From contig CAMJBT010000011.1 of NCBI GenBank assembly GCA_946403965.1, positions 1-60,998 of the forward strand: DNA of 60,998 nucleotides, written 5' to 3'. Shown in pieces: positions 1 to 60,998 of this stretch. Each line of letters starts with the position of its first letter. Position 1 is the first letter of the stretch. The stretch comes from an uncultured Pseudobutyrivibrio sp. (GTDB lineage Bacteria; Bacillota; Clostridia; Lachnospirales; Lachnospiraceae). The notes below the pieces were generated by a model, which was not told where the DNA came from, ran no database searches, and worked only from the letters and a program-made list of their open reading frames with translations. The position numbers and the translations under genes are program-made.

Positions 1-2
1 GT

Positions 3-1409
3 GGATTCCAGTATCCTATTCCTACATATTCTATTACACGTGATTTTGATTGGTCAGACACAGAGAACAATCGACTTTTATTTGAAATGACAGCTAAATA
101 CGGCACACCATATTTCAGCAATTACATCAATTCAGATATGGAACCAAGTGATGTTCGTTCAATGTGCTGCCGTCTTCGTCTTGATCTTCGTGAGCTTCGT
201 AAGAAGTCAGGTGGTTTCTTTGGATCAGGCGAGAGTACAGGTTCAGTTGGTGTTGTTACAATCAACCTACCACGTATCGCATATCAGTCAAAAGACGAGG
301 CAGAGTTCTACTCACGTCTTGATAAATTGATGGATATCAGTGCTCGTTCACTCAAGATTAAGCGTGGTGTTATTACAAAGCTTCTTGATGAGGGATTGTA
401 TCCATATACAAAGAGATATCTTGGAACATTTAATAACCACTTCTCTACAATCGGACTTATCGGTATGAATGAAGTTGGACTTAATGCAAATTGGCTTCGA
501 GCAGATATGACAAGTGCAAAGACACAGCAGTTTGCAAAGGATGTACTCAATCATATGCGCGAGCGTCTCTCTGATTATCAGGAGATGTACGGTGACCTTT
601 ACAACCTTGAGGCTACACCAGCAGAGTCTACAACATACCGTTTTGCAAAGCATGATCGTGAGCAGTTCCCTGATATTATCACAGCAGGCAAGGAAGGTGA
701 TACACCATTCTATACAAACAGTTCACATATGCCTGTTGAATACACATCAGATATTTTTGATGCACTTGATGTTCAGGATGAGCTTCAGACTCTTTACACT
801 AGTGGTACAGTGTTCCATGCATTCATTGGTGAAAAGCTTCCTACATGGGAGTCAGCTGCAAATCTTGTTCGTAAAATTGCTGAAAACTATAGATTGCCTT
901 ATTACACACTTTCTCCTACATACTCAGTATGTAAGGAGCATGGATATATTGCAGGGGAACACTATACATGTCCACACTGTGGCAAAACAGCCGAGGTATA
1001 CAGCCGTATCACTGGATACTATCGTCCAGTTCAAAACTGGAACGAAGGCAAGACTCAGGAATACAAGAACCGTAAGCTTTACGACATTGCTGGTTCTGTA
1101 TGTCGCCGTGCAAAAGAACAGCCAAAGCATCAGATGGAAGAACAGCCTCAGGTAAATATTGAAATTGTATCTGAAGAGCCAGAGACAGGTGTTAAGTATC
1201 TCTTCACCACAAAGACATGTCCAAATTGTGCCAGAGCAAAAGAGATTCTCGAGGACGAGGATTATATCCTTATTGATGCAGAGGAACAGGTAGACATGAC
1301 AAAGAAATATGGTGTTATGCAGGCACCAACACTTGTAGTTGTAAATGGTGATGAAGTAAAACGCTACGCCAATGCAAGCAATATTCAGCGTTATGTTGAT
1401 GAAAACTAA
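3..1409 (+). CDS. nrdD: Anaerobic ribonucleoside-triphosphate reductase, C-terminal part, fused to a thioredoxin-like domain
   Basis: Class III ribonucleotide reductase makes dNTPs without oxygen using a glycyl radical. The frame is open from position 3 with no start, so the N-terminus lies outside the window. The zinc-binding C-terminus is visible (CKEH, then CPHCG near position 970), followed by the radical motif RITGYY near 1005. About 60 residues after the radical glycine the protein continues into a second domain with a CPNC redox motif near 1218 and a cis-proline signature (MQAPTLVV), which is a glutaredoxin/thioredoxin fold. Classic NrdD stops soon after the glycyl loop. The extra domain may act as a built-in reductant; that is inference. 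A strong terminator follows directly, so this ends its transcript. The activase nrdG is not in the window. Identification is very secure; the fusion is seen directly. Confidence 0.96.
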   Translation, partial: GFQYPIPTYSITRDFDWSDTENNRLLFEMTAKYGTPYFSNYINSDMEPSDVRSMCCRLRLDLRELRKKSGGFFGSGESTGSVGVVTINLPRIAYQSKDEAEFYSRLDKLMDISARSLKIKRGVITKLLDEGLYPYTKRYLGTFNNHFSTIGLIGMNEVGLNANWLRADMTSAKTQQFAKDVLNHMRERLSDYQEMYGDLYNLEATPAESTTYRFAKHDREQFPDIITAGKEGDTPFYTNSSHMPVEYTSDIFDALDVQDELQTLYTSGTVFHAFIGEKLPTWESAANLVRKIAENYRLPYYTLSPTYSVCKEHGYIAGEHYTCPHCGKTAEVYSRITGYYRPVQNWNEGKTQEYKNRKLYDIAGSVCRRAKEQPKHQMEEQPQVNIEIVSEEPETGVKYLFTTKTCPNCARAKEILEDEDYILIDAEEQVDMTKKYGVMQAPTLVVVNGDEVKRYANASNIQRYVDEN

Positions 1410-1425
1410 ATAAATGTATATCGAC

Positions 1426-1455
1426 GGAGTCCTATTAATTTAGGACTCCTTTTTT
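1426..1455 (+). terminator. Rho-independent terminator after nrdD
   Basis: A perfect 9-bp stem (GGAGTCCTA / TAGGACTCC) with a 6-base loop is followed by six T. It starts 17 bases after the nrdD stop and isolates nrdD from the secretion region. Confidence 0.93.
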
Positions 1456-1506
1456 GTGAAAAATGTGGTTTTGGCAAAAAAAGCAGAAAATTGGCAAAAA
1501 GTGAAA

Positions 1507-1581
1507 TTGACCATAGAAGCATATCATGATAGATTATCAATTGTGATTAATTTGTGAACAAATCATGTTTGCAAGTTCACA
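1507..1581 (+). promoter_or_regulatory. Candidate promoter and inverted repeat upstream of the surface protein gene
   Basis: A TTGACC -35 (1507-1512) and TAGATT -10 (1530-1535) lie 17 bp apart. Downstream is an inverted repeat, TGTGAAC (1553-1559) and GTTCACA (1575-1581), with half-site starts 22 bp apart, roughly two helical turns, plus a direct TTGTGA repeat just before it. A similar TTGTGAAA/TTTCACAA pair precedes the second secretion operon. The promoter is moderate by eye. The regulator is unknown. Confidence 0.45.
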
Positions 1582-1608
1582 GAATTATGTAGAAAGGGTA
1601 TGTGAAAA

Positions 1609-4600
1609 TTGAAGAGGTTACACAAAATCGCCACTATTAGACGGCTAGTGGCGTTGACGATGCTTAGTTCATTGTTATTAAGCAGTACAGCCGTGTACGC
1701 CGATTCGGCCAGTGATGGGGAAGCGCCATCAGGGGAAGTAGTTGAAACAGGTAATACATCTAACGACACAAATTCTAGCACTAATCTTGATAATACCGTT
1801 TCTGGTAATGACAGCATAGAGAATAACAGCAATACTACAACAGAACAAAACGAAACAGAGGCTACCAATTCAGGTGAGTTTTATTATGATTTAAACTCAC
1901 AGGATAATGAGTCAGCAGAAGAGGATTTGGATTCAGAGACATCTAAGGATGAGCGCCTTAAGGATTCAAAGCTTAGTTGGCCATGGGAATGGAATTGGGG
2001 AAAGTCTAAAAAGAACGAATGTAAGCATGAGGACGTTCAGAAATATTATGAAAAGGATGGCAATGACAAGCATAAGCTTATCGAAAAGTGTAGCGAATGC
2101 GGTGAAGTGATTAAAGAAGAGCCATCAGAGGAATGTTCAAGTAGCAGTCTTACATACACAAAGACAGATGATTGTCATCATGTTGCATCAGGTAAATGTG
2201 ATGTCTGCGAGATGGACTTTTCAAAAGCTGAAGAAGAATGTGAATTTAAACCTTCAGCAGACAACGACAAGCTTATGTATTGTATACATAGCTCAGAGGG
2301 TTGTGAAAACATAAAGGATGAAAGAAATACAACTCCTGAGATCAAGGTCGAGACAGCTTTGATAAATGGTGATTCATCAAAGGATATCGAAAAGTTTACT
2401 GAGGATGGACACGAAATCACAGCATTCGACAAGCAGGTTAAGCTTACAGCAACAGTTAAGGTTGAAGCACTTAATGATGAGTCGTTTGAAGATATTCAGA
2501 ATACAAATGCTATTATAGCAAAATTGTTCTTTGATGGTGAGTATGAGCAGACCATGACACTTGATAGCTTTAGCAATGGTGAAGCAGTGTTCACATGGAC
2601 ATCAGAAGAACAATATGAGAATGCAGTAGATATTGATGGTATCGAAGTAAGCTACAAAATTGGACAGAAGCAGGCAAATGGTTGCCGTGGTTCAAAGTCT
2701 AAAGAAGGAAAGGCTAGCCAGGAGCTTCACTATATACTTAGAAATGTAAATACTGACAAAGCAGTAGAAAATCTAATTGGTAAAGTTTCAGATGGAGCTG
2801 GTTGGACACCTTCAGAGAGCAATCCATGGTATTCAAAGTCTGTCTCAGGCCATAAGGATAAATTGTTGCTTACATGGACAGGTAGAACAGATGCACCAAT
2901 TAATAAAAACTCTGTAAAGCTAATCGAAGTTGGTACAACTTCTACAGAAGGCTTTACATTGGTAACAGCAGAATCTAAAAGAACTTTGGTTTACGCTGGA
3001 CAGAAATTTATTTTCTTACCAACTTTCAAATATGTTTACAACAATACTATTCAGTATTCTGTACCTGCAGAAGATGATGGTGTAGATGGTGTTAGACATG
3101 ATTATGAAGTTAGCTTCGAAATGTTGAAGAAGACTCATACAAAGACAATCAGCACATATGTAGATAATCACGCTCCAACATACAACGCTAAAGATATTAC
3201 ATATACTTCAGAGGCTGAAAAGCTTAATGGCAAATACTACAACCAGGCAGTAGATGTATCTATGAAGTTTACTGATAGATACTTTAGTGCAGATTCATAT
3301 CTTGAGGCCAATGGAGTTTGTGCTTCAGATTGCAATAGTGCAGGATTGATTTCTCTCCATGTAGGTGTGGATGGCGAGTATACAGTAAAGGGTAAGCTTT
3401 ATGACATGGCTGGAAACTTCGTTGAGATTGACGATTCCGCTAATTCATTTGTTGTCGATACAAAGGCTCCTACAGTAGGACATATTGTATACGAGTCAAA
3501 ATCCGAGAGAAAGAATGGAAAATATTTCAACCAGGATGTGACTGTTAAGGTACCAGTTGAGGACCTTTACCTTGCACCAAAGTCTTATATCGAAGTTTCA
3601 AAGAATCACAAGGTTGCATTGTCTAAGGACATTAAGACATCTGGAACACTTGAACTTCCTGTATCAGATGAGGGCGAGTATTCATTAAGCGGAAAGATTT
3701 ATGACTTGGCAGGAAATTGTACTGAGATTGATGACAAGGCAAATGAATTTGAGATTGATAAGACAGCTCCAAAGCTTGATGTAAAGTTTGATAACAATAG
3801 CTTCAAGAATGGTAAATATTTCAGTGCATTACGTACAGCTGATATCAAAATTGAAGAGAAGAACTTTACTGATAAGGGTGTAGAAGTTGCCAAAACAGAT
3901 AGCAGCTACTCTGACATTCCAAAGCTTCAGGAGTTTACAAGATCAGGAATTATTAATATGTCAAAGATGCATTTCGAGGCAGATGGTCATTATGGATTCA
4001 CAATAAAGGCTACTGACTTGGCAGGAAATGTATCTGATCTATTTAAGGTTGAGGATTTCGTAATTGATACCGTTGCTCCAGAAGTAACAATCAATTTTGA
4101 TAATCATGAATTCCAGCACGAAAAGTACTACAAGGCTAACAGAACAGCTACAGTTGTACTTAAGGATGAGGAAGTATTTGAAAACCTTACATCAACAGAA
4201 GCAGACATAAAGGCTGGTATCACAGTTAAGTCAAAGGATGGTAACCCAACCTTTAATGCAATGTCTGGTTCTAAGAGTAGCTATACAGGCACAATCGTTT
4301 TTGATCAGGATGGCGAATATCAGATTACTAATGTTGAGTTCTTTGACAGAGCTGGAAACAAGGCAGTTATTACATCAAAGACAGATGCAAACTATAATGC
4401 AGAATTTGTAATCGATAAGACAGCACCACAGGTTAGTGTTAAGTTCGATAACAACAGCTTCCAGAATGATATTTATTACAAGGCTGATCGTAAGGCTGAA
4501 ATTACCTTCGAAGAGAAGAACTTCAGCAAAGAGCAGGTTACTGTAAAGAAGAACTCCGGAGATTTAGATTCTGTACCATCACTTGATGATTATTCAGATT

Positions 4601-5850
4601 CAGGAGTTAATCATGTGACAAACATCCTCTTTAATCAGGATGGTCGTTATGGATTTACAGTATCTTGCATTGATTTAGCAGGAAATGCATCTAACACATT
4701 TGTTTCAGATGATTTTGTTATTGATAAGACTGCACCAGTTCTTGAGATTTCAGGCGTTGAAAACATGTCTGCAAACAATGGAGTGGTAGCACCAGTTATC
4801 AGTTCAAAGGATGTAAACATCAATGATTACAGCACAGAGATTACACTTGCTGGTTCAAACAATGGTGTAATCAGCCCTAGCATTACAAAGACACCAGGAA
4901 ACGGTTTATTTACATACGCAATTGGTGATTTAGCTAGAGTAAAAGAGAATGATGATCTTTACACATTGTCTGTAAAGCTTACAGACTTTGCAGGAAACAC
5001 TGCTGAGCAGACAGTTAAATATTCTGTTAACAGATTCGGTTCAATCTTTGTTTTAAGTGATGCTACTAAGGCTATGGTTGATGGCTACTATGTCACAAAG
5101 CCACAGAATGTTGTTATTACTGAGATTAACATTGATAGTTTATCTAGCAAGGAAGTGTCTGTAGCATATGATGGTAATGTTAAGACTCTTAAAGAGGGTA
5201 AAGCTTATACTACAAGCGATACAACAAATGAAAAGGGATGGCATTCAATTAGCTACAACATTAGTAGCTCGAACTTCGATAAAGATGGTATCTATTCAGT
5301 AACAGTCTTCTCTGAGGATAGAGCAACAAACAAGCAAAGCAACCAGTCAAAGGATGCTGAGGTTGAGTTCTTACTTGATAAGACAGCACCAAGTGTGGTT
5401 GTATCAGGACTTGAGGATGGTGGAATCTATGATGAAGACAGTCATGATTTCTCTGTAAATGCAGCAGATACAATTGGTGTAACAGAGATGAATGTATACT
5501 TGAATGATGAGCAGCTTGCAAGCTTTTCAGCAGAAGAACTTGCAGGAAATGGTGGTACAGCAGTACTCACAATTCCTTCAATGGATGATTACCAGAAGGT
5601 AACAATTAAATGTACAGATGTTGCAGGTAATGTTACAAATCTTGCATACAACAACCTTCTCGTATCAGTAAAGGCAGAGGAATTATTATTAGAAGACAAT
5701 CTTACACCAACAGCAAAGTTTAGTGATGTAGATACAGCAATTAATGCAGTAAAGAATGCATCAAAAGCACTAGGCATTTTAGCAATCATTGCACTTATTG
5801 CAATAGCTGTCGGTACAGGTGTAGTTGTTTATAAAAAAAGAAGTAATTAA
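1609..5850 (+). CDS. Giant surface-anchored protein with Ig-like repeats
   Basis: A 1413-residue exported protein. It has an N-terminal signal peptide (about 1-32), an acidic low-complexity stretch (about 33-115), a Cys/His-rich region (about 130-235, several C-x2-C pairs), then about eight or nine Ig-like units of about 100-120 residues. Each unit ends with a D-G-x-Y...D-x-A-G-N strand and an (F)VIDKTAP linker. It ends in one membrane segment (about 1383-1408) and a basic KKRSN tail, with no LPXTG motif. The start is a TTG at 1609, chosen because AGAAAGGG lies 10 bases upstream and the signal peptide begins there. It sits 25 bases before the WXG100 gene with no terminator between them, so co-transcription is likely. 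The role is unknown. Being tail-anchored and Ig-rich, it could be a wall-spanning scaffold or adhesin for the type VII system; that is inference. Confidence 0.85.
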   Translation: MKRLHKIATIRRLVALTMLSSLLLSSTAVYADSASDGEAPSGEVVETGNTSNDTNSSTNLDNTVSGNDSIENNSNTTTEQNETEATNSGEFYYDLNSQDNESAEEDLDSETSKDERLKDSKLSWPWEWNWGKSKKNECKHEDVQKYYEKDGNDKHKLIEKCSECGEVIKEEPSEECSSSSLTYTKTDDCHHVASGKCDVCEMDFSKAEEECEFKPSADNDKLMYCIHSSEGCENIKDERNTTPEIKVETALINGDSSKDIEKFTEDGHEITAFDKQVKLTATVKVEALNDESFEDIQNTNAIIAKLFFDGEYEQTMTLDSFSNGEAVFTWTSEEQYENAVDIDGIEVSYKIGQKQANGCRGSKSKEGKASQELHYILRNVNTDKAVENLIGKVSDGAGWTPSESNPWYSKSVSGHKDKLLLTWTGRTDAPINKNSVKLIEVGTTSTEGFTLVTAESKRTLVYAGQKFIFLPTFKYVYNNTIQYSVPAEDDGVDGVRHDYEVSFEMLKKTHTKTISTYVDNHAPTYNAKDITYTSEAEKLNGKYYNQAVDVSMKFTDRYFSADSYLEANGVCASDCNSAGLISLHVGVDGEYTVKGKLYDMAGNFVEIDDSANSFVVDTKAPTVGHIVYESKSERKNGKYFNQDVTVKVPVEDLYLAPKSYIEVSKNHKVALSKDIKTSGTLELPVSDEGEYSLSGKIYDLAGNCTEIDDKANEFEIDKTAPKLDVKFDNNSFKNGKYFSALRTADIKIEEKNFTDKGVEVAKTDSSYSDIPKLQEFTRSGIINMSKMHFEADGHYGFTIKATDLAGNVSDLFKVEDFVIDTVAPEVTINFDNHEFQHEKYYKANRTATVVLKDEEVFENLTSTEADIKAGITVKSKDGNPTFNAMSGSKSSYTGTIVFDQDGEYQITNVEFFDRAGNKAVITSKTDANYNAEFVIDKTAPQVSVKFDNNSFQNDIYYKADRKAEITFEEKNFSKEQVTVKKNSGDLDSVPSLDDYSDSGVNHVTNILFNQDGRYGFTVSCIDLAGNASNTFVSDDFVIDKTAPVLEISGVENMSANNGVVAPVISSKDVNINDYSTEITLAGSNNGVISPSITKTPGNGLFTYAIGDLARVKENDDLYTLSVKLTDFAGNTAEQTVKYSVNRFGSIFVLSDATKAMVDGYYVTKPQNVVITEINIDSLSSKEVSVAYDGNVKTLKEGKAYTTSDTTNEKGWHSISYNISSSNFDKDGIYSVTVFSEDRATNKQSNQSKDAEVEFLLDKTAPSVVVSGLEDGGIYDEDSHDFSVNAADTIGVTEMNVYLNDEQLASFSAEELAGNGGTAVLTIPSMDDYQKVTIKCTDVAGNVTNLAYNNLLVSVKAEELLLEDNLTPTAKFSDVDTAINAVKNASKALGILAIIALIAIAVGTGVVVYKKRSN

Positions 5851-5875
5851 AAAGAGTTATTAGGAGGAAAAATTA

Positions 5876-6169
5876 ATGGCAGGTCAAATTAGAATAACAC
5901 CAGATCAGATGAGAGAGCGTGCAAGTCAGTACCGTAATGAGGCTGATACAGTAAATGGTGTAATCACAAACATGGATTCACTTCTTTCAAATCTTCAGAC
6001 TGAGTGGGAAGGTGCTTCTAGCGAGTCATACGCAGCACGTTATGAGGAGCTTAAGCCAGGATTCCAGAGAGCAGAAGAACTTATCCGTGAAATCGCTTCA
6101 GCACTTGATTCTACAGCTTCAATCGTAGAGACAACAGATAGCGATATTGCAGCACAGTTCCAGTCATAA
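5876..6169 (+). CDS. esxA: WXG100 family type VII secretion protein (EsxA-like)
   Basis: A 97-residue protein of the size and helical-hairpin character of WXG100 proteins, with the W-x-G turn as WEG at residues 44-46. Such proteins are both substrates and structural partners of the ESX/T7SS ATPase EssC and are exported as dimers. There is a strong RBS (TAGGAGGA) 8 bases before the ATG. It follows the surface protein and is itself followed by a hairpin, an arrangement that commonly sets a high transcript level for the small secreted protein. The essC gene is 12 kb downstream on the same strand, which supports the assignment. I saw no YxxxD/E export tail, consistent with EsxA-type rather than EsxB/CFP-10-type partners. 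Family assignment is very likely; the exact orthology is less certain. Confidence 0.93.
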   Translation: MAGQIRITPDQMRERASQYRNEADTVNGVITNMDSLLSNLQTEWEGASSESYAARYEELKPGFQRAEELIREIASALDSTASIVETTDSDIAAQFQS

Positions 6170-6194
6170 TAAATTAATAGGTTAAATCAATACA

Positions 6195-6218
6195 GCGGCG
6201 GACCATATGGTCTGCCGC
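6195..6218 (+). terminator. Hairpin after esxA (partial terminator or mRNA end)
   Basis: The stem GCGGCGGACC / GGTCTGCCGC has one G-T wobble and loop ATAT, about 10 bp. It is followed by a weak T-containing run (ATATTGGTTATTTT) instead of a clean T tract, so it may terminate partially and give high esxA versus low downstream expression. Confidence 0.6.
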
Positions 6219-6314
6219 ATATTGGTTATTTTGAAATAAAGATGGTTTGATCTATGAGCTAAGCAACGGTAGTTTGTAGATGAGGCTACCATGTACGAAA
6301 AGGAGGCATTAAAT

Positions 6315-6731
6315 ATGGGATTAGTAGATGTTGCAGAAGATTTGTGGGCTGAAGCGGTAAAAGCTCATAATGAAGCTATAGATAATAAAATATCCGAGTT
6401 AAAATCAGAAATTAATAAACTACAGAATTTACACGATTCCTTGTTAGAATTCAAGGGGAAGTGTGAGTTTTATTATGATAATTTTAACTCTATAAGTGCT
6501 AGTAAGAAAAAGAAATTATCAGATCTCAGAGTTGAGGTTCATAGCAGTGATGTTAAGGATACATATGTAAAGTCTATGAATAAGACCTTTTATCAGATGG
6601 CTAGAAAGAGAATGGAACAAGATCTGTGGATACCTTATGGGATACTAATAGATGATAAATTGCAAGAGTACAAGGATAAGGTTGAAAAACTTGAGGAGAA
6701 AATCAGAGATCTTCAGAATGATTATTGGTAA
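6315..6731 (+). CDS. Coiled-coil protein of the T7SS cargo module (possible effector chaperone)
   Basis: A 138-residue, highly charged helical protein with two heptad-like coiled coils (about residues 16-55 and 110-136) and no signal peptide or membrane segment. I chose the ATG at 6315 because AAAGGAGG ends 8 bases before it; an upstream in-frame ATG at 6291 lacks an RBS. It is first in a tight run of small genes ending in a lipase. In known LXG and TslA-type modules, small helical proteins encoded upstream bind the effector's helical domain and guide it to EssC. The position and size fit such a targeting partner (compare DUF5082-like proteins), but I cannot assign the family from the sequence alone. 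Confidence 0.72.
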   Translation: MGLVDVAEDLWAEAVKAHNEAIDNKISELKSEINKLQNLHDSLLEFKGKCEFYYDNFNSISASKKKKLSDLRVEVHSSDVKDTYVKSMNKTFYQMARKRMEQDLWIPYGILIDDKLQEYKDKVEKLEEKIRDLQNDYW

Positions 6732-6751
6732 GAAAGATGAGGTTATAAGTA

Positions 6752-7099
6752 ATGAAGGAAGATTTTTATATAGATGAGCAAGAAGTTGGTGTTGCTACAA
6801 GTAAAATAGTAGGGTTTGCTGGGTATCTAGCTATGACCTTAGCTAGGTATCAAGAAATATTAACAGCAGTTAATAGTGAGTCTATTAAAGACAAAAAAAT
6901 ATGTGATTCGATAGGGCAAATAATAAATAAAGCTGCTTTGTATGAGGCGGAGCTTTTAACCCTATCTGAAGAGTTTCAGAAAAACATAATTGCAGAGGAA
7001 TTATGTGAGGTGAATGAAAATAATTCATATGATTTTCCGGAACACCCTGATTTGATGGGAATAGAATTATTAAACAATAATTATGTAGAAGGACTTTAA
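6752..7099 (+). CDS. Small helical protein, T7SS cargo module
   Basis: A 115-residue protein that is mostly predicted helix, with an acidic C-terminal tail (about 85-115) and no transmembrane segment or signal peptide. The stop of the preceding gene is 20 bases upstream, and the next gene begins 1 base after this stop, so the three small genes look translationally coupled. Size and context resemble the WXG100-like accessory proteins (Lap/Tla-type) encoded with LXG or reverse-domain T7SS effectors. No canonical W-x-G motif is visible. The family is not recognised; the call rests on context. Confidence 0.65.
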   Translation: MKEDFYIDEQEVGVATSKIVGFAGYLAMTLARYQEILTAVNSESIKDKKICDSIGQIINKAALYEAELLTLSEEFQKNIIAEELCEVNENNSYDFPEHPDLMGIELLNNNYVEGL

Positions 7100-7100
7100 A

Positions 7101-7385
7101 ATGGCAGAAGAATTAATTGTAAACACTAATAATTTGGAAACAAATTTAATAGATATGGGATTACTAAAAACAGCAACAGAAAATTATATTTCAGAACTTA
7201 CATTTGAAAAATCCAAGGGCTCATCAATAAATGGAATTATTTCAATACATGGTCAGTTAAAAAGGATGCAAACAGTGCTTACAGATTTGTATGCAAATAC
7301 AGAGAAAGCTCTAATGTTAACAAAGAAAGAATTTAACGATGTAGATAATTATATTGGAAATTATTTTAAGGAATTAGGCAAATGA
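7101..7385 (+). CDS. WXG100-sized helical protein, T7SS cargo module
   Basis: A 94-residue protein with two long helices separated near residues 40-46 (KGSSINGI). This is the length and hairpin pattern of WXG100-like partners, though the central tryptophan is missing. It starts one base after the previous stop, and its own stop overlaps the next ATG (ATGA at 7382-7385), so it is coupled to the lipoprotein gene. I infer it is a secretion partner of the downstream lipase. It could instead be an independent small T7SS substrate. No enzymatic motif is visible. Confidence 0.65.
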   Translation: MAEELIVNTNNLETNLIDMGLLKTATENYISELTFEKSKGSSINGIISIHGQLKRMQTVLTDLYANTEKALMLTKKEFNDVDNYIGNYFKELGK

Positions 7386-7918
7386 ACATGAATTATGTGA
7401 GACGCGTAGCATTAATATTGTTAACTATAGGGATATTTAATCTCTTTACAGGTTGTGGGTTAATAGACGATATCTCCTGGAAACTGCACGAGCGTGCCAT
7501 ACGACTAGCTGAATATGCTGAAAATGATGAAGTGGAGAGAATGATTAGCGAGACAACTGAATTAAATGAAAGACAGAAATATATAATGGCCATGGAAATT
7601 GGTAGGACAGAGTATAGCGAGCTGAAAGATGATCAGAAAGAAGCGGCTATAAAAATAGAGATGCTATATGAATATTTAGAAGAAAAATATCCTGATAAGG
7701 AATTTGAGTATGTAAATTTTGTATTAGAATCTCTCAGTTCACATCTTATAGTAAAAGAAACTTCAGATAAAAAACATAGATCAGTTGGGGCCACATTAAG
7801 ATGGGATAATAAAACAAAATCATATATATATTTGGATAATTATTATTTAAAAGTTACGGCTTCAGATGAATATGAAAAATTGATAGAAAAACATTTGAAG
7901 GAATACAATCCAAATGCA
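7382..7918 (+). repeat. 537-bp direct repeat, copy A
   Basis: Bases 7382-7918 match 10116-10652 with a single difference (ATATTTAA versus ATAATTAA near 7432/10166, giving Phe versus Ile in the signal peptide). Identity ends abruptly at codon 179/180 of the lipoproteins, indicating recent duplication or gene conversion of the 5' part only. Confidence 0.93.
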
Positions 7919-8245
7919 AATTTTTTCCTAGATATAGAAGTGAAGTATGTAGATGATGAAAATCAAAAGGTAACTATAAAGAATGCTGGAGGATGCATAA
8001 CAATAATTGTTGAAGATATGTTTGAGTCTGAAGAGGAAGCAAAACACTACATAGAAGGATTTGCTGACTGGTTAAGAAAAAATAATAATTACGAAGGTGG
8101 ATTATTGAGATTAATTGTTTTGGATGGGAAAACATTTGAAGCAGTTAGAGGCTCAAATTCAATTACTAGTTTTATTTTTGATGTTGAAATTACGTATGAT
8201 ATTTTTTGTGAGATCACAAGCGATAACGAGTTAAGGTTTTGGTGA
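7382..8245 (+). CDS. Lipoprotein, probable immunity protein (copy 1)
   Basis: A 287-residue protein with a signal peptide and lipobox LFTGC (Cys25), predicted to be anchored outside the cytoplasmic membrane. There is a helical N-terminal half, then an alpha/beta-looking C-terminal domain from about residue 180. The first 537 bases are identical except for one base to the second lipoprotein gene at 10116, after which the two diverge sharply. Both end in ...FW-stop. It overlaps the upstream small gene by four bases and lies immediately before the lipase. In the S. aureus TslA system a lipoprotein (TilA) neutralises a secreted phospholipase at the outer membrane face, and this arrangement suggests the same role. 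Immunity function is inference; the lipoprotein nature is read directly. Confidence 0.8.
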   Translation: MNMNYVRRVALILLTIGIFNLFTGCGLIDDISWKLHERAIRLAEYAENDEVERMISETTELNERQKYIMAMEIGRTEYSELKDDQKEAAIKIEMLYEYLEEKYPDKEFEYVNFVLESLSSHLIVKETSDKKHRSVGATLRWDNKTKSYIYLDNYYLKVTASDEYEKLIEKHLKEYNPNANFFLDIEVKYVDDENQKVTIKNAGGCITIIVEDMFESEEEAKHYIEGFADWLRKNNNYEGGLLRLIVLDGKTFEAVRGSNSITSFIFDVEITYDIFCEITSDNELRFW

Positions 8246-8250
8246 AAACT

Positions 8251-10059
8251 ATGGAATATACAGATAAGCAAATGATGCTTTTAGAACAAATAACATATTT
8301 AAATGATGATGTGTATAAAAATATAAAAAATGTTCAAGAATCTAAGGATAATGGGAAAAGTTCTGAGTTAAAAATTGAAAATTTATCTGATACAAGGAAG
8401 ATGACATCAGTTGAACAGCTGGTTAAGAGTTTTACTGATAAGGATATAGAAGCTCTGGAAACAATTGGTAATAATCCAATACTAACTGAAGATGGAAAAA
8501 GTACATATATGTCAGGTGCTGAATGGGCTGCTGTTATTAAGGCGATTAAGTCAGATAGCAGTTTAATGAACTTACAAATATCAAATACAACATCGATAGA
8601 TAAGGAAAATGATGGATATAACATTGATGCGATGACCTTTTATGAAAAAGGGGATTCTAACAATGCAATTGTTTGCTTCAGAGGTACTTTAAATGGAGAA
8701 GAATGGGAAGATAATGCTGAGTATTTAGAGCTAGCTAGCACAGATAGAAACCAATCAGCCTTGCTTTATGTGGATAGTTTACCCTTTAAGAATGTAAGTG
8801 TAGTAGGGCATTCAAAAGGGGGCAACAAAGCTGCATACACATACTATAATTCAGATAAAGTGAAGTATTGTCTTGCAATGGATGCACCTGGATTTCCACC
8901 AGAGTTTTATAAGGAAAATGCTGCAATAATATCTAGCAAAAAAGGTAAAATACAAAGCTATGTCTTAGAAAGTGATTTTGTAAATATTTTAATGCTTCCA
9001 ATCCCAGGAGCTGAATATCATTATTGTAAAGGCTATGGTTTAGATGGCTTTTTTGAAAATCACAGTCCAAATAGTTATTTTAAGGTTTTATATGATAGTG
9101 AGAATCGGGTTAGCGGATTATCAGGAATGACTGAGGTCGATACCAATACCGGTGCTATGAAGTTATTGCATGACTTTACCGCGTTTGTGGCAATTGAAAT
9201 GCCGTATGGGGAAAGAATTAAGGTGGCGGATTATCTTGGGGATTTCCTAAAAATGGCTCTTGGTGATAATAAATATACTAAGAAGGACCTAGTAAAAAAA
9301 CTTCTTGGTGAACCAAGAACCTTAGCAAAAATATGTGCATATTGGAAAAAATATTGTGATGTATACGATATTGGAACTCCTGAGATAACTAATCTTATTT
9401 CATCTATTGCATTTAACAATGAACCTATTAAGGCTGGTGTGTCAACTGTTGGAATAGGATACGCGATTGGGGAAACAAGTGCAAGGCATCCTGTACTTGT
9501 TTCATCCCTTATTCCAGTATTGCTTTTAGTTTTTTTTACACAGAATGATAATGCAGAATTAAAAGATTTAATCGATTATTTAAATGAAAAATGGAAATCT
9601 GGTGAACTAAAGGATTTAGAGCAGTTCATTAATGATGAACTAGCTGAATTAGGTGGGATAAAAAAAAGAGAATCTTTAGATTATTCTTCATACTCATTTA
9701 GAAAATATAATTATACAAAAGCTGCTTATGATGCAATTCTTTTGGCAATTAAAGAGTTTGAAAATATAGAATACGATAATACAACAATCTGGACTAATTA
9801 TAGCGAAGAGGAATGGTTTGAAGATATTTCGGGTACTGAGGTTCAGGTGTCACTGAATACATTTATAAACCAGGTTTCAAAAGTTAACAAGAAGTGTAAG
9901 AAAGAGTTCAAAGATGTGTTTAATAAGCAATGGCAAATTGATGATAACTATTACAATAAAATGACTGATTTTATGGGAAGAATGAATTCATGTATTAATA
10001 AGCTTCAAAATCTACGAGATAGAATGGAATTCAATGTTTCGGATCAGCTTTTTCTTTAA
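8251..10059 (+). CDS. Alpha/beta-hydrolase lipase with helical C-terminus, probable T7SS effector (TslA-like)
   Basis: A 602-residue protein without a signal peptide. The N-terminal half is a lipase/Mbeg1-like (DUF2974) hydrolase: an oxyanion-type strand (IVCFRGT), the nucleophile elbow GHSKGG with Ser188, a following MDAPG acid loop, and a candidate catalytic His in ENHSPN about 85 residues later. A hydrophobic stretch lies near 405-430, then about 150 helical residues form the C-terminus. Ordinary LXG effectors have the helical targeting domain first; here catalysis comes first, the order described for staphylococcal TslA. Upstream small helical genes and flanking lipoproteins complete that parallel. 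The start is the ATG at 8251, after GGTGA; TTG 8239 and GTG 8242 are alternatives. The hydrolase fold is confident. Secretion, phospholipid substrate and toxicity are inferred. Confidence 0.85.
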   Translation: MEYTDKQMMLLEQITYLNDDVYKNIKNVQESKDNGKSSELKIENLSDTRKMTSVEQLVKSFTDKDIEALETIGNNPILTEDGKSTYMSGAEWAAVIKAIKSDSSLMNLQISNTTSIDKENDGYNIDAMTFYEKGDSNNAIVCFRGTLNGEEWEDNAEYLELASTDRNQSALLYVDSLPFKNVSVVGHSKGGNKAAYTYYNSDKVKYCLAMDAPGFPPEFYKENAAIISSKKGKIQSYVLESDFVNILMLPIPGAEYHYCKGYGLDGFFENHSPNSYFKVLYDSENRVSGLSGMTEVDTNTGAMKLLHDFTAFVAIEMPYGERIKVADYLGDFLKMALGDNKYTKKDLVKKLLGEPRTLAKICAYWKKYCDVYDIGTPEITNLISSIAFNNEPIKAGVSTVGIGYAIGETSARHPVLVSSLIPVLLLVFFTQNDNAELKDLIDYLNEKWKSGELKDLEQFINDELAELGGIKKRESLDYSSYSFRKYNYTKAAYDAILLAIKEFENIEYDNTTIWTNYSEEEWFEDISGTEVQVSLNTFINQVSKVNKKCKKEFKDVFNKQWQIDDNYYNKMTDFMGRMNSCINKLQNLRDRMEFNVSDQLFL

Positions 10060-10061
10060 TT

Positions 10062-10130
10062 AAGAAGCATTTTATTTTAATTGTAAAGTCGAAGAAGGAA
10101 AACTGTATTTTGGTGATGAACATGAATTAT
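10062..10130 (+). pseudogene. Remnant 3' end of a lost third lipoprotein gene
   Basis: These 69 bases match 10921-10990 (the end of lipoprotein copy 2, through its stop and into a following ATGAACATGAATTAT) with three substitutions and one missing T. The missing T shifts the frame just before the old stop. It lies between the lipase stop and the start of copy 2, so it is the scar of an earlier tandem copy removed by recombination. Confidence 0.8.
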
Positions 10131-10652
10131 GTGAGACGCGTAGCATTAATATTGTTAACTATAGGGATAATTAATCTCTTTACAGGTTGTGGGTTAATAG
10201 ACGATATCTCCTGGAAACTGCACGAGCGTGCCATACGACTAGCTGAATATGCTGAAAATGATGAAGTGGAGAGAATGATTAGCGAGACAACTGAATTAAA
10301 TGAAAGACAGAAATATATAATGGCCATGGAAATTGGTAGGACAGAGTATAGCGAGCTGAAAGATGATCAGAAAGAAGCGGCTATAAAAATAGAGATGCTA
10401 TATGAATATTTAGAAGAAAAATATCCTGATAAGGAATTTGAGTATGTAAATTTTGTATTAGAATCTCTCAGTTCACATCTTATAGTAAAAGAAACTTCAG
10501 ATAAAAAACATAGATCAGTTGGGGCCACATTAAGATGGGATAATAAAACAAAATCATATATATATTTGGATAATTATTATTTAAAAGTTACGGCTTCAGA
10601 TGAATATGAAAAATTGATAGAAAAACATTTGAAGGAATACAATCCAAATGCA
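10116..10652 (+). repeat. 537-bp direct repeat, copy B
   Basis: Partner of 7382-7918, one mismatch. The junction of identity with divergence falls inside the coding region (AATGCAA versus AATGCAG), so the repeat homogenises the signal peptide and N-terminal half only. Confidence 0.93.
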
Positions 10653-10976
10653 GATTTTTTCCTTGATGTAGAAGTCCATAGTGTTGATGCTGAAAACCAA
10701 ACTGTAAATATAGAAAATACTGGGGGAAGTATAACTATAGTTATTGAAAACGTCTTTGAAGATGAGGCTGAAGGTAGAGAATACGTTGCCGATTTTGTTG
10801 ATTGGCTGCTGGAAAATAATGCCAAATATGGGGCAATGATTAAATTTATAGCTTTAAACAAAGAAGATTTTGAAATGGCAACATATTCAAATTACTTAAG
10901 GTGTTTTTATTTTGAAAATAAAGAGGCATTTTATTTTAATTGTAAAATCGAAGAAGGAAAACCGTATTTTTGGTGA
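10116..10976 (+). CDS. Lipoprotein, probable immunity protein (copy 2)
   Basis: A 286-residue lipoprotein with lipobox LFTGC, a near-perfect duplicate of the 7382 gene over the first 179 codons but with a distinct C-terminal domain (about residues 180-286). The C-terminal part still shares the fold pattern and the final FW. The ATG at 10116 is equivalent to the copy 1 start; an upstream TTG at 10110 is closer to the AGAAGGA ribosome site and is possible. It follows the lipase by 57 bases across a decayed remnant of another copy. A constant N-terminal half with variable C-terminus suggests that specificity lies in the C-terminal domain. It may protect against a related lipase of other strains (an orphan immunity gene); that is inference. 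Confidence 0.8.
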   Translation: MNMNYVRRVALILLTIGIINLFTGCGLIDDISWKLHERAIRLAEYAENDEVERMISETTELNERQKYIMAMEIGRTEYSELKDDQKEAAIKIEMLYEYLEEKYPDKEFEYVNFVLESLSSHLIVKETSDKKHRSVGATLRWDNKTKSYIYLDNYYLKVTASDEYEKLIEKHLKEYNPNADFFLDVEVHSVDAENQTVNIENTGGSITIVIENVFEDEAEGREYVADFVDWLLENNAKYGAMIKFIALNKEDFEMATYSNYLRCFYFENKEAFYFNCKIEEGKPYFW

Positions 10977-10990
10977 TGAACATGAATTAT
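10921..10990 (+). repeat. 70-bp repeat at the end of copy 2, including an orphan gene start
   Basis: Repeats 10062-10130. It runs through the copy 2 stop and includes ATGAACATGAATTAT, the first 15 bases of a lipoprotein gene, after which homology ends (AGTGCAATA). This marks where a further tandem copy once began. Confidence 0.8.
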
Positions 10991-11044
10991 AGTGCAATAT
11001 AGTAAAACGATTTTTGTAGTGTAGTCCAAGTTTATTTATGGTAG

Positions 11045-11854
11045 GTGAATGATTTGTTAGAAATATCAATGATTGTATTTGGAGAATTACTTGTTTTGTT
11101 TGTGTTAGTTGTTTTTGAGGTATTACCAGGAAACAATTATAAAAAGCATATACATCAAATTCAACTAGTTATCTCAATGATAGGAACCGCAATAGTGGTA
11201 ATAGATATCCTAGTTATGTATTTTAATCCACAGTTAGTTTGGGCTACAAACGATTTAATGGATATTGAAGCCTTTAAATATATATTGTTTATCCATGTAA
11301 TAATATTAGCCTCAAGTGCATATAAATATAGAAGCATAATTAAAAACGGAAACAGTAATGTAGAATTCACATTAAAAAAAGAAGAATATACGTTAAGTGA
11401 TGAGTTTGATTTTTCATTTGGTAATTTTTCCATACCTAATATTAAAAGGGCGGCAATATGTAATGACTTTATAATCATATTCGGTGGAAGAGCGCCAACT
11501 CGAGAAGTTGATGCTAAGTATATATGTAGAAAAATAGGTGAAAAACAATATGAATGTCTTTCGTTTGAAGTTTTAGATGAAAAGACTATTGGGGATATAT
11601 TGTCACAAATAGGCACGGTTAGCTTAGTTATTATTTTTAGCATACTTCCTATTTTATTTGTAGGATATGGACATAAATGGAGCAACCCTGATATACGTAC
11701 CTTTATTGGAAATATCAATACACACCTGTTTCTAGTAGGCTTTGGTTTGATTACTATAAAGCTATTTAAGTCAGTCAATGGTATTACAAAATATATATTT
11801 TTATTGTTTGGTTTTATGGTTATCGTGGTGAGCATATTGAGTATATTTGTTTAA
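11045..11854 (+). CDS. Polytopic membrane protein of unknown function
   Basis: About 269 residues. Hydrophobic segments at roughly 8-26, 40-60, 77-93, 193-212, 228-243 and 247-267 flank a soluble domain (about 95-188). No family is recognised. It starts at GTG 11045 or, more likely from the AGGTGA spacing, TTG 11054. It is the last gene of the A/T-rich cargo module, 68 bases after lipoprotein copy 2, and ends before the promoter region of the kinase/FHA operon. Multi-pass proteins next to T7SS effectors are often immunity proteins against membrane-acting toxins, but here no second toxin gene remains, so it may be an orphan. The soluble insert could be cytoplasmic or external; the topology is not resolved. 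Confidence 0.7.
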   Translation: MNDLLEISMIVFGELLVLFVLVVFEVLPGNNYKKHIHQIQLVISMIGTAIVVIDILVMYFNPQLVWATNDLMDIEAFKYILFIHVIILASSAYKYRSIIKNGNSNVEFTLKKEEYTLSDEFDFSFGNFSIPNIKRAAICNDFIIIFGGRAPTREVDAKYICRKIGEKQYECLSFEVLDEKTIGDILSQIGTVSLVIIFSILPILFVGYGHKWSNPDIRTFIGNINTHLFLVGFGLITIKLFKSVNGITKYIFLLFGFMVIVVSILSIFV

Positions 11855-11912
11855 GAATGATGGACTTATTTTAGGGGCGTGAGTCAATATCTGTCCAACA
11901 TACAATTAAATT

Positions 11913-11948
11913 TTGTGAAAAAACAGCAAACTGGTTATTATTTCACAA
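11913..11948. promoter_or_regulatory. TTGTGAAA / TTTCACAA inverted repeat upstream of the kinase/FHA operon
   Basis: A perfect 8-bp inverted repeat (11913-11920 and 11941-11948) with a 20-base spacer, 122 bases before the first start codon of the operon. The half-site resembles the one at 1553-1581 upstream of the other secretion operon and a Rex half-site, but the spacing is far wider than a Rex box. A candidate operator or cruciform. Confidence 0.4.
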
Positions 11949-12069
11949 TTTTGTTAAATGTAGTTAGTAATATGTGGAATATAAGGGATAATGTCGGATT
12001 AGGCTTTTATTTGGAATAATAGTTGGATGAACAGTAAATAAAACTGTTTTGATAAAAGGAGATTTAAAA

Positions 12070-13617
12070 ATGAAAGTAGTAAAAAAAATAGTTGCATTGG
12101 TACTAACCATAGGAATGTTTTTACCTGTAAGCATAGTTTGTACTGCAGCTTCAAATTCAAATCCAGCAGTACCAAGTGATGCCAGTGAAGGTATTGTGCA
12201 GGTAAACACAGTAGCTGTTGATGCAGATGGCAAGAAGTATGTTGTGTATGGCGGCGCTGGATTCTTGGTTGGAGATACTGAGGGCTCAGAGTACGTTATT
12301 ACATGCAATCATGTGGTAAACCCTGACGGCGATATAAAGAGTGAAGCTTTGGATTTCTATGGATTAAATAGTGGTGATGCAGGCGAAATTACTTATTCAA
12401 CAGAAGTCGTGGTTGAAGGAGATGTTGTCCTTAATGCAAATATACTTACTAATAGTGAAGATATGGACATGGCAGTGCTTTCATTACCTCAGCCTATTTA
12501 TACCAGAGTGCCATTACCTATTTTGACATCAGACACATATGAGGTGGCAGATGTGCCTTATAAGGCAGGAGATAAAGTATATTCATACGGCTATCCTGCT
12601 GAAATAACTTATGAATCTGAGACTCAGTATTATTCAACTAAAGATATTAAATCAGCTCAAGGTGAAATAGTTGATTTGATTATGTTTGAAGGAATTCAGA
12701 TGATAGAAAACAATGTTAATGCAGATTTTAGCGTCTATGGCGGTCCATTGGTGGACGAGAATGGATTTGTTATAGGACTGAATTTACCAGTTACAGATGG
12801 AAATAATTGGTGTGCACTCGATTCTACAAAGATAACAAAGGTACTGGATGGTCTTGGAGTAGGCTATGCAAAGGTTCAGGCAGTTCCTAAAGAGGAAAAG
12901 AAGTCTGCTAGTGAGGATGGTGATTCAAAAGGTACACCAGTTCAGACTGAGACAAAGGAACCTATTGAAAATGGTAATTCTACAAAAACAGATTTTTCTG
13001 AGTCAATAATTATGATAGTGGCATTAGCTGCAGTTTTTGTTGTGGCAGTTGTTGTATTAACTATCGTAATGTTACTTTTAAACAAGAAGCGTAAAGCAAC
13101 TTCTGCTGTAGAGAAACAATCAAAATATCAGGGCCCAAGCTATGATATGCTTGGCACTCAGACTGTTGTGGCAGGTGCAGCAGCTAAAACAGTACCGGAT
13201 TTTGCCTCATCTCAGCCTGCTTTTTCAAGTGATGAGACAACAGTTCTTGGCGCAGATGCGTTGAACACAGGCAATGAAGGTGAAACTGAGTTGCTGAGTG
13301 AGGATATGGCACAAGAAGAAATCAAGCTTGGAAGTTTATTTAGAAAAAGAACTTCTGAGACTATCGAGATTACAAAATCAGATTTTGTGATTGGTAAAGA
13401 TAAATATAATGCTGATTATTGCATTGACAATAATAAGGCTATTAGTAGACAGCACGCAATTATTACCGCAGGAAGAAACGGAGCTTACATCAAGGATTGT
13501 GATTCTACAAATGGCACATGGATAAATGGAACTAAACTTGAAAGTGGTCGTTTAGTATTACTAAATAATGGCGATATTATCAAGTTATCAAATGAAGAAT
13601 TCGAGTACCAAATATAG
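12070..13617 (+). CDS. Pseudo-trypsin / TM / FHA signalling protein A
   Basis: A 515-residue protein: signal peptide (about 1-28), an extracellular trypsin/HtrA-like domain (about 38-268), one TM helix (about 312-337), a cytoplasmic linker, and a C-terminal FHA domain (about 438-512) with SRQH (459-462) and NGTWING. His81 (CNHVV) and Asp133 (DMDMAV) of the triad are kept, but the serine before GGPL is Tyr223, so the protease is probably dead. The linker holds DETTVLGAD (Thr390/391) and GETELL, phosphothreonine-type motifs like those FHA proteins bind. The start at 12070 is chosen over 12049 because AAAGGAGA lies 6 bases upstream and the signal peptide begins there. First gene of the kinase/FHA/EssC operon. 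Probably a receptor reading an extracellular ligand or cell-wall state. Confidence 0.88.
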   Translation: MKVVKKIVALVLTIGMFLPVSIVCTAASNSNPAVPSDASEGIVQVNTVAVDADGKKYVVYGGAGFLVGDTEGSEYVITCNHVVNPDGDIKSEALDFYGLNSGDAGEITYSTEVVVEGDVVLNANILTNSEDMDMAVLSLPQPIYTRVPLPILTSDTYEVADVPYKAGDKVYSYGYPAEITYESETQYYSTKDIKSAQGEIVDLIMFEGIQMIENNVNADFSVYGGPLVDENGFVIGLNLPVTDGNNWCALDSTKITKVLDGLGVGYAKVQAVPKEEKKSASEDGDSKGTPVQTETKEPIENGNSTKTDFSESIIMIVALAAVFVVAVVVLTIVMLLLNKKRKATSAVEKQSKYQGPSYDMLGTQTVVAGAAAKTVPDFASSQPAFSSDETTVLGADALNTGNEGETELLSEDMAQEEIKLGSLFRKRTSETIEITKSDFVIGKDKYNADYCIDNNKAISRQHAIITAGRNGAYIKDCDSTNGTWINGTKLESGRLVLLNNGDIIKLSNEEFEYQI

Positions 13618-13619
13618 TT

Positions 13620-14420
13620 ATGTTATTTACAATTGATGCCTATTCGGATATAGGAATAAGAAAAAAAGTAAATCAAGATTCATTAATAATCAAGCAGGCA
13701 CGGACCAGTTCAATGGGCCGTGTCTGCTTTGCTTGTTTGTGTGATGGTATGGGAGGATTGTCACAGGGGGAAATCGCCAGTGCGTCCTTTGTTAATAGAA
13801 TGGGAAAATGGTTTGAAAATGAATTTCCTCATTTAATAATGCCTTCAGAGGTGACAGAGGATTTGTCAAAGCCATCTACATTCACAAATGGACAGCAAGA
13901 CGATTGTTTTCGCCAAATTGAATCCCAGTGGTCTCTTATTGCAAACCAGATGAATCAAGGCTTGAAACAATATGGAGCTGAGAACGGAATAAGACTTGGC
14001 ACAACTGCAGTAGTAATTATTTTAATTGGAAATGAATATCTTGTTATGAGCGTTGGCGATTCCAGAGCTTACCAATTCAACAAGAAGAATATTAAGCAAA
14101 TAACTCATGACCAGAGTTATGTTCAGCAACAGATGGATATGGGACGAATGACTCCGCAGGAAGCAGCAGTTAGCTCACAAAAAAGTGTGTTGCTACAGTG
14201 CATAGGGGCTTCAGAAAATGTATTTCCCGACTTCTTCAGAGGTACTTATGAAAAGAAAAACTATTTCCTTTTATGTTCTGACGGCTTATGGAGGCTTTTA
14301 ACTCCAGAGGAAATAATCAGTATTGGGCCACAAAAGGATGGCGTAAAACGTTTAACAGAGCTTGCGTTACAGCGTGGAGAAACTGACAATATTTCAGGTT
14401 TAGTGATTGGAGCAAAATAA
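13620..14420 (+). CDS. PP2C-family serine/threonine phosphatase
   Basis: A 266-residue soluble PPM/PP2C phosphatase. The metal-binding motifs are visible: N-x-D near residues 18-20, DGMGG (42-46), GDSRAY, SDGLW and the C-terminal DNISG. There is no membrane segment. It starts two bases after the stop of the FHA gene with no obvious RBS and ends immediately before the kinase ATG, so all three are translationally coupled. Such phosphatases reverse the action of the adjacent Hanks kinase, and here the likely substrates are the threonine motifs in the FHA proteins and the small TM protein. The enzyme class is secure; substrates are inferred. Confidence 0.95.
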   Translation: MLFTIDAYSDIGIRKKVNQDSLIIKQARTSSMGRVCFACLCDGMGGLSQGEIASASFVNRMGKWFENEFPHLIMPSEVTEDLSKPSTFTNGQQDDCFRQIESQWSLIANQMNQGLKQYGAENGIRLGTTAVVIILIGNEYLVMSVGDSRAYQFNKKNIKQITHDQSYVQQQMDMGRMTPQEAAVSSQKSVLLQCIGASENVFPDFFRGTYEKKNYFLLCSDGLWRLLTPEEIISIGPQKDGVKRLTELALQRGETDNISGLVIGAK

Positions 14421-16103
14421 ATGTTAGAAATTGGGTCTGTTATTGATGGTAAATACAAGATATTAAATAAAATAGGCCAAGGAGGAATGAGCATTGTTTA
14501 TCTGGCGATGAATGAAAGAGCTAATAAACAGTGGGCTATCAAGGAAATCCGAAAGGATGCCATGGCAAATTCTGATATCACTATGCAAAGCTTGCGAAAT
14601 GAAATAGAAATGCTTAAAAATCTTTCACATCCAAATTTACCAAGCATAGTGGATATTATCGATTATGAGGATACCATTCTTATAGTTATGGATTACGTAG
14701 AGGGGAACACCCTAAGCAAGGCTGTAAATGAATTTGGCGCTCAACCACAAGAGTATGTTATAGAGTGGGCAAAGCAGCTTTGTAATGTGCTTGGCTACCT
14801 ACATTCTCAGATTCCACCTATTATTTATAGAGATTTAAAACCTGGAAATATTATGCTAAAACCTGATGGCACAATAGTTCTTATCGATTTTGGTACAGCA
14901 AGACAGTATAAGGTGGAAAACACAGAGGATACTACATGCTTGGGAACTCGAGGATATGCTGCACCAGAGCAGTTCGGAGGTCATGGACAGACTGATGCTC
15001 GAACAGATATATATTGTCTTGGAACTACCATGTACCATCTTGTTACAGGTAAAAATCCTAGTGAGCCACCGTATGAAATATATCCTATTCGCTATTGGAA
15101 CGGTGGATTATCCCAAGGATTAGAACAAATTATTCTCAAATGTACACAGTTAGACCCAGCTAGAAGGTACCAGAGTTGTGCTCAGGTTTTATATGATTTA
15201 GAGCATTATTATGAGTTGGATAATTCATATAGAAATAAGGAAAAGGCCAAGATGATTACCTTTGGTATAACATTGTTCTTGGCAATTATATGTGGGTTAG
15301 GTGCTTACTTAGCTCATAGTCACTCTACGACATTTCAGGCTGAAAGTTATGAGGAAATGTTGGAAAAAAGTGGTACCTACGAGACTATAGATGAAATGAA
15401 AAAAGCATATAAGGAAGCAGTCTCAGTGGATCCAACAAAAGCTGAGGCATATATTGACCTGCTGGACAAAATCTATTTGTCGGATGAAGTCTTTTCAGAG
15501 GACGAAGCGCTAGAGCTTAGAGAATTGTTGATTCAGACAAAAGGCAAATCTACATATGAAGAGTTGTTGAACAAGAATAAAGAGGGGTATTGTCTTTTTG
15601 CTTATCGTCTTGGACTTGCATATTTTTACAGTTATGAAGGAGAGGGAAACAAACAGCAGTCTGCATATTGGCTTAATAAAGCAGCAGAGGGCGATTTGGG
15701 TGAAAATCGAAATGCCAGAGCAAAGCGACTTGGGGCCATTGCTTCTTATTACGTGAATTTAGGATCTATTGACAAAACCGGCGATAGTCAGATTGACTAT
15801 GCCCAATATTGGAATGATTTAGTAGCTGTTTGTAAAGGCGATATTGCAAAGGAAGATAATGCTAACACAGCACTTGTTATTTACAAGGAAATGACATCTC
15901 AGATTTATAGTAATTTACAGAATTTTGCTAAGGCGGGAGTTTCATATTCAGATATGGAGCTTCAGCTTATCAATATCGAACAGCACGTACGCGATGATAT
16001 AAATGGAACTGAGGCCGAGGATTCGGAGCTTGTTCAGGAATTGGAAAAAGATCTTGAGAACAATATAGAAAAAGCTCGTCAGGCAATAATGGTAGCTGAG
16101 TAA
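14421..16103 (+). CDS. Hanks-type Ser/Thr kinase with one TM helix and an external helical domain (possible EssB equivalent)
   Basis: A 560-residue protein. The kinase domain (about 10-262) has all catalytic elements: Gly-rich loop IGQGGMS, Lys41 (AIKEI), the RDLKPGN loop with Asp138, DFG 156-158, APE 181-183. A TM helix (about 279-298) is followed by about 260 external, helical, TPR/Sel1-like residues, with no PASTA domains. In T7SSb the core protein EssB/YukC has the same layout (cytosolic pseudokinase, TM, external helical domain). No other EssB is present, so this gene may be its counterpart that kept kinase activity. The alternative is a plain regulatory kinase. It begins one base after the phosphatase stop and precedes a small TM protein with likely phospho-motifs. 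Kinase activity is strongly supported; EssB equivalence is inference. Confidence 0.93.
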   Translation: MLEIGSVIDGKYKILNKIGQGGMSIVYLAMNERANKQWAIKEIRKDAMANSDITMQSLRNEIEMLKNLSHPNLPSIVDIIDYEDTILIVMDYVEGNTLSKAVNEFGAQPQEYVIEWAKQLCNVLGYLHSQIPPIIYRDLKPGNIMLKPDGTIVLIDFGTARQYKVENTEDTTCLGTRGYAAPEQFGGHGQTDARTDIYCLGTTMYHLVTGKNPSEPPYEIYPIRYWNGGLSQGLEQIILKCTQLDPARRYQSCAQVLYDLEHYYELDNSYRNKEKAKMITFGITLFLAIICGLGAYLAHSHSTTFQAESYEEMLEKSGTYETIDEMKKAYKEAVSVDPTKAEAYIDLLDKIYLSDEVFSEDEALELRELLIQTKGKSTYEELLNKNKEGYCLFAYRLGLAYFYSYEGEGNKQQSAYWLNKAAEGDLGENRNARAKRLGAIASYYVNLGSIDKTGDSQIDYAQYWNDLVAVCKGDIAKEDNANTALVIYKEMTSQIYSNLQNFAKAGVSYSDMELQLINIEQHVRDDINGTEAEDSELVQELEKDLENNIEKARQAIMVAE

Positions 16104-16121
16104 ATATAAGGAAGTAATAAT

Positions 16122-16679
16122 ATGTTTAATTCAAATGCAACAACTATAAATGAGCAAATGTCATTTTACTCAACGCTGTCAATCGTGTTAATGGCCATCG
16201 CCATAGTTTTACTCGTGGCAGCTATAGTAATGTGGTTTATTTTTAAAATTCCACATTCTTTTAGAGTGCTTACAGGTGCAGGCGTTGAAAAGGAAATTAG
16301 ACAATTGTCTTCTGCCACTAAATCAGGTGCCGGATATATTGATAATGGTAAAAATAAGGCTGTTATATCATGGAACACATCTACTAACCTAAATACAAAA
16401 ACACAAGATGATGAAACAGAATTATTAATTAATAATAGCCAATATACTATGAATAACCTGGTGGATAATGAAGCAACCATGGTTCTTGACCAGGGAGCTC
16501 CTTTAGAGTCAAACATGGCATTTGACAGTCAGAACTTTGATCCTGAGGCAACCATGGTTTTGGATGATTTGAATTTTGATCCCGAGGCAACCACTGTACT
16601 TGATGGAAACCAAAAGCCAGATGGTTTTGAAATAGAAGAAGAGATTATTATTACTGGCAACAATATAAAGAGGAATTAG
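16122..16679 (+). CDS. Small TM protein with repeated EAT-x-VLD motifs (probable kinase substrate/FHA ligand)
   Basis: A 185-residue protein with one TM helix (about 19-42) and an acidic cytoplasmic tail. The tail has three copies of the motif E-A-T-x-V-L-D (Thr119, Thr144, Thr157/158), the last two inside a 13-residue tandem repeat starting NFDPEAT, plus DDETELL near 97-102. Similar (D/E)xTTVL sequences occur in both FHA proteins of the operon. Actinobacterial GarA/OdhI carry an ETTSVF-type phosphothreonine switch that binds an FHA domain, so these are plausible phospho-sites. It lies 18 bases after the kinase and directly before FHA protein B. I know no named family for it. The scaffold role is inference. 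Confidence 0.8.
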   Translation: MFNSNATTINEQMSFYSTLSIVLMAIAIVLLVAAIVMWFIFKIPHSFRVLTGAGVEKEIRQLSSATKSGAGYIDNGKNKAVISWNTSTNLNTKTQDDETELLINNSQYTMNNLVDNEATMVLDQGAPLESNMAFDSQNFDPEATMVLDDLNFDPEATTVLDGNQKPDGFEIEEEIIITGNNIKRN

Positions 16680-16681
16680 TT

Positions 16682-18166
16682 ATGTATAAGAAAGCATATG
16701 CTGTTTTTTTGATATTTATCCTTGTAATAGGTATTGGTGTTAATCTTAATACCTTTGTTTCTATTGCATCGGATGATACAGATGTGATTGAAACTGCGAA
16801 AAATGGCGTAGTTCAGATTAATTGTGTATACAAGGATAGTGATGGAATTAGTCATATCTTTAAAGGTGCATCAGGCATTTTAATTGGTGATTCTGAAAAG
16901 GAAGAGTATGTTATTACTTCATTGCAGAGAATGAATCCTGAGGTGGAGGAAAAGAATGCTTTTCTTTCATCGGTTGGAGTTGGCGCTGATGAAAGAGAGC
17001 GGGCACAGCTTGAATATGAGGTTGTGATTGAGAATGATATCACAGCGGCAGCATCACTAGTTAGCAGTAGTGATGATTTGGATATGGCTGTGTTTAAGCT
17101 GTCTCAAGTGCTTTTCAATAGAACACCAATGAAGTTTATTTATTCCAAGGATGGTGATCCAAACGCCTATAATGCTGTAGATACAGCATATGCTTTGGGA
17201 TTCCCAAGTCCAATAGATTACGAATCTGAGACAATATACTATTCAAACGATAGAGTGAATAAGATAGCAGGTCAGCTTAGTAATGTAATAACAGAAGGAG
17301 ATATTCAGTTCTTAGAGCACAAGGCCGAAATAGGGGAAAATAACGTAGGAGGTCCACTTATTACTGCTGATGGCGAAGTGATAGGTATGAACGCCCTTCG
17401 TACAGACGGAAACTATTATTATGCTGTTAGTTCAAACACCATAGTTAAGGTGTTAAATGGTATGGGAATAGCCTTTGATGGTGTGTCTTTTGAAGATAAA
17501 GCAGCCAGTGCAAAGGCAGCAGAAGAGGAAGAGAATAAGAAAAATAAAGAAGATAAAAAGAAGGTTGTGGAGGTTCATACTGAAACTCCAAAGTGGGTTC
17601 TTCCTGTTATTATCGCTTTTGCAGTATTGCTTGTTGCAGCTATTACAGCTGTGATTATTTTGCTAGTTAAAAATCTGAAAATGAAAGATGCAAATAGTAA
17701 TAATGATAATTTAGGCTCATCAGCTCAATCCACAATACCTTATCAATTTCAGCCGTCTGTTCCAGCAGGTGTATCAGGTGAACTTGGCTCTGATACCACA
17801 GTATTAGGAGCAGTCAGTGCACCAGTAAACTCACAAATGGGCATGAATATGGCAGCTCCTTCAGGTCAATTAAATGGTGGAAATTTACTTCGTAAGAAGA
17901 ACAATGAAACTATTGCAATTCTGAAGAATACATTCTGCCTTGGCAAAGATGATTTACATTGTGATTATTGTATTCGTGATAACAACACTATCAGCAGACA
18001 GCATGCTATTATCACAGTGACTGGTAATGCTGCATTTATATCAGATAATCAATCCAAAAACGGCACTTTTTTGAATGGTGTAATGCTTGTGGCAGGCCAA
18101 CCTCAGGAACTTAGAGATGGAGATGTGATTCGCCTATCCAATGAGGAGTTCGTATATACGAAGTAA
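16682..18166 (+). CDS. Pseudo-trypsin / TM / FHA signalling protein B
   Basis: A 494-residue paralogue of protein A with the same order: signal/anchor (about 5-28), trypsin-like domain (about 38-265), a charged KK/EE linker, TM helix (about 304-329), and C-terminal FHA (about 417-490; SRQH, NGTFLNG). It has lost two triad residues: the His position is Gln82 (ITSLQRM aligned with ITCNHVV of A) and the Ser position is Val222 (NNVGGPL); Asp134 remains. Shared unusual motifs such as DYESETIYYS confirm common descent with A. The cytoplasmic linker carries SDTTVLGAV (Thr372/373). RBS AGAGGAA precedes the ATG; essC follows after 52 bases. A non-enzymatic sensor is likely. With A it may form a heteromeric receptor; that is inference. 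Confidence 0.87.
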   Translation: MYKKAYAVFLIFILVIGIGVNLNTFVSIASDDTDVIETAKNGVVQINCVYKDSDGISHIFKGASGILIGDSEKEEYVITSLQRMNPEVEEKNAFLSSVGVGADERERAQLEYEVVIENDITAAASLVSSSDDLDMAVFKLSQVLFNRTPMKFIYSKDGDPNAYNAVDTAYALGFPSPIDYESETIYYSNDRVNKIAGQLSNVITEGDIQFLEHKAEIGENNVGGPLITADGEVIGMNALRTDGNYYYAVSSNTIVKVLNGMGIAFDGVSFEDKAASAKAAEEEENKKNKEDKKKVVEVHTETPKWVLPVIIAFAVLLVAAITAVIILLVKNLKMKDANSNNDNLGSSAQSTIPYQFQPSVPAGVSGELGSDTTVLGAVSAPVNSQMGMNMAAPSGQLNGGNLLRKKNNETIAILKNTFCLGKDDLHCDYCIRDNNTISRQHAIITVTGNAAFISDNQSKNGTFLNGVMLVAGQPQELRDGDVIRLSNEEFVYTK

Positions 18167-18218
18167 AAGGAAATGCCTTACAGAATATCAAAAATGATGT
18201 TTTTTACAAGAGGTGCCT

Positions 18219-21200
18219 ATGAAATATAAGATTACAATATTCAATAGTAAAGTATACAAAGAGGTAACTGTAGAGGATTCTTTTGAAGGCTTGCTGATTG
18301 GTACTAGTAGAAACTGCCAGGTGCAATTCCTTACAGAGGATTTTGGTAGAGAATTCATTATTCGCCTAAAGAATAATCAAGGGTCTGTGATAGTTTCAGC
18401 TGATTCAGGAATTTATTTTGCTGCTAATGGAACGGAAGCGGCGTCATTTGAAGTGCGAGTTGGCGGTGAAATAGTTGCATATGATGAATTGACAAAACAG
18501 GAGCTTATTAGTATCCAATTTGATGCTGATTTTACTACAGCTCAGGATAACTATAACTATGTAATTAATATTTCAGGATTAAATACAATCTCCATAGGTG
18601 GGGCAGGAAATGCCACTATACGTTTCTTTGATAGAGAACTGAAAGATGGTGTAGTGAATCTCTTCCGGGCAAGTGGTGGATTTCAGATAGATGATAGTCA
18701 GCTTACATATGGCACTACTATCAATGGAACTTTACACAAAGATAGAAATGAACTTTTTAAATCTAAGGACTTTTTAGGAATCTATGGACACCTATTTTAT
18801 TTAGACGGAGAAATGCTTTATGCCTCTGACACTTTGGGAATAGCCACAAGTCTTCCAAATCAGTTGATTGAGGCGAAGAATATTCATTTCCAATATCCCA
18901 AATATACAAGAAGTGTTCGGCAACACTATAAGGTACCAAATGAAAAAATAGATGTATTGCCTCCAAAGTCAAAGCAAAACCAAGATCATAAGAATCTGTT
19001 TATGATTCTATTACCAACAGTTATGATGCTTTGTGTCATGGTTGGTCTCAGAGGTTTGATGATGGGCAGCAATATTGCCTATGTTCTAATGTTTGCAGCT
19101 TCTGGTGTTATAAGTGGTGTCTTGGCAGTAATTAATTATTTCCAGGATAAAAAGAAGAGGGCTGAGAAAGAGGAACAGAGGATTGCATACTACAACAGCT
19201 ACATTCAAAGCAAAGAGAATGAAATCGTAGAATCCAGGGCCGATGAAAAGACTATTCAGTTACGCATGAATCGCTCTGTTGAAGATACAATGAATTCAAT
19301 TCAACATTTTGATGGAAATCTATTTTCTCATTCAAAGGATGAGGAGGATTTTTTGGATGTTTGGATTGGAACAGGACTTGTAAAGTCGGAGCTTCAGGTA
19401 GGCTTCAAACCACAGGAGTATATTGATATTGATGATTCGATGATGGATATTCCAAAACAGATTCATGACAAATATCAATATATTGATAATATGCCAGTTG
19501 TACTTCATCTCAGGGATGCGAATGCTGTTGGTTTTGTTGCAGACAGAACAAAGCTTTATCAGCTGATGAAGAACATGATAGTAACAATAGCCGGTGAATA
19601 TTTTTACAAGGAAGTAAAGATGTTTTTAATCCTTGGTGAAAATGATGTTCCGGATTTTTCATGGGCTCGCTGGTTCAAAAATATGTCTGCAAACAATGGC
19701 GGCATGCGATATTTCATGTATGACGATGAGAGTGCAAAACAGGCATTGGAATTTTTGTACAATGAGCTTTCAGCTCGAGAGCAGTTAAAGCCACAGATAA
19801 TAAAAGAATTGCCTTTCTATGTTGTGTTTGTATATCGTTCAGAAAAGATAAGCAGACATCCAGTTATGGATTATGTTGAAAAGGCTGCAAGCCTTGGATT
19901 TGTTTTTCTATTCTGGGAAGAGCAGACAGAGCTTTTGAATATGTTTTGTTCAAAGCTTGTCTTTTTGGAAAGCAATACCTACAACGGATATATTCAGGAT
20001 GCAGAGGATGGAAAGCAGATTCAGCCATTTGTCTATCCACATACAAGCAGAGCAGAGGTGCAGCAGCTTGCTCTTCGCTTGGGGTGCGTCTATATAGATG
20101 AAATGAGTTTGGAGGAAACGCTCACAAAGAATATTACCTTGTATGAGCTCCTTGGAATAATGAATGCCTATGACCTTAATCTCAGTGAACGTTGGGGTAA
20201 TTCAAAAATATACAAGAGTATGGCGGCTCCACTCGGCGTTAAAAGTAATGGCGAGACAGTTTATTTGGATATTCATGAGAAATATATGGGACCTCACGGT
20301 CTTGTGGCAGGTACTACTGGTTCCGGAAAATCAGAGATAATCCAGTCCTATATTCTATCAATGGCAACATTGTTCCATCCGTACGAAGTGGGATTTGTAA
20401 TTATCGATTTTAAGGGTGGTGGTATGGCAAATCAATTTGAAAATTTGCCACATCTTACTGGAACAATTACAAATATTGATGGTAAACAAATTGATCGTTC
20501 GCTTCGCTCTATCAAAGCGGAACTATTGAGGCGTCAATCTTTATTTTCAGAAGCCAAGGTAAACAAAATAGATGATTATATAAGCTTATATAAAGAAGGT
20601 CAGGTACAAACACCACTTCCACATTTGATTCTTGTGGTGGACGAATTTGCAGAACTAAAGAGTGAACAACCAGAGTTTATGAAAGAATTGATTTCTGCTG
20701 CCAGAATAGGTCGAAGCCTTGGTGTTCATTTGATTCTTGCAACTCAAAAACCAGCTGGAGTTGTTAATGATCAGATTTGGTCAAACTCAAAATTCAAATT
20801 GTGTCTGAAGGTGCAGGATAAATCAGATAGTAACGAAGTGATCAAATCCCCACTTGCTGCTGAGATTAGAGAGCCTGGCCGAGCTTATTTACAGGTTGGA
20901 AACAACGAGATTTTTGAGTTGTTTCAGTCTGCATATTCAGGTGCGCCAGCAGTTATTAGCAGCACTGAAAATAAACGTAAATACGAAATCGATGTAGTGG
21001 ATTTAGCTGGTCGAAGAAGTGTCCTTTACAAACAAAAAGGTGAAAAGGTAAAGGGAGACCAGAATCAGTTAGAGGCTATTGTAGCTAGAATCAATGAGTA
21101 TTGTGAAGAGAATCATATAGAAAAGCTACAGGAAATATGTTTGCCACCACTAGCAGAAGTAATCGATTTCCCAATGGATTCCAAGCTTAAGTATGAGGAA

Positions 21201-22763
21201 AATGATATTATTGCGGAAATTGGTGTGTATGACGATCCAGACAGCCAGACTCAGGGAATGCACGCAATAAATCTTACAAAAGAAAATGTCATGGTGATTG
21301 GCTCGTCTCAATCTGGAAAGACGAATCTGCTTCAGACAATAATAAGAAGTGTTACCACAAAGTATGATCCTTCCAAAGTTACTATTTATGCAATCGACTT
21401 TGCATCAATGGTATTAAAGAATTTCGAAGGACTGAATCATGTGGGAGGAGTGGTCACTTCATCAGAGGATGAGAAGCTAAAGAATCTGTTTAAATTGCTT
21501 TACTCAGAAATTGAATCACGAAAGAAGAAGCTTCTTAAAGTGGGTGTTAGCTCATTTGCTGCATATAGAGAGGCTGGAATGACAAATCTACCGCAGGTTC
21601 TCCTGTTGGTTGATAATCTTACAGCACTTAGAGAAATGTATTTTACAGAAAATGATGATTTGCTTGGTATATGTCGAGAAGGCCTTACAGTTGGTATAAC
21701 TGTAATAATTGCAAACACTCAGACTGCCGGAATGGGATATAAATATCTCAGTAACTTCTCTTGTCGCATTGCTATGTTTTGCAATGATACAAATGAATAT
21801 GGAACTCTTTTTGAACATTGTAGAGAACGAATTGAGGATATTCACGGAAGGGCGCTTATTGAGATTAATAAAAATCATCTGGATTGCCAGACTTACCTGG
21901 CATTTGAAGGTGATAAGGAAATTGAAAGAGTCAATTCAATCAGAGCATTTGTGGATGAGCGAAATGCTGCAAATCCTGATATGTATGCTCGAAAGATTCC
22001 TGAAATACCAAAAGTTCTTCAGTATGATACTGTCGTTAGGGAATACAATAGCTACACCACCAAGAAGTTTGAACTTGTTGTGGGCCTGAACTATGCAAAT
22101 GTAGAGCCTTATGTAATTAATGTAGGTGCAATGGGGGCCATTGGTGTTGTAGGCAGAACTGGTAATGGCAGACACAATTTTATCAGATACACTGTAAATA
22201 TGTTAGAGCAGATGTATCCTGACATGACAGAGGTACACATAATTGATGGAATCGATAGAAGTTTGGGCGTGCTTAAGGATAGACCAAATGTAGTGACCTA
22301 TTCGTTGACGGAGGATGCCGCAGTTGACTTGATATCAAAGGCAGAAATAATTCTTAAAGCCAGATACGAGGCCCTTACTAATGGAGAGGATTCAGTGCTT
22401 GAACAGGCTAAATTGATTCTTCTAGTATTAAATACAGTTGATGCAGTGAATGCTATTACAGCCAACCCGGCAGCGCTTGCGTCCTACAAAAATATAATTG
22501 GCAAATACAAAAATATGAAAGTAGGAATTATTATAGGTGGAATAGAAAATGAGGCTATTCCATACAATGCTTCAGAAATTCTCAAGAAGCTGAAAGAACA
22601 GAAGCATTTCATGCATTTTGATGATTTGGGCACATTTAAAGTGGCGGAAGTACCGATGACAGCAGTACGTGCGTTTAAGAAGAAGGTTGAATTGGGGGAT
22701 GCATATTATCTGAAGGATAATTTGATTGTGAAGCTAAAAACTCCATTAAATAAAGAAATTTAA
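18219..22763 (+). CDS. essC: Type VII secretion FtsK/SpoIIIE ATPase EssC
   Basis: A 1514-residue membrane ATPase, the motor of T7SSb. In order: two N-terminal FHA-like domains (about 1-190, lacking the SxxH/NG residues and so probably not phospho-binding), two TM helices (about 263-305), and three FtsK/SpoIIIE ATPase domains. D1 has Walker A GTTGSGKS (698-705) and Walker B LILVVDEF; D2 has GSSQSGKT (1028-1035); D3 has the degenerate GRTGNGR (1312-1318), as usual for EssC. The length matches Firmicute EssC. The start is ATG 18219 after AGAGG; GTG 18213 is an upstream alternative. Last gene of the kinase/FHA operon, which ties phospho-signalling to secretion. In T7SSb the variable EssC C-terminus selects the cargo. 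Very confident. Confidence 0.97.
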   Translation: MKYKITIFNSKVYKEVTVEDSFEGLLIGTSRNCQVQFLTEDFGREFIIRLKNNQGSVIVSADSGIYFAANGTEAASFEVRVGGEIVAYDELTKQELISIQFDADFTTAQDNYNYVINISGLNTISIGGAGNATIRFFDRELKDGVVNLFRASGGFQIDDSQLTYGTTINGTLHKDRNELFKSKDFLGIYGHLFYLDGEMLYASDTLGIATSLPNQLIEAKNIHFQYPKYTRSVRQHYKVPNEKIDVLPPKSKQNQDHKNLFMILLPTVMMLCVMVGLRGLMMGSNIAYVLMFAASGVISGVLAVINYFQDKKKRAEKEEQRIAYYNSYIQSKENEIVESRADEKTIQLRMNRSVEDTMNSIQHFDGNLFSHSKDEEDFLDVWIGTGLVKSELQVGFKPQEYIDIDDSMMDIPKQIHDKYQYIDNMPVVLHLRDANAVGFVADRTKLYQLMKNMIVTIAGEYFYKEVKMFLILGENDVPDFSWARWFKNMSANNGGMRYFMYDDESAKQALEFLYNELSAREQLKPQIIKELPFYVVFVYRSEKISRHPVMDYVEKAASLGFVFLFWEEQTELLNMFCSKLVFLESNTYNGYIQDAEDGKQIQPFVYPHTSRAEVQQLALRLGCVYIDEMSLEETLTKNITLYELLGIMNAYDLNLSERWGNSKIYKSMAAPLGVKSNGETVYLDIHEKYMGPHGLVAGTTGSGKSEIIQSYILSMATLFHPYEVGFVIIDFKGGGMANQFENLPHLTGTITNIDGKQIDRSLRSIKAELLRRQSLFSEAKVNKIDDYISLYKEGQVQTPLPHLILVVDEFAELKSEQPEFMKELISAARIGRSLGVHLILATQKPAGVVNDQIWSNSKFKLCLKVQDKSDSNEVIKSPLAAEIREPGRAYLQVGNNEIFELFQSAYSGAPAVISSTENKRKYEIDVVDLAGRRSVLYKQKGEKVKGDQNQLEAIVARINEYCEENHIEKLQEICLPPLAEVIDFPMDSKLKYEENDIIAEIGVYDDPDSQTQGMHAINLTKENVMVIGSSQSGKTNLLQTIIRSVTTKYDPSKVTIYAIDFASMVLKNFEGLNHVGGVVTSSEDEKLKNLFKLLYSEIESRKKKLLKVGVSSFAAYREAGMTNLPQVLLLVDNLTALREMYFTENDDLLGICREGLTVGITVIIANTQTAGMGYKYLSNFSCRIAMFCNDTNEYGTLFEHCRERIEDIHGRALIEINKNHLDCQTYLAFEGDKEIERVNSIRAFVDERNAANPDMYARKIPEIPKVLQYDTVVREYNSYTTKKFELVVGLNYANVEPYVINVGAMGAIGVVGRTGNGRHNFIRYTVNMLEQMYPDMTEVHIIDGIDRSLGVLKDRPNVVTYSLTEDAAVDLISKAEIILKARYEALTNGEDSVLEQAKLILLVLNTVDAVNAITANPAALASYKNIIGKYKNMKVGIIIGGIENEAIPYNASEILKKLKEQKHFMHFDDLGTFKVAEVPMTAVRAFKKKVELGDAYYLKDNLIVKLKTPLNKEI

Positions 22764-23189
<426 letters not shown>

Positions 23190-23331
23190 TATTGAGGACG
23201 ATTCTTTTTCATTTACATTACGATATAAATGTACTATTATTTCCTAGTGGTCCCATCAATGGGAAAAGATGATTAAGTGGTTTTTGCCTTGGATATATAG
23301 TCGCAAGCCAAAACCTTACTTGGAGATATAT

Positions 23332-24696
23332 ATGAATAAGAAACAATTTTCATCAGTCCAATTGATACCTTTAAGCTTTCTCACTGCAATTGTAGTGGGA
23401 GGGCTTATTTTAATGCTTCCGATTTCATCAGCCACCGGCCAGTGGATAAATCCACTTGTGGCCCTGTTTACCGCAGCCACATCCACTTGTGTTACAGGGC
23501 TTGTAGTGGTTGATACTTACAGTTATTTCAGTTTGTTTGGGCATATAGTTATCATGATTCTTATCCAAATAGGAGGACTCGGAATCATTACCTTCATTTC
23601 TATGATAATGCTTATCACCCAAAAGAAATTTTCCTTAGGGGATAGAAAAATGCTGCAGGATTCATTGAATCTAAATACTGATGTTGGTATCCTCAGAATT
23701 TTAATCAGAATATCAAAGGATGTATTAAAGGTCGAATTTGTTGGAGCGATTCTTTATTCTATTGTTTTCATACCAGAGTTTGGTGTGGCAAAGGGAATTT
23801 GGTTTTCGGTATTCCACTCTATATCTGCCTTCTGTAATGCAGGAATAGATATTATCGGAGATAACAGCTTGATTAATTACAAATCCAACCCAATCGTTAT
23901 GATCACCACCATGCTTCTTATTATCTTAGGAGGTCTTGGATATGTAGTTTGGTTTGATATGTCAGAAAAACTAAAGGCTGGAATCAGGAAGGGCTTTACA
24001 CCGGTTCAGATATTTAAAAGATTTAATGAGCACACCAAATTAGTAGTTACTGTCACAGCAGGTTTGATTGTATCGGGAGCCATGTTTTTCTTTTTGGCAG
24101 AGTATAATAACCCTGGCACCCTTGGAAGATTAAGCTTATTTGATAAGGTTACCAACAGCTTTTTTGAGTCTGTTACACTTCGAACTGCCGGATTTTGCAC
24201 ATTTCCACAGGAAAATATGACAGATTTCTCATGTGTTATGTCATATATATTGATGTTTATTGGTGGATCACCAATAGGAACAGCCGGTGGTGTAAAGACT
24301 GTTACCATCTTTTTGGCATTATTGAATGTAATTTCATATATTGACGATGATGACCAAAGCATCATTTTTAACAGACGTGTTACAGAGGAAAATATGAGAA
24401 AAGCTACTGTTATTGTTTCGGTTGCAGCCTTTACAATCGTAGTATTGACACTTGTTTTAATAGTCACAAATCCAATTAATATACAAGACGGTCTATATGA
24501 GATTATCAGTGCTTCAGCCACTGTTGGTTTGACAAGAGGCCTCACACCAAACTTAAACAGTATTGGTAAAATAATCATAATAATTGCCATGTATTTAGGC
24601 AGAATCGGACCAATTTCTTTGGCAATTTTCTTTGCAGGTAGAGGTCATCACAAGAGTAAATGTAGATATACAGAGGGTGATTTCTTTGTTGGATAA
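23332..24696 (+). CDS. ktrB: Potassium uptake channel subunit KtrB/TrkH
   Basis: An integral membrane subunit of a Ktr/Trk-type K+ transporter, about 455 residues with the four repeated M1-P-M2 units. The selectivity-filter loops are recognisable: STCVTGLV, FCNAGID, LRTAGF and ATVGLTRG. I prefer ATG 23332, since GGAG lies six bases before it and family members begin near there; an in-frame ATG at 23269 would add 21 residues with a poor RBS. The RCK-domain partner follows after 24 bases. K+ influx with Na+ or H+ supports turgor and pH control. The function is secure. Confidence 0.95.
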   Translation: MNKKQFSSVQLIPLSFLTAIVVGGLILMLPISSATGQWINPLVALFTAATSTCVTGLVVVDTYSYFSLFGHIVIMILIQIGGLGIITFISMIMLITQKKFSLGDRKMLQDSLNLNTDVGILRILIRISKDVLKVEFVGAILYSIVFIPEFGVAKGIWFSVFHSISAFCNAGIDIIGDNSLINYKSNPIVMITTMLLIILGGLGYVVWFDMSEKLKAGIRKGFTPVQIFKRFNEHTKLVVTVTAGLIVSGAMFFFLAEYNNPGTLGRLSLFDKVTNSFFESVTLRTAGFCTFPQENMTDFSCVMSYILMFIGGSPIGTAGGVKTVTIFLALLNVISYIDDDDQSIIFNRRVTEENMRKATVIVSVAAFTIVVLTLVLIVTNPINIQDGLYEIISASATVGLTRGLTPNLNSIGKIIIIIAMYLGRIGPISLAIFFAGRGHHKSKCRYTEGDFFVG

Positions 24697-24720
24697 AGTT
24701 TTACAATTTAAGGAGTTAAA

Positions 24721-25371
24721 ATGAAAAAGACAATAGCAGTTTTGGGACTTGGAAAATACGGTATAAGCCTTGCAAAAAGCATGTATGAAATGGGCGCAGA
24801 TGTTTTGGTAGTAGATAATGATCCTGACAAGCTGAAGGATATGGATGGTTATTGTACAGCTGCCGTATGTGCGGACCTTACAAACGAGGATGAAGTAGAG
24901 ATGCTTGGCTTGAAAAATATGGATATTGTGGCTGTTGCCATGGCTGGTAATCTTTCAGCAAGCATCATGTCAGTTGCAGTGGCAAAGGAGCTAAAGGTGC
25001 CACTTATTGTAGCAAAAAGTTCTTCCGATAGAATGACTTCTATCTTAAAAAAGATTGGTGCCGATAAAGTTATTGTGCCTGAGGAGTACGGCGGAGAGCA
25101 GTCTGCCAGAATCCTTGCATCAGACACATTCCTTGATTACTTCAAGGTAGATGAAAATCTCTGTATGGTAGAGATGCTTCCATTGCCAAAATGGGTTGGT
25201 AAAAATATGGTGGAGCTTAATCTTCGAAAGAACTACAAGATCAATGTCATTGCATATATGAATCATGAGACAGGACATTGGAAAATCTTAGATCCAACAG
25301 AGCCACTTGAAGAGGACAACGAGCTTCTGATTGTTTTGGAAAGAGATCAGTTACATCGTATAAATAGATAG
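24721..25371 (+). CDS. ktrA: Potassium uptake regulatory subunit KtrA (RCK domain)
   Basis: A 216-residue cytoplasmic gating subunit: an RCK_N Rossmann domain (GLGKYGISLA, residues about 9-18; acidic VVDNDP strand end) and a C-terminal RCK_C/TrkA_C domain (about 135-216). The single RCK pair, versus the double one of enterobacterial TrkA, indicates the Ktr type. It binds nucleotide to control the KtrB pore. Second gene of a two-gene operon, ended by the hairpin at 25411-25434. Confidence 0.95.
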   Translation: MKKTIAVLGLGKYGISLAKSMYEMGADVLVVDNDPDKLKDMDGYCTAAVCADLTNEDEVEMLGLKNMDIVAVAMAGNLSASIMSVAVAKELKVPLIVAKSSSDRMTSILKKIGADKVIVPEEYGGEQSARILASDTFLDYFKVDENLCMVEMLPLPKWVGKNMVELNLRKNYKINVIAYMNHETGHWKILDPTEPLEEDNELLIVLERDQLHRINR

Positions 25372-25410
25372 TACGTTTGAACATAAATATTCTGGTTGTG
25401 TCTAAATTAA

Positions 25411-25434
25411 TGGCATCCCTGTTGGGGGATGCCA
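25411..25434. terminator. Convergent terminator between ktrA and nudC
   Basis: A 9-bp stem TGGCATCCC / GGGATGCCA with a 6-base loop lies between convergent genes. The T tract is weak on the plus strand (ACAACTTTACC) and A/T-rich on the minus side, so it probably serves both directions. Confidence 0.7.
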
Positions 25435-25443
25435 CAACTTTAC

Positions 25444-26298
25444 CTAACTGATAATTGGGTTATTTTCCTTAAATTTCATCATCATCTCGTTAGTAAGGCT
25501 ATACTCTAGAGGCTGCAGTTCAATCTCATCACGCTTTACCCATTGTGCGTATTTCAGTTCAGTTTCATCCATTCTGATTTTATCATCACCATCCACATCA
25601 CAATAGAATCCAAGTAGAATATCGCTGGCAATACCCCATGGCTGTGATTTGTAGTAAGTTATATTTTTTACCTTAAGACCAGTTTCCTCCATTACTTCTC
25701 TGGCTACTGTTTCTTCTACAGTTTCTCCTATCTCTGTGAAGCCAGCAACCAGAGCATTGTGGCCGAAACCAGTGCGATATTTTGTTAGAAGCAGTGAGTC
25801 TTTATTCCTAACTCCAACAATAACAGCAGGGTTTATACGTGGGTATCTCACATTGCCACAATTAGGACAGACCAAAGCTCGTTCTGTTTTTGAGAGGTCA
25901 TTTTTGTTCCCGCATTTACCACAGAATCTGTTTGCCTCATACCATTCAATCAGCTGAATAGCTGTGTAGCTGGCGAAAACATAATGTTTTGGATTTAGGT
26001 AATACTCTCTAAGCTGCTTCATAGTGAAGAAATCATATGTTGAAGTGAGCTGGTTGATGGACAAATCAACATCTAATGCGTAGAAAAATTCCTCACCAGA
26101 TACATCGAAAAGATAGATTGTCTTAATATCTTTATCTTTAAAATTCTTAAATCTAGGAAATGAAATTTCACATTTATCTTTATCAATTTTCAAAAGAAGT
26201 TTACCGTTGTCATGAATCACTATCAAAGAATCATCCTTTGGCACAGCTTCTGTTTTGTAGCTGTTATTAAGTTTTTTTGGATAAATATCCTGAATCAT
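25444..26298 (-). CDS. nudC: NADH pyrophosphatase / NAD-capped RNA hydrolase NudC
   Basis: A 284-residue Nudix hydrolase. It has an N-terminal non-catalytic domain, a four-cysteine zinc ribbon (CGKCG...CPNCG), the Nudix box (GETVEETVAREVMEETG, residues about 188-204) and the NudC-specific SQPW motif after it. It cleaves NAD(H) to NMN(H) and AMP and can remove NAD caps from RNA. The only minus-strand gene between ktrA and the YukD operon. Strong RBS (GGGAGGG) on the minus strand just before the ATG at 26298. Single-gene unit, convergent with ktrA. Confidence 0.95.
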   Translation of the reverse strand: MIQDIYPKKLNNSYKTEAVPKDDSLIVIHDNGKLLLKIDKDKCEISFPRFKNFKDKDIKTIYLFDVSGEEFFYALDVDLSINQLTSTYDFFTMKQLREYYLNPKHYVFASYTAIQLIEWYEANRFCGKCGNKNDLSKTERALVCPNCGNVRYPRINPAVIVGVRNKDSLLLTKYRTGFGHNALVAGFTEIGETVEETVAREVMEETGLKVKNITYYKSQPWGIASDILLGFYCDVDGDDKIRMDETELKYAQWVKRDEIELQPLEYSLTNEMMMKFKENNPIIS

Positions 26299-26474
26299 AT
26301 AGCCCTCCCAATTAAATTTTATTCAACTAATTATGAACCGTGATAATAGAAAGGTCAAGGAGTCCATAAATTCCCTTAAATTAGTTTGAGTCAATTTTTT
26401 CGTACATTTTTCACAAAGCTATAAAAACTTCCTTGTAATATAGGAATATATTATTGAGTATGATGAGGTGGATT

Positions 26475-26726
26475 ATGGAAAACAGTTTGATTATAAGATT
26501 TAGAAATGTAAAGAAAAACGAGGAATTTGATATAGAAGTACCGTCAGATATTACTGCTAATGACTTGATATATGGCTTGAAGAAGAGCTTCAATCTGGAC
26601 ATAAACATGGATGACCCAAAGCAATGCTACTTACGAGCTGAAAATCCAATTGCTCTTATAAAGGGGGAGGTACAGTTGGAACGTCTTGGACTTAGAGATG
26701 GTTCTGTTATTTTTTACGAGAGGTAG
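26475..26726 (+). CDS. yukD: YukD/EsaB-like ubiquitin-fold protein
   Basis: An 83-residue protein with a ubiquitin-like pattern: beta strand (LIIRFRNV), EFDIEVPSDITANDLI leading into a helix, and a closing LGLRDGSVI strand as in YukD/EsaB, the small cytosolic component of T7SSb. ATG 26475 is preceded by GAGGTG at the right spacing; upstream in-frame ATGs (26454, 26460, 26463) lack one. In Bacillus and Staphylococcus this gene lies inside the secretion operon; here it is 3.7 kb downstream of essC, separated by ktr genes and nudC, and heads an operon with a hybrid sensor kinase. The fold assignment comes from pattern and context, not a search. EsaB is essential for T7SS activity in S. aureus. 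Confidence 0.78.
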   Translation: MENSLIIRFRNVKKNEEFDIEVPSDITANDLIYGLKKSFNLDINMDDPKQCYLRAENPIALIKGEVQLERLGLRDGSVIFYER

Positions 26727-26753
26727 TTTGTATTGATAAATGGGGGTGAAAGT

Positions 26754-29573
26754 GTGAAGAAAACACTGGTCATTGTTGTGGACCTTCTAATAATGATGTT
26801 GATACTTTTCTTCATTGTTCAGTATGCCAATACAAAAATGCGGGAAAGCAATGATAGTGTTATAGAAGCTTTTGAGAAAATGACTGTCAGTGCTGAGCAG
26901 ATTGTTACCAATTATATTGAGGATGAACAGCATCTTTGCGATATATGGTCGAATTATATTAATCGTTCTGCCGAGGCAGGAACTCCAATGACTGCAGAGG
27001 AGGCAATTTCCTACATACGAAAAGCAAAGATATCTCCAAGTATTTATGGACATTTGATTTTTCTTGATGACACGAAAAAAAGCGGTATATCTACTCATGC
27101 AGGATTAACTGATTTAAATGATTATTCCGTATCCTATAGAAATATTAATATTTTTGACGATATAGATGAAATCAGTAGAGAGGATGGTGTTATCAGCCTG
27201 ACTCGAGCTTATACAAATCCACAGAATGGTGTTCAGTCAATTGCATTTATGAACTTTGTAACCATTTTGGATGAAGAAACTGGGGAACTAAAGGAAGCCT
27301 TGCTTATGCGAGTTGAACCAGTAAGTGTTCTTGAGGAGAAGCTGGTATTTTTAAATGGAGAGTATGAAAGTGTAGAGATATCTCTCATAAATAAGGATGG
27401 AGATTATCTGGTACATGGAAACTCGTTGAAGAATTCCAATTTTTTTGAATACTATAAGTCCTATAATCATGTGAATATTGATGAATATCAGGCAATGATT
27501 GACAGGGTTACCACTGAAACAGGTTCAATGAGAATGCTTAATTCTAAAGGAGAGGAATGTGTTATTTCATTTACTCCTTTGAAATCAATGAATACATGGT
27601 TCCTTCTATCATATATACCGGTTGGTGAATTGGCCAAAAATACAGTTGTGGATTGGTTACTACTTGGAATGGTGACATTAGGTTTGCTGGGATTATTGAT
27701 ATTCAACTATATAATTCTCATGATTTATAACAGAAAGCTGGCGGAGGCTGCCGAGGCTGCCAATCAGGCTAATGAAGCAAAATCCAATTTTTTGTCTACC
27801 ATGTCCCATGATATTCGAACACCTATGAATGCGATTCTAGGCTTGAATGAGATGGTGCTAAGAGATAGTAATGAAGAAGAAATCGTGGCTTATTCAGAAA
27901 GCATCAGAACAGCAGGCAAAACACTTTTAGGACTGATTAATGATATCCTTGATTTTTCCAAGATTGAAGCAGGCAAAATGGATATTATCAATGTGGACTA
28001 TAGTTTTGCATCCCTGTTGAATGATCTCGTGAACATGGTTCAGTCCAAAGCAGAGGATAAGGGACTGCAATTTATTCTTGATGTGGATTCCAATATTCCA
28101 GTGATACTAAATGGTGATGAAATACGTATTAAACAGGTTATAACCAATATTCTTTCAAATGCAGTCAAATATACAAAGGAAGGCTCTATCACCTTCAAGG
28201 CTGGATTTGAAAAAGTTGAAGATAAATCAGATTCTATAAGGCTGATTATTAGTGTCAGAGATACAGGAATTGGAATTAAGCCTGAAGATATGAATCGGTT
28301 GTTCTTGGCCTTTGAACGAATAGATGAAAACAAAAATAGAAATATTGAGGGTACTGGTCTTGGTATGAGCATAGCACAAAGCTTTCTTAATATGATGGGA
28401 AGTCATATTGATGTGGAAAGTGAATATGGCAAGGGATCCATATTCTCGTTTAAGCTTTTGCAAGGTGTTAAGGACTGGAATCCACTTGGAGATTACGAGG
28501 AAACCTACAAGAGAACGATTTCAGAAAGAAAGAAATATAAAGAGAGATTCACAGCTCCTTCAGCAAGACTGTTGGTTGTAGATGATACAAGTGTCAATCT
28601 ATCTGTATTTAAAAGCTTATTGAAAAGGACAAAGGTGCAGATAGACACGGCTATAAGTGGTGATGAAGGAATTTTCCATTATAGAAATACTTGCTATGAT
28701 GTTATTTTTCTAGATCACATGATGCCTGAAAAGGATGGTATTGAGACGTTAAGAGAAATGAAAGAAATTTCTGATACGCCAAATTCTGATACTCCAGTGG
28801 TATGTCTTACTGCCAATGCAATTTCAGGTATGCGAGAAATTTATATTAATGCAGGTTTTGATGATTACCTAACAAAGCCTATTGATCCAGAACGTCTTGA
28901 AGCAATGCTACTTTCTTATATTCCAAAGGATAAATTGATTCTGGTAACGGCTGACGATATTGAAGACGAATTTCAAATACCAGACTTTATTTGGAATATA
29001 GATGCACTAGATGTAAATTCCGGAATTACATACTGTGGTAGTCGGGAAGCATACATGGAAACATTGAAGAGCTACATTGATGCGGCAAAAAAGAATGCAG
29101 ATGAGATAGAGAAATATTGGCATGAAAGAGACCTGAAAAACACAACTATCAAGGTACACGCATTAAAGAGTACATCCCGTGTTATTGGCGCTACTGAATT
29201 GGGAAAACTTGCAGAACGACTGGAACGAGCCTCAGAAGCAGAAGATATAAATACTCTTGAAAAAGAAATGGATAATCTTCTGAATGTGTACAGGAATTTA
29301 GCAGGTGAGCTTAACCCACTAAAAAATTCAGATTTGGGGAAGCTAAGTGGTGATAGGAATCCTATTTCCAAAGATAAAATAAGGGAAGAATATGGCAACC
29401 TTGAAAAATGTTGCGAAGCTTTTGATTATGACAGCGTGATTGAAATTGTTGAAAGTCTAAAGGAATATGATTTTCCAGAGGGGGAATCTAGAAGGTTTGA
29501 AGCTATAAAAAATGCTGTCGATAATTTTGATTACGACCTGATACCACAAATTCTAGCAGAGAAAGAGGGATAA
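26754..29573 (+). CDS. Hybrid sensor histidine kinase with receiver and HPt domains
   Basis: A 940-residue protein. It has TM1 (about 4-23), an extracellular Cache-like sensor (about 24-300), TM2 (about 302-325), HisKA with phospho-acceptor His352 (SHDIRTPMNAIL), an HATPase domain (about 465-575; GTGLGMSI), a receiver domain with Asp654 (FLDHMMPEKDG) and a C-terminal HPt domain with His802 (KVHALKST). All relay residues are present. The GTG at 26754 is chosen for its GGGGGTG RBS; TTG 26733 is upstream without one. It follows the yukD-like gene by 27 bases and precedes a solute-binding lipoprotein by two. The HPt could pass phosphate to the receiver/HD-GYP protein two genes on. Confidence 0.94.
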   Translation: MKKTLVIVVDLLIMMLILFFIVQYANTKMRESNDSVIEAFEKMTVSAEQIVTNYIEDEQHLCDIWSNYINRSAEAGTPMTAEEAISYIRKAKISPSIYGHLIFLDDTKKSGISTHAGLTDLNDYSVSYRNINIFDDIDEISREDGVISLTRAYTNPQNGVQSIAFMNFVTILDEETGELKEALLMRVEPVSVLEEKLVFLNGEYESVEISLINKDGDYLVHGNSLKNSNFFEYYKSYNHVNIDEYQAMIDRVTTETGSMRMLNSKGEECVISFTPLKSMNTWFLLSYIPVGELAKNTVVDWLLLGMVTLGLLGLLIFNYIILMIYNRKLAEAAEAANQANEAKSNFLSTMSHDIRTPMNAILGLNEMVLRDSNEEEIVAYSESIRTAGKTLLGLINDILDFSKIEAGKMDIINVDYSFASLLNDLVNMVQSKAEDKGLQFILDVDSNIPVILNGDEIRIKQVITNILSNAVKYTKEGSITFKAGFEKVEDKSDSIRLIISVRDTGIGIKPEDMNRLFLAFERIDENKNRNIEGTGLGMSIAQSFLNMMGSHIDVESEYGKGSIFSFKLLQGVKDWNPLGDYEETYKRTISERKKYKERFTAPSARLLVVDDTSVNLSVFKSLLKRTKVQIDTAISGDEGIFHYRNTCYDVIFLDHMMPEKDGIETLREMKEISDTPNSDTPVVCLTANAISGMREIYINAGFDDYLTKPIDPERLEAMLLSYIPKDKLILVTADDIEDEFQIPDFIWNIDALDVNSGITYCGSREAYMETLKSYIDAAKKNADEIEKYWHERDLKNTTIKVHALKSTSRVIGATELGKLAERLERASEAEDINTLEKEMDNLLNVYRNLAGELNPLKNSDLGKLSGDRNPISKDKIREEYGNLEKCCEAFDYDSVIEIVESLKEYDFPEGESRRFEAIKNAVDNFDYDLIPQILAEKEG

Positions 29574-29575
29574 AT

Positions 29576-30904
29576 ATGGTTAAATCAGAGATATTTGAGA
29601 TGAAGCTATTAATTAAAAAGGCGATTGTAGTTGTAACTTCCGTTGGAATGCTATTAAGTGCCACCGGATGTGGACAAACCAGTACAGACACTGGAGAATT
29701 TGAACCAAAACTGTCAACTGATACTGAATGTCAGATAAGAGTGGCTGGAAGTTATTCCAATTTTGAATCATTGGAAAGTGAATTTGAACGATTCTACGAG
29801 TACTATCCAAATGTAACTTTAAATTACGTGTATATGGATGATTATGACAATACAATTGTGAGCGCATTAAAAGGTGATGAAGCACCGGATATTTATGTTA
29901 CCGCTTCCTGGATGCTTGACGAGGAAAGAATGGCACCACTTTTTGATAACGCTGAGGTTCTATCGGATCCATCCTTAAATATCGATTTGGATTGTATTCG
30001 AAAAGGCGCTAGATGGACTACTGATAATGGAGATGTAATTATGCTTCCTATTTTCACCAGGTCCTATGGTATGCTTGTCAATATGGATATCTTTGAAAAA
30101 AATAATCTTAATATACCTGAAAACTATGCAGAATTAATGGATGTATGTGCGAAGCTTCAGGAAGCTGGATATGATACACCTATTATGGGTGCAAATGGAA
30201 CAACTGTATCTGGAATGTATTATGCTTTTGCATTTCCTCTTTTCTGTGACGAAGTCATAAAGGATAAAGACGGGGGTGAATCCCTTAATACAATGGATAA
30301 ATCGGCAGGCGAACTGATGCGCACATCACTTAGTAAGCTAAATGAATTTGTAGAATTAGGCTATTTGAATCCGCAGGTGTGTTCAGAGGAAATTGCCGAT
30401 GATTATGATGCTGTCATTATGAGATTTTTTCAGGGAGATGTACCTATGATGCTTGGAAGTGGTGATATGGTTTCAGGTACATCAAAGCGTGAGAGTAAGT
30501 CAGAAGCATTTTTAGACAATCCTTTTAAATACAAATTTTATATAGTTCCACTTGGTGAGGATGGCGGATATTTTCTTGATGCTGTTAATCTGTTTTTCAG
30601 CGTCAACAAAAATAGTAGCAATCTTGATATGACAAATGAATTTATCAGGTTCCTTACAAGAGAAAAGGAGCTTGGTAATATGGCTACAATCAAACGACTT
30701 ATCACTCCGACTAATGATTTTTCATTAGATGAAGTATATGCATCTCTGGACGGCTTCCCAGAAGAAAGATCTTTTAGCTACCAGGAGACAGGTTTGAGTG
30801 ATGGTGTTAATAAAGAATTTCGTGCAGCAGCCTATAAGGTTGCCAATGGTACAATGACTGTAGATGAGGCAATAGCTGCCTATGGAACTTTGTGGGAAGA
30901 ATAA
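29576..30904 (+). CDS. Orphan extracellular solute-binding lipoprotein
   Basis: A 442-residue family 1 (sugar-type) periplasmic-binding-fold lipoprotein with lipobox LSATGC (Cys at about residue 32). It starts two bases after the kinase stop (RBS GAGGG) and has no permease or ATPase genes beside it. In this position it more likely delivers ligand information to the extracellular domain of the hybrid kinase than feeds a transporter, similar in idea to LuxP-LuxQ. The ligand is probably an oligosaccharide by family, but nothing in the sequence fixes it. The binding-protein fold is secure; the sensor-accessory role is inferred. Confidence 0.9.
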   Translation: MVKSEIFEMKLLIKKAIVVVTSVGMLLSATGCGQTSTDTGEFEPKLSTDTECQIRVAGSYSNFESLESEFERFYEYYPNVTLNYVYMDDYDNTIVSALKGDEAPDIYVTASWMLDEERMAPLFDNAEVLSDPSLNIDLDCIRKGARWTTDNGDVIMLPIFTRSYGMLVNMDIFEKNNLNIPENYAELMDVCAKLQEAGYDTPIMGANGTTVSGMYYAFAFPLFCDEVIKDKDGGESLNTMDKSAGELMRTSLSKLNEFVELGYLNPQVCSEEIADDYDAVIMRFFQGDVPMMLGSGDMVSGTSKRESKSEAFLDNPFKYKFYIVPLGEDGGYFLDAVNLFFSVNKNSSNLDMTNEFIRFLTREKELGNMATIKRLITPTNDFSLDEVYASLDGFPEERSFSYQETGLSDGVNKEFRAAAYKVANGTMTVDEAIAAYGTLWEE

Positions 30905-30925
30905 TGCCCCCAAGAAAGGAAACTG

Positions 30926-31945
30926 ATGGAAGAACGCATTGTGGTTGTAGATGATGATGCAATTATATTGAAAAATGCAAATAGGGTTCTTTCCGAAGCC
31001 GGTTTTAAGGTAACATGCCTTAAAAGTGGTCGACTTTTGCTGGAATATGCTAAACAAAACACTATAGATATGCTCCTTTTAGATATTAAGATGCCTGAGA
31101 TGGACGGCTTCGAGACAATGAAACATCTACGGGAATGGGAGCGCGAAAATGCAAAACACGACATACCAGTGATTTTCTTCACTGCAAATGACGATTGTGC
31201 TTCTGAGACTGCTGGCCTTTCCCTTGGGGCAATGGACTTTATAAGAAAACCATTTGTGGCAGAGGTGTTGACACTTCGCGTTAGACATCTTCTAGATCTT
31301 ATAAGACTCCAGCGTGACCTCCATGCAGAGGTGGAACGTAAAACAAAAGAGGTGGAGGGATTATCCCTTCATGTTGTTCATACTCTGGCCGATGCAATTG
31401 ATGCAAAGGATGCCTATACAAAGGGACATTCAGGACGTGTTGCAGAATATTCAAGAGAAATAGCAAAAAGGGCAGGTTATTCATCAGACAGACAAGAAGA
31501 GATATACATGATGGGATTACTTCATGACGTAGGAAAAATAGGAGTTCCAGATGCAGTAATCAACAAGCCAGGAAAGCTGACTGATGAAGAATTTGAGAAG
31601 ATAAAAACTCACCCGGGAAGAGGAGCACGCATACTGGAAAACATAGAGGAAATGCCAAAACTTGCCATTGGGGCCCGTTGGCATCATGAACGTTTTGACG
31701 GCAGAGGGTATCCAGATGGATTATCAGGAACAGAGATTCCTGAAGAGGCGAGAATCATTGCAGTTGCAGACGCCTATGATGCTATGACCAGTAATCGAAG
31801 CTACAGAGGCGTCATCCCACAGGACATCGTAAAAGCTGAATTAGAAAAAGGCTCAGGAACCCAGTTCGATCCACAATTTGCTTCAATTATGATAGAAATC
31901 ATCAATGAAGATGTGAACTATCAGCTTCACGAGCAGCTACCGTGA
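30926..31945 (+). CDS. Response regulator with HD-GYP phosphodiesterase domain
   Basis: A 339-residue protein: an N-terminal receiver (acidic pair VVDDD, phospho-acceptor Asp in LLLDIKMPEMDG, Lys in IRKPF) and a C-terminal HD-GYP domain (about 145-335; HSGRVAEY, LLHDVGKIG, HHERFDGRGYPDGLSG, DAYDAM). All canonical metal ligands and the GYP signature are present, so it should degrade cyclic-di-GMP (or cGAMP). It is the last gene of the yukD/kinase/binding-protein operon, separated by 21 bases, and is the natural output of the HPt relay. No DNA-binding domain is present. Confidence 0.95.
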   Translation: MEERIVVVDDDAIILKNANRVLSEAGFKVTCLKSGRLLLEYAKQNTIDMLLLDIKMPEMDGFETMKHLREWERENAKHDIPVIFFTANDDCASETAGLSLGAMDFIRKPFVAEVLTLRVRHLLDLIRLQRDLHAEVERKTKEVEGLSLHVVHTLADAIDAKDAYTKGHSGRVAEYSREIAKRAGYSSDRQEEIYMMGLLHDVGKIGVPDAVINKPGKLTDEEFEKIKTHPGRGARILENIEEMPKLAIGARWHHERFDGRGYPDGLSGTEIPEEARIIAVADAYDAMTSNRSYRGVIPQDIVKAELEKGSGTQFDPQFASIMIEIINEDVNYQLHEQLP

Positions 31946-31970
31946 ATTGTAATGTAAATAGTAATCAATA

Positions 31971-32000
31971 CTTTAACTTGCTAAAGTGTTATGCTACAAT
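31971..32000 (+). promoter_or_regulatory. Promoter with 16-bp palindromic operator, ABC transporter operon
   Basis: CTTTAACTTGCTAAAG (31971-31986) contains the -35 (TTTAAC, 31972-31977). After 17 bp comes an extended -10 (TGC-TACAAT, 31995-32000). The identical 16-mer overlaps the lysC promoter with the same spacing, pointing to one repressor for both. Confidence 0.75.
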
Positions 32001-32056
32001 AATACAATGATTATAGAAGTCGGATTGGATGAAGGCTTTTTGTTAGGAGGATTACT

Positions 32057-33100
32057 ATGAAAAAAAGGTTTATATCTTTATCATTGGGGATTGCAATGAT
32101 TGCAGCCTGCATTACTGGATGTGGCCAGAACGCTGGCAATGACACAAAAAATTCAGATGCTTCAGGTAAGGAATTTAAGGTTGGTATAATTCAGTATGTT
32201 GATGATGCATCTTTAAATCAGATTGTTGATAATCTTGAGCAGCAACTTGATACAATTGCTGAGGAGAAAGGCGTTACATTTAATTACAAGGATTACTACT
32301 GTAACGGACAGGCCGATTCTACCACTATTAATCAGATGGTTACTGAGCTTATAAATGATGAGGTTGATATTTTAGTACCTATCGCTACACCTACAGCTAT
32401 GATTTGTCAGGCTGCCACAGAGGATAATCAGATTCCTGTTGTTTTTGCAGCAGTATCTGATCCAGAAGGAGCAGGACTTGTTGCTTCTAATGATGCACCA
32501 GGGGCAAATGTTACTGGAACATCTGATGCTTTAAATACAGAGGCTATCATCGATTTGATGATGGAGCAGGATAGAGACTTAAGCAAAGTTGGTCTTTTAT
32601 ATGATAAGTCACAGGATGCTTCTACAGCTCCTATAAAGGCTGCAAAGGAATATTTGGAAAAGGCTGGTATTGAAGTTGTTGAAAAGACAGGAACAAAGAA
32701 CGACGAAGTAATGCTTGCAGCAGATGCTCTTTGTGCTGAAAAGGTTGATGCAGTTTTCACTCCAACTGACAATACAATAATGACTGCAGAGCTTGGTATT
32801 TACGAGAAATTTATCGAGGCAGGCATTCCACATTACTGTGGTGCAGATTCATTTGCTCTTAATGGTGCTTATCTTGGATATGGTGTAAACTATGCAACAC
32901 TTGGTGTTGAGACTGCAAACATGGTTGCAGAAATATTAGTAGATGGTAAGGAGCCAGCTACACTTGCAGTAAAGACTTTGGATAATGGTACAGCTACTGT
33001 CAACACAGAGACTGCAGCAGCTCTTGATTTGGATTATGAAAAGCTTCGCGATTTATGTGATGGTTTTGTTGAAATCCAAACATCAAAGGAGTTTGAATAA
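32057..33100 (+). CDS. ABC transporter substrate-binding lipoprotein, TrpX-like family (PF04392)
   Basis: A 347-residue lipoprotein (lipobox ACITGC, Cys22) with the two-lobed fold of the ABC_sub_bind family: FKVGIIQYVDDASL at the N-terminus, PIATPTAM and FAAVSDPEGAGL in the binding cleft. It starts after GGAGGA in a monocistronic-looking leader and heads a three-gene importer operon. Members in streptococci are linked to tryptophan (TrpXYZ), but the family also serves other amino acids and small ligands. The promoter shared with aspartokinase suggests that the ligand is an aspartate-family amino acid or related metabolite; that is inference. Confidence 0.92.
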   Translation: MKKRFISLSLGIAMIAACITGCGQNAGNDTKNSDASGKEFKVGIIQYVDDASLNQIVDNLEQQLDTIAEEKGVTFNYKDYYCNGQADSTTINQMVTELINDEVDILVPIATPTAMICQAATEDNQIPVVFAAVSDPEGAGLVASNDAPGANVTGTSDALNTEAIIDLMMEQDRDLSKVGLLYDKSQDASTAPIKAAKEYLEKAGIEVVEKTGTKNDEVMLAADALCAEKVDAVFTPTDNTIMTAELGIYEKFIEAGIPHYCGADSFALNGAYLGYGVNYATLGVETANMVAEILVDGKEPATLAVKTLDNGTATVNTETAAALDLDYEKLRDLCDGFVEIQTSKEFE

Positions 33101-33119
33101 TACTTAGGGGTTTATTGTT

Positions 33120-34073
33120 ATGTCGTCAATTTTTACAGTTTCGATTTTTCAAAGTGCTTTAGAACTAGGGTGTATATACGCCCTAGTTGCTTTAGCACTT
33201 TTTATTTCTTTTACAATTCTTAATATTGCTGATTTGACAACAGATGGATGCTTCACATTGGGATGTGCTGTTGGTGCAATGGTTACTCTGGCAGGTCATC
33301 CATTTCTTGCGTTATTCGCAGCATTGATATCTGGTGCAATGGCTGGATTTGTCACAGCGTTTTTACAGACAAAGCTTGGTGTGGAATCTATTCTTGCAGG
33401 TATTATTGTTAATACGGGATTGTACACAGTCAATATTGCTGTAATGGGATTCTCATCTCTTACAAACCTTTTTGGTTGTGACACAATATTTTCTCTTGGA
33501 AAAGATGGATTCGCATGTACGATATTTGGTGACTGGTTCAAGGTTGTGATAGTTGCCGTATTGGTGATGGGCATCGCCCTTTTGTTATGGTGGTTCCTTG
33601 GTACAACCCTTGGTATGTCAATCCGCGCTACAGGAGATAATGCCGAGATGGTCAAGTCATCATCTATCAATCCTACCTTTACAATCACAGTTGGCCTTTG
33701 TCTTGCTAACTCATTGACTGGTCTATCTGGTGCGTTAATAGCTCAGTATCAGAAGTCAGCTGATATTAACATTGGTACAGGAATGGTGACAATTTCACTT
33801 GCTTCGCTTATCATTGGACAGTCCCTTATTGGAAATAAAGGAAGCACACTTCGTAGAATTATCGGTACAATACTCGGTTCTGTTTTATACAGATTTATTG
33901 TTGCAATAGCACTTCGACTTTCAGTACCGGCAGAGGCATTGAAGCTTGTTTCTGCGTTGATAGTTGCTGTAGCAATTGCTGCGCCTTATGTTCGAAGAAA
34001 AACTGCTTTAAAAAAGCGTGAATTCGAAAATTACAGAGGAAATCACGGTAGGGAGGTGAAGGAAAATGCTTAA
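33120..34073 (+). CDS. ABC transporter permease (BPD_transp_2 family, TrpY-like)
   Basis: A 317-residue, strongly hydrophobic permease with about eight membrane segments and the LivH/RbsC-type fold. The family pattern TLGCAVGAM...GHPFLALFAAL near the N-terminus and the cytoplasmic coupling loop GMSIRATGDNAEM...GL are visible. It starts 20 bases after the binding-protein gene and overlaps the ATPase gene by eight bases. Single permease gene, so it probably works as a homodimer. Confidence 0.93.
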   Translation: MSSIFTVSIFQSALELGCIYALVALALFISFTILNIADLTTDGCFTLGCAVGAMVTLAGHPFLALFAALISGAMAGFVTAFLQTKLGVESILAGIIVNTGLYTVNIAVMGFSSLTNLFGCDTIFSLGKDGFACTIFGDWFKVVIVAVLVMGIALLLWWFLGTTLGMSIRATGDNAEMVKSSSINPTFTITVGLCLANSLTGLSGALIAQYQKSADINIGTGMVTISLASLIIGQSLIGNKGSTLRRIIGTILGSVLYRFIVAIALRLSVPAEALKLVSALIVAVAIAAPYVRRKTALKKREFENYRGNHGREVKENA

Positions 34074-34866
34074 GCTTGATAATATTTCTAAAACCTTTAA
34101 TCCCGGAACAGTCAATGAAAAAGTTGCATTAACGCATCTTAACCTTGAATTAAAGGACGGAGATTTCGCCACCATAGTTGGCTCTAATGGAGCTGGTAAG
34201 TCTACTATGTTTAATGCAATCGCTGGAACCTTTATTGTGGACGAGGGCAATATATATCTTGATGGAGAGGACATAACTTTTAAGAAGGAGCATGTTCGAA
34301 GCAAGGTGATTGGACATCTTTTTCAGGATCCTCTAAAAGGCACTGCTCCTAACATGACTATTGAGGAAAATATGGCACTTGCATATCTTAGGGCCTCACA
34401 TCGTTCAAGTCAGCTATTCTCCAGAATTAGCAGCAAAGATAAAGTCAGATTTAGAGAACAGTTATCACTGCTTGGAATGGGACTTGAGGATCGAATGAAA
34501 CAGCCTGTTGGACTTTTATCAGGTGGACAACGTCAGGCCCTTACACTTTTAATGGCCACTTTTGTCACACCAAAGCTACTGCTATTGGATGAGCATACTG
34601 CAGCTCTTGATCCGGCTACTGCAGAAAAAGTCCTAGAGCTTACAAAGAGTATAGTTGCAGAGCGAGGAATTGCATGTCTTATGGTTACCCACAATATGCA
34701 CCAGGCTCTTGAAGTTGGCAATCGTACACTTATGATGAATGCAGGTACAATAGTTTTTGATACTCAGGGAGAAGAAAGAGCCAGCCTTTCGGTAAATGAT
34801 TTGTTGGAAAAATTTAAGGTGGGAGCAGGTGAAGACCTGGATAACGATAGAGTTCTTTTATCCTAG
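34066..34866 (+). CDS. ABC transporter ATP-binding protein (TrpZ-like)
   Basis: A 266-residue ABC ATPase with Walker A GSNGAGKST (about 39-47), Q-loop FQDP, signature LSGGQRQA, Walker B LLLLDEHTAALD (Glu in the unusual sequence DEHTAALD) and the H-loop VTHNMHQA. Good RBS (GGGAGGTGAAGG) inside the end of the permease gene, with an eight-base overlap, so translation is coupled. Powers the TrpXYZ-type importer. No clear terminator follows before the lysC promoter. Confidence 0.95.
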   Translation: MLKLDNISKTFNPGTVNEKVALTHLNLELKDGDFATIVGSNGAGKSTMFNAIAGTFIVDEGNIYLDGEDITFKKEHVRSKVIGHLFQDPLKGTAPNMTIEENMALAYLRASHRSSQLFSRISSKDKVRFREQLSLLGMGLEDRMKQPVGLLSGGQRQALTLLMATFVTPKLLLLDEHTAALDPATAEKVLELTKSIVAERGIACLMVTHNMHQALEVGNRTLMMNAGTIVFDTQGEERASLSVNDLLEKFKVGAGEDLDNDRVLLS

Positions 34867-34930
34867 CACCCATAGTTACAATTCACAGTAAAGTGGTAAA
34901 AAATAATATTTACTTTAGTATAATTTAGTG

Positions 34931-34960
34931 CTTTAACTTGCTAAAGCGATGTGATATTAT
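34931..34960 (+). promoter_or_regulatory. Promoter with the same palindromic operator, lysC
   Basis: CTTTAACTTGCTAAAG (34931-34946) covers the -35 (TTTAAC, 34932-34937). Seventeen bp later is an extended -10 (TGA-TATTAT, 34955-34960). The layout is base-for-base equivalent to 31971-32000. Confidence 0.75.
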
Positions 34961-35006
34961 ATTCAAAGTAATTTCAAAAATTTAGAACAAAGAGGACTAG
35001 TTAATC

Positions 35007-36326
35007 ATGAAGAAGGTAGTTAAATTTGGAGGCAGTTCTTTAGCCGATGCCAACCAGTTCAGGAAGGTTGGAGACATTATCCGAGCTGATGAGAATCGTG
35101 TGTTTGTAGTTCCATCTGCTCCAGGAAAGAGAAACAGCAAGGATACAAAGGTTACTGATATGCTTATCCGTACCTTTGAGGATGCTAGCTCAGGTAAGGA
35201 TGTTACTGAAAATCTTAAGGCTATTAAGGCTCGTTACGACGAGATTATTACTGGCTTAAAGCTTGATTTTTCTTTAGATAAAGATTTCGAGGAAATCGCT
35301 GCAGAGATTAAGTCTGACTTATCTTTGGATTATCTTGCCAGCCGTGGAGAGTATCTCAACGGAAAGATTATGGCAAATTACTTAGGCTACGATTTCATTG
35401 ATGCAAAGGATGTTATCTTCTTCAATGAGGAGGGATACCTTAATTCATACAAGACAGAGAAGACTATGGCAAAGGTCCTTGAGGAGCATCCAAAGGCTGT
35501 TATTCCTGGCTTCTATGGTTGCGGTAAGGATGGCAAGGTTAAGACATTCTCTAGAGGTGGTTCTGACGTGACAGGTTCAATCGTTGCTGGCGCAGCAAAG
35601 GTTGATGTTTATGAGAACTGGACTGATGTTTCAGGTTTCTTGATTTGCGACCCTCGTATCGTAAAGGATCCAGTCGGGATGCAGACAATCACCTACCGTG
35701 AGCTTCGCGAGCTTTCATATATGGGCGCATCAGTTCTTCACGAGGATGCTATTTTCCCAGTTCGTTCAGCTGGAATTCCTATCAATATCAAAAATACAAA
35801 TAAGCCTGAGGATGATGGTACATGGATTGTTGAATCTACAGGTCAGAGAAATGAATATGTTATCACTGGTATCGCTGGTAAAAAGGGCTTCTGTACAGTG
35901 CTTATTACAAAGTCCCTTATGAACTCAGAGGTTGGTTTCTGCCGAAAGGCACTTCAGGCCTTCGAGGACAACGGAATCTGTATCGAGCATATGCCATCAG
36001 GTATTGATACTATGACAGTTGTTGTTCACGAGGATGAGTTCATTAACAAGGAGCAGGCCGTTGTTTCTGCTATTCACAGAAACTGTGCTCCAGATTCAAT
36101 TGAGATTGAGTCTGATTTGGCTCTCATCGCCGTTGTTGGTCGTGGTATGAAGAATACACGCGGTACTGCTGGTCGTATCTTCTCAGCCCTCAGCCATGCA
36201 CATGTAAACGTTCGCATGATTGATCAGGGTTCTTCAGAGTTAAATATTATCATCGGTGTTCAAAACGAAGATTTCGAAGCTGCTGTAAAAGCTATCTATG
36301 ATATCTTTGTAACGACAAAACTATAA
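35007..36326 (+). CDS. lysC: Aspartate kinase
   Basis: A 439-residue monofunctional aspartokinase, first step of lysine, threonine, methionine and diaminopimelate synthesis. It has an N-terminal amino-acid kinase domain (KFGGSSLAD at 6-14; SRGGSDVTGS near 185) and two C-terminal ACT domains (about 300-439) for feedback control. RBS AGAGGA before the ATG. Transcribed alone from the palindrome-containing promoter at 34931 and ended by a strong terminator. There is no lysine riboswitch in the short leader, so control is probably by the shared repressor plus ACT feedback. Confidence 0.96.
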   Translation: MKKVVKFGGSSLADANQFRKVGDIIRADENRVFVVPSAPGKRNSKDTKVTDMLIRTFEDASSGKDVTENLKAIKARYDEIITGLKLDFSLDKDFEEIAAEIKSDLSLDYLASRGEYLNGKIMANYLGYDFIDAKDVIFFNEEGYLNSYKTEKTMAKVLEEHPKAVIPGFYGCGKDGKVKTFSRGGSDVTGSIVAGAAKVDVYENWTDVSGFLICDPRIVKDPVGMQTITYRELRELSYMGASVLHEDAIFPVRSAGIPINIKNTNKPEDDGTWIVESTGQRNEYVITGIAGKKGFCTVLITKSLMNSEVGFCRKALQAFEDNGICIEHMPSGIDTMTVVVHEDEFINKEQAVVSAIHRNCAPDSIEIESDLALIAVVGRGMKNTRGTAGRIFSALSHAHVNVRMIDQGSSELNIIIGVQNEDFEAAVKAIYDIFVTTKL

Positions 36327-36333
36327 AATATAG

Positions 36334-36481
36334 CCTTTCACAATGATTTAAATATTCAGGAGAGCCTAATCCATTCTCATGGGCTCTCCTTTTTTATGCC
36401 AGGGAGAGGGAAAGGAGGATATGTAATGGGAGAACCCAGGGAAATGGATTAGGAATAAAGAATTGTGAAAATCATTGTGAC
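36334..36481. repeat. Long imperfect inverted repeat (fold-back element) between lysC and pyrC
   Basis: The reverse complement of 36334-36389 resembles 36425-36481 over most of its length: AATGGATTAGG and AAATCATTGTGA are shared blocks, with CCCA and GGAGA-type matches outside. The arms enclose the lysC terminator. Such a palindrome of about 150 bp with diverged arms looks like a small MITE-like or REP-like element, or a structured RNA. It carries no gene. Confidence 0.55.
36359..36395 (+). terminator. Terminator after lysC
   Basis: Stem GGAGAGCC / GGCTCTCC (36359-36366 with 36382-36389) followed by six T. Strong by eye. Confidence 0.9.
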
Positions 36482-36506
36482 AGGGGACATTTTTTTCGGG
36501 TTTATC

Positions 36507-36535
36507 TTGTTCGAGTGAGCGGAGTTTGCTATACT
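36507..36535 (+). promoter_or_regulatory. Promoter of the pyrC-pyrF-pyrK-pyrD genes
   Basis: TTGTTC (36507-36512), 17 bp, TATACT (36530-36535). The leader to the pyrC ATG is about 30 bases, too short for a PyrR-type attenuator. Confidence 0.6.
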
Positions 36536-36572
36536 ATTGACAGTTTGAAATACGATTTCGAGAGGAAGTATT

Positions 36573-37847
36573 ATGAGCCTAATTATTAAGAATGGTCGAG
36601 TTTTAAATCCACCTACAAACACAGATGAATTATTAGATATTAAGATAGACGGGAACATTATCTCAGCTGTTGAGGCTGGTATTGTTCCCGTTTTTTCTGA
36701 TGAAGTTATTGATGCCCAGGGATGCTATGTTATGCCAGGCTTCATTGATATGCATGTGCATTTCAGAGATCCTGGTCAGACTGCTAAGGAGGATATTGAG
36801 ACTGGTTCGAAGGCTGCAGCAAGAGGCGGTGTTACCACAGTTCTTGCAATGCCAAACACAAAGCCAGTGATAGATAATCCTGAGCTTGTAAAGTACGTTC
36901 ATGACAAAGGCGCACAGGTCGGTTTGACAAGAGTGCTTCAGGTTGGTTCAGTTACAAAGGGCATGGAAGGTAAGGAGCTTTCGGACTTACAGGGAATGAT
37001 AGATGCAGGAATTCCTGCCATTTCCGAGGATGGCAAATCTGTTATGGATTCAGGTCTTTACAGAGAGGCCATGAAGATAGTTGCAAAGGCTGATGTGCCA
37101 GTTCTTGCTCACTGCGAGGATATCAATCTGGTTCAGGGCGGCGTCATGAACATGGGAGCAAAATCTGATTCTATGGGTGAAAAAGGAATCAGCAACGCAG
37201 TTGAAAACATCATCGAGGCTCGTGACATTATGCTAGCAGAAGAGACAGGTGCAACCCTTCATCTTTGCCATTGCTCAACAAAGGAAAGCTACCAGATTTT
37301 AAAAGAAGCTAAGGAAGCTGGCATCAAAGTTTCTGGCGAAGTTTGCCCACATCATTTCACTCTCACAGAGGATGACATTGTGCTAGGTGATGGCAATTAC
37401 AAAATGAATCCTCCAGTTCGTACAAAAGAGGATAGAGAATTTCTTAGACGAGGATTGGCAGAGGGAATATTCGAAGTAATTTCCACAGACCATGCTCCAC
37501 ATACAGCAGAGGAAAAGTCAAAGGGCTTTGCATCTCCATTCGGAATTGTTGGTTTGGAAACCTCTGCAAGTCTTACATATACAGAGTTAGTATTATCAGG
37601 TTTAATTACACCACTTACAATGGCGGCATATATGAGTAGTAATCCTGCTCGCATACTTGGTCGTGACGATTTAGGAAACATCGCACCAGGAAAGGCTGCG
37701 GATATCACAATTTTTGATCCATCAATTGAATATGAAATTCACGCAGCTGATTTTGTAGGCAAATCTAAAAATATGCCATATGAAGGCCGTAAGGTACAGG
37801 GCCGCGTAGTAACCACCATCTTTGATGGTCGCATCGTTTATAAATAG
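36573..37847 (+). CDS. pyrC: Dihydroorotase
   Basis: A 424-residue class I dihydroorotase that closes N-carbamoyl-aspartate to dihydroorotate in pyrimidine synthesis. Zinc site motifs are visible: HVHFRDPG (about 61-68), AHCED, HLCHCS and STDHAPH. First of four same-strand pyrimidine genes; RBS AGAGGAAG. Aspartate carbamoyltransferase, carbamoyl-phosphate synthase and PyrE are not in this window. Confidence 0.96.
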   Translation: MSLIIKNGRVLNPPTNTDELLDIKIDGNIISAVEAGIVPVFSDEVIDAQGCYVMPGFIDMHVHFRDPGQTAKEDIETGSKAAARGGVTTVLAMPNTKPVIDNPELVKYVHDKGAQVGLTRVLQVGSVTKGMEGKELSDLQGMIDAGIPAISEDGKSVMDSGLYREAMKIVAKADVPVLAHCEDINLVQGGVMNMGAKSDSMGEKGISNAVENIIEARDIMLAEETGATLHLCHCSTKESYQILKEAKEAGIKVSGEVCPHHFTLTEDDIVLGDGNYKMNPPVRTKEDREFLRRGLAEGIFEVISTDHAPHTAEEKSKGFASPFGIVGLETSASLTYTELVLSGLITPLTMAAYMSSNPARILGRDDLGNIAPGKAADITIFDPSIEYEIHAADFVGKSKNMPYEGRKVQGRVVTTIFDGRIVYK

Positions 37848-37862
37848 AAAGGATATAGCATA

Positions 37863-38780
37863 ATGATTCAAAATCTTATTAACCAAATCAAAGAAAAGAA
37901 TGCACCTATCGTTGTAGGACTGGATCCAACTCTTAAGCTGATGCCAAAGAGCCTTGTTGATGCTCACATCAACGAGCACGGCCAGACCTTGGAAGCAGTG
38001 GGAGAAGCCATGTTTGACTACAACAAGCAGATTATGGATGCTTGCTTTGATTTAATCCCAGCTGTTAAGCCACAGATTGCCATGTATGAAAGCTTCGGCA
38101 TCCCAGGAATGATTGCTTACAAGAAGACTGTTGATTACGCCAAGGAGCTTGGGCTTATTGTCATAGCTGATATTAAGCGCGGTGATATTGGTTCTACATC
38201 AACAGCTTATGCACTTGGACATCTTGGTAGTGTTCAGGTAGGTGATTACAAGTATCAGGGTTTTGATGCTGATATGGCTACAGTTAATCCTTATCTTGGA
38301 ACAGATGGTGTAAAGCCATTCGTAGATGTTTGCAAGGAAGAGGATAAGGGTATCTTCGTGCTTTGCAAAACTTCAAATCCTTCCTCTGGTGAGTTTCAGG
38401 ATAGACTAATTGATGGTCGCCCTCTCTATGAGCATATGGCTGAAAAGATTGAGGAGTGGGGCGCTGAGACAATGGAAGGCAATTACACAAACGTTGGTGC
38501 TGTTGTGGGAGCAACTTATCCAGAGATGGGTGCTAAGCTTCGTAAGCTCATGCCTCACACATATATCCTTGTGCCAGGCTACGGCGCACAGGGCGGCAAA
38601 GGTGCAGACCTTGTAAACTTCTTTAATGAAGATGGACTTGGTGCAATCGTAAACTCAAGCCGTGGAATCATTGCAGCATATCAGCAGGAGAAATACGCAA
38701 AGTATGGCGAGGCCAATTTCGCAGAAGCCAGCCGCGCAGCGGTTGAGGATATGCTTGCTGATATTAGAAGTGCATTATAA
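37863..38780 (+). CDS. pyrF: Orotidine 5'-phosphate decarboxylase
   Basis: A 305-residue enzyme of the longer (subfamily 2) OMP decarboxylase type, making UMP. The catalytic motif ADIKRGDIGST is present, and the N-terminal strand VVGLDPTLK binds substrate. It follows pyrC by 15 bases with an AAAGG ribosome site. The longer form is typical of clostridia and actinobacteria, compared with about 240 residues in the E. coli type. Confidence 0.96.
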   Translation: MIQNLINQIKEKNAPIVVGLDPTLKLMPKSLVDAHINEHGQTLEAVGEAMFDYNKQIMDACFDLIPAVKPQIAMYESFGIPGMIAYKKTVDYAKELGLIVIADIKRGDIGSTSTAYALGHLGSVQVGDYKYQGFDADMATVNPYLGTDGVKPFVDVCKEEDKGIFVLCKTSNPSSGEFQDRLIDGRPLYEHMAEKIEEWGAETMEGNYTNVGAVVGATYPEMGAKLRKLMPHTYILVPGYGAQGGKGADLVNFFNEDGLGAIVNSSRGIIAAYQQEKYAKYGEANFAEASRAAVEDMLADIRSAL

Positions 38781-38849
38781 TTAAAATTATTTTATTGAAG
38801 AAATGCCAGCATATTTGACTGATGCTAAGTTATAAAGGAGAAAATAATA

Positions 38850-39614
38850 TTGAAGATCAAAGAAACAGCCACAGTCCTTGGACAAATGCAATTAACAGAA
38901 GGTGTTTATAGCCTGCTGCTCCAGACTAAGATTGTGGAATATGCAAAGCCCGGCCAATTTATAAATATTTTTCCAAAGGATAAAAGCAAATTGTTGCCAC
39001 GTCCTATCAGTATCTGTGAAATAAACAAAGAGTACGGAACTCTTAGAGTGGTATATCGTACTGTTGGTGCAGGAACAGAAGAGTTCTCTGAACTTAAAAT
39101 GGGAGATTCTATAGATGTAATGGGACCTCTTGGAAATGGATTCCCACTTGAAGGAAAGAAGACAATAGTTGTTGGAGGTGGAATTGGTGTACCACCTATG
39201 CTTGAGCTTGCTAAGCAATTGTCCGGTGAAGTAATTGCTGTTATGGGATATCGTAATTACGATTTGTTCCTTAGAGATGAACTTAGTCATGCGGCATCTG
39301 AACTTATAATTGCCACAGATGATGGTTCACTTGGAGTACATGGTACAGTGGTTGATGCCATGAGGGAAAAACAGCTTGAGGCAGATGTGATTTATGCCTG
39401 TGGTCCAAAGCCAATGCTAAAGGGTGTTGCAGAATATGCTGCAGAGCACAATATTAAGTGCTATGTTTCAATGGAGGAACGTATGGCTTGTGGTGTTGGT
39501 GCATGTCTTGGGTGTGTCTGCCAATCTACCGAAGTGGATGATCACAGTCATGTTCACAACAAGCGCGTATGTAAAGATGGTCCAGTATTCTTGTCAACGG
39601 AGGTAGTACTATAA
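38850..39614 (+). CDS. pyrK: Dihydroorotate dehydrogenase electron-transfer subunit
   Basis: A 254-residue FAD/[2Fe-2S] subunit that passes electrons from dihydroorotate (via PyrD) to NAD+. FAD-binding motif RPISICE, nucleotide-binding GGGIGVPPMLELA, and a C-terminal cysteine cluster (CGVGACLGCVC and a later Cys) are visible. The start is a TTG at 38850, nine bases after AAAGGAG. Its stop overlaps the pyrD ATG by one base, so the two subunits are coupled, as expected for the heterotetramer. Confidence 0.95.
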   Translation: MKIKETATVLGQMQLTEGVYSLLLQTKIVEYAKPGQFINIFPKDKSKLLPRPISICEINKEYGTLRVVYRTVGAGTEEFSELKMGDSIDVMGPLGNGFPLEGKKTIVVGGGIGVPPMLELAKQLSGEVIAVMGYRNYDLFLRDELSHAASELIIATDDGSLGVHGTVVDAMREKQLEADVIYACGPKPMLKGVAEYAAEHNIKCYVSMEERMACGVGACLGCVCQSTEVDDHSHVHNKRVCKDGPVFLSTEVVL

Positions 39615-40519
39615 TGAAGACTTCAGTAAATATAGCAGGTGTGGAATTTCAAAATCCAGTTATGGAGGCTTCAGGTACCTTTGGTTCCGGCATGGAATAT
39701 TCAGAGTTTGTAGATTTAAACAAGCTGGGTGCAGTTGTTACTAAGGGTGTTGCTAATGTTCCATGGCCTGGAAATCCTACTCCACGTATCGCAGAGGTTC
39801 GCTCTGGAATGCTTAATGCAATCGGTTTACAGAACCCTGGTGTTGATGTGTTTTGTGAACGAGATTTGAAATTTCTGGAAGAATTCAAAAATACAAAAGT
39901 TCTGGTTAATGTTTGCGGTCATTCAGCCGAAGAATATATTGAAGTAGTTGAGAGATTGGCAAATGAGTCAAGAGTCGATATGCTGGAGATAAACATCTCA
40001 TGTCCTAATGTAAAAGAGGGCGGTATCGCCTTTGGTCAGGATCCAAAAGCAGTCGAGGAAATTACACGTTTGGTCAAGGCTCACGCCAAGCAGCCTATTG
40101 TTATGAAACTTTCGCCTAACGTCACGGACATTAAGGTTATGGCTAAAGCAGCAGAGGCTGGGGGCGCAGATGCTATTTCACTTATCAATACTCTAACCGG
40201 AATGAAAATCGATGTAGAACGTCAGCAATTTGTTCTAGCTAACAAGACCGGCGGAATGTCTGGTCCTGCAGTTCATCCAATAGCAGTAAGAATGGTTTAT
40301 GAATGTTCAAAGGCAGTGCAGATTCCAATTATCGGAATGGGTGGAATATCTACCTGGGAGGATGCAATTGAAATGATGCTTGCCGGTGCAACAGCTGTAT
40401 CAGTAGGAACAGCAAATTTCTACAATCCAACAGCCACTTTAGATATTCTGGCTGGCATAGAAGACTATATGCGTAGAAAGAAAATTGAAGACATCAATTC
40501 CATTGTGGGTATTGTTTAA
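39614..40519 (+). CDS. pyrD: Dihydroorotate dehydrogenase catalytic subunit (class 1B)
   Basis: A 301-residue FMN enzyme oxidising dihydroorotate to orotate, working with PyrK. Substrate/FMN motifs are visible: ASGTFGSG, NISCPNVKEGG with the catalytic Cys of class 1, and GMGGISTWEDAIEM. One-base overlap with pyrK. The last pyrimidine gene here; I see no convincing terminator in the following 248 bases. Confidence 0.96.
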   Translation: MKTSVNIAGVEFQNPVMEASGTFGSGMEYSEFVDLNKLGAVVTKGVANVPWPGNPTPRIAEVRSGMLNAIGLQNPGVDVFCERDLKFLEEFKNTKVLVNVCGHSAEEYIEVVERLANESRVDMLEINISCPNVKEGGIAFGQDPKAVEEITRLVKAHAKQPIVMKLSPNVTDIKVMAKAAEAGGADAISLINTLTGMKIDVERQQFVLANKTGGMSGPAVHPIAVRMVYECSKAVQIPIIGMGGISTWEDAIEMMLAGATAVSVGTANFYNPTATLDILAGIEDYMRRKKIEDINSIVGIV

Positions 40520-40669
40520 ACCCCAGGATTTAGCTTTCTAGTCCATAAAGGGAATCAAGTAAGCAGTAGCTTACGCTCGGGAGAATTTTGAAAGATTTGG
40601 TTCGCTACAATATTTAGATAATTGGGTACTGGTTCACCGAATGTTCAGACAATATACTCAGAAATTTCC

Positions 40670-40698
40670 GTGACACGTCCTGATAGATTTGCTACACT
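40670..40698 (+). promoter_or_regulatory. Candidate promoter of mecA
   Basis: GTGACA (40670-40675), 17 bp, TACACT (40693-40698), leaving a leader of about 65 bases. A small perfect hairpin (GTAAGC-AGTA-GCTTAC, 40559-40574) lies upstream but lacks a T tract. Nothing else is seen in 40520-40767. Confidence 0.5.
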
Positions 40699-40767
40699 TT
40701 ATATGCGTCGACATAAAATTATCTATATATATAACGTTTACTTTAGATTTCGAAAGGAGGGGAGCTG

Positions 40768-41466
40768 ATGAAGTTCAAGAAGATAGGTGAGGACAAGATC
40801 CGTTGCGTCATTACCAAAGAAGAAATGGAACAGAACGGAATGGAGCTTGGTGATTTCGTCAGTGACCAGGAGAAAACCCAAAGCTTTATCAGGGATATAT
40901 TAGCTGAGGCTTGTGAGACATTAGGTATTGAGACTCATGCAAAGGCCTACAGTGTTCAAATGACAGTTATGCCACAGGGTGATGTAGCTTTACTCATATC
41001 CCCAGATTCAAGTTCAGGTCTGGCTACAGCAATTGAAGAATTAAAGAAGCACCTGACAGGTCTTCAGGAGACATTGTCTACCACCAAGACGGAGGCACCA
41101 ATTTCTGGTAGCACCGCAGATGTACCTGTTCAGCCTGCACAGGTTCTTAGAGAAGAAACAGACGAGGTAACAAGTCAGTATCTTAACACTCCTCTATGGG
41201 CTATTCTTCCAGATTTGGATTCATCAATTGAACTTTGCAAGCATATTCCAAAGTTTGCAGGAATTCAAAGCACACTATATCGTTATGGTGATGACTATTA
41301 TGTAAAGCTCAACTTTGAACTTACACGTCGTCAGATTTCAGCAGTAATTCTTGTTATCGCTGAGTTCGCAACACAGATGTTTACAGAGAGCTTCGACGGA
41401 GCCTTCTTACTAGAGCATGGCGATGTGATTTGCGAAGACTGTGTGAATGTACTTTCACAGATTTAA
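40768..41466 (+). CDS. mecA: Adaptor protein MecA
   Basis: A 232-residue MecA/NegA-type adaptor. Its N-terminal domain (MKFKKIGEDKIRCVIT, then the helix EEMEQNGMELGDF) recruits substrates, and its C-terminal domain (about 140-232) binds the ClpC Hsp100 chaperone for ClpCP proteolysis. An acidic/Thr/Ser-rich linker lies at about 90-135. RBS AAAGGAGGGG. Transcribed alone and ended by the perfect hairpin at 41479. In low-GC Gram-positives it controls competence, motility or biofilm regulators; the target here is unknown. Confidence 0.9.
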   Translation: MKFKKIGEDKIRCVITKEEMEQNGMELGDFVSDQEKTQSFIRDILAEACETLGIETHAKAYSVQMTVMPQGDVALLISPDSSSGLATAIEELKKHLTGLQETLSTTKTEAPISGSTADVPVQPAQVLREETDEVTSQYLNTPLWAILPDLDSSIELCKHIPKFAGIQSTLYRYGDDYYVKLNFELTRRQISAVILVIAEFATQMFTESFDGAFLLEHGDVICEDCVNVLSQI

Positions 41467-41478
41467 TAAGAAAATAAT

Positions 41479-41510
41479 AAATCCTAGGTGCTAAATTGCA
41501 CCTAGGATTT
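41479..41510. terminator. Bidirectional terminator shared by mecA and pflA
   Basis: A perfect 13-bp stem (AAATCCTAGGTGC / GCACCTAGGATTT) with a 6-base loop and a T tract on the plus strand. The minus-strand pflA stop codon lies inside the hairpin. Confidence 0.92.
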
Positions 41511-42225
41511 TTTTGGCGTTTTCTATTCTTTCCTGAGAAGGTGATTCCACACCATCCAAGCGATAGGCTAAGCCTAGCTCCTGATATTTTGGAACACCAA
41601 GAGTATGATATGGTAGCACTTCCACTTTTTCCACAGATTTAAGAGTATCTATGAATTCTCTTGTACGTTTTAGATATTCATCATTATCGCTTCCACCTGG
41701 AACCAATACATGACGTATCCAAATAGGAATACCCATATCTGATATTTCTTTTGCCATCTCAAGAATATTTTCATTAGAGACGCCGGTGAGCTCTTTATGA
41801 GCCACTGGGTCAATATTTTTAATATCCAAAAGAACTGTGTCTGTGAGACTCATCAGTTCTTTCCATTTGGAATAAAAAGGTTCTTCATGAGTGAATGGTT
41901 CTCCGGCTGTATCGATGCAGGTACTAACTCCAGCAGCTTTTGCTTTTCGGAACAAATCCAGTAGAAAATCAATCTGAAGCAGAGGCTCGCCACCACTTAC
42001 AGTAATACCACCACCGTTCTTCCAATATGGCTTGAAACGCATAGCCTTCTTCAGAAGCTCGTCAGCGGTAAACTCCTGACCCTGGCCTTCCTTCCAGGTC
42101 TCAGGATTATGGCAAAAAGCACATCTCATCCTGCAACCATTCAAGAAAATAATGTAGCGCACGCCTGGGCCGTCAACAGCACCGAAGCTCTCCAACTTAT
42201 TAACGTATCCTATAACATCGTTCAT
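41491..42225 (-). CDS. pflA: Pyruvate formate-lyase activating enzyme
   Basis: A 244-residue radical SAM enzyme that installs the glycyl radical on PflB. The [4Fe-4S] motif CRMRCAFC (C-x3-C-x2-C) is near residues 31-38 and the SAM-binding GGEPLL is downstream. It lies 39 bases after pflB on the minus strand, the usual order. The stop codon is within the shared terminator. Oxygen-sensitive; consistent with obligate anaerobiosis. Confidence 0.97.
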   Translation of the reverse strand: MNDVIGYVNKLESFGAVDGPGVRYIIFLNGCRMRCAFCHNPETWKEGQGQEFTADELLKKAMRFKPYWKNGGGITVSGGEPLLQIDFLLDLFRKAKAAGVSTCIDTAGEPFTHEEPFYSKWKELMSLTDTVLLDIKNIDPVAHKELTGVSNENILEMAKEISDMGIPIWIRHVLVPGGSDNDEYLKRTREFIDTLKSVEKVEVLPYHTLGVPKYQELGLAYRLDGVESPSQERIENAKKILGAI

Positions 42226-42264
42226 ATCCGTACCTCGTTCTAAAAAGCTAGCGTTTTAGATAGC

Positions 42265-44523
42265 TTAAAGTGCCTCGTGGCAAGTACGAGAGATTACGTC
42301 GAGCTGCTGCTCCTTTGTCAAGTCGATGAACTTAACAGCGTATCCTGAAACTCGGATAGTGAAGTTTGCATACTCTGGCTTCTCTGGATGCTCCATAGCA
42401 TCGATGAGCTTCTCCTTGCCGAATACATTGACGTTAAGGTGATGTGCACCCTGATCGAAGTAGCCGTCAAGTACGTTTACAAGGTTGTTTGTACGCTCTT
42501 CATCTGTATGTCCAAGTGCACCTGGGTTGATTGTCTGTGTATTTGAAATACCATCAAGTGCCTCTTCATATGGAAGCTTAGCTACAGAGTTAAGTGAAGC
42601 GATAAGACCATTTACCTCTGCACCGTATGCTGGGTTTGCACCTGGTGAAAGTGGCTCGCCTGCTGGACGTCCATCTGGAAGAGCGCCTGTTGCCTTACCA
42701 TAAACAACGTTTGATGTGATAGTAAGGATTGAAGTTGTTGGCTCTGAATCTCTGTATGTATGGATGTGACGAAGCTTGCCCATGAATGTACGAAGAAGCC
42801 AAATAGCGATTTCATCAGCTCTGTCATCATCGTTACCATAGCGTGGGAAATCTCCCTCAATTTCAAAGTCCTTTGTAATTCCGTTTTCATCACGGATAGC
42901 CTTAACCTTTGCATACTTGATAGCTGAAAGTGAATCTACACAGTGTGAGAATCCAGCGATACCTGTAGCAAATGAACGACGTACATGTGTATCGATGAGA
43001 GCCATCTGGCATGCCTCATAGTAGTACTTGTCGTGCATGTAGTGAATCATGTTAAGTGTTCCAACGTAAAGGTGTGCAAGCCAATCCATCATCTGATCGA
43101 ATTTCTGCATTACCTCGTCGTAGTCAAGGTACTCAGAAGTGATTGCCTTGTATTCAGGTCCAACCTGGTCACCAGATTTTTCATCAACACCACCGTTGAT
43201 AGCGTAGAGAAGACACTTAGCAAGGTTTGCACGAGCACCAAAGAACTGAAGCTCCTTACCTGTCTCAGTAGCAGATACACAGCAGCAGATTGAATAATCA
43301 TCGCCCCATGTAACACGCATTACATCATCATTCTCATACTGGATTGAAGATGTAGTAACAGAAATCTTAGAAGCGTACTTCTTGAAGTTTTCTGGAAGAC
43401 GGCTTGAGTACATTACTGTAAGGTTTGGCTCTGGTGAAGGACCCATGTTCTCAAGTGTGTGAAGGAATCTGTAGCAAGTCTTTGTAACCTGGTGACGTCC
43501 ATCAAGACCGATACCACCAACCTCAAGAGTAGCCCAAACTGGATCTCCAGAGAAGAGCTGGTTGTAAGACTCGATACGAGCAAACTTAACCATACGGCAC
43601 TTCATTGTGAAGTGATCGATGATTTCCTGTGCCTCAGACTCTGTGATAACTCCATTTGCAAGGTCACGAGAGAAGTAGATATCAAGGAATGTAGAAACAC
43701 GACCTACTGACATAGCAGCACCGTTCTGTGTCTTAATAGCTGCAAGGTATCCAAAGTATAACCACTGAACAGCTTCCTTAGCTGTACCAGCTGGCTTTGA
43801 AATGTCAATGCCATAGATAGCAGCCATTTCCTTCATGCCCTTAAGAGCGTTAATCTGGTCTGTGATTTCCTCACGAAGCTGGAAATCGTAGCGACGCATA
43901 CCCTGACGAGCTGTTGCTGCAAAATCTGCCTGCTTCTTTTCGATAAGATAATCGATACCGTAAAGAGCAACTCTTCTGTAGTCACCTACGATACGACCAC
44001 GACCGTATGTATCTGGAAGACCAGTAAGAATCTTATTGTGACGGGCTTTCTTCATCTCTGGTGTGTAGATGTCGAATACACCCTGATTGTGTGTTTTGTG
44101 ATATTTAGTAAAGATCTCGTGAAGCTTTTCACTTGGCTCATAGCCGTACATTCTGCATGACTGTTCTGCCATTGTGATACCACCGAAAGGCATGAATGCT
44201 CTCTTAAGTGGCTTGTCAGTCTGAAGACCAACAATCTGCTCTAAATCCTTTGTTTCCTCTGAAATGTAGCCTGCACCATGTGAAGTGAGTGAAGATACGA
44301 TGTCGGTATCCATATCAAGAACACCGCCCTTTGCACGTTCCTGTGCCTGAAGCTCCTGAAGCTTGCCCCAAAGAGTGTTAGTAGCTTCTGTTGGGTCTGC
44401 TAAGAAAGACTCATCTCCATCATATGGAGTGTAGTTGTTCTGGATGAAGTCACGAACGTCGATATTGTCTTTCCATACACGACCAACGAAACCATCCCAC
44501 TGTGTGAAATCATGATTTGCCAT
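42265..44523 (-). CDS. pflB: Formate C-acetyltransferase (pyruvate formate-lyase)
   Basis: A 752-residue glycyl-radical enzyme converting pyruvate and CoA to acetyl-CoA and formate, a central fermentation step. The catalytic Cys pair lies in [13 protein letters not shown], here three consecutive Cys, and the radical glycine is Gly727 in RVSGYAVKF near the C-terminus. The length matches family members. Good AAAGGAAAT-type RBS on the minus strand. Divergent from the GH3 gene across about 300 bases. Confidence 0.97.
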
Positions 44524-44827
44524 TATAATTTCCTTTCCATTAAAAAAAATAAATGAAGCGTTATTAACTACTGGCTACGGGGTTATGCGATTACAACTAA
44601 TGGACAGAAAAGTTGCAAGCATATTAGCCGTTATTTACTATAACATAAAGCTGTCAAAAAAATAACAATCTAAATAAGAAATTTTCTCATTTGTCAAAAT
44701 TGAAAATTATGAGGGTAAATAAACATTAGATGTTTGAAAAAAAACACCAACGGAAAATTTAAACACTTTAAATTAGATTCAGTAAAGTCTAATATGTGAA
44801 GTGAATAAAATTTTTGGGAGGTAAATT
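44524..44827. promoter_or_regulatory. Divergent intergenic region between pflB and the GH3 gene
   Basis: 304 very A/T-rich bases. Plus strand: TTTAAA (44767-44772), 17 bp, TAATAT (44790-44795) is a candidate promoter for the GH3 gene. Minus strand: TTGACA hexamers at 44652-44657 and 44693-44698 (reverse complement) could drive pflB, but neither has a good -10 at 17 bp. I see no clear Rex box. Confidence 0.4.
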
Positions 44828-47233
44828 ATGCAAAAATGGTCTAGATTTTTGTATCAGCCAGGACTTCCACTTTATGGAGATAGAAGAGTGACTGGTTGTG
44901 ATGAACATATTCAGCTTTCAAGAAAAGCTGCAGAGGAAGGAATGGTTCTTCTTGAAAATGATGGAACACTTCCTCTTTCAAAAGAAAAGCCAGTGGCTTT
45001 GTTTGGTAAAGGCAGTGTTGATTATGTAAAGGGAGGCGGCGGATCAGGCGATGTATATTGTAAGTATGTACATAGCCTTTATGATGGTCTTAAGGCAAAA
45101 GGTGTTTCTGTTTATGAGCCGCTTATTAACTTCTATAAGGATGATTTAAAAAAGCAGTATGAAAATGGACGTGTGCCAGGTATGACTGCAGAGCCAGAGC
45201 TTTCAGCGGATTTAGTAAATGGAGCAAAATCATTTACAGATACAGCTATTATTGTTATCAGCAGATTTTCTGGTGAAGGCTGGGATAGAAGTGATGTTGA
45301 GTGCAATAATGAGTACAATCCTTGGGAAACTGAAACATCTATGCCAAAGATAGCAGGGGAGATTTTCCCTGATGGCGATTTCTATCTTACTAAGGAAGAA
45401 AAAGCTGTCATTGAGACAGTAAAGTCTAATTTTAAAAAGGTAATTGCTATTGTAAATATTGGCGGTATTATCGATTTGAGATGGCTCAAGGATAATGAGA
45501 TAAACGCAGCACTATACATGGGCCAGGGTGGAATGGAAGGTGGCGATGCAGCAGCCAATGTTCTGCTTGGAATTGTAAATCCTTCAGGTAGGTTAGTGGA
45601 TACATTCGCAGGAAAGCTAGAGGATTACCCATCTACAGCAGGCTTTCATCAGTCTTTTGATTTTGTAAACTACAATGAGGATATATATGTAGGTTATAGA
45701 TATTTCCTTACAATTCCAGGAGCGGATGCAAAGATTGTTTATCCATTTGGATATGGATTAAGCTATACAAGCTTTGAGAGTGATATAGTTGCTATGTCAC
45801 TTTGTGATGACACCTTCTACTTCACAGTAAAGGTTACAAATGTTGGAAATAAAGCAGGAAAGAATGTGGTGCAGCTTTATTACAGTGCTCCTCAAGGACT
45901 TTTAGGCAAGCCACTCAGAGAGCTTGGGGATTTTGCAAAAACAAGATGTTTAAAGCCACAGGAGAGTCAGATACTTACACTTTCTGTTAGTAAATATCAG
46001 ATGTCATCCTTCGATGATCTTGGAAAGATTAAGGAAGCCAGCTATGTTCTTGAAAAAGGAGAATATAGATTCTGTCTTGGAAATGATTCTTTAGATACAG
46101 CGAAGGTTGATCTTGTTTGGAACAATTCATCAGATGAAATTGTTGAAGAGCTTACACACAAGCTTGCACCAGTGGAGTTGAAAGAAAGAATGCTTGCAGA
46201 TGGTTCGATGGAGGCATTGCCACAAGGTACACACAAGGACATTAATGAAAGTGTAATCACAAAAATGGAACCAGGTACAGAAGAAGCCCTCACACCAGTA
46301 GTTCGTTCTCGTGAAAGCTATTGCCTGATTTCACCATATAAGAAGGATGCACATATTCTTGCAGAGGTTGCAGAGGGGAAAATTACACTGGATGAATTTG
46401 TAGACCAGCTATCTGATGAAGATTTGATGCACCTTGTAGGTGGACAGCCTAATACAGGTGTGGCAAACACTTTTGGTTTCGGAAATCTTCCAGAGTACGG
46501 TGTTCCTAGTGCAATGACTGCAGATGGTCCTGCTGGTGTAAGAATTGCACCAGAAACAGGAATACTAACAACAGCCTTCCCATGTTCTACACTTTTAGCA
46601 TGTACATGGAATGCACATCTTCTAGCCCAGGTTGGAAAGGCAGGTGGAGAAGAATTAAAGGAGAACAACCTTGCTGTTTGGCTTACTCCAGCTATTAACA
46701 TTCATCGTAGTCCACTTTGCGGAAGAAATTTTGAATATTATTCAGAAGATCCAATTGTGGCAGGTCGTCTTGCTGCAGCACTTGTAAATGGAATTCAAAG
46801 TAATAATGTTGGTGCATCTGTAAAGCATTTTGCTTGTAACAACAAGGAAACAAACAGAAAGCACAGTGACTCTAGAGTTTCAGAGCGTGCACTTCGTGAA
46901 ATCTACCTTAGGGCCTTTGAGATTGTTGTCAAGGAATCACAACCATACACAATAATGAGTGCCTATAATGCAGTAAATGGTGAACGAGCTTCAGAAAGCC
47001 ATGATCTTTTAACAGGTATCCTTCGCGATGAGTGGGGATTCGAAGGAATGGTTACATCAGATTGGTGGACAAGAGGTGAACACTACAAGGAATCAAATGC
47101 CGGCAATGACTTGAAAATGGGCAACGGATTCCCAGATCGTCTCAAAGCAGCTGACGAAAAGGGAGCACTTGACCATGCTCAATTAAAGCTTAATGCAAAG
47201 AGAATCCTCAATACAATTTTAAAATTCGATTAG
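44828..47233 (+). CDS. GH3 beta-glucosidase with inverted domain order
   Basis: An 801-residue glycoside hydrolase family 3 enzyme without a signal peptide, so cytoplasmic. The domain order is swapped: the GH3 C-terminal sandwich and fibronectin-like domain come first (about 30-420), then the (beta/alpha)8 barrel at the C-terminal end (about 510-801). The barrel shows ADGPAGVRI, KHFACNNKETNRK and the nucleophile Asp745 in VTSDWW. This order is known from Butyrivibrio fibrisolvens and Ruminococcus beta-glucosidases. It would split glucose from cello- or laminari-oligosaccharides. RBS GGGAGG; hairpin terminator after it. The fold is secure; the sugar is not. Confidence 0.93.
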   Translation: MQKWSRFLYQPGLPLYGDRRVTGCDEHIQLSRKAAEEGMVLLENDGTLPLSKEKPVALFGKGSVDYVKGGGGSGDVYCKYVHSLYDGLKAKGVSVYEPLINFYKDDLKKQYENGRVPGMTAEPELSADLVNGAKSFTDTAIIVISRFSGEGWDRSDVECNNEYNPWETETSMPKIAGEIFPDGDFYLTKEEKAVIETVKSNFKKVIAIVNIGGIIDLRWLKDNEINAALYMGQGGMEGGDAAANVLLGIVNPSGRLVDTFAGKLEDYPSTAGFHQSFDFVNYNEDIYVGYRYFLTIPGADAKIVYPFGYGLSYTSFESDIVAMSLCDDTFYFTVKVTNVGNKAGKNVVQLYYSAPQGLLGKPLRELGDFAKTRCLKPQESQILTLSVSKYQMSSFDDLGKIKEASYVLEKGEYRFCLGNDSLDTAKVDLVWNNSSDEIVEELTHKLAPVELKERMLADGSMEALPQGTHKDINESVITKMEPGTEEALTPVVRSRESYCLISPYKKDAHILAEVAEGKITLDEFVDQLSDEDLMHLVGGQPNTGVANTFGFGNLPEYGVPSAMTADGPAGVRIAPETGILTTAFPCSTLLACTWNAHLLAQVGKAGGEELKENNLAVWLTPAINIHRSPLCGRNFEYYSEDPIVAGRLAAALVNGIQSNNVGASVKHFACNNKETNRKHSDSRVSERALREIYLRAFEIVVKESQPYTIMSAYNAVNGERASESHDLLTGILRDEWGFEGMVTSDWWTRGEHYKESNAGNDLKMGNGFPDRLKAADEKGALDHAQLKLNAKRILNTILKFD

Positions 47234-47258
47234 TAAATCATACAAATTCAAAACCTAA

Positions 47259-47290
47259 AGAGATTACCAGCCCTGGTAATCTCTATTTTA
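47259..47290 (+). terminator. Terminator after the GH3 gene
   Basis: AGAGATTACCAG / CTGGTAATCTCT, 12 bp with a tight loop, followed by ATTTTATT. Strong. Confidence 0.85.
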
Positions 47291-47324
47291 TTGAAAGAAT
47301 ACGAGGGGAATGTGAAGCTGGGTT

Positions 47325-47353
47325 TTGAAAACATGGAGCAAACGTGTCATAAT
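47325..47353 (+). promoter_or_regulatory. Promoter of the DUF362 gene
   Basis: TTGAAA (47325-47330), 17 bp, CATAAT (47348-47353). It supports the start at 47408, because it lies inside the longer open frame from 47291. Confidence 0.6.
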
Positions 47354-47407
47354 GTTAGTATATGTGATACGTACGAAGCGGATTTATTAGTTTTGAGGAG
47401 GGGTTTG

Positions 47408-48295
47408 ATGGCATCGAAGGTATATTTTATTAGAGAGGTTACTGCCGAGGCTGTAGTAAAAATGTATGACAAGCTTGGGGTTACTTTGCCTGGAAAGGTT
47501 GCGGTAAAGGTTCACTCAGGTGAGGAAGGAAATCAGAATTATTTGAAGCCAGCGTTTTGGAAGCCTATGGTGGAACATGTGCATGGCACAATTGTTGAGT
47601 GTAATACTGCCTACGAAGGGGAACGTAATTATACTGATAAACATATTAAGCTTCTTAAGAGACATGGCTGGAATGAATTGTTTGATGTGGATTTGATGGA
47701 TGCAGAGGGACCAGATATAGAAATACCCATAAAAAATGGTACTCATCTTCATACAGATATTATGGGAAAGAATTTCTTGAACTATGATTCAATGCTTGTA
47801 CTTTCTCATTTTAAAGGACACCCTATGGGTGGATATGGTGGAGCATTAAAGCAATTGTCCATCGGATGTGCTTCTTGTGCTGGTAAAGTAAAGATTCATT
47901 CTGCTGGAAAATATGAAAAAGCCAGTGAGCAGGATGTGGTTTGGACTGATTTACCAGAGCAGGATGCATTTTTGGAAAGTATGGCAGAGGCAGCTTCAGC
48001 TGTAGTTGATCATTTTGGAGATAAGATAGCCTTCATAAACGTAATGGCAAACATGAGTGTTGATTGTGACTGCTGCGCTGTAGCAGAAGATCCATGTCTT
48101 AAGGATATTGGCGTTCTTGCCAGTTTAGATCCGGTTGCTATAGACAGGGCTTGCCTTGATCTGGTTTACGCTTCAAAGGATGTTGGTCGTGATCATTTCC
48201 TTGAGCGAGTTACATCTAGAAATGGTGAACATACTGTAGAGACAGCTACAAAACTTGGCGTTGGAAGTCTTGACTATGAATTGATTGAATTATAA
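47408..48295 (+). CDS. DUF362 family protein
   Basis: A 295-residue protein of the DUF362 family, beginning MASKVYFIREVTAEAV as family members do. Visible: VAVKVHSGE, the loop HFKGHPMGGYGGALKQLSIGCASCAGK and a cysteine-rich stretch DCDCCAVAEDPC, suggesting iron-sulfur or metal binding. The ATG at 47408 has a strong AGGAGGGG site; the open frame extends back to 47291 but crosses a likely promoter. Monocistronic, with terminators on both sides. The biochemical function of the family is not established. Confidence 0.85.
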   Translation: MASKVYFIREVTAEAVVKMYDKLGVTLPGKVAVKVHSGEEGNQNYLKPAFWKPMVEHVHGTIVECNTAYEGERNYTDKHIKLLKRHGWNELFDVDLMDAEGPDIEIPIKNGTHLHTDIMGKNFLNYDSMLVLSHFKGHPMGGYGGALKQLSIGCASCAGKVKIHSAGKYEKASEQDVVWTDLPEQDAFLESMAEAASAVVDHFGDKIAFINVMANMSVDCDCCAVAEDPCLKDIGVLASLDPVAIDRACLDLVYASKDVGRDHFLERVTSRNGEHTVETATKLGVGSLDYELIEL

Positions 48296-48330
48296 AAGCC
48301 ACGAAAATAAAAAATGGATAAAATCAAAAA

Positions 48331-48363
48331 AGGACACCTACCTAAAAAAGGTGTCCTTTTTTT
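48331..48363 (+). terminator. Terminator after the DUF362 gene
   Basis: AGGACACCT / AGGTGTCCT stem, A-rich before and seven T after. It can work in both directions. Confidence 0.9.
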
Positions 48364-48417
48364 AGTGTTCTCATTTTCCTAAGATTAAACAAGATAAAAA
48401 GGAGAGGAAGGACACGT

Positions 48418-51135
48418 ATGAGCAAAATTACATTTATTGATAAAAATGGAAGCTTCAATCTGAAGAATCCACAACATACAAGCGGCTTGTATTTGCCGTT
48501 AGCAAGTAAGCAGGGACTGAAAAGTGCTGTAACTCCAGATTTTGGCGGGGATGCAAAGACTGATCAGAACCATTTTTTGATTGCCCCAAAAAGTATCATG
48601 AATCTTGGCAGTGATAGGGATACCAGAAATTTTTTCCTGATTATGGAGGATGAGCTTTGGTCTGCAACTGGAGTGTCAGCAGCGCAGGAGGCTGTGAGAT
48701 ATACTGATGCAGAGGATGATGTAACTCTTGAAGCTGGACGTATGTGGCAGACAGTTGAACGAATTAATAAGAATAAAAATCTAAAGGCAACTACAACTAT
48801 ATTTTCTCTCCTAAATGAAAATGCGGAAATAATGCTTTTGAATTTTACAAATACAGGAACAAATTCTATTTTATTTGAGCCTGTAGCAGCTATTCCTATA
48901 TTTGGTAGAAGTGCTGATAATTTAAGAGATCATAGACACGTTACTTCTCTTTTAAACAGAGCTGTTATAGCAGAAGACGGCATTTTAATGCAGCCAACAT
49001 TGTCTTTTGATGAGCGTGGACATCAGCTGAATGATACTACTTATTATGTGTTTGGAGCAGATGAAGAAGGAAATGCGCTAATTAAATTTATGGCAGATGC
49101 TGATGAATACCTTGGAGAAGGAGGTACCTATCTTAGACCTAGAAGCTTGCTTGATGGAAAGGGCAAAAATGATTGTTGGAAACAGCCTGGTGAAAGAGTT
49201 GACGGTAAGGAATGTGTAGCAGTTCTTAGATTTGAAAAGATTACTCTTAATCCAGGAGAATCAAAATCTTATCAGTTGGCAATTGGAATGACATGTTCAG
49301 ATAATTTGCATGAGATAGATGTTGTTAGAAGTTCTATAAAATCCGTAAATACGATATCTGAAAAGCTTTCTCAGGTTAAGGAATATTGGATTAATAAAAC
49401 TCCTATTCACTTTAATACAGGAAATCCCGATTTTGATGGTTTTATGGAATGGGTTTCATTCCAGCCAGAGCTGAGAAGAATTTTCGGATGTTCATTCCTT
49501 CCACATCATGATTATGGAAGAGGCGGAAGAGGCTGGAGAGATTTGTGGCAGGACTGTCTTGCACTCCTTTTAACAGATCCTACAGATGTACGTCAAATGC
49601 TTTTAAACAATTTTAAAGGCGTTCGAATGGATGGAACCAACGCCACTATTATCGGTGATAAGCCAGGAGAGTTTAAAGGCGATAGGAATGGTATTCCAAG
49701 AGTATGGATGGACCATGGTTTTTGGCCATTCCTTACAGTAAAGCTTTACATGGATCAAACAGGTGATTTGGACCTATTCAAAGAGGAAGTGACTTATTTC
49801 AAGGATGCATTAATTCATCGAGGAGGTTGCCTTGAAGGAAGTACAAAATTGCCAGAAGATCTTTCACAAAGAACTGTAGGAGAAGAAGTATATAAAGGTT
49901 CTGTACTTGAACATCTTTTAATAGAAAATCTTACAGCTTTTTATGATGTAGGAACTCATGGACAGATTAAGCTTAGAAATGCTGACTGGAATGATGCATT
50001 GGATATGGCTTCAGAAAATGGTGAGAGTGTAGCTTTTACCTGTGGCTATGCAGGAAACCTAAAGGATATTGCTACGTATTTACGAATATACATGGCAAAA
50101 TCTAAAGAGACTCAGATGCCACTTGCAAAAGAAATGGGCATATTATTATACGAAGATTCCATTAATACATTCTCTAATCCCAAGGAAAAACAAAAAGTTT
50201 TAGAGAAATATATGGAAGCAATAGAAAAAGGTCTTTCAGGGGATAAGGAATACATTGATATTGAAAAAATCGCATTACTTTTGGAGCATAAATCTGAGTC
50301 TTTAATGAAGCAGATCAGAAACAATGAGTGGGTAACAGATGGTGAAGGAAATGGCTGGTTTAATGGCTATTACGATAACAACCAAAATAAAGTTGAAGGT
50401 GTTGTTGATGACCAAGTAAGAATGATGCTTACTGGGCAGGTCTTTGCCATCATGAGTGGCACGGCAAAAAAGGATGCTGTGGAATCAATCATTCATTCTG
50501 TTGATAAATATCTTTATAAAAAAGAAATTGGTGGATACATTTTAAATACGGATTTTGGAGAAATAAAAACAGACCTGGGTCGTATGTTTGGGTTCTCCTA
50601 TGGCGACAAGGAAAATGGAGCAGTATTTTCCCATATGGCTGTAATGTATGGAGCCGCACTTTATAAAAGAGGGTATGCAGCTGAAGGATTTAAAGCACTA
50701 AATTCATTGTTTGAAACAGCATCAGATTTTAACACCAGCCATATTTATCCTGGAATCCCAGAATATTTCAATGGCAATGGAAGAGGTTTATATAGCTATC
50801 TCACAGGTGCAGCCAGCTGGTACTTAATGACAATGATTATAGAATCTTTTGGTGTGAGGGGCAGTGCCGGAGATTTAAACATTGAGCCAAAACTTATGAG
50901 TAATCAATTTGATGAGAATGGAAACTCAAGTATAGAGCTTACCTTTAGAGGCCAGCAATTTACAGTAATTTATAAGAATCCCAAGAAGAAAAGCTATAAA
51001 GAATATGAGATTGGCAAGGTAATTGTTGATGGAAATCATGTGATTGCAGGTGAAAGAAATCTGGTTAGTATACCAGAAACTCTTATTGATTCATGGAAAG
51101 AAAAAACACATGTAATAGAAGTCGAGCTGAAGTAA
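48418..51135 (+). CDS. GH94 glycoside phosphorylase (possibly laminaribiose-type)
   Basis: A 905-residue cytoplasmic inverting phosphorylase related to cellobiose phosphorylase. It has an N-terminal beta-sandwich (about 1-300) and an (alpha/alpha)6 catalytic barrel with GRGGRGWRDLWQD (about 363-375) and ADWNDALD (522-529), which carries the general acid Asp. Its length and N-terminal style differ from classic cellobiose phosphorylase (about 820 residues) and are closer to laminaribiose phosphorylase (about 910); that is from memory, not a search. It would cleave a beta-glucosyl disaccharide with phosphate to glucose 1-phosphate and glucose, saving ATP. First gene of the phosphorylase pair and importer cluster. 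Strong RBS AAAGGAGAGG. Confidence 0.85.
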   Translation: MSKITFIDKNGSFNLKNPQHTSGLYLPLASKQGLKSAVTPDFGGDAKTDQNHFLIAPKSIMNLGSDRDTRNFFLIMEDELWSATGVSAAQEAVRYTDAEDDVTLEAGRMWQTVERINKNKNLKATTTIFSLLNENAEIMLLNFTNTGTNSILFEPVAAIPIFGRSADNLRDHRHVTSLLNRAVIAEDGILMQPTLSFDERGHQLNDTTYYVFGADEEGNALIKFMADADEYLGEGGTYLRPRSLLDGKGKNDCWKQPGERVDGKECVAVLRFEKITLNPGESKSYQLAIGMTCSDNLHEIDVVRSSIKSVNTISEKLSQVKEYWINKTPIHFNTGNPDFDGFMEWVSFQPELRRIFGCSFLPHHDYGRGGRGWRDLWQDCLALLLTDPTDVRQMLLNNFKGVRMDGTNATIIGDKPGEFKGDRNGIPRVWMDHGFWPFLTVKLYMDQTGDLDLFKEEVTYFKDALIHRGGCLEGSTKLPEDLSQRTVGEEVYKGSVLEHLLIENLTAFYDVGTHGQIKLRNADWNDALDMASENGESVAFTCGYAGNLKDIATYLRIYMAKSKETQMPLAKEMGILLYEDSINTFSNPKEKQKVLEKYMEAIEKGLSGDKEYIDIEKIALLLEHKSESLMKQIRNNEWVTDGEGNGWFNGYYDNNQNKVEGVVDDQVRMMLTGQVFAIMSGTAKKDAVESIIHSVDKYLYKKEIGGYILNTDFGEIKTDLGRMFGFSYGDKENGAVFSHMAVMYGAALYKRGYAAEGFKALNSLFETASDFNTSHIYPGIPEYFNGNGRGLYSYLTGAASWYLMTMIIESFGVRGSAGDLNIEPKLMSNQFDENGNSSIELTFRGQQFTVIYKNPKKKSYKEYEIGKVIVDGNHVIAGERNLVSIPETLIDSWKEKTHVIEVELK

Positions 51136-51178
51136 AAAGCAGTTTGTGATTATAAAAAGATTTTTAAGGAGAAGAATA

Positions 51179-54100
51179 ATGGAAATCACAACTAATGTAA
51201 AAGACGTTATTGAGAATTATGGTACAAAAAGTGAATTTGCAAGTTTCCTGCCGGGAATCGCTGGACTTGAAGGTATTCCAATGTGGTGTTATCTGGTAAA
51301 TAGGGGCCAGGCAGTTGTAAGCTTCGGTGTTCAGGATAAGGATCATAGTATTATGGAATTTTATCCTGCACACACTGCCTATCAAATGGTTGGACGCACA
51401 GGCTTCCGTACTTTTATAAAGGCTGATAACAAATATTTTGAGCCGTTTAAAAATCCTCTGTCTAAAACAAAAATGACATTTTTTATGAACAGTCTGACAA
51501 TAGAGGATGAGGACCAAGAAAATGAAATAAAGGTAAAGATTAGCTATAGCTCTTTACCAGGTGAAAAAATAGCTTCACTAATGCGAGTTACAGAGATTAC
51601 AAACCTTTCTGCAAAAAGGAAAGATTTTGAAATCCTAGATGGTATGCCAGCGGTAATTCCATTTGGTGTTGATCAGGAAAGTATGAAGATGATGGCCCAG
51701 ACAACAAAGGCTTGGATGCAGGTTGAGGATGTGGAGTCAAAGGTTCCTTACTATCGTGTACGTGTTAGCATGGAGGATTCGGCAGTTGTAAAAAAGGTAG
51801 AAGGTGGAAATTTTGCTCTTGGTATGCTTGAGGATGGAACTGGTCTGCCAGTAATTGTAGATCCACATGTAGTATTTTCCTACGACCTTGGATTTGATCA
51901 GGCTGTGGGCTTTAGAGAAGAGTCACTTGAAAATCTCCTTGAAGAACATCAGAACACTTCTAATGAGTTACCATCTGCATTTTTTGCAAAAAAGGCCTCA
52001 TTAGAGGGAAATGAGACTATCGTCCTTTATGAAATGATAGGACAGGTAAGAAACAAGGAGGTACTTAATCAGTTCCTTCAGAAAAAAATTGATGGTGAGT
52101 ACTTTAAGAGCAAATTCGCTGAAGCAACGGAGCTTACAGAGAATTTAACTTCAAAGGTTGCAACTAAAACAGCAAATCCTGTTTTTGATAATTACACTCG
52201 CTACAACTACATGGATAATGTTCTTCGTGGTGGCACTCCTATTAAGCTTGGAGACAAGCATACATATTATGTTTACTCGAGAAAGCATGGTGATTTAGAG
52301 CGTGATTACAACTATTTTTCTATGTCACCTGAATTCTACTCACAAGGTAATGGAAATTTTAGAGATGTAAATCAAAACAGAAGATGTGATACATTCTTTA
52401 GTCCGATTGTTAAATCAAAAAATATTCAGATGTTTTATTCTTTGATTCAGCTTGATGGATACAATCCATTAAAGATTGAGCAAATGCGATATGTATCTGA
52501 AAAAGCAGGGGCATTGGATTTGTCACAGCCATTTACTCCTGGTGAGCTTGCTGCAGCAATTATGGATGAGGCTCAAGGCGAGTTTGAGGAAAAAGAAAAG
52601 AAGCTGTTTAGAGAAATAATGGCAGATGCTAATGATACCGTAAATGCGGATTTTGGCGAAGGCTATTGGAGCGATCACTGGACATACAATCTTGATTTGA
52701 TTGAAGACTTTTTAGAGGTGTATCCAGATCAGGCTAAAGAATTACTTTTTGATATAAAGGTGAAGTCTTTTGATGCTAAGGAAAAGCTTCGTCCACGCTT
52801 CGCAAGATATGCTGAAACTGAAAACGGAATCAGACAGTATTACTATCTTGAAAAGCGCGATAACACATCCAAGAATCCAAGTTACGCTGTAGACAAATCT
52901 GGAAAAGATATCAGCATGAGTGTTATGGCAAAGCTTGTGCTGATGTCTGCAATAAAGCTGGCAACTTTGGATGCATATGGACTAGGTGTTGAAATGGAAG
53001 GTGGAAAGCCAGGTTGGTATGATGCTTTAAATGGTTTACCAGGTCTTCTTGGTTCATCAATGAATGAGGCTTATGAACTTGCTAGAATGATTGCTTTTGT
53101 AAAAGACAATCTTACAGATAAAGAAAGAATAGTTGAATTCCCAGCTGAGGTGGCAAACTTTATCAAAAACGTATATGCGATTGAGAAGGATGAAGTGGAT
53201 TCATTTGAAAAATGGAATCGCAAAAATGACATCAAGGAGGAATATAGAGGCTGTGTTTATGAAGGCTTTTCAGGAAATACAGTTGTATTAAATTGTGAGG
53301 AACTTAGTGAGATTTTTGAAGTATTTAATGATTCTATGCACACAGCAGTGTCTAAGGCTGTGGAGATTGGTGATGGCATAGCACCAGCCTATTTCACCTA
53401 TGAAATAGACGAATATGAAAAGAGCGACGCAGGCATTATTCCAAAACATTTTAATATGGTTTCTGTGCCATATTTTTTAGAGGGACCAGTGCGCTTCTTA
53501 AAGCTTGGAGATGATATTCAGGCAAAAAAAGCAATGTATGAAAAGATAAAGGCTAGTGACTTATATGACAACAAGCTCGATATGTACAAGGTAAATGCAT
53601 CGTTGCAGAATGCAAGCTTTGAGCTTGGAAGATGTCGTGCATTTACACCTGGATGGTTGGAAAATGAGTCAATTTGGCTTCATATGGAGTATAAGTATTT
53701 ACTTGAGCTTATTAAAAGCGGACTTTACAAGGAGTTTTTTGAAGACTTTAGACACGCTGCAGTTCCATTCCTAGATAAGGATACTTATGGCAGAAGTACA
53801 CTTGAAAACTCATCATTTATCGCAAGCTCAAAAAATCCAAATGAGAGAATACATGGCAAGGGATTTGTAGCCAGATTAAGTGGTTCTACTATTGAATTTA
53901 TCAGTATGTGGAAGCATATGTTCTTTGGAAAGAATATATTTACAGTTAATAGTAATGGCCAGCTAATCTTTAGTTTGGCTCCTGCAATTCCTGAGTATCT
54001 AATTGCAGAAGAGGATGGTAAGTATACTGTTTCAACAACTCTTCTTGGAGAAACAAAGCTGATATATCAGTTTCCTGAAAAGAAGGATTACATTCCTGGA

Positions 54101-54238
54101 GAGTATACTATTAATTCTATTTCTGTCCTGTTTGAGGATGGGTCTGAAGCAGCAGTTTCGAACTCTGTGATTACAGGAAGTGATGCTGAAAGAATTAGAA
54201 ATAGACAGGCAAAAACTATAACTGTTGTTATTGCTTAA
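51179..54238 (+). CDS. Large phosphorylase-like carbohydrate enzyme (GH94-related clan, tentatively GH161)
   Basis: A 1019-residue cytoplasmic protein with the overall plan of inverting phosphorylases: an N-terminal beta-rich domain (about 1-300), then a helical barrel with GYWSDHWTYNLDLIEDFL (about 489-506), PGWYDALNGLPGLLGSS (about 618-634, candidate general acid Asp) and C-terminal beta-sandwich strands. It lies 43 bases after the GH94 gene. GH161 beta-1,3-oligoglucan phosphorylases are about this long and co-occur with laminaribiose phosphorylases, so I suggest this family, but only tentatively. ATG 51179 is chosen for AAGGAG; an upstream GTG at 51146 lacks an RBS. Possible role: shortening oligoglucans to the disaccharide used by the GH94 enzyme. 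Confidence 0.7.
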   Translation: MEITTNVKDVIENYGTKSEFASFLPGIAGLEGIPMWCYLVNRGQAVVSFGVQDKDHSIMEFYPAHTAYQMVGRTGFRTFIKADNKYFEPFKNPLSKTKMTFFMNSLTIEDEDQENEIKVKISYSSLPGEKIASLMRVTEITNLSAKRKDFEILDGMPAVIPFGVDQESMKMMAQTTKAWMQVEDVESKVPYYRVRVSMEDSAVVKKVEGGNFALGMLEDGTGLPVIVDPHVVFSYDLGFDQAVGFREESLENLLEEHQNTSNELPSAFFAKKASLEGNETIVLYEMIGQVRNKEVLNQFLQKKIDGEYFKSKFAEATELTENLTSKVATKTANPVFDNYTRYNYMDNVLRGGTPIKLGDKHTYYVYSRKHGDLERDYNYFSMSPEFYSQGNGNFRDVNQNRRCDTFFSPIVKSKNIQMFYSLIQLDGYNPLKIEQMRYVSEKAGALDLSQPFTPGELAAAIMDEAQGEFEEKEKKLFREIMADANDTVNADFGEGYWSDHWTYNLDLIEDFLEVYPDQAKELLFDIKVKSFDAKEKLRPRFARYAETENGIRQYYYLEKRDNTSKNPSYAVDKSGKDISMSVMAKLVLMSAIKLATLDAYGLGVEMEGGKPGWYDALNGLPGLLGSSMNEAYELARMIAFVKDNLTDKERIVEFPAEVANFIKNVYAIEKDEVDSFEKWNRKNDIKEEYRGCVYEGFSGNTVVLNCEELSEIFEVFNDSMHTAVSKAVEIGDGIAPAYFTYEIDEYEKSDAGIIPKHFNMVSVPYFLEGPVRFLKLGDDIQAKKAMYEKIKASDLYDNKLDMYKVNASLQNASFELGRCRAFTPGWLENESIWLHMEYKYLLELIKSGLYKEFFEDFRHAAVPFLDKDTYGRSTLENSSFIASSKNPNERIHGKGFVARLSGSTIEFISMWKHMFFGKNIFTVNSNGQLIFSLAPAIPEYLIAEEDGKYTVSTTLLGETKLIYQFPEKKDYIPGEYTINSISVLFEDGSEAAVSNSVITGSDAERIRNRQAKTITVVIA

Positions 54239-54257
54239 CATAAAGAATACACCCTGT

Positions 54258-54293
54258 AAAAATGACACCTAAATAAAAAAAGTATCATTTTTT
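54258..54293 (+). terminator. Terminator after the phosphorylase pair
   Basis: AAAAATGA / TCATTTTT stem with an A-rich loop and a T run. A/T-rich but plausible. A TATAAT (54311-54316) just after it is a likely -10 for the importer genes. Confidence 0.65.
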
Positions 54294-54379
54294 CAGTACT
54301 CTCAGCCTTCTATAATTCAATGTATAAACAGTAACAATTAAGTTACAAAAAACAAAATAAAGGTTGGGAGGATGAAAGA

Positions 54380-55777
54380 ATGAAGCTAAAAAAATTCTTA
54401 GCAACTCTTTTAGTAGGTGCAATGACATTGTCACTTGCAGCCTGCGGAAGCGATGGCAGTGAAGCCGCATTAGAAGGGGAAAATGTTGATTCTGCAACAG
54501 TAGGTAACAAGGATGGTGAAAAACTTGTTATCTGGACACTTGCAAAGGATCTTCAGACCTTCGCAGAAAAGTATGCAGAGGAGAACAGCGATGTTCAAAT
54601 CGAAACAGTAGTTATCGAGCCTGCAGATTATGCAACAAAGGTACAGACAGCTCTTAACGGAGGACAGACAACACCTGATATCATCGTAGGTGAGCCTCAG
54701 ATGCTTGAGGATTTCTATGAGGCTGGTTATTTCGAGGATCTTAATCAGGCTCCATACAATGCACAGGATTACGATGGACAGATTGTTGACTATGTATGGA
54801 AGGTTGGACAGGATTCAGAAGGAATCCAGAGAGCAATCTCTTACCAGATTACACCAGCAGGTATCTACTATCGTAGAGATATTGCAGAGAAGGTATTTGG
54901 AACAGATGATCCAGAAGAAATTGGCAAGCTTTTTGCTGATTATGACAAGGTACTTGAAACTGCAAAAACACTTAAGGATGCAGGATATCGTATCTTTGCA
55001 TCAGATGCAGAAATCAATTATTTCTCAGGTGATAGCGCTTGGGTAATCGACGATAAGCTCAATGTAAATCAGTCACGTCTTGATTACATGGATCTTTCAA
55101 TTGATTTATACAAGAACGACTATACCGCATATGCGAACCAGTGGTCTACACCATGGTATCAGGCTATGGCTGGCGAGGTACCTATACTTACAGCTGATAT
55201 CCAGAACTACTCTGATGATTCAGTAAACGTTTGGGATGCTGATCAGTTTGAGGAAGCTACAAAGGATCTTGATAAGACAGAAGTATTTGCCTTCGGTCTT
55301 CCTAGCTGGGGCGTACTTACACTTAGAGATAATGTAGGTGAGACATCAGGTAAGTGGGGCGTATGTTCAGGCCCAGCTTACGGCTTTGGTGGTGGTACAT
55401 TTATCGGTATTTCTGCAAACTCAGAGCACAAGGATCTTGCTTGGGATTTCTTAAAGTGGGTAACACTTGATGAGGATACAGCAGAGTGGTGGATTGAAAA
55501 GTCAGAAGGTGATACAGTTTCACTTATTTCTGTACTTGAGAAACACAAGGATGATGAGAACCCAGTATACGGAAATCAGAAGCTTTATTCATTCTGGCAG
55601 GAGCAGGCTGAGCACATTGATTACTCTAAGGTAACACGTTATGACAAGATTATTAATGATGCTTGGGGTGCTGCTATCACAGCAATCAAGACAGGCGAGA
55701 AGAGCAAGGAAGATGCCATCTCAGAGTTCTACGATGTAGTTGAATCTACATATCCAGAAATTAAAGTTGAAAGATAA
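54380..55777 (+). CDS. Sugar ABC transporter substrate-binding lipoprotein
   Basis: A 465-residue family 1 solute-binding lipoprotein (lipobox SLAAC, Cys22), typical of oligosaccharide importers. Visible: LVIWTLAKDLQTFAEKY, PDIIVGEPQML, and a C-terminal WWIEKSEGDTVSL region. It is followed by two permease genes, completing the membrane part of a CUT1 importer; the MsiK-type ATPase is expected elsewhere. A hairpin between this gene and the permeases probably protects the binding-protein mRNA. The substrate is likely a beta-gluco-oligosaccharide, inferred from the neighbouring phosphorylases. Confidence 0.93.
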   Translation: MKLKKFLATLLVGAMTLSLAACGSDGSEAALEGENVDSATVGNKDGEKLVIWTLAKDLQTFAEKYAEENSDVQIETVVIEPADYATKVQTALNGGQTTPDIIVGEPQMLEDFYEAGYFEDLNQAPYNAQDYDGQIVDYVWKVGQDSEGIQRAISYQITPAGIYYRRDIAEKVFGTDDPEEIGKLFADYDKVLETAKTLKDAGYRIFASDAEINYFSGDSAWVIDDKLNVNQSRLDYMDLSIDLYKNDYTAYANQWSTPWYQAMAGEVPILTADIQNYSDDSVNVWDADQFEEATKDLDKTEVFAFGLPSWGVLTLRDNVGETSGKWGVCSGPAYGFGGGTFIGISANSEHKDLAWDFLKWVTLDEDTAEWWIEKSEGDTVSLISVLEKHKDDENPVYGNQKLYSFWQEQAEHIDYSKVTRYDKIINDAWGAAITAIKTGEKSKEDAISEFYDVVESTYPEIKVER

Positions 55778-55794
55778 TACGTAGATGATGAAAA

Positions 55795-55820
55795 TGGGGC
55801 TGACAAAAATGTCAGCCCCA
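55795..55820 (+). other. Intercistronic hairpin between binding protein and permease genes
   Basis: TGGGGCTGAC / GTCAGCCCCA, a perfect 10-bp stem with a 6-base loop, followed by AAAATTAAAAG with no T tract. Probably an mRNA-stabilising or processing element giving more binding protein than permease. Confidence 0.75.
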
Positions 55821-55840
55821 AAATTAAAAGGGAGGAAAGG

Positions 55841-56764
55841 ATGAAAGCTTTTTCTATAAAGAATTTGATGAAGAACAGGAATAATGCAGCATATCTGTTT
55901 GTGCTCCCATTCGTCATCGTTTTTTTGATTTTTAGTGTGTATCCTGTATTCAGAACACTCTATCTAAGTTTTACAGAATACAAAGGTTTTGGAGAACCAA
56001 CTCTTATAGGTTTGGCCAACTATAAGAGAGTAATAGGAGATAAGTTTTTCTGGAGAGCATTGTACAACACAATAAAAATGTGGGGATTAAACATTGTACT
56101 TCAGCTTGGACTTGCATTTTTACTTACAATAGTATTTTCAGACATTAAATATAAGGTTACTGGACTTCCAGTTTTCAGAGCAATTTATTATTTACCTAAC
56201 TTAATTGCAGCTACTTCAGTTTCATTCCTCTTCAAGACTCTTTTGGATTGGAAATACGGAACATTCAATCAGATTCTTCTTGCAACAGGACTGGTTGATC
56301 AGCAGATCAATTGGTTGGGACAGCGTTCAACTGCCTGGGGCGTTATTTCAGTGATTCAGGCATGGATGTGGTTTGGAAACTCTTTCATCATGCTTATGGC
56401 TGGTGTACAGGGAATTCCTACAGATTATTTTGAGGCAGCAGCAATTGATGGTGCTGGAAGATGGAAGACATTTGGAAAAATTACATTACCTCTTCTTAGA
56501 CCAATTCTTTTATACGTAGCAGTTACTTCTCTTATTGGTGGTTTACAGTTGTTTGATTTACCATTCCTTATGAATGGTGCAGCAGGACCATCTACAGCAG
56601 GTGAGCCAGGTGGAACACTTCAGACTGTAGTTATGTATATGTACAAATTTGGTTTTGAAACTCATCAGGTAGGCTTTGCTTCAGCAATAGCATATACACT
56701 GTTTATCATAATACTTATTGTTTCGTTACTTGAATTTAAATTCTTAGGTGGAAAGGAGGACTAG
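55841..56764 (+). CDS. Sugar ABC transporter permease 1 (MalF/UgpA-like)
   Basis: A 307-residue permease with six predicted membrane segments and the cytoplasmic EAA loop (EAAAIDGAGRWKTFGKITLPLLRP, about residues 205-228) that docks the ATPase. GGGAGG site before the ATG. It ends three bases before permease 2. CUT1-type oligosaccharide importer subunit. Confidence 0.94.
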   Translation: MKAFSIKNLMKNRNNAAYLFVLPFVIVFLIFSVYPVFRTLYLSFTEYKGFGEPTLIGLANYKRVIGDKFFWRALYNTIKMWGLNIVLQLGLAFLLTIVFSDIKYKVTGLPVFRAIYYLPNLIAATSVSFLFKTLLDWKYGTFNQILLATGLVDQQINWLGQRSTAWGVISVIQAWMWFGNSFIMLMAGVQGIPTDYFEAAAIDGAGRWKTFGKITLPLLRPILLYVAVTSLIGGLQLFDLPFLMNGAAGPSTAGEPGGTLQTVVMYMYKFGFETHQVGFASAIAYTLFIIILIVSLLEFKFLGGKED

Positions 56765-56767
56765 AAA

Positions 56768-57595
56768 GTGGCTACAAAAATTAAAAAAGTGGTGCTTTAT
56801 ATTGCACTTATTATTCTCGCCCTTGGATGTCTTCTTCCATTTTGGCTAATGATAGTAAACTCCACCAGATCAGGTGTTGAGATAACTCATTCTTTTTCAT
56901 TTTTGCCGGGGCACAGTCTTAAAGATAACTGGGTTGTGTTGTTTGATTATGTAAATCTTTTTAGAGGCTTTTTTAACAGTATCAAAGTGGCTGTGCCGGC
57001 AACTCTTCTCACTGCATATTTTTCTGCTATTACAGCATTTGCAATGGCAATGTATGAGTGGAAGGGAAATAGCGTATTATTCAAAGTTATCGTGGTATTT
57101 ATGATGATTCCATCACAGCTTTCACTTATTGGTTTTTACAACCTTTGTCAAAAGCTGAGATTGATTGATTCATATGTTCCTCTTATTGTTCCTGCTATTG
57201 CGGCGCCTGGAATTGTCTTCTTCCTCAGACAGTATGTTAAATCTACACTTTCCAAGGCGTTGCTTGAGGCAGCAAGAATTGATGGGGCTTCAGAAATTCA
57301 TACATTCCATAAGATTGTGCTTCCAATTATGGCTCCTGGAATTGCTACTATGTCAATTGGAGCATTCATTGGAAACTGGAACTCGTATCTGATGCCTTTA
57401 ATACTTTTAAATACTCCTAATAAAATGACATTACCTGTAATGATTTCCACATTGAATGCGGCTACTGATTTACAGAAGAATCAAGGTGCTATATATCTTG
57501 GAGTTGCTATTTCAGTAGTTCCTATCATGATAGTATTTGCTTTCTGTTCTAAATACATCATCAGCAGCATCTCCGCAGGTAGTGTAAAAGAATAA
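56768..57595 (+). CDS. Sugar ABC transporter permease 2 (MalG/UgpE-like)
   Basis: A 275-residue permease, six membrane segments, EAA loop EAARIDGASEIHTFHKIVLP (about 176-195). The start is a GTG at 56768 with AAAGGAGGA upstream. Pairs with permease 1 as a heterodimer. Confidence 0.94.
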   Translation: MATKIKKVVLYIALIILALGCLLPFWLMIVNSTRSGVEITHSFSFLPGHSLKDNWVVLFDYVNLFRGFFNSIKVAVPATLLTAYFSAITAFAMAMYEWKGNSVLFKVIVVFMMIPSQLSLIGFYNLCQKLRLIDSYVPLIVPAIAAPGIVFFLRQYVKSTLSKALLEAARIDGASEIHTFHKIVLPIMAPGIATMSIGAFIGNWNSYLMPLILLNTPNKMTLPVMISTLNAATDLQKNQGAIYLGVAISVVPIMIVFAFCSKYIISSISAGSVKE

Positions 57596-57603
57596 ATATT
57601 AAC

Positions 57604-57630
57604 GGGCTGGCGCCATTTTGGCGGCAGTCC
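57604..57630 (+). other. Hairpin between permease 2 and the second binding protein gene
   Basis: GGGCTG-G-CGCCA / TGGCG-G-CAGTCC, an 11-bp stem with one G-G mismatch and a short loop, then TTAATTC. Not a clean terminator; perhaps mRNA-stabilising. Confidence 0.6.
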
Positions 57631-57649
57631 TTAATTCGTTGAAAGGTAT

Positions 57650-59260
57650 ATGGCTGACAAGTATAATAGAAACATGAAACTGAAATCAAATTATAAAAAG
57701 AAGTTAATAGCAACAGCCCTTTTGTTTTCTATGTTTTTTGGATGTGGCAAGGAAACTGACAAAGGAGTAAACGATTCAAAGGATAATATAACTCTTGATT
57801 GGTATATCAATTATTCCTGGTTTAATACTGGATGGGGTAGTAGTGTGGTTTCCAGAGCAATCACTGAAAATACCGGTGTGAACATTAATTTTATTACACC
57901 GCAAGGTAATGAGGAGGAAAAACTAAATGCCTTGATAGAGTCGGGCACCCTTCCAGATCTCATTACACTTGGTTGGTGGGAGCCACAAGTAAATGAGATG
58001 ATACAAAAGGATATGGTGTATGCCATTAATAAACTTGCTGATGATTATGATCCATATTTTTATCAGGTGAGCGATAAGCAGGCAGTCAGCTGGTACACCC
58101 AGTCTGATGGTAATATTTATGGATATCCTTGTTCGTCAGTCACACCTCAAGATGTTGAAAACAATGACAAGATAGGATCAAACCAAACTTTTCTTGTTCG
58201 AAAGGACATTTATGAAGCAATCGGAAGTCCTGATATGACTACTATTCAAGGCTTTGAAAATGCCGTAAAAAAAGCTAAGGAAATGTATCCGGAGATAGAT
58301 GGCAAGCCATTGATTCCTATTGGAGCACATCTTTTTGATGATTCTGGAAATGTTTCATTCGATCAGTATATGCAAAATTTCCTGGCTATACCATACGAAA
58401 AGGATGGCAAGCTCTATGACAGGAACACAGATCCAGAATATATTGAATGGCTCAAAATGTTTAGAAGATTAGGCCAGGAGGGATATCTGGCTACAGATGT
58501 GTTTATAGACCAGCGTACTCAGATGGAAGAAAAAATAGCTGAGGGACGATATTTTTGTATGCTCTATCAATACACTGATATGGCAGCTCAGCAAAAGACA
58601 CTTTATTCAAATAATCCTAATAGTATATATATTGCTGTGGATGGACCAAAGAATAAAAATGGTGATGATCATGTGCTTCCAACAAATACTGTCAGTGGTT
58701 GGACCGTCACTATGATATCAAAGAATTGTAAAAACCCTGACAGGGCTATACAGTTCATGGACTATCTTATTTCAGAAGAAGGGCAAAAGTTGATTTACCT
58801 AGGTGTAGAAGGAATAACCTACGACATGGTAGATGGAAAGCCCGTTATTAAGTCAGATGTGTTGAAACTCCTAAATACTGATAGAGCATCTTATGACCAG
58901 ATATATGGAGCAGATGATGCCTATTGGATGCTTCAGGATAATGTAATGCAATTGAAGTGGAAACCAGAAATATCCTCCCCAATCACACAGATGGAGGAAT
59001 GGACTTATAAATATGTAAAATATACAGGTCAATATGATGTTATTTTGCCTGCAGATACAGAGGATGCGTATATTGATAGTCAAATAAAGTCCTTGTGGTC
59101 AGAGACCCTTCAGGATTTATTACTTTCAGAAAGTGATCAGGAGTTTGATAGAATTCTTGAAAAATATAAGTCTGAACGCTCAGTGTTAGGCTTCGAACAG
59201 CTTCAGGAGAAACGATACCAGTATGTTGTTAAAGCAAAAGAAAAATTGGGAATCAATTAA
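57650..59260 (+). CDS. Second extracellular solute-binding lipoprotein
   Basis: A 536-residue family 1 binding protein of the longer LplA/AlgQ type. It has a basic N-terminus, hydrophobic segment and lipobox-like MFFGC (Cys near residue 32), then ITLDWYINYSWF and PDLITLGWW. It follows permease 2 by 54 bases and overlaps the sensor kinase gene by 38. Such proteins next to YesM-type kinases can act as ligand presenters or supply the same importer with a different sugar. The family is secure; the ligand is unknown. Confidence 0.88.
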   Translation: MADKYNRNMKLKSNYKKKLIATALLFSMFFGCGKETDKGVNDSKDNITLDWYINYSWFNTGWGSSVVSRAITENTGVNINFITPQGNEEEKLNALIESGTLPDLITLGWWEPQVNEMIQKDMVYAINKLADDYDPYFYQVSDKQAVSWYTQSDGNIYGYPCSSVTPQDVENNDKIGSNQTFLVRKDIYEAIGSPDMTTIQGFENAVKKAKEMYPEIDGKPLIPIGAHLFDDSGNVSFDQYMQNFLAIPYEKDGKLYDRNTDPEYIEWLKMFRRLGQEGYLATDVFIDQRTQMEEKIAEGRYFCMLYQYTDMAAQQKTLYSNNPNSIYIAVDGPKNKNGDDHVLPTNTVSGWTVTMISKNCKNPDRAIQFMDYLISEEGQKLIYLGVEGITYDMVDGKPVIKSDVLKLLNTDRASYDQIYGADDAYWMLQDNVMQLKWKPEISSPITQMEEWTYKYVKYTGQYDVILPADTEDAYIDSQIKSLWSETLQDLLLSESDQEFDRILEKYKSERSVLGFEQLQEKRYQYVVKAKEKLGIN

Positions 59261-60974
59261 GGGAATAAAACTGAATACAAAACTTACTGCCATTATTCTT
59301 TTGTTTGTTATGGTGCCAATTGCTATTTTAAGTGGTGTTATGTTTTACAACATGGAACAATCTACAATCAATGAGAATGTTTCATTCATGGATTCCACAA
59401 TGGCAAGAAGACAGGATAGCATCAGGAATAATATTGATTCTATCAATATGACAACTCAGTTTTTTCTGTCAGATGAAAGCATGAATTCAGTGCTAATTAG
59501 TGCTAAAAATGGTGGCTCTTATAGTACAAAGGATTTGATTGCCATCTACAAAAATGATGTTGCAGCACTTGAACGACTTATTAATACAAACCCTGTTCTG
59601 GGAGGAGCAAGATACTATGCTGTCTCAGACAATGTGCAGGAGATGATGCCGGTAATGTACAACGCATCCAGAATGGAACGTCAGGAATGGGTTGAAATGG
59701 CACAGACCGGAGGATGGATTTTCAACTATCAGGACCATTTGTTTTCATCCAGTGATACTACACCTATGATGGCTCTTATCACCCCAGTTACAAACAAAAA
59801 ATATGGAAGACTTGGTGTTATCGAAGCTAATATGAAAATGAGGACCATGTTTCCATCTTTATATGAAAATGTAAAAAGTGAAACAAGCTGTTTTGTCACT
59901 AAGGATGGAGATGTTATATTTGGCAGAAATACAAATGAAAAAGTGAAGTCCATAGCTATAGCTTTAGCTGATGATATAAAGGACGAAGCTATGGATGAAT
60001 ATGAGACTCCAGAAATAAAAACCTTTTACAGCAAAGCAGAAAAAAGCGTCATTTCTGGAATGTACATCAAGGAGCTTTCAGGAACACTGGTTTCAGTTGA
60101 AGATATATCTGGCAGCTTAAATCAGGTGTATAACCAGAGAAATGCTTTTGTAATATGGATGATTGTCATTCTGTTTTTTCTCACATTTGTGATAAACCTA
60201 TTGGTACGAGGAGTGCTAAAAGATTTTTATGCCGTGCTCTATACAATTAGACAGGTTAGAGGCGGAGATCTTTCAGTACGTACCAAGGAGACTGGTAAAG
60301 AGGATGAAATGGGTGAGTTGGCTCATCAGGTTAATCGAATGCTTGATAACATTCAGACTCTTATGCAGCAGAATATTGATAGAGAATTACTTGCAAAAAA
60401 TAGTCAGATTAAAGCCTTACAGAATCAGATAAATGCTCATTTCATATACAATGTTTTGGAATCTATAAAGATGATGGCTGAAATGAATGAGGAATACGTA
60501 ATTTCGGATTCAATCACAAGCCTTGGAAAGCTGTTACGATACAGCATGAAATGGACTTCAAACACTGTTTTAGTATCGGATGAGTTGGAATATATCAAAA
60601 ACTATACTGCACTTATAAATCTTCGATTCGATTATGTGATTTATTTATCACTAAACATACCAGAGAAGATTATGAATCAAAGAATTCCCAAAATGTCACT
60701 TCAGCCTATTATTGAAAATGCAATTATTCATGGTGTAGAAGGCATAGCTGAAGATACTACAATCTATATAAAGGGCTTTATTGATGACCCTGATTGTGTA
60801 ATTGAAATTACAGACAACGGTCGTGGAATGAATGATGAAGAGCTTGAAAATCTAAAGAAAAAGATTGCTGGAGAAATTGAAACCAGTGGTGGTTCAAGTA
60901 ATGGCATTGGCCTTAAAAATGTTCAGGATAGGTTAAATAGCAGTTACATATACTTCGCACCGTACAGTATGTGA
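59223..60974 (+). CDS. YesM/LytS-type sensor histidine kinase, C-terminally truncated
   Basis: A 583-residue kinase: TM1 (about 20-40), an extracellular Cache domain (about 41-295), TM2 (about 305-325), HAMP (about 330-385), His_kinase domain with NQINAHFIYNVLESIKMMAE (phospho-acceptor His), and an ATPase domain with QPIIENAIIHGV and ITDNGRGM. After NGIGLKNVQDRL the family normally runs on for about 40-50 residues with an FG-x-xYG-type sequence, but here it ends within about 14 residues (SSYIYFAPYSM-stop). The end is therefore abnormal: insertion, frameshift or assembly break. It overlaps the binding-protein gene. The AraC-type regulator expected as partner is outside the window. Confidence 0.88.
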   Translation: MLLKQKKNWESIKGIKLNTKLTAIILLFVMVPIAILSGVMFYNMEQSTINENVSFMDSTMARRQDSIRNNIDSINMTTQFFLSDESMNSVLISAKNGGSYSTKDLIAIYKNDVAALERLINTNPVLGGARYYAVSDNVQEMMPVMYNASRMERQEWVEMAQTGGWIFNYQDHLFSSSDTTPMMALITPVTNKKYGRLGVIEANMKMRTMFPSLYENVKSETSCFVTKDGDVIFGRNTNEKVKSIAIALADDIKDEAMDEYETPEIKTFYSKAEKSVISGMYIKELSGTLVSVEDISGSLNQVYNQRNAFVIWMIVILFFLTFVINLLVRGVLKDFYAVLYTIRQVRGGDLSVRTKETGKEDEMGELAHQVNRMLDNIQTLMQQNIDRELLAKNSQIKALQNQINAHFIYNVLESIKMMAEMNEEYVISDSITSLGKLLRYSMKWTSNTVLVSDELEYIKNYTALINLRFDYVIYLSLNIPEKIMNQRIPKMSLQPIIENAIIHGVEGIAEDTTIYIKGFIDDPDCVIEITDNGRGMNDEELENLKKKIAGEIETSGGSSNGIGLKNVQDRLNSSYIYFAPYSM

Positions 60975-60998
60975 TAGAATAAGGCTTCGTACATACTG
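60964..60998. repeat. Inverted repeat at the window end inside the truncated kinase
   Basis: CAGTATGT (60964-60971) and ACATACTG (60991-60998) are inverted copies flanking the premature stop. Could be the edge of an inserted element or a structured site. Too little sequence remains to decide. Confidence 0.4.

Follow-up and report, generated by a model that had tools for sequence, protein, structure and literature searches.

A putative T7SSj-like, EssB-less secretion locus with a portable kinase–phosphatase cassette and trypsin-like–TM–FHA adaptors in an uncultured Pseudobutyrivibrio sp.

The window (the whole stretch of 60,998 nucleotides analysed here, contig CAMJBT010000011.1) carries what its gene content indicates to be a T7SSj-like, EssB-less variant of the type VII secretion system. 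We lean slightly towards the reading that this system is controlled by a portable phosphothreonine cassette through a scaffold of K protein, adaptors and FHA domains that would gate EssC. As described in the first-pass annotation, genes for adaptor A, a PP2C phosphatase, a Hanks-type kinase, the small TM protein K, adaptor B and EssC run head to tail, all as forward-strand ORFs, and the gaps given there as 0–52 bases were found to be 2, 0, 18, 2 and 46 bases (52 when counted from the EssC ATG). The system had been placed at 12070..22763, which does hold the six genes, but the machine reaches further (1609–5850, 5876–6169 and 26454–26726; Table 1). The T7SS hallmark, an EssC/EccC-type ATPase together with a WXG100 protein, is present.

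Table 1. Features of the locus, in window coordinates
Feature	Position	Strand	Evidence or description
TsxI-like large surface protein	1609..5850	+	Signal peptide, Ig-like (Big_3/Big_13) repeats, C-terminal TM
WXG100 protein (TsxA/EsxA-like)	5876..6169	+	PF06013 4.9e-20; TIGR03930 1.3e-20, 73 bits
Adaptor A (trypsin-like–TM–FHA)	12070..13617	+	FHA 5.5e-17, Trypsin_2 3.8e-13; ORF open from TTG 12049, ATG 12070
PP2C (PPM) phosphatase, TsxF-like	13620..14420	+	PP2C_2 PF13672 7.8e-11; NF033484 164.6 bits, under cut-off 230
Hanks-type Ser/Thr kinase, TsxD (TsjD)-like	14421..16103	+	Pkinase 7.4e-49; TM; extracytoplasmic TPR/Sel1-like domain
K (TsxK-like) small TM protein	16122..16679	+	One N-terminal TM, long cytoplasmic tail
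K-tail array, four acidic-T-x-x-L motifs	16410..16607	+	DETELL, NEATMVL, PEATMVL, PEATTVL; candidate phospho-docking sites
Adaptor B (trypsin-like–TM–FHA)	16682..18166	+	FHA 5.8e-17, Trypsin_2 7.9e-9
EssC/TsxC ATPase	GTG 18213 or ATG 18219..22763	+	TIGR03928 T7_EssCb_Firm 1122 bits (cut-off 778)
YukD/EsaB-like ubiquitin-fold protein (TsxB)	26454..26726	+	PF08817 28.9 bits, barely above cut-off 27

The six-gene arrangement is not a chance one, since the neighbours of the kinase recur and dN/dS is low. The next called gene upstream of the kinase was PP2C in 40 of 55 loci with the same kinase type, and the next downstream was K in 46 of 58 (a few kinases entered these counts twice owing to overlapping stretches). 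In comparison with G153, a genome of the same genus, dN/dS of the six genes was 0.023–0.112 (kinase 0.023, PP2C 0.053, EssC 0.037), rough values with dS above 1 and mostly saturated, which suggest that the operon is under purifying selection. The Ig-like protein shows 74% amino acid identity to its G153 ortholog, with dN/dS of 0.18. The circuit of kinase, PP2C and FHA proteins proposed for the EssC operon was found intact and recurring with EssC in relatives. By synteny, the YukD gene has moved downstream of essC in the window, being directly upstream of it in G153; in G153 and L084 other genes and YukD lie between FHA B and EssC, so that the two are not in direct contact there. A histidine-kinase-like protein and a receiver-like protein, both named by eye, are encoded downstream at 26733–31945.

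Comparisons were made in a sample of 299 draft genomes of the family, taken as Lachnospiraceae on the strength of its named nearest relatives, with genes called by a longest-ORF script and families labelled by profiles that were started from proteins of the window or of the loci, a subset being checked with Pfam. A genome was scored EssC+ on a TIGR03928 match at E ≤ 1e-100. Whole-genome searches scored the first 2, 5 or 8 candidates per genome, so further copies may be missed; four of 85 places were left out as EssC fragments, L006 (same as L005) and L001–L003 were left out of the counts, and the module table excludes L190, for which no ORF was called as a kinase. Since the genomes are drafts, absence near contig ends is weak evidence, and since they are related, p-values overstate independence.

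The key residues of the kinase, the phosphatase and the FHA domains are intact. K41, D138, K140, N143 and D156-F157-G158 of the kinase were invariant in a 50-sequence alignment, and its activation loop reads EDTTCLGTRGYAAPE. The outside-domain profile of the kinase matched TPR chains of PDB across about 35–40 residues. In locus L041 the kinase is fused to a K-like TM region.

Adaptor A is built, in order, of a signal peptide, a trypsin-like domain, a TM, a cytoplasmic tail and an FHA domain (signal peptide and TM assigned by eye). The domains of these trypsin-FHA proteins, as they were first called, were matched by Pfam, but neither trypsin domain has the Ser nucleophile: it is changed to Tyr in adaptor A, which retains His and Asp, and to Val in adaptor B, where His is also changed to Gln. 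Among 32 distinct adaptors the Ser, His and Asn of the FHA domain were all retained in 30, the protease triad was complete in 9, and His/Asp occurred with Cys in 4. Since the nucleophile is missing from the window copies and the triad is mostly lost elsewhere, the reading of these proteins as active protease receptors was rejected. The protease domains gave dN/dS against G153 of 0.024 in adaptor B and 0.132 in adaptor A (dS mostly saturated).

Co-occurrence with essC, which the first-pass annotation offered as a check, held for the adaptors but not for the kinase. Full-length adaptors (threshold 230 bits, far above the score at which the list of matches ends; the numerous matches to one domain alone, part of them in genomes without EssC, were excluded) were found, among the matches listed, in 16 genomes, all 16 of them EssC+, versus 56 EssC+ among the 283 other genomes (72/299 overall; p 3e-11 across related genomes). 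A weaker full-length match of 115 bits (G147:C138), also in an EssC+ genome, stands outside this count. Twelve of the 19 adaptor places, among the matches listed, have essC no more than 20 kb away; each of the remaining seven is either about 5 kb or less from where its contig ends or on a contig shorter than 10 kb. For the kinase, among the matches listed, only 9 of 45 places (at least 100 bits) share a contig with essC at a distance of up to 20 kb, 36 do not, and no EssC was seen in 20 of the 42 family genomes having this kinase. No kinase ORF was seen in 14 of 35 fetched trypsin-FHA stretches; in three of these 14 (L002, L027, L177) a kinase is known just outside, and five trypsin-FHA stretches (L024, L093, L094, L100, L130) seem kinase-free over 14–24 kb. 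Some of the 14 contigs are short.

The unit of PP2C, kinase, K and Ig-like protein is portable. Trypsin-type modules were all in EssC+ genomes (11/11) and had no Tad genes, modules of the DUF6382-FHA type had Tad genes beside them in 8 of 12 cases and were in EssC+ genomes in 4 of 12, and in some modules only PP2C, K and Ig-like protein were seen. As the kinase is found more often away from essC and full-length trypsin-FHA proteins only in EssC+ genomes, the kinase cassette appears to be modular and the trypsin-FHA adaptor to be the T7SS-specific part.

The locus had been labelled T7SSb, and it does share the EssC family, WXG100 and EsaB/YukD with the Ess/Yuk systems of Staphylococcus and Bacillus. 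That membership was rejected, since no EssB was found in the genome, and since kinase, PP2C and FHA genes were all missing from the loci that carry genuine EssB (0/10). EssB (PF10140) gave no match in the 95% complete draft, the B. subtilis control being positive. The best EsaA match (TIGR03929) of the genome reached 42.7 bits against a cut-off of 122 and lies on another contig, and the EssA model TIGR03927 gave 13.5 bits on adaptor B against a cut-off of 32.45. At least one of the kinase, PP2C and FHA genes occurs in 44 of 52 EssB-less loci, and a kinase of any kind within 13 kb in 27 of the 52. Apparent EssB-profile matches in kinase-type loci were rejected as drift of the iterated profile over the TM/TPR region: a profile made anew from genuine EssB alone gave hits at E < 1e-10 in genuine EssB loci and nowhere else, and it did not match these kinases significantly.

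The idea of phosphorylation control, thought to be undescribed for T7SSb, has a precedent in Garrett, Higginson and Palmer 2024 (PMC11217815), who reported a kinase, PP2C and FHA protein in T7SSe and T7SSj and proposed control by threonine phosphorylation; for T7SSf they gave PP2C and FHA and found no kinase. Compared by published description, the window resembles T7SSj in WXG100, EssC, a YukD-like B (by a score barely over its cut-off, 28.9 versus 27), a membrane kinase D with a TPR-like outside domain, PP2C F, Ig-like I and small TM K, the likeness of K to TsjK resting on that description. It differs in that a profile search found no DUF6382-FHA protein J in the window, two trypsin-like–TM–FHA adaptors standing in its place (DUF6382 was matched only once in the genome, within a Tad locus of contig C45), and in that the FHA core of EssC is not recognisable. 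The passages of PMC11217815 that deal with TseK and TsjK make no mention of tandem T-x-x-L arrays. T7SSe shares the kinase, PP2C, FHA protein, Ig-like I and small TM proteins, and T7SSd the same without PP2C and FHA protein; the differences are that the published J is a cytoplasmic DUF6382-FHA protein and that no FHA core can be recognised in the window EssC. As to T7SSf, the window EssC falls in the tree among relatives that often have J, the TadZ-like V and B beside EssC (e.g. L085, L093, L125). The pair J and V beside B and C is absent from the window, and of the 52 loci that have V at up to 12 kb, 20 also have a kinase at up to 12 kb, which is of the present type in 7.

In the window EssC no Pfam FHA match (E ≤ 0.1), no FHA-profile match, no G-R/K..SxxH by eye and no T7SSj-type conserved phosphothreonine motif of EssC FHA domains was found, whereas an FHA profile recognised the domain in 67 of 167 EssC ORFs of relatives. 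A direct phospho-link to EssC is therefore not visible in the window, and as its FHA folds look degenerate, the T-x-x-L tails of K and the adaptors are probably the better candidate FHA ligands. K (P0004) matched no Pfam or NCBIfam family. The motif [DE]A?Tx[VIL]L occurred 75 times in 47 held-out K tails (6 K loci being left out) versus a mean of 1.6 and a maximum of 6 in 500 shuffles, with a five-fold enrichment of Leu at T+3. The tail of adaptor A bears DETTVL and GETELL, that of adaptor B SDTTVLG, and 30 adaptor tails held 31 motifs versus 0.2 expected, with at least one in 20. K proteins with motifs were modestly commoner where an FHA gene is a neighbour (31/39) than where none is (7/13; p 0.077 by Fisher's test and 0.016 by a rank test), a weak indication that the two go together; L198 has five K motifs and no FHA called nearby.

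In the mechanism that we propose, the TPR/Sel1-like domain of the kinase would sense something outside the membrane, and the kinase would phosphorylate acidic-T-x-x-L threonines on the K tail and on the cytoplasmic tails of both adaptors. The FHA domains of the adaptors would bind the pT-x-x-L sites (pT+3 being Leu), cross-linking K, the adaptors and perhaps the activation loop of the kinase itself into a multivalent membrane scaffold that may license or position EssC and thereby affect secretion, and PP2C would reset the scaffold by reversing the phosphorylation. Outside, the degenerate protease domain could act as a non-catalytic binding domain. Precedents are PpkA-TssL-Fha of T6SS (PMC3953482) and the recruitment of mycobacterial FhaA by phosphorylated MviN (PMC12599244). 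The T6SS-like control suggested at first is plausible by analogy with the PpkA, PppA, Fha and TssL pathway (PMC3953482), which likewise has a membrane kinase, phosphatase and FHA reader beside a secretion machine. There, however, the machine is unrelated; in the present locus the readers would be adaptors anchored in the membrane, with a pseudoprotease domain on the outer side, and multivalent arrays would be their ligands. In the ETTS switch of GarA/OdhI (PMC5448819) an FHA protein has its own flexible tail with an acidic-T-T phosphorylation motif, but it is a soluble metabolic regulator, while the present system is membrane-bound with several motifs over two protein types. What switches type VII secretion on has long been asked, and since the locus offers candidates for the writer, the eraser and the readers, down to the individual threonines, the question becomes directly testable.

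Among the alternatives, the kinase cassette could be an independent envelope sensor standing beside the T7SS by chance, with outputs in cell-wall or surface-protein functions and no gating of EssC. The many kinase places away from essC, the kinase genomes without EssC (both among the matches listed), the modules of PP2C, K and Ig-like protein only, the missing FHA B–EssC contact in the nearest relatives and the trypsin-FHA stretches lacking a kinase all favour it; we nevertheless consider it unlikely, about one chance in a few, given that trypsin-FHA modules and, among the matches listed, full-length adaptors were confined to EssC+ genomes, with the adaptor places near essC or else near contig ends or on short contigs. 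Slightly less likely still is that the kinase functionally replaces EssB, docking on the EssC N-terminus like the YukC pseudokinase, with catalysis secondary. EssB and the kinase/PP2C/FHA genes are mutually exclusive in the sample (0/10 versus 44/52), the topology is alike (kinase fold, TM, helical outside domain) and the YukB FHA domain is contacted by the YukC pseudokinase domain (PMC13037476). Yet the catalytic residues are invariant in the 50-sequence alignment, only 27 of 52 EssB-less loci have a kinase within 13 kb, and the genuine-EssB profile reaches no such kinase significantly.

The least probable alternative, which we regard as improbable, is that the kinase controls T7SS genes transcriptionally, as IreK reportedly does in Enterococcus (a Bacillota precedent cited in PMC11217815), the FHA adaptors doing something else. 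The histidine-kinase-like protein and the receiver-like protein downstream would fit it, but no transcription factor was recognised within the conserved unit, and the proteins cast as readers or substrates are neighbours bound to the membrane.

Under the scaffold reading, the adaptor type would set the machine served, trypsin-like-FHA for T7SS and DUF6382-FHA for Tad pili and also other T7SS. A wider version is tentative, and we would put it somewhat short of even: one portable cassette of PP2C, kinase, K and Ig-like protein, directing assembly through phosphothreonine, would serve T7SS or Tad pilus by a swap of the FHA adaptor, K being a dedicated multivalent scaffold whose T-x-x-L array recruits the adaptor, so that the machine is built only when the kinase fires, and the pseudoprotease of the T7SS adaptor would read the envelope or secretion state outside. 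D, F, K and I, assigned as core parts of T7SS, may be a general signalling cassette common to Tad pili and the FHA adaptor the machine-specific part, and definitions of T7SS subtypes would change. FHA is already known on one class of Tad ATPase, the class III CpaF (PMC12019362), where it is fused to CpaF; here it is in a separate DUF6382-FHA protein. Beside the Tad genes, this DUF6382-FHA protein was seen with a kinase, PP2C, K and an Ig-like protein.

The first-pass annotation had described six genes running head to tail. This was borne out by ORF positions and by family scans, which confirmed each assignment except that of K, a small TM protein matching no family. K comprises 185 aa, with an N-terminal TM segment followed by a long cytoplasmic tail, and the Hanks kinase combines a single TM with a helical outside domain. 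The machine extends past these six genes, as listed in the table.

Features of the type VII secretion (T7SS) locus and its surroundings
Feature	Position	Strand	Remark
Adaptor A (trypsin-like-TM-FHA), PP2C, Hanks kinase, K, adaptor B, EssC, in this order	12070-22763	+	gaps of 2, 0, 18, 2 and 46 bases
Ig-like surface protein	1609-5850		1413 aa; wider machine
WXG100 protein	5876-6169		wider machine
Candidate substrate (lipase-like, Mbeg1) and adjoining lipoproteins	7382-10976		lipase-like protein 606 aa; wider machine
Flanking lipoprotein genes	7382-8245; 10110-10976
YukD-like protein	26454-26726		wider machine
82-aa ORF	22941-23189		between essC and a trkH-like gene

The two lipoproteins flanking the candidate T7SS substrate are, by eye, near-identical over their first ~180 residues and divergent at their C-termini, and look like duplicated immunity genes. 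The 82-aa ORF resembles a glycosidase remnant (C-terminal part), and suggests a past rearrangement near the displaced YukD.

The assignment of the system to T7SSb, made in the same annotation, had to be abandoned: the window's genome gave no match to EssB and none over the cut-off to EsaA, therefore the system is not T7SSb. In a FastTree phylogeny of 147 EssC sequences (local support only) the window grouped with the same-genus genome G153 and locus L084 (uncultured Pseudobutyrivibrio sp., EssC identity to the window 75%) with support of 100, inside a mainly Lachnospiraceae clade and apart from a 28-row clade of Bacillus, Listeria and EssB-type family loci. Within the fetched stretches, a trypsin-FHA gene lay at most 12 kb from essC in 15 of the 28 rows of the window's surrounding clade versus 1 of the 119 others. 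Of the 80 EssC loci in the family, 62 extended 6 kb or more upstream and were surveyed for EssB. At least one gene for a kinase, PP2C or separate FHA protein occurred within 13 kb in 0/10 loci with genuine EssB versus 44/52 EssB-less loci (Fisher 4e-7, uncorrected for kinship); the latter held a kinase of any type in 27 cases, PP2C in 15, FHA in 31 and all three in 5. A second EssC in the window's own genome (L025, G000:C100:1859-5698) was closest to Pseudobutyrivibrio ruminis EssC sequences, which had no trypsin-FHA gene nearby in a view limited by contig ends.

The kinase cassette is portable. The outside domain of the kinase (profile A4, at least 100 bits) was found at 45 places in 42 of 299 family genomes. 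EssC was present in 22/42 kinase genomes versus 50/257 others (p 1.6e-5), but in 20/42 no EssC was found, and at just 9/45 places did the same contig carry essC no more than 20 kb away. The conserved unit in the fetched neighbourhoods was PP2C-kinase-K-Ig-like protein; among family and named loci, with a few counted twice, PP2C was the next called gene upstream of the kinase in 40/55 and K the next downstream in 46/58. Modules were grouped according to the type of FHA gene found no more than four genes away; 44 entries were used, one of the 45 having been dropped. Those with trypsin-FHA (n=11) lay in EssC+ genomes in 11/11 cases and had Tad genes in the stretch in 0/11, versus 4/12 and 8/12, respectively, for DUF6382-FHA (n=12); 2/3 modules with another FHA and 7/18 without FHA were in EssC+ genomes. 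In the four loci checked by Pfam for Tad identity (L184, L180, L195 and L209), both A24 prepilin peptidase and DUF5702 were present; DUF6382-FHA was confirmed in L184. The same partition holds inside the window's own genome: its only DUF6382-FHA gene belongs to a Tad locus that includes a T2SSE ATPase, and its trypsin-FHA genes belong to the T7SS locus. DUF6382-FHA is not Tad-only, as shown by EssC-adjacent copies in L032, L125, L127, L128 and many more loci. A kinase-PP2C-DUF6382-FHA-K unit, in most cases accompanied by an Ig-like protein, was present in the Tad-type loci L180, L184, L185, L188, L194, L195, L209 and L210; literature searches by title and abstract returned no paper on this unit.

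The trypsin-like FHA adaptor is T7SS-specific. The 299 genomes yielded 19 places with a full-length protein (profile A2, at least 230 bits), spread over 16 genomes, and all 16 were EssC+, versus 56/283 of the others (p 3e-11); 12/19 places lay within 20 kb of essC and the remaining 7 about 5 kb or less from a contig end or on contigs below 10 kb. Among 32 distinct adaptors from family and named loci, the FHA Ser, His and Asn were all retained in 30 and the catalytic triad in 9. The protease domain of adaptor B is degenerate yet conserved (dN/dS against G153 0.024; adaptor A, 0.132). The structural role of MycP in T7SSa can be uncoupled from its protease activity, and by this analogy we infer that the degenerate domain may have a non-catalytic role outside the cell. 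The adaptors of L034, L093, L095 and L101 retain His and Asp and carry Cys for Ser, possibly a cysteine nucleophile.

Gene order is largely shared with G153, and the genes show purifying selection, with dN/dS (rough, dS mostly >1) of 0.023 for the kinase, 0.053 for PP2C, 0.037 for EssC, 0.112 for adaptor A, 0.056 for adaptor B and 0.064 for K. The 46-base contact between adaptor B and EssC is taken as recent, because other genes and YukD occupy this interval in G153 and L084; it is either non-ancestral in the group or was lost in both relatives.

Garrett, Higginson and Palmer 2024 (PMC11217815) described T7SSc-T7SSj, listing among T7SSj parts A, B, C, kinase D with a TPR outside domain, PP2C F, FHA protein J (DUF6382+FHA), K (one TM, unstructured tail) and Ig-like I. 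The first-pass interpretation was half correct and in its other half anticipated. Control by threonine phosphorylation, with T6SS cited as a parallel, had been suggested in that paper. 'Trypsin' and 'Lachnospir' have zero occurrences in its main text, and its passages on TseK/TsjK mention no motif array. Class III CpaF, a Tad ATPase class, is described as bearing an FHA domain (PMC12019362). Title and abstract searches (trypsin-like FHA + T7SS, DUF6382, Tad + FHA + kinase; supplements and subscription papers outside their scope) yielded no paper covering the cassette. What is added here is its portability, the adaptor rule and named candidate phospho-sites.

These sites are acidic-T-x-x-L motifs, often tandem, in the tails of K and the adaptors; K carries 4 in the window, 8 in L127, 7 in L125 and 5 each in L034 and L032. 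With the pattern fixed beforehand and the K family collected by its first 70 residues alone, 47 held-out tails gave 75 matches versus a shuffle mean of 1.6 (maximum 6 of 500), and Leu at T+3 was five-fold enriched. Adaptor tails gave 31 matches versus 0.2, in 20/30 proteins. FHA domains read the T+3 position. The pT+3 residue is mentioned in PMC3953482, and the ETTS motif of GarA (PMC5448819) is similar to the motif, as is the kinase activation loop (EDTTCLGTRGYAAPE). The K motif was weakly tied to an FHA neighbour (31/39 with versus 7/13 without).

We lean slightly towards a mechanism in which an external cue would activate the kinase to write pThr on the tails of K and the adaptors, FHA domains would cross-link these tails into a membrane scaffold licensing EssC, and PP2C would reset the system. 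The putative enzymes, sites and readers of the first links are read from sequence, and the phosphorylation, binding and gating steps we infer. Against such a phospho-scaffold, the window's EssC has no recognisable FHA core (although among the EssC ORFs collected the FHA profile matches 67/167), a T7SS is not what many of the cassettes serve, and 14/35 trypsin-FHA stretches show no kinase. That the kinase may instead occupy the structural place of EssB is an interesting, less favoured alternative, since the two were mutually exclusive in the sampled loci and the YukC pseudokinase domain is reported to contact the YukB FHA (PMC13037476).

In L041 a K-like TM segment is fused to a kinase without the outside domain (11612-12940, minus strand), in a T7SS locus also holding a second kinase-like protein. 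The K tails of L211, L171 and L088 carry arrays that are uniform internally and differ between loci (VTTKLDL, ETTVM, NETAPL), a pattern that would fit joint evolution of the specificities of writer and reader.
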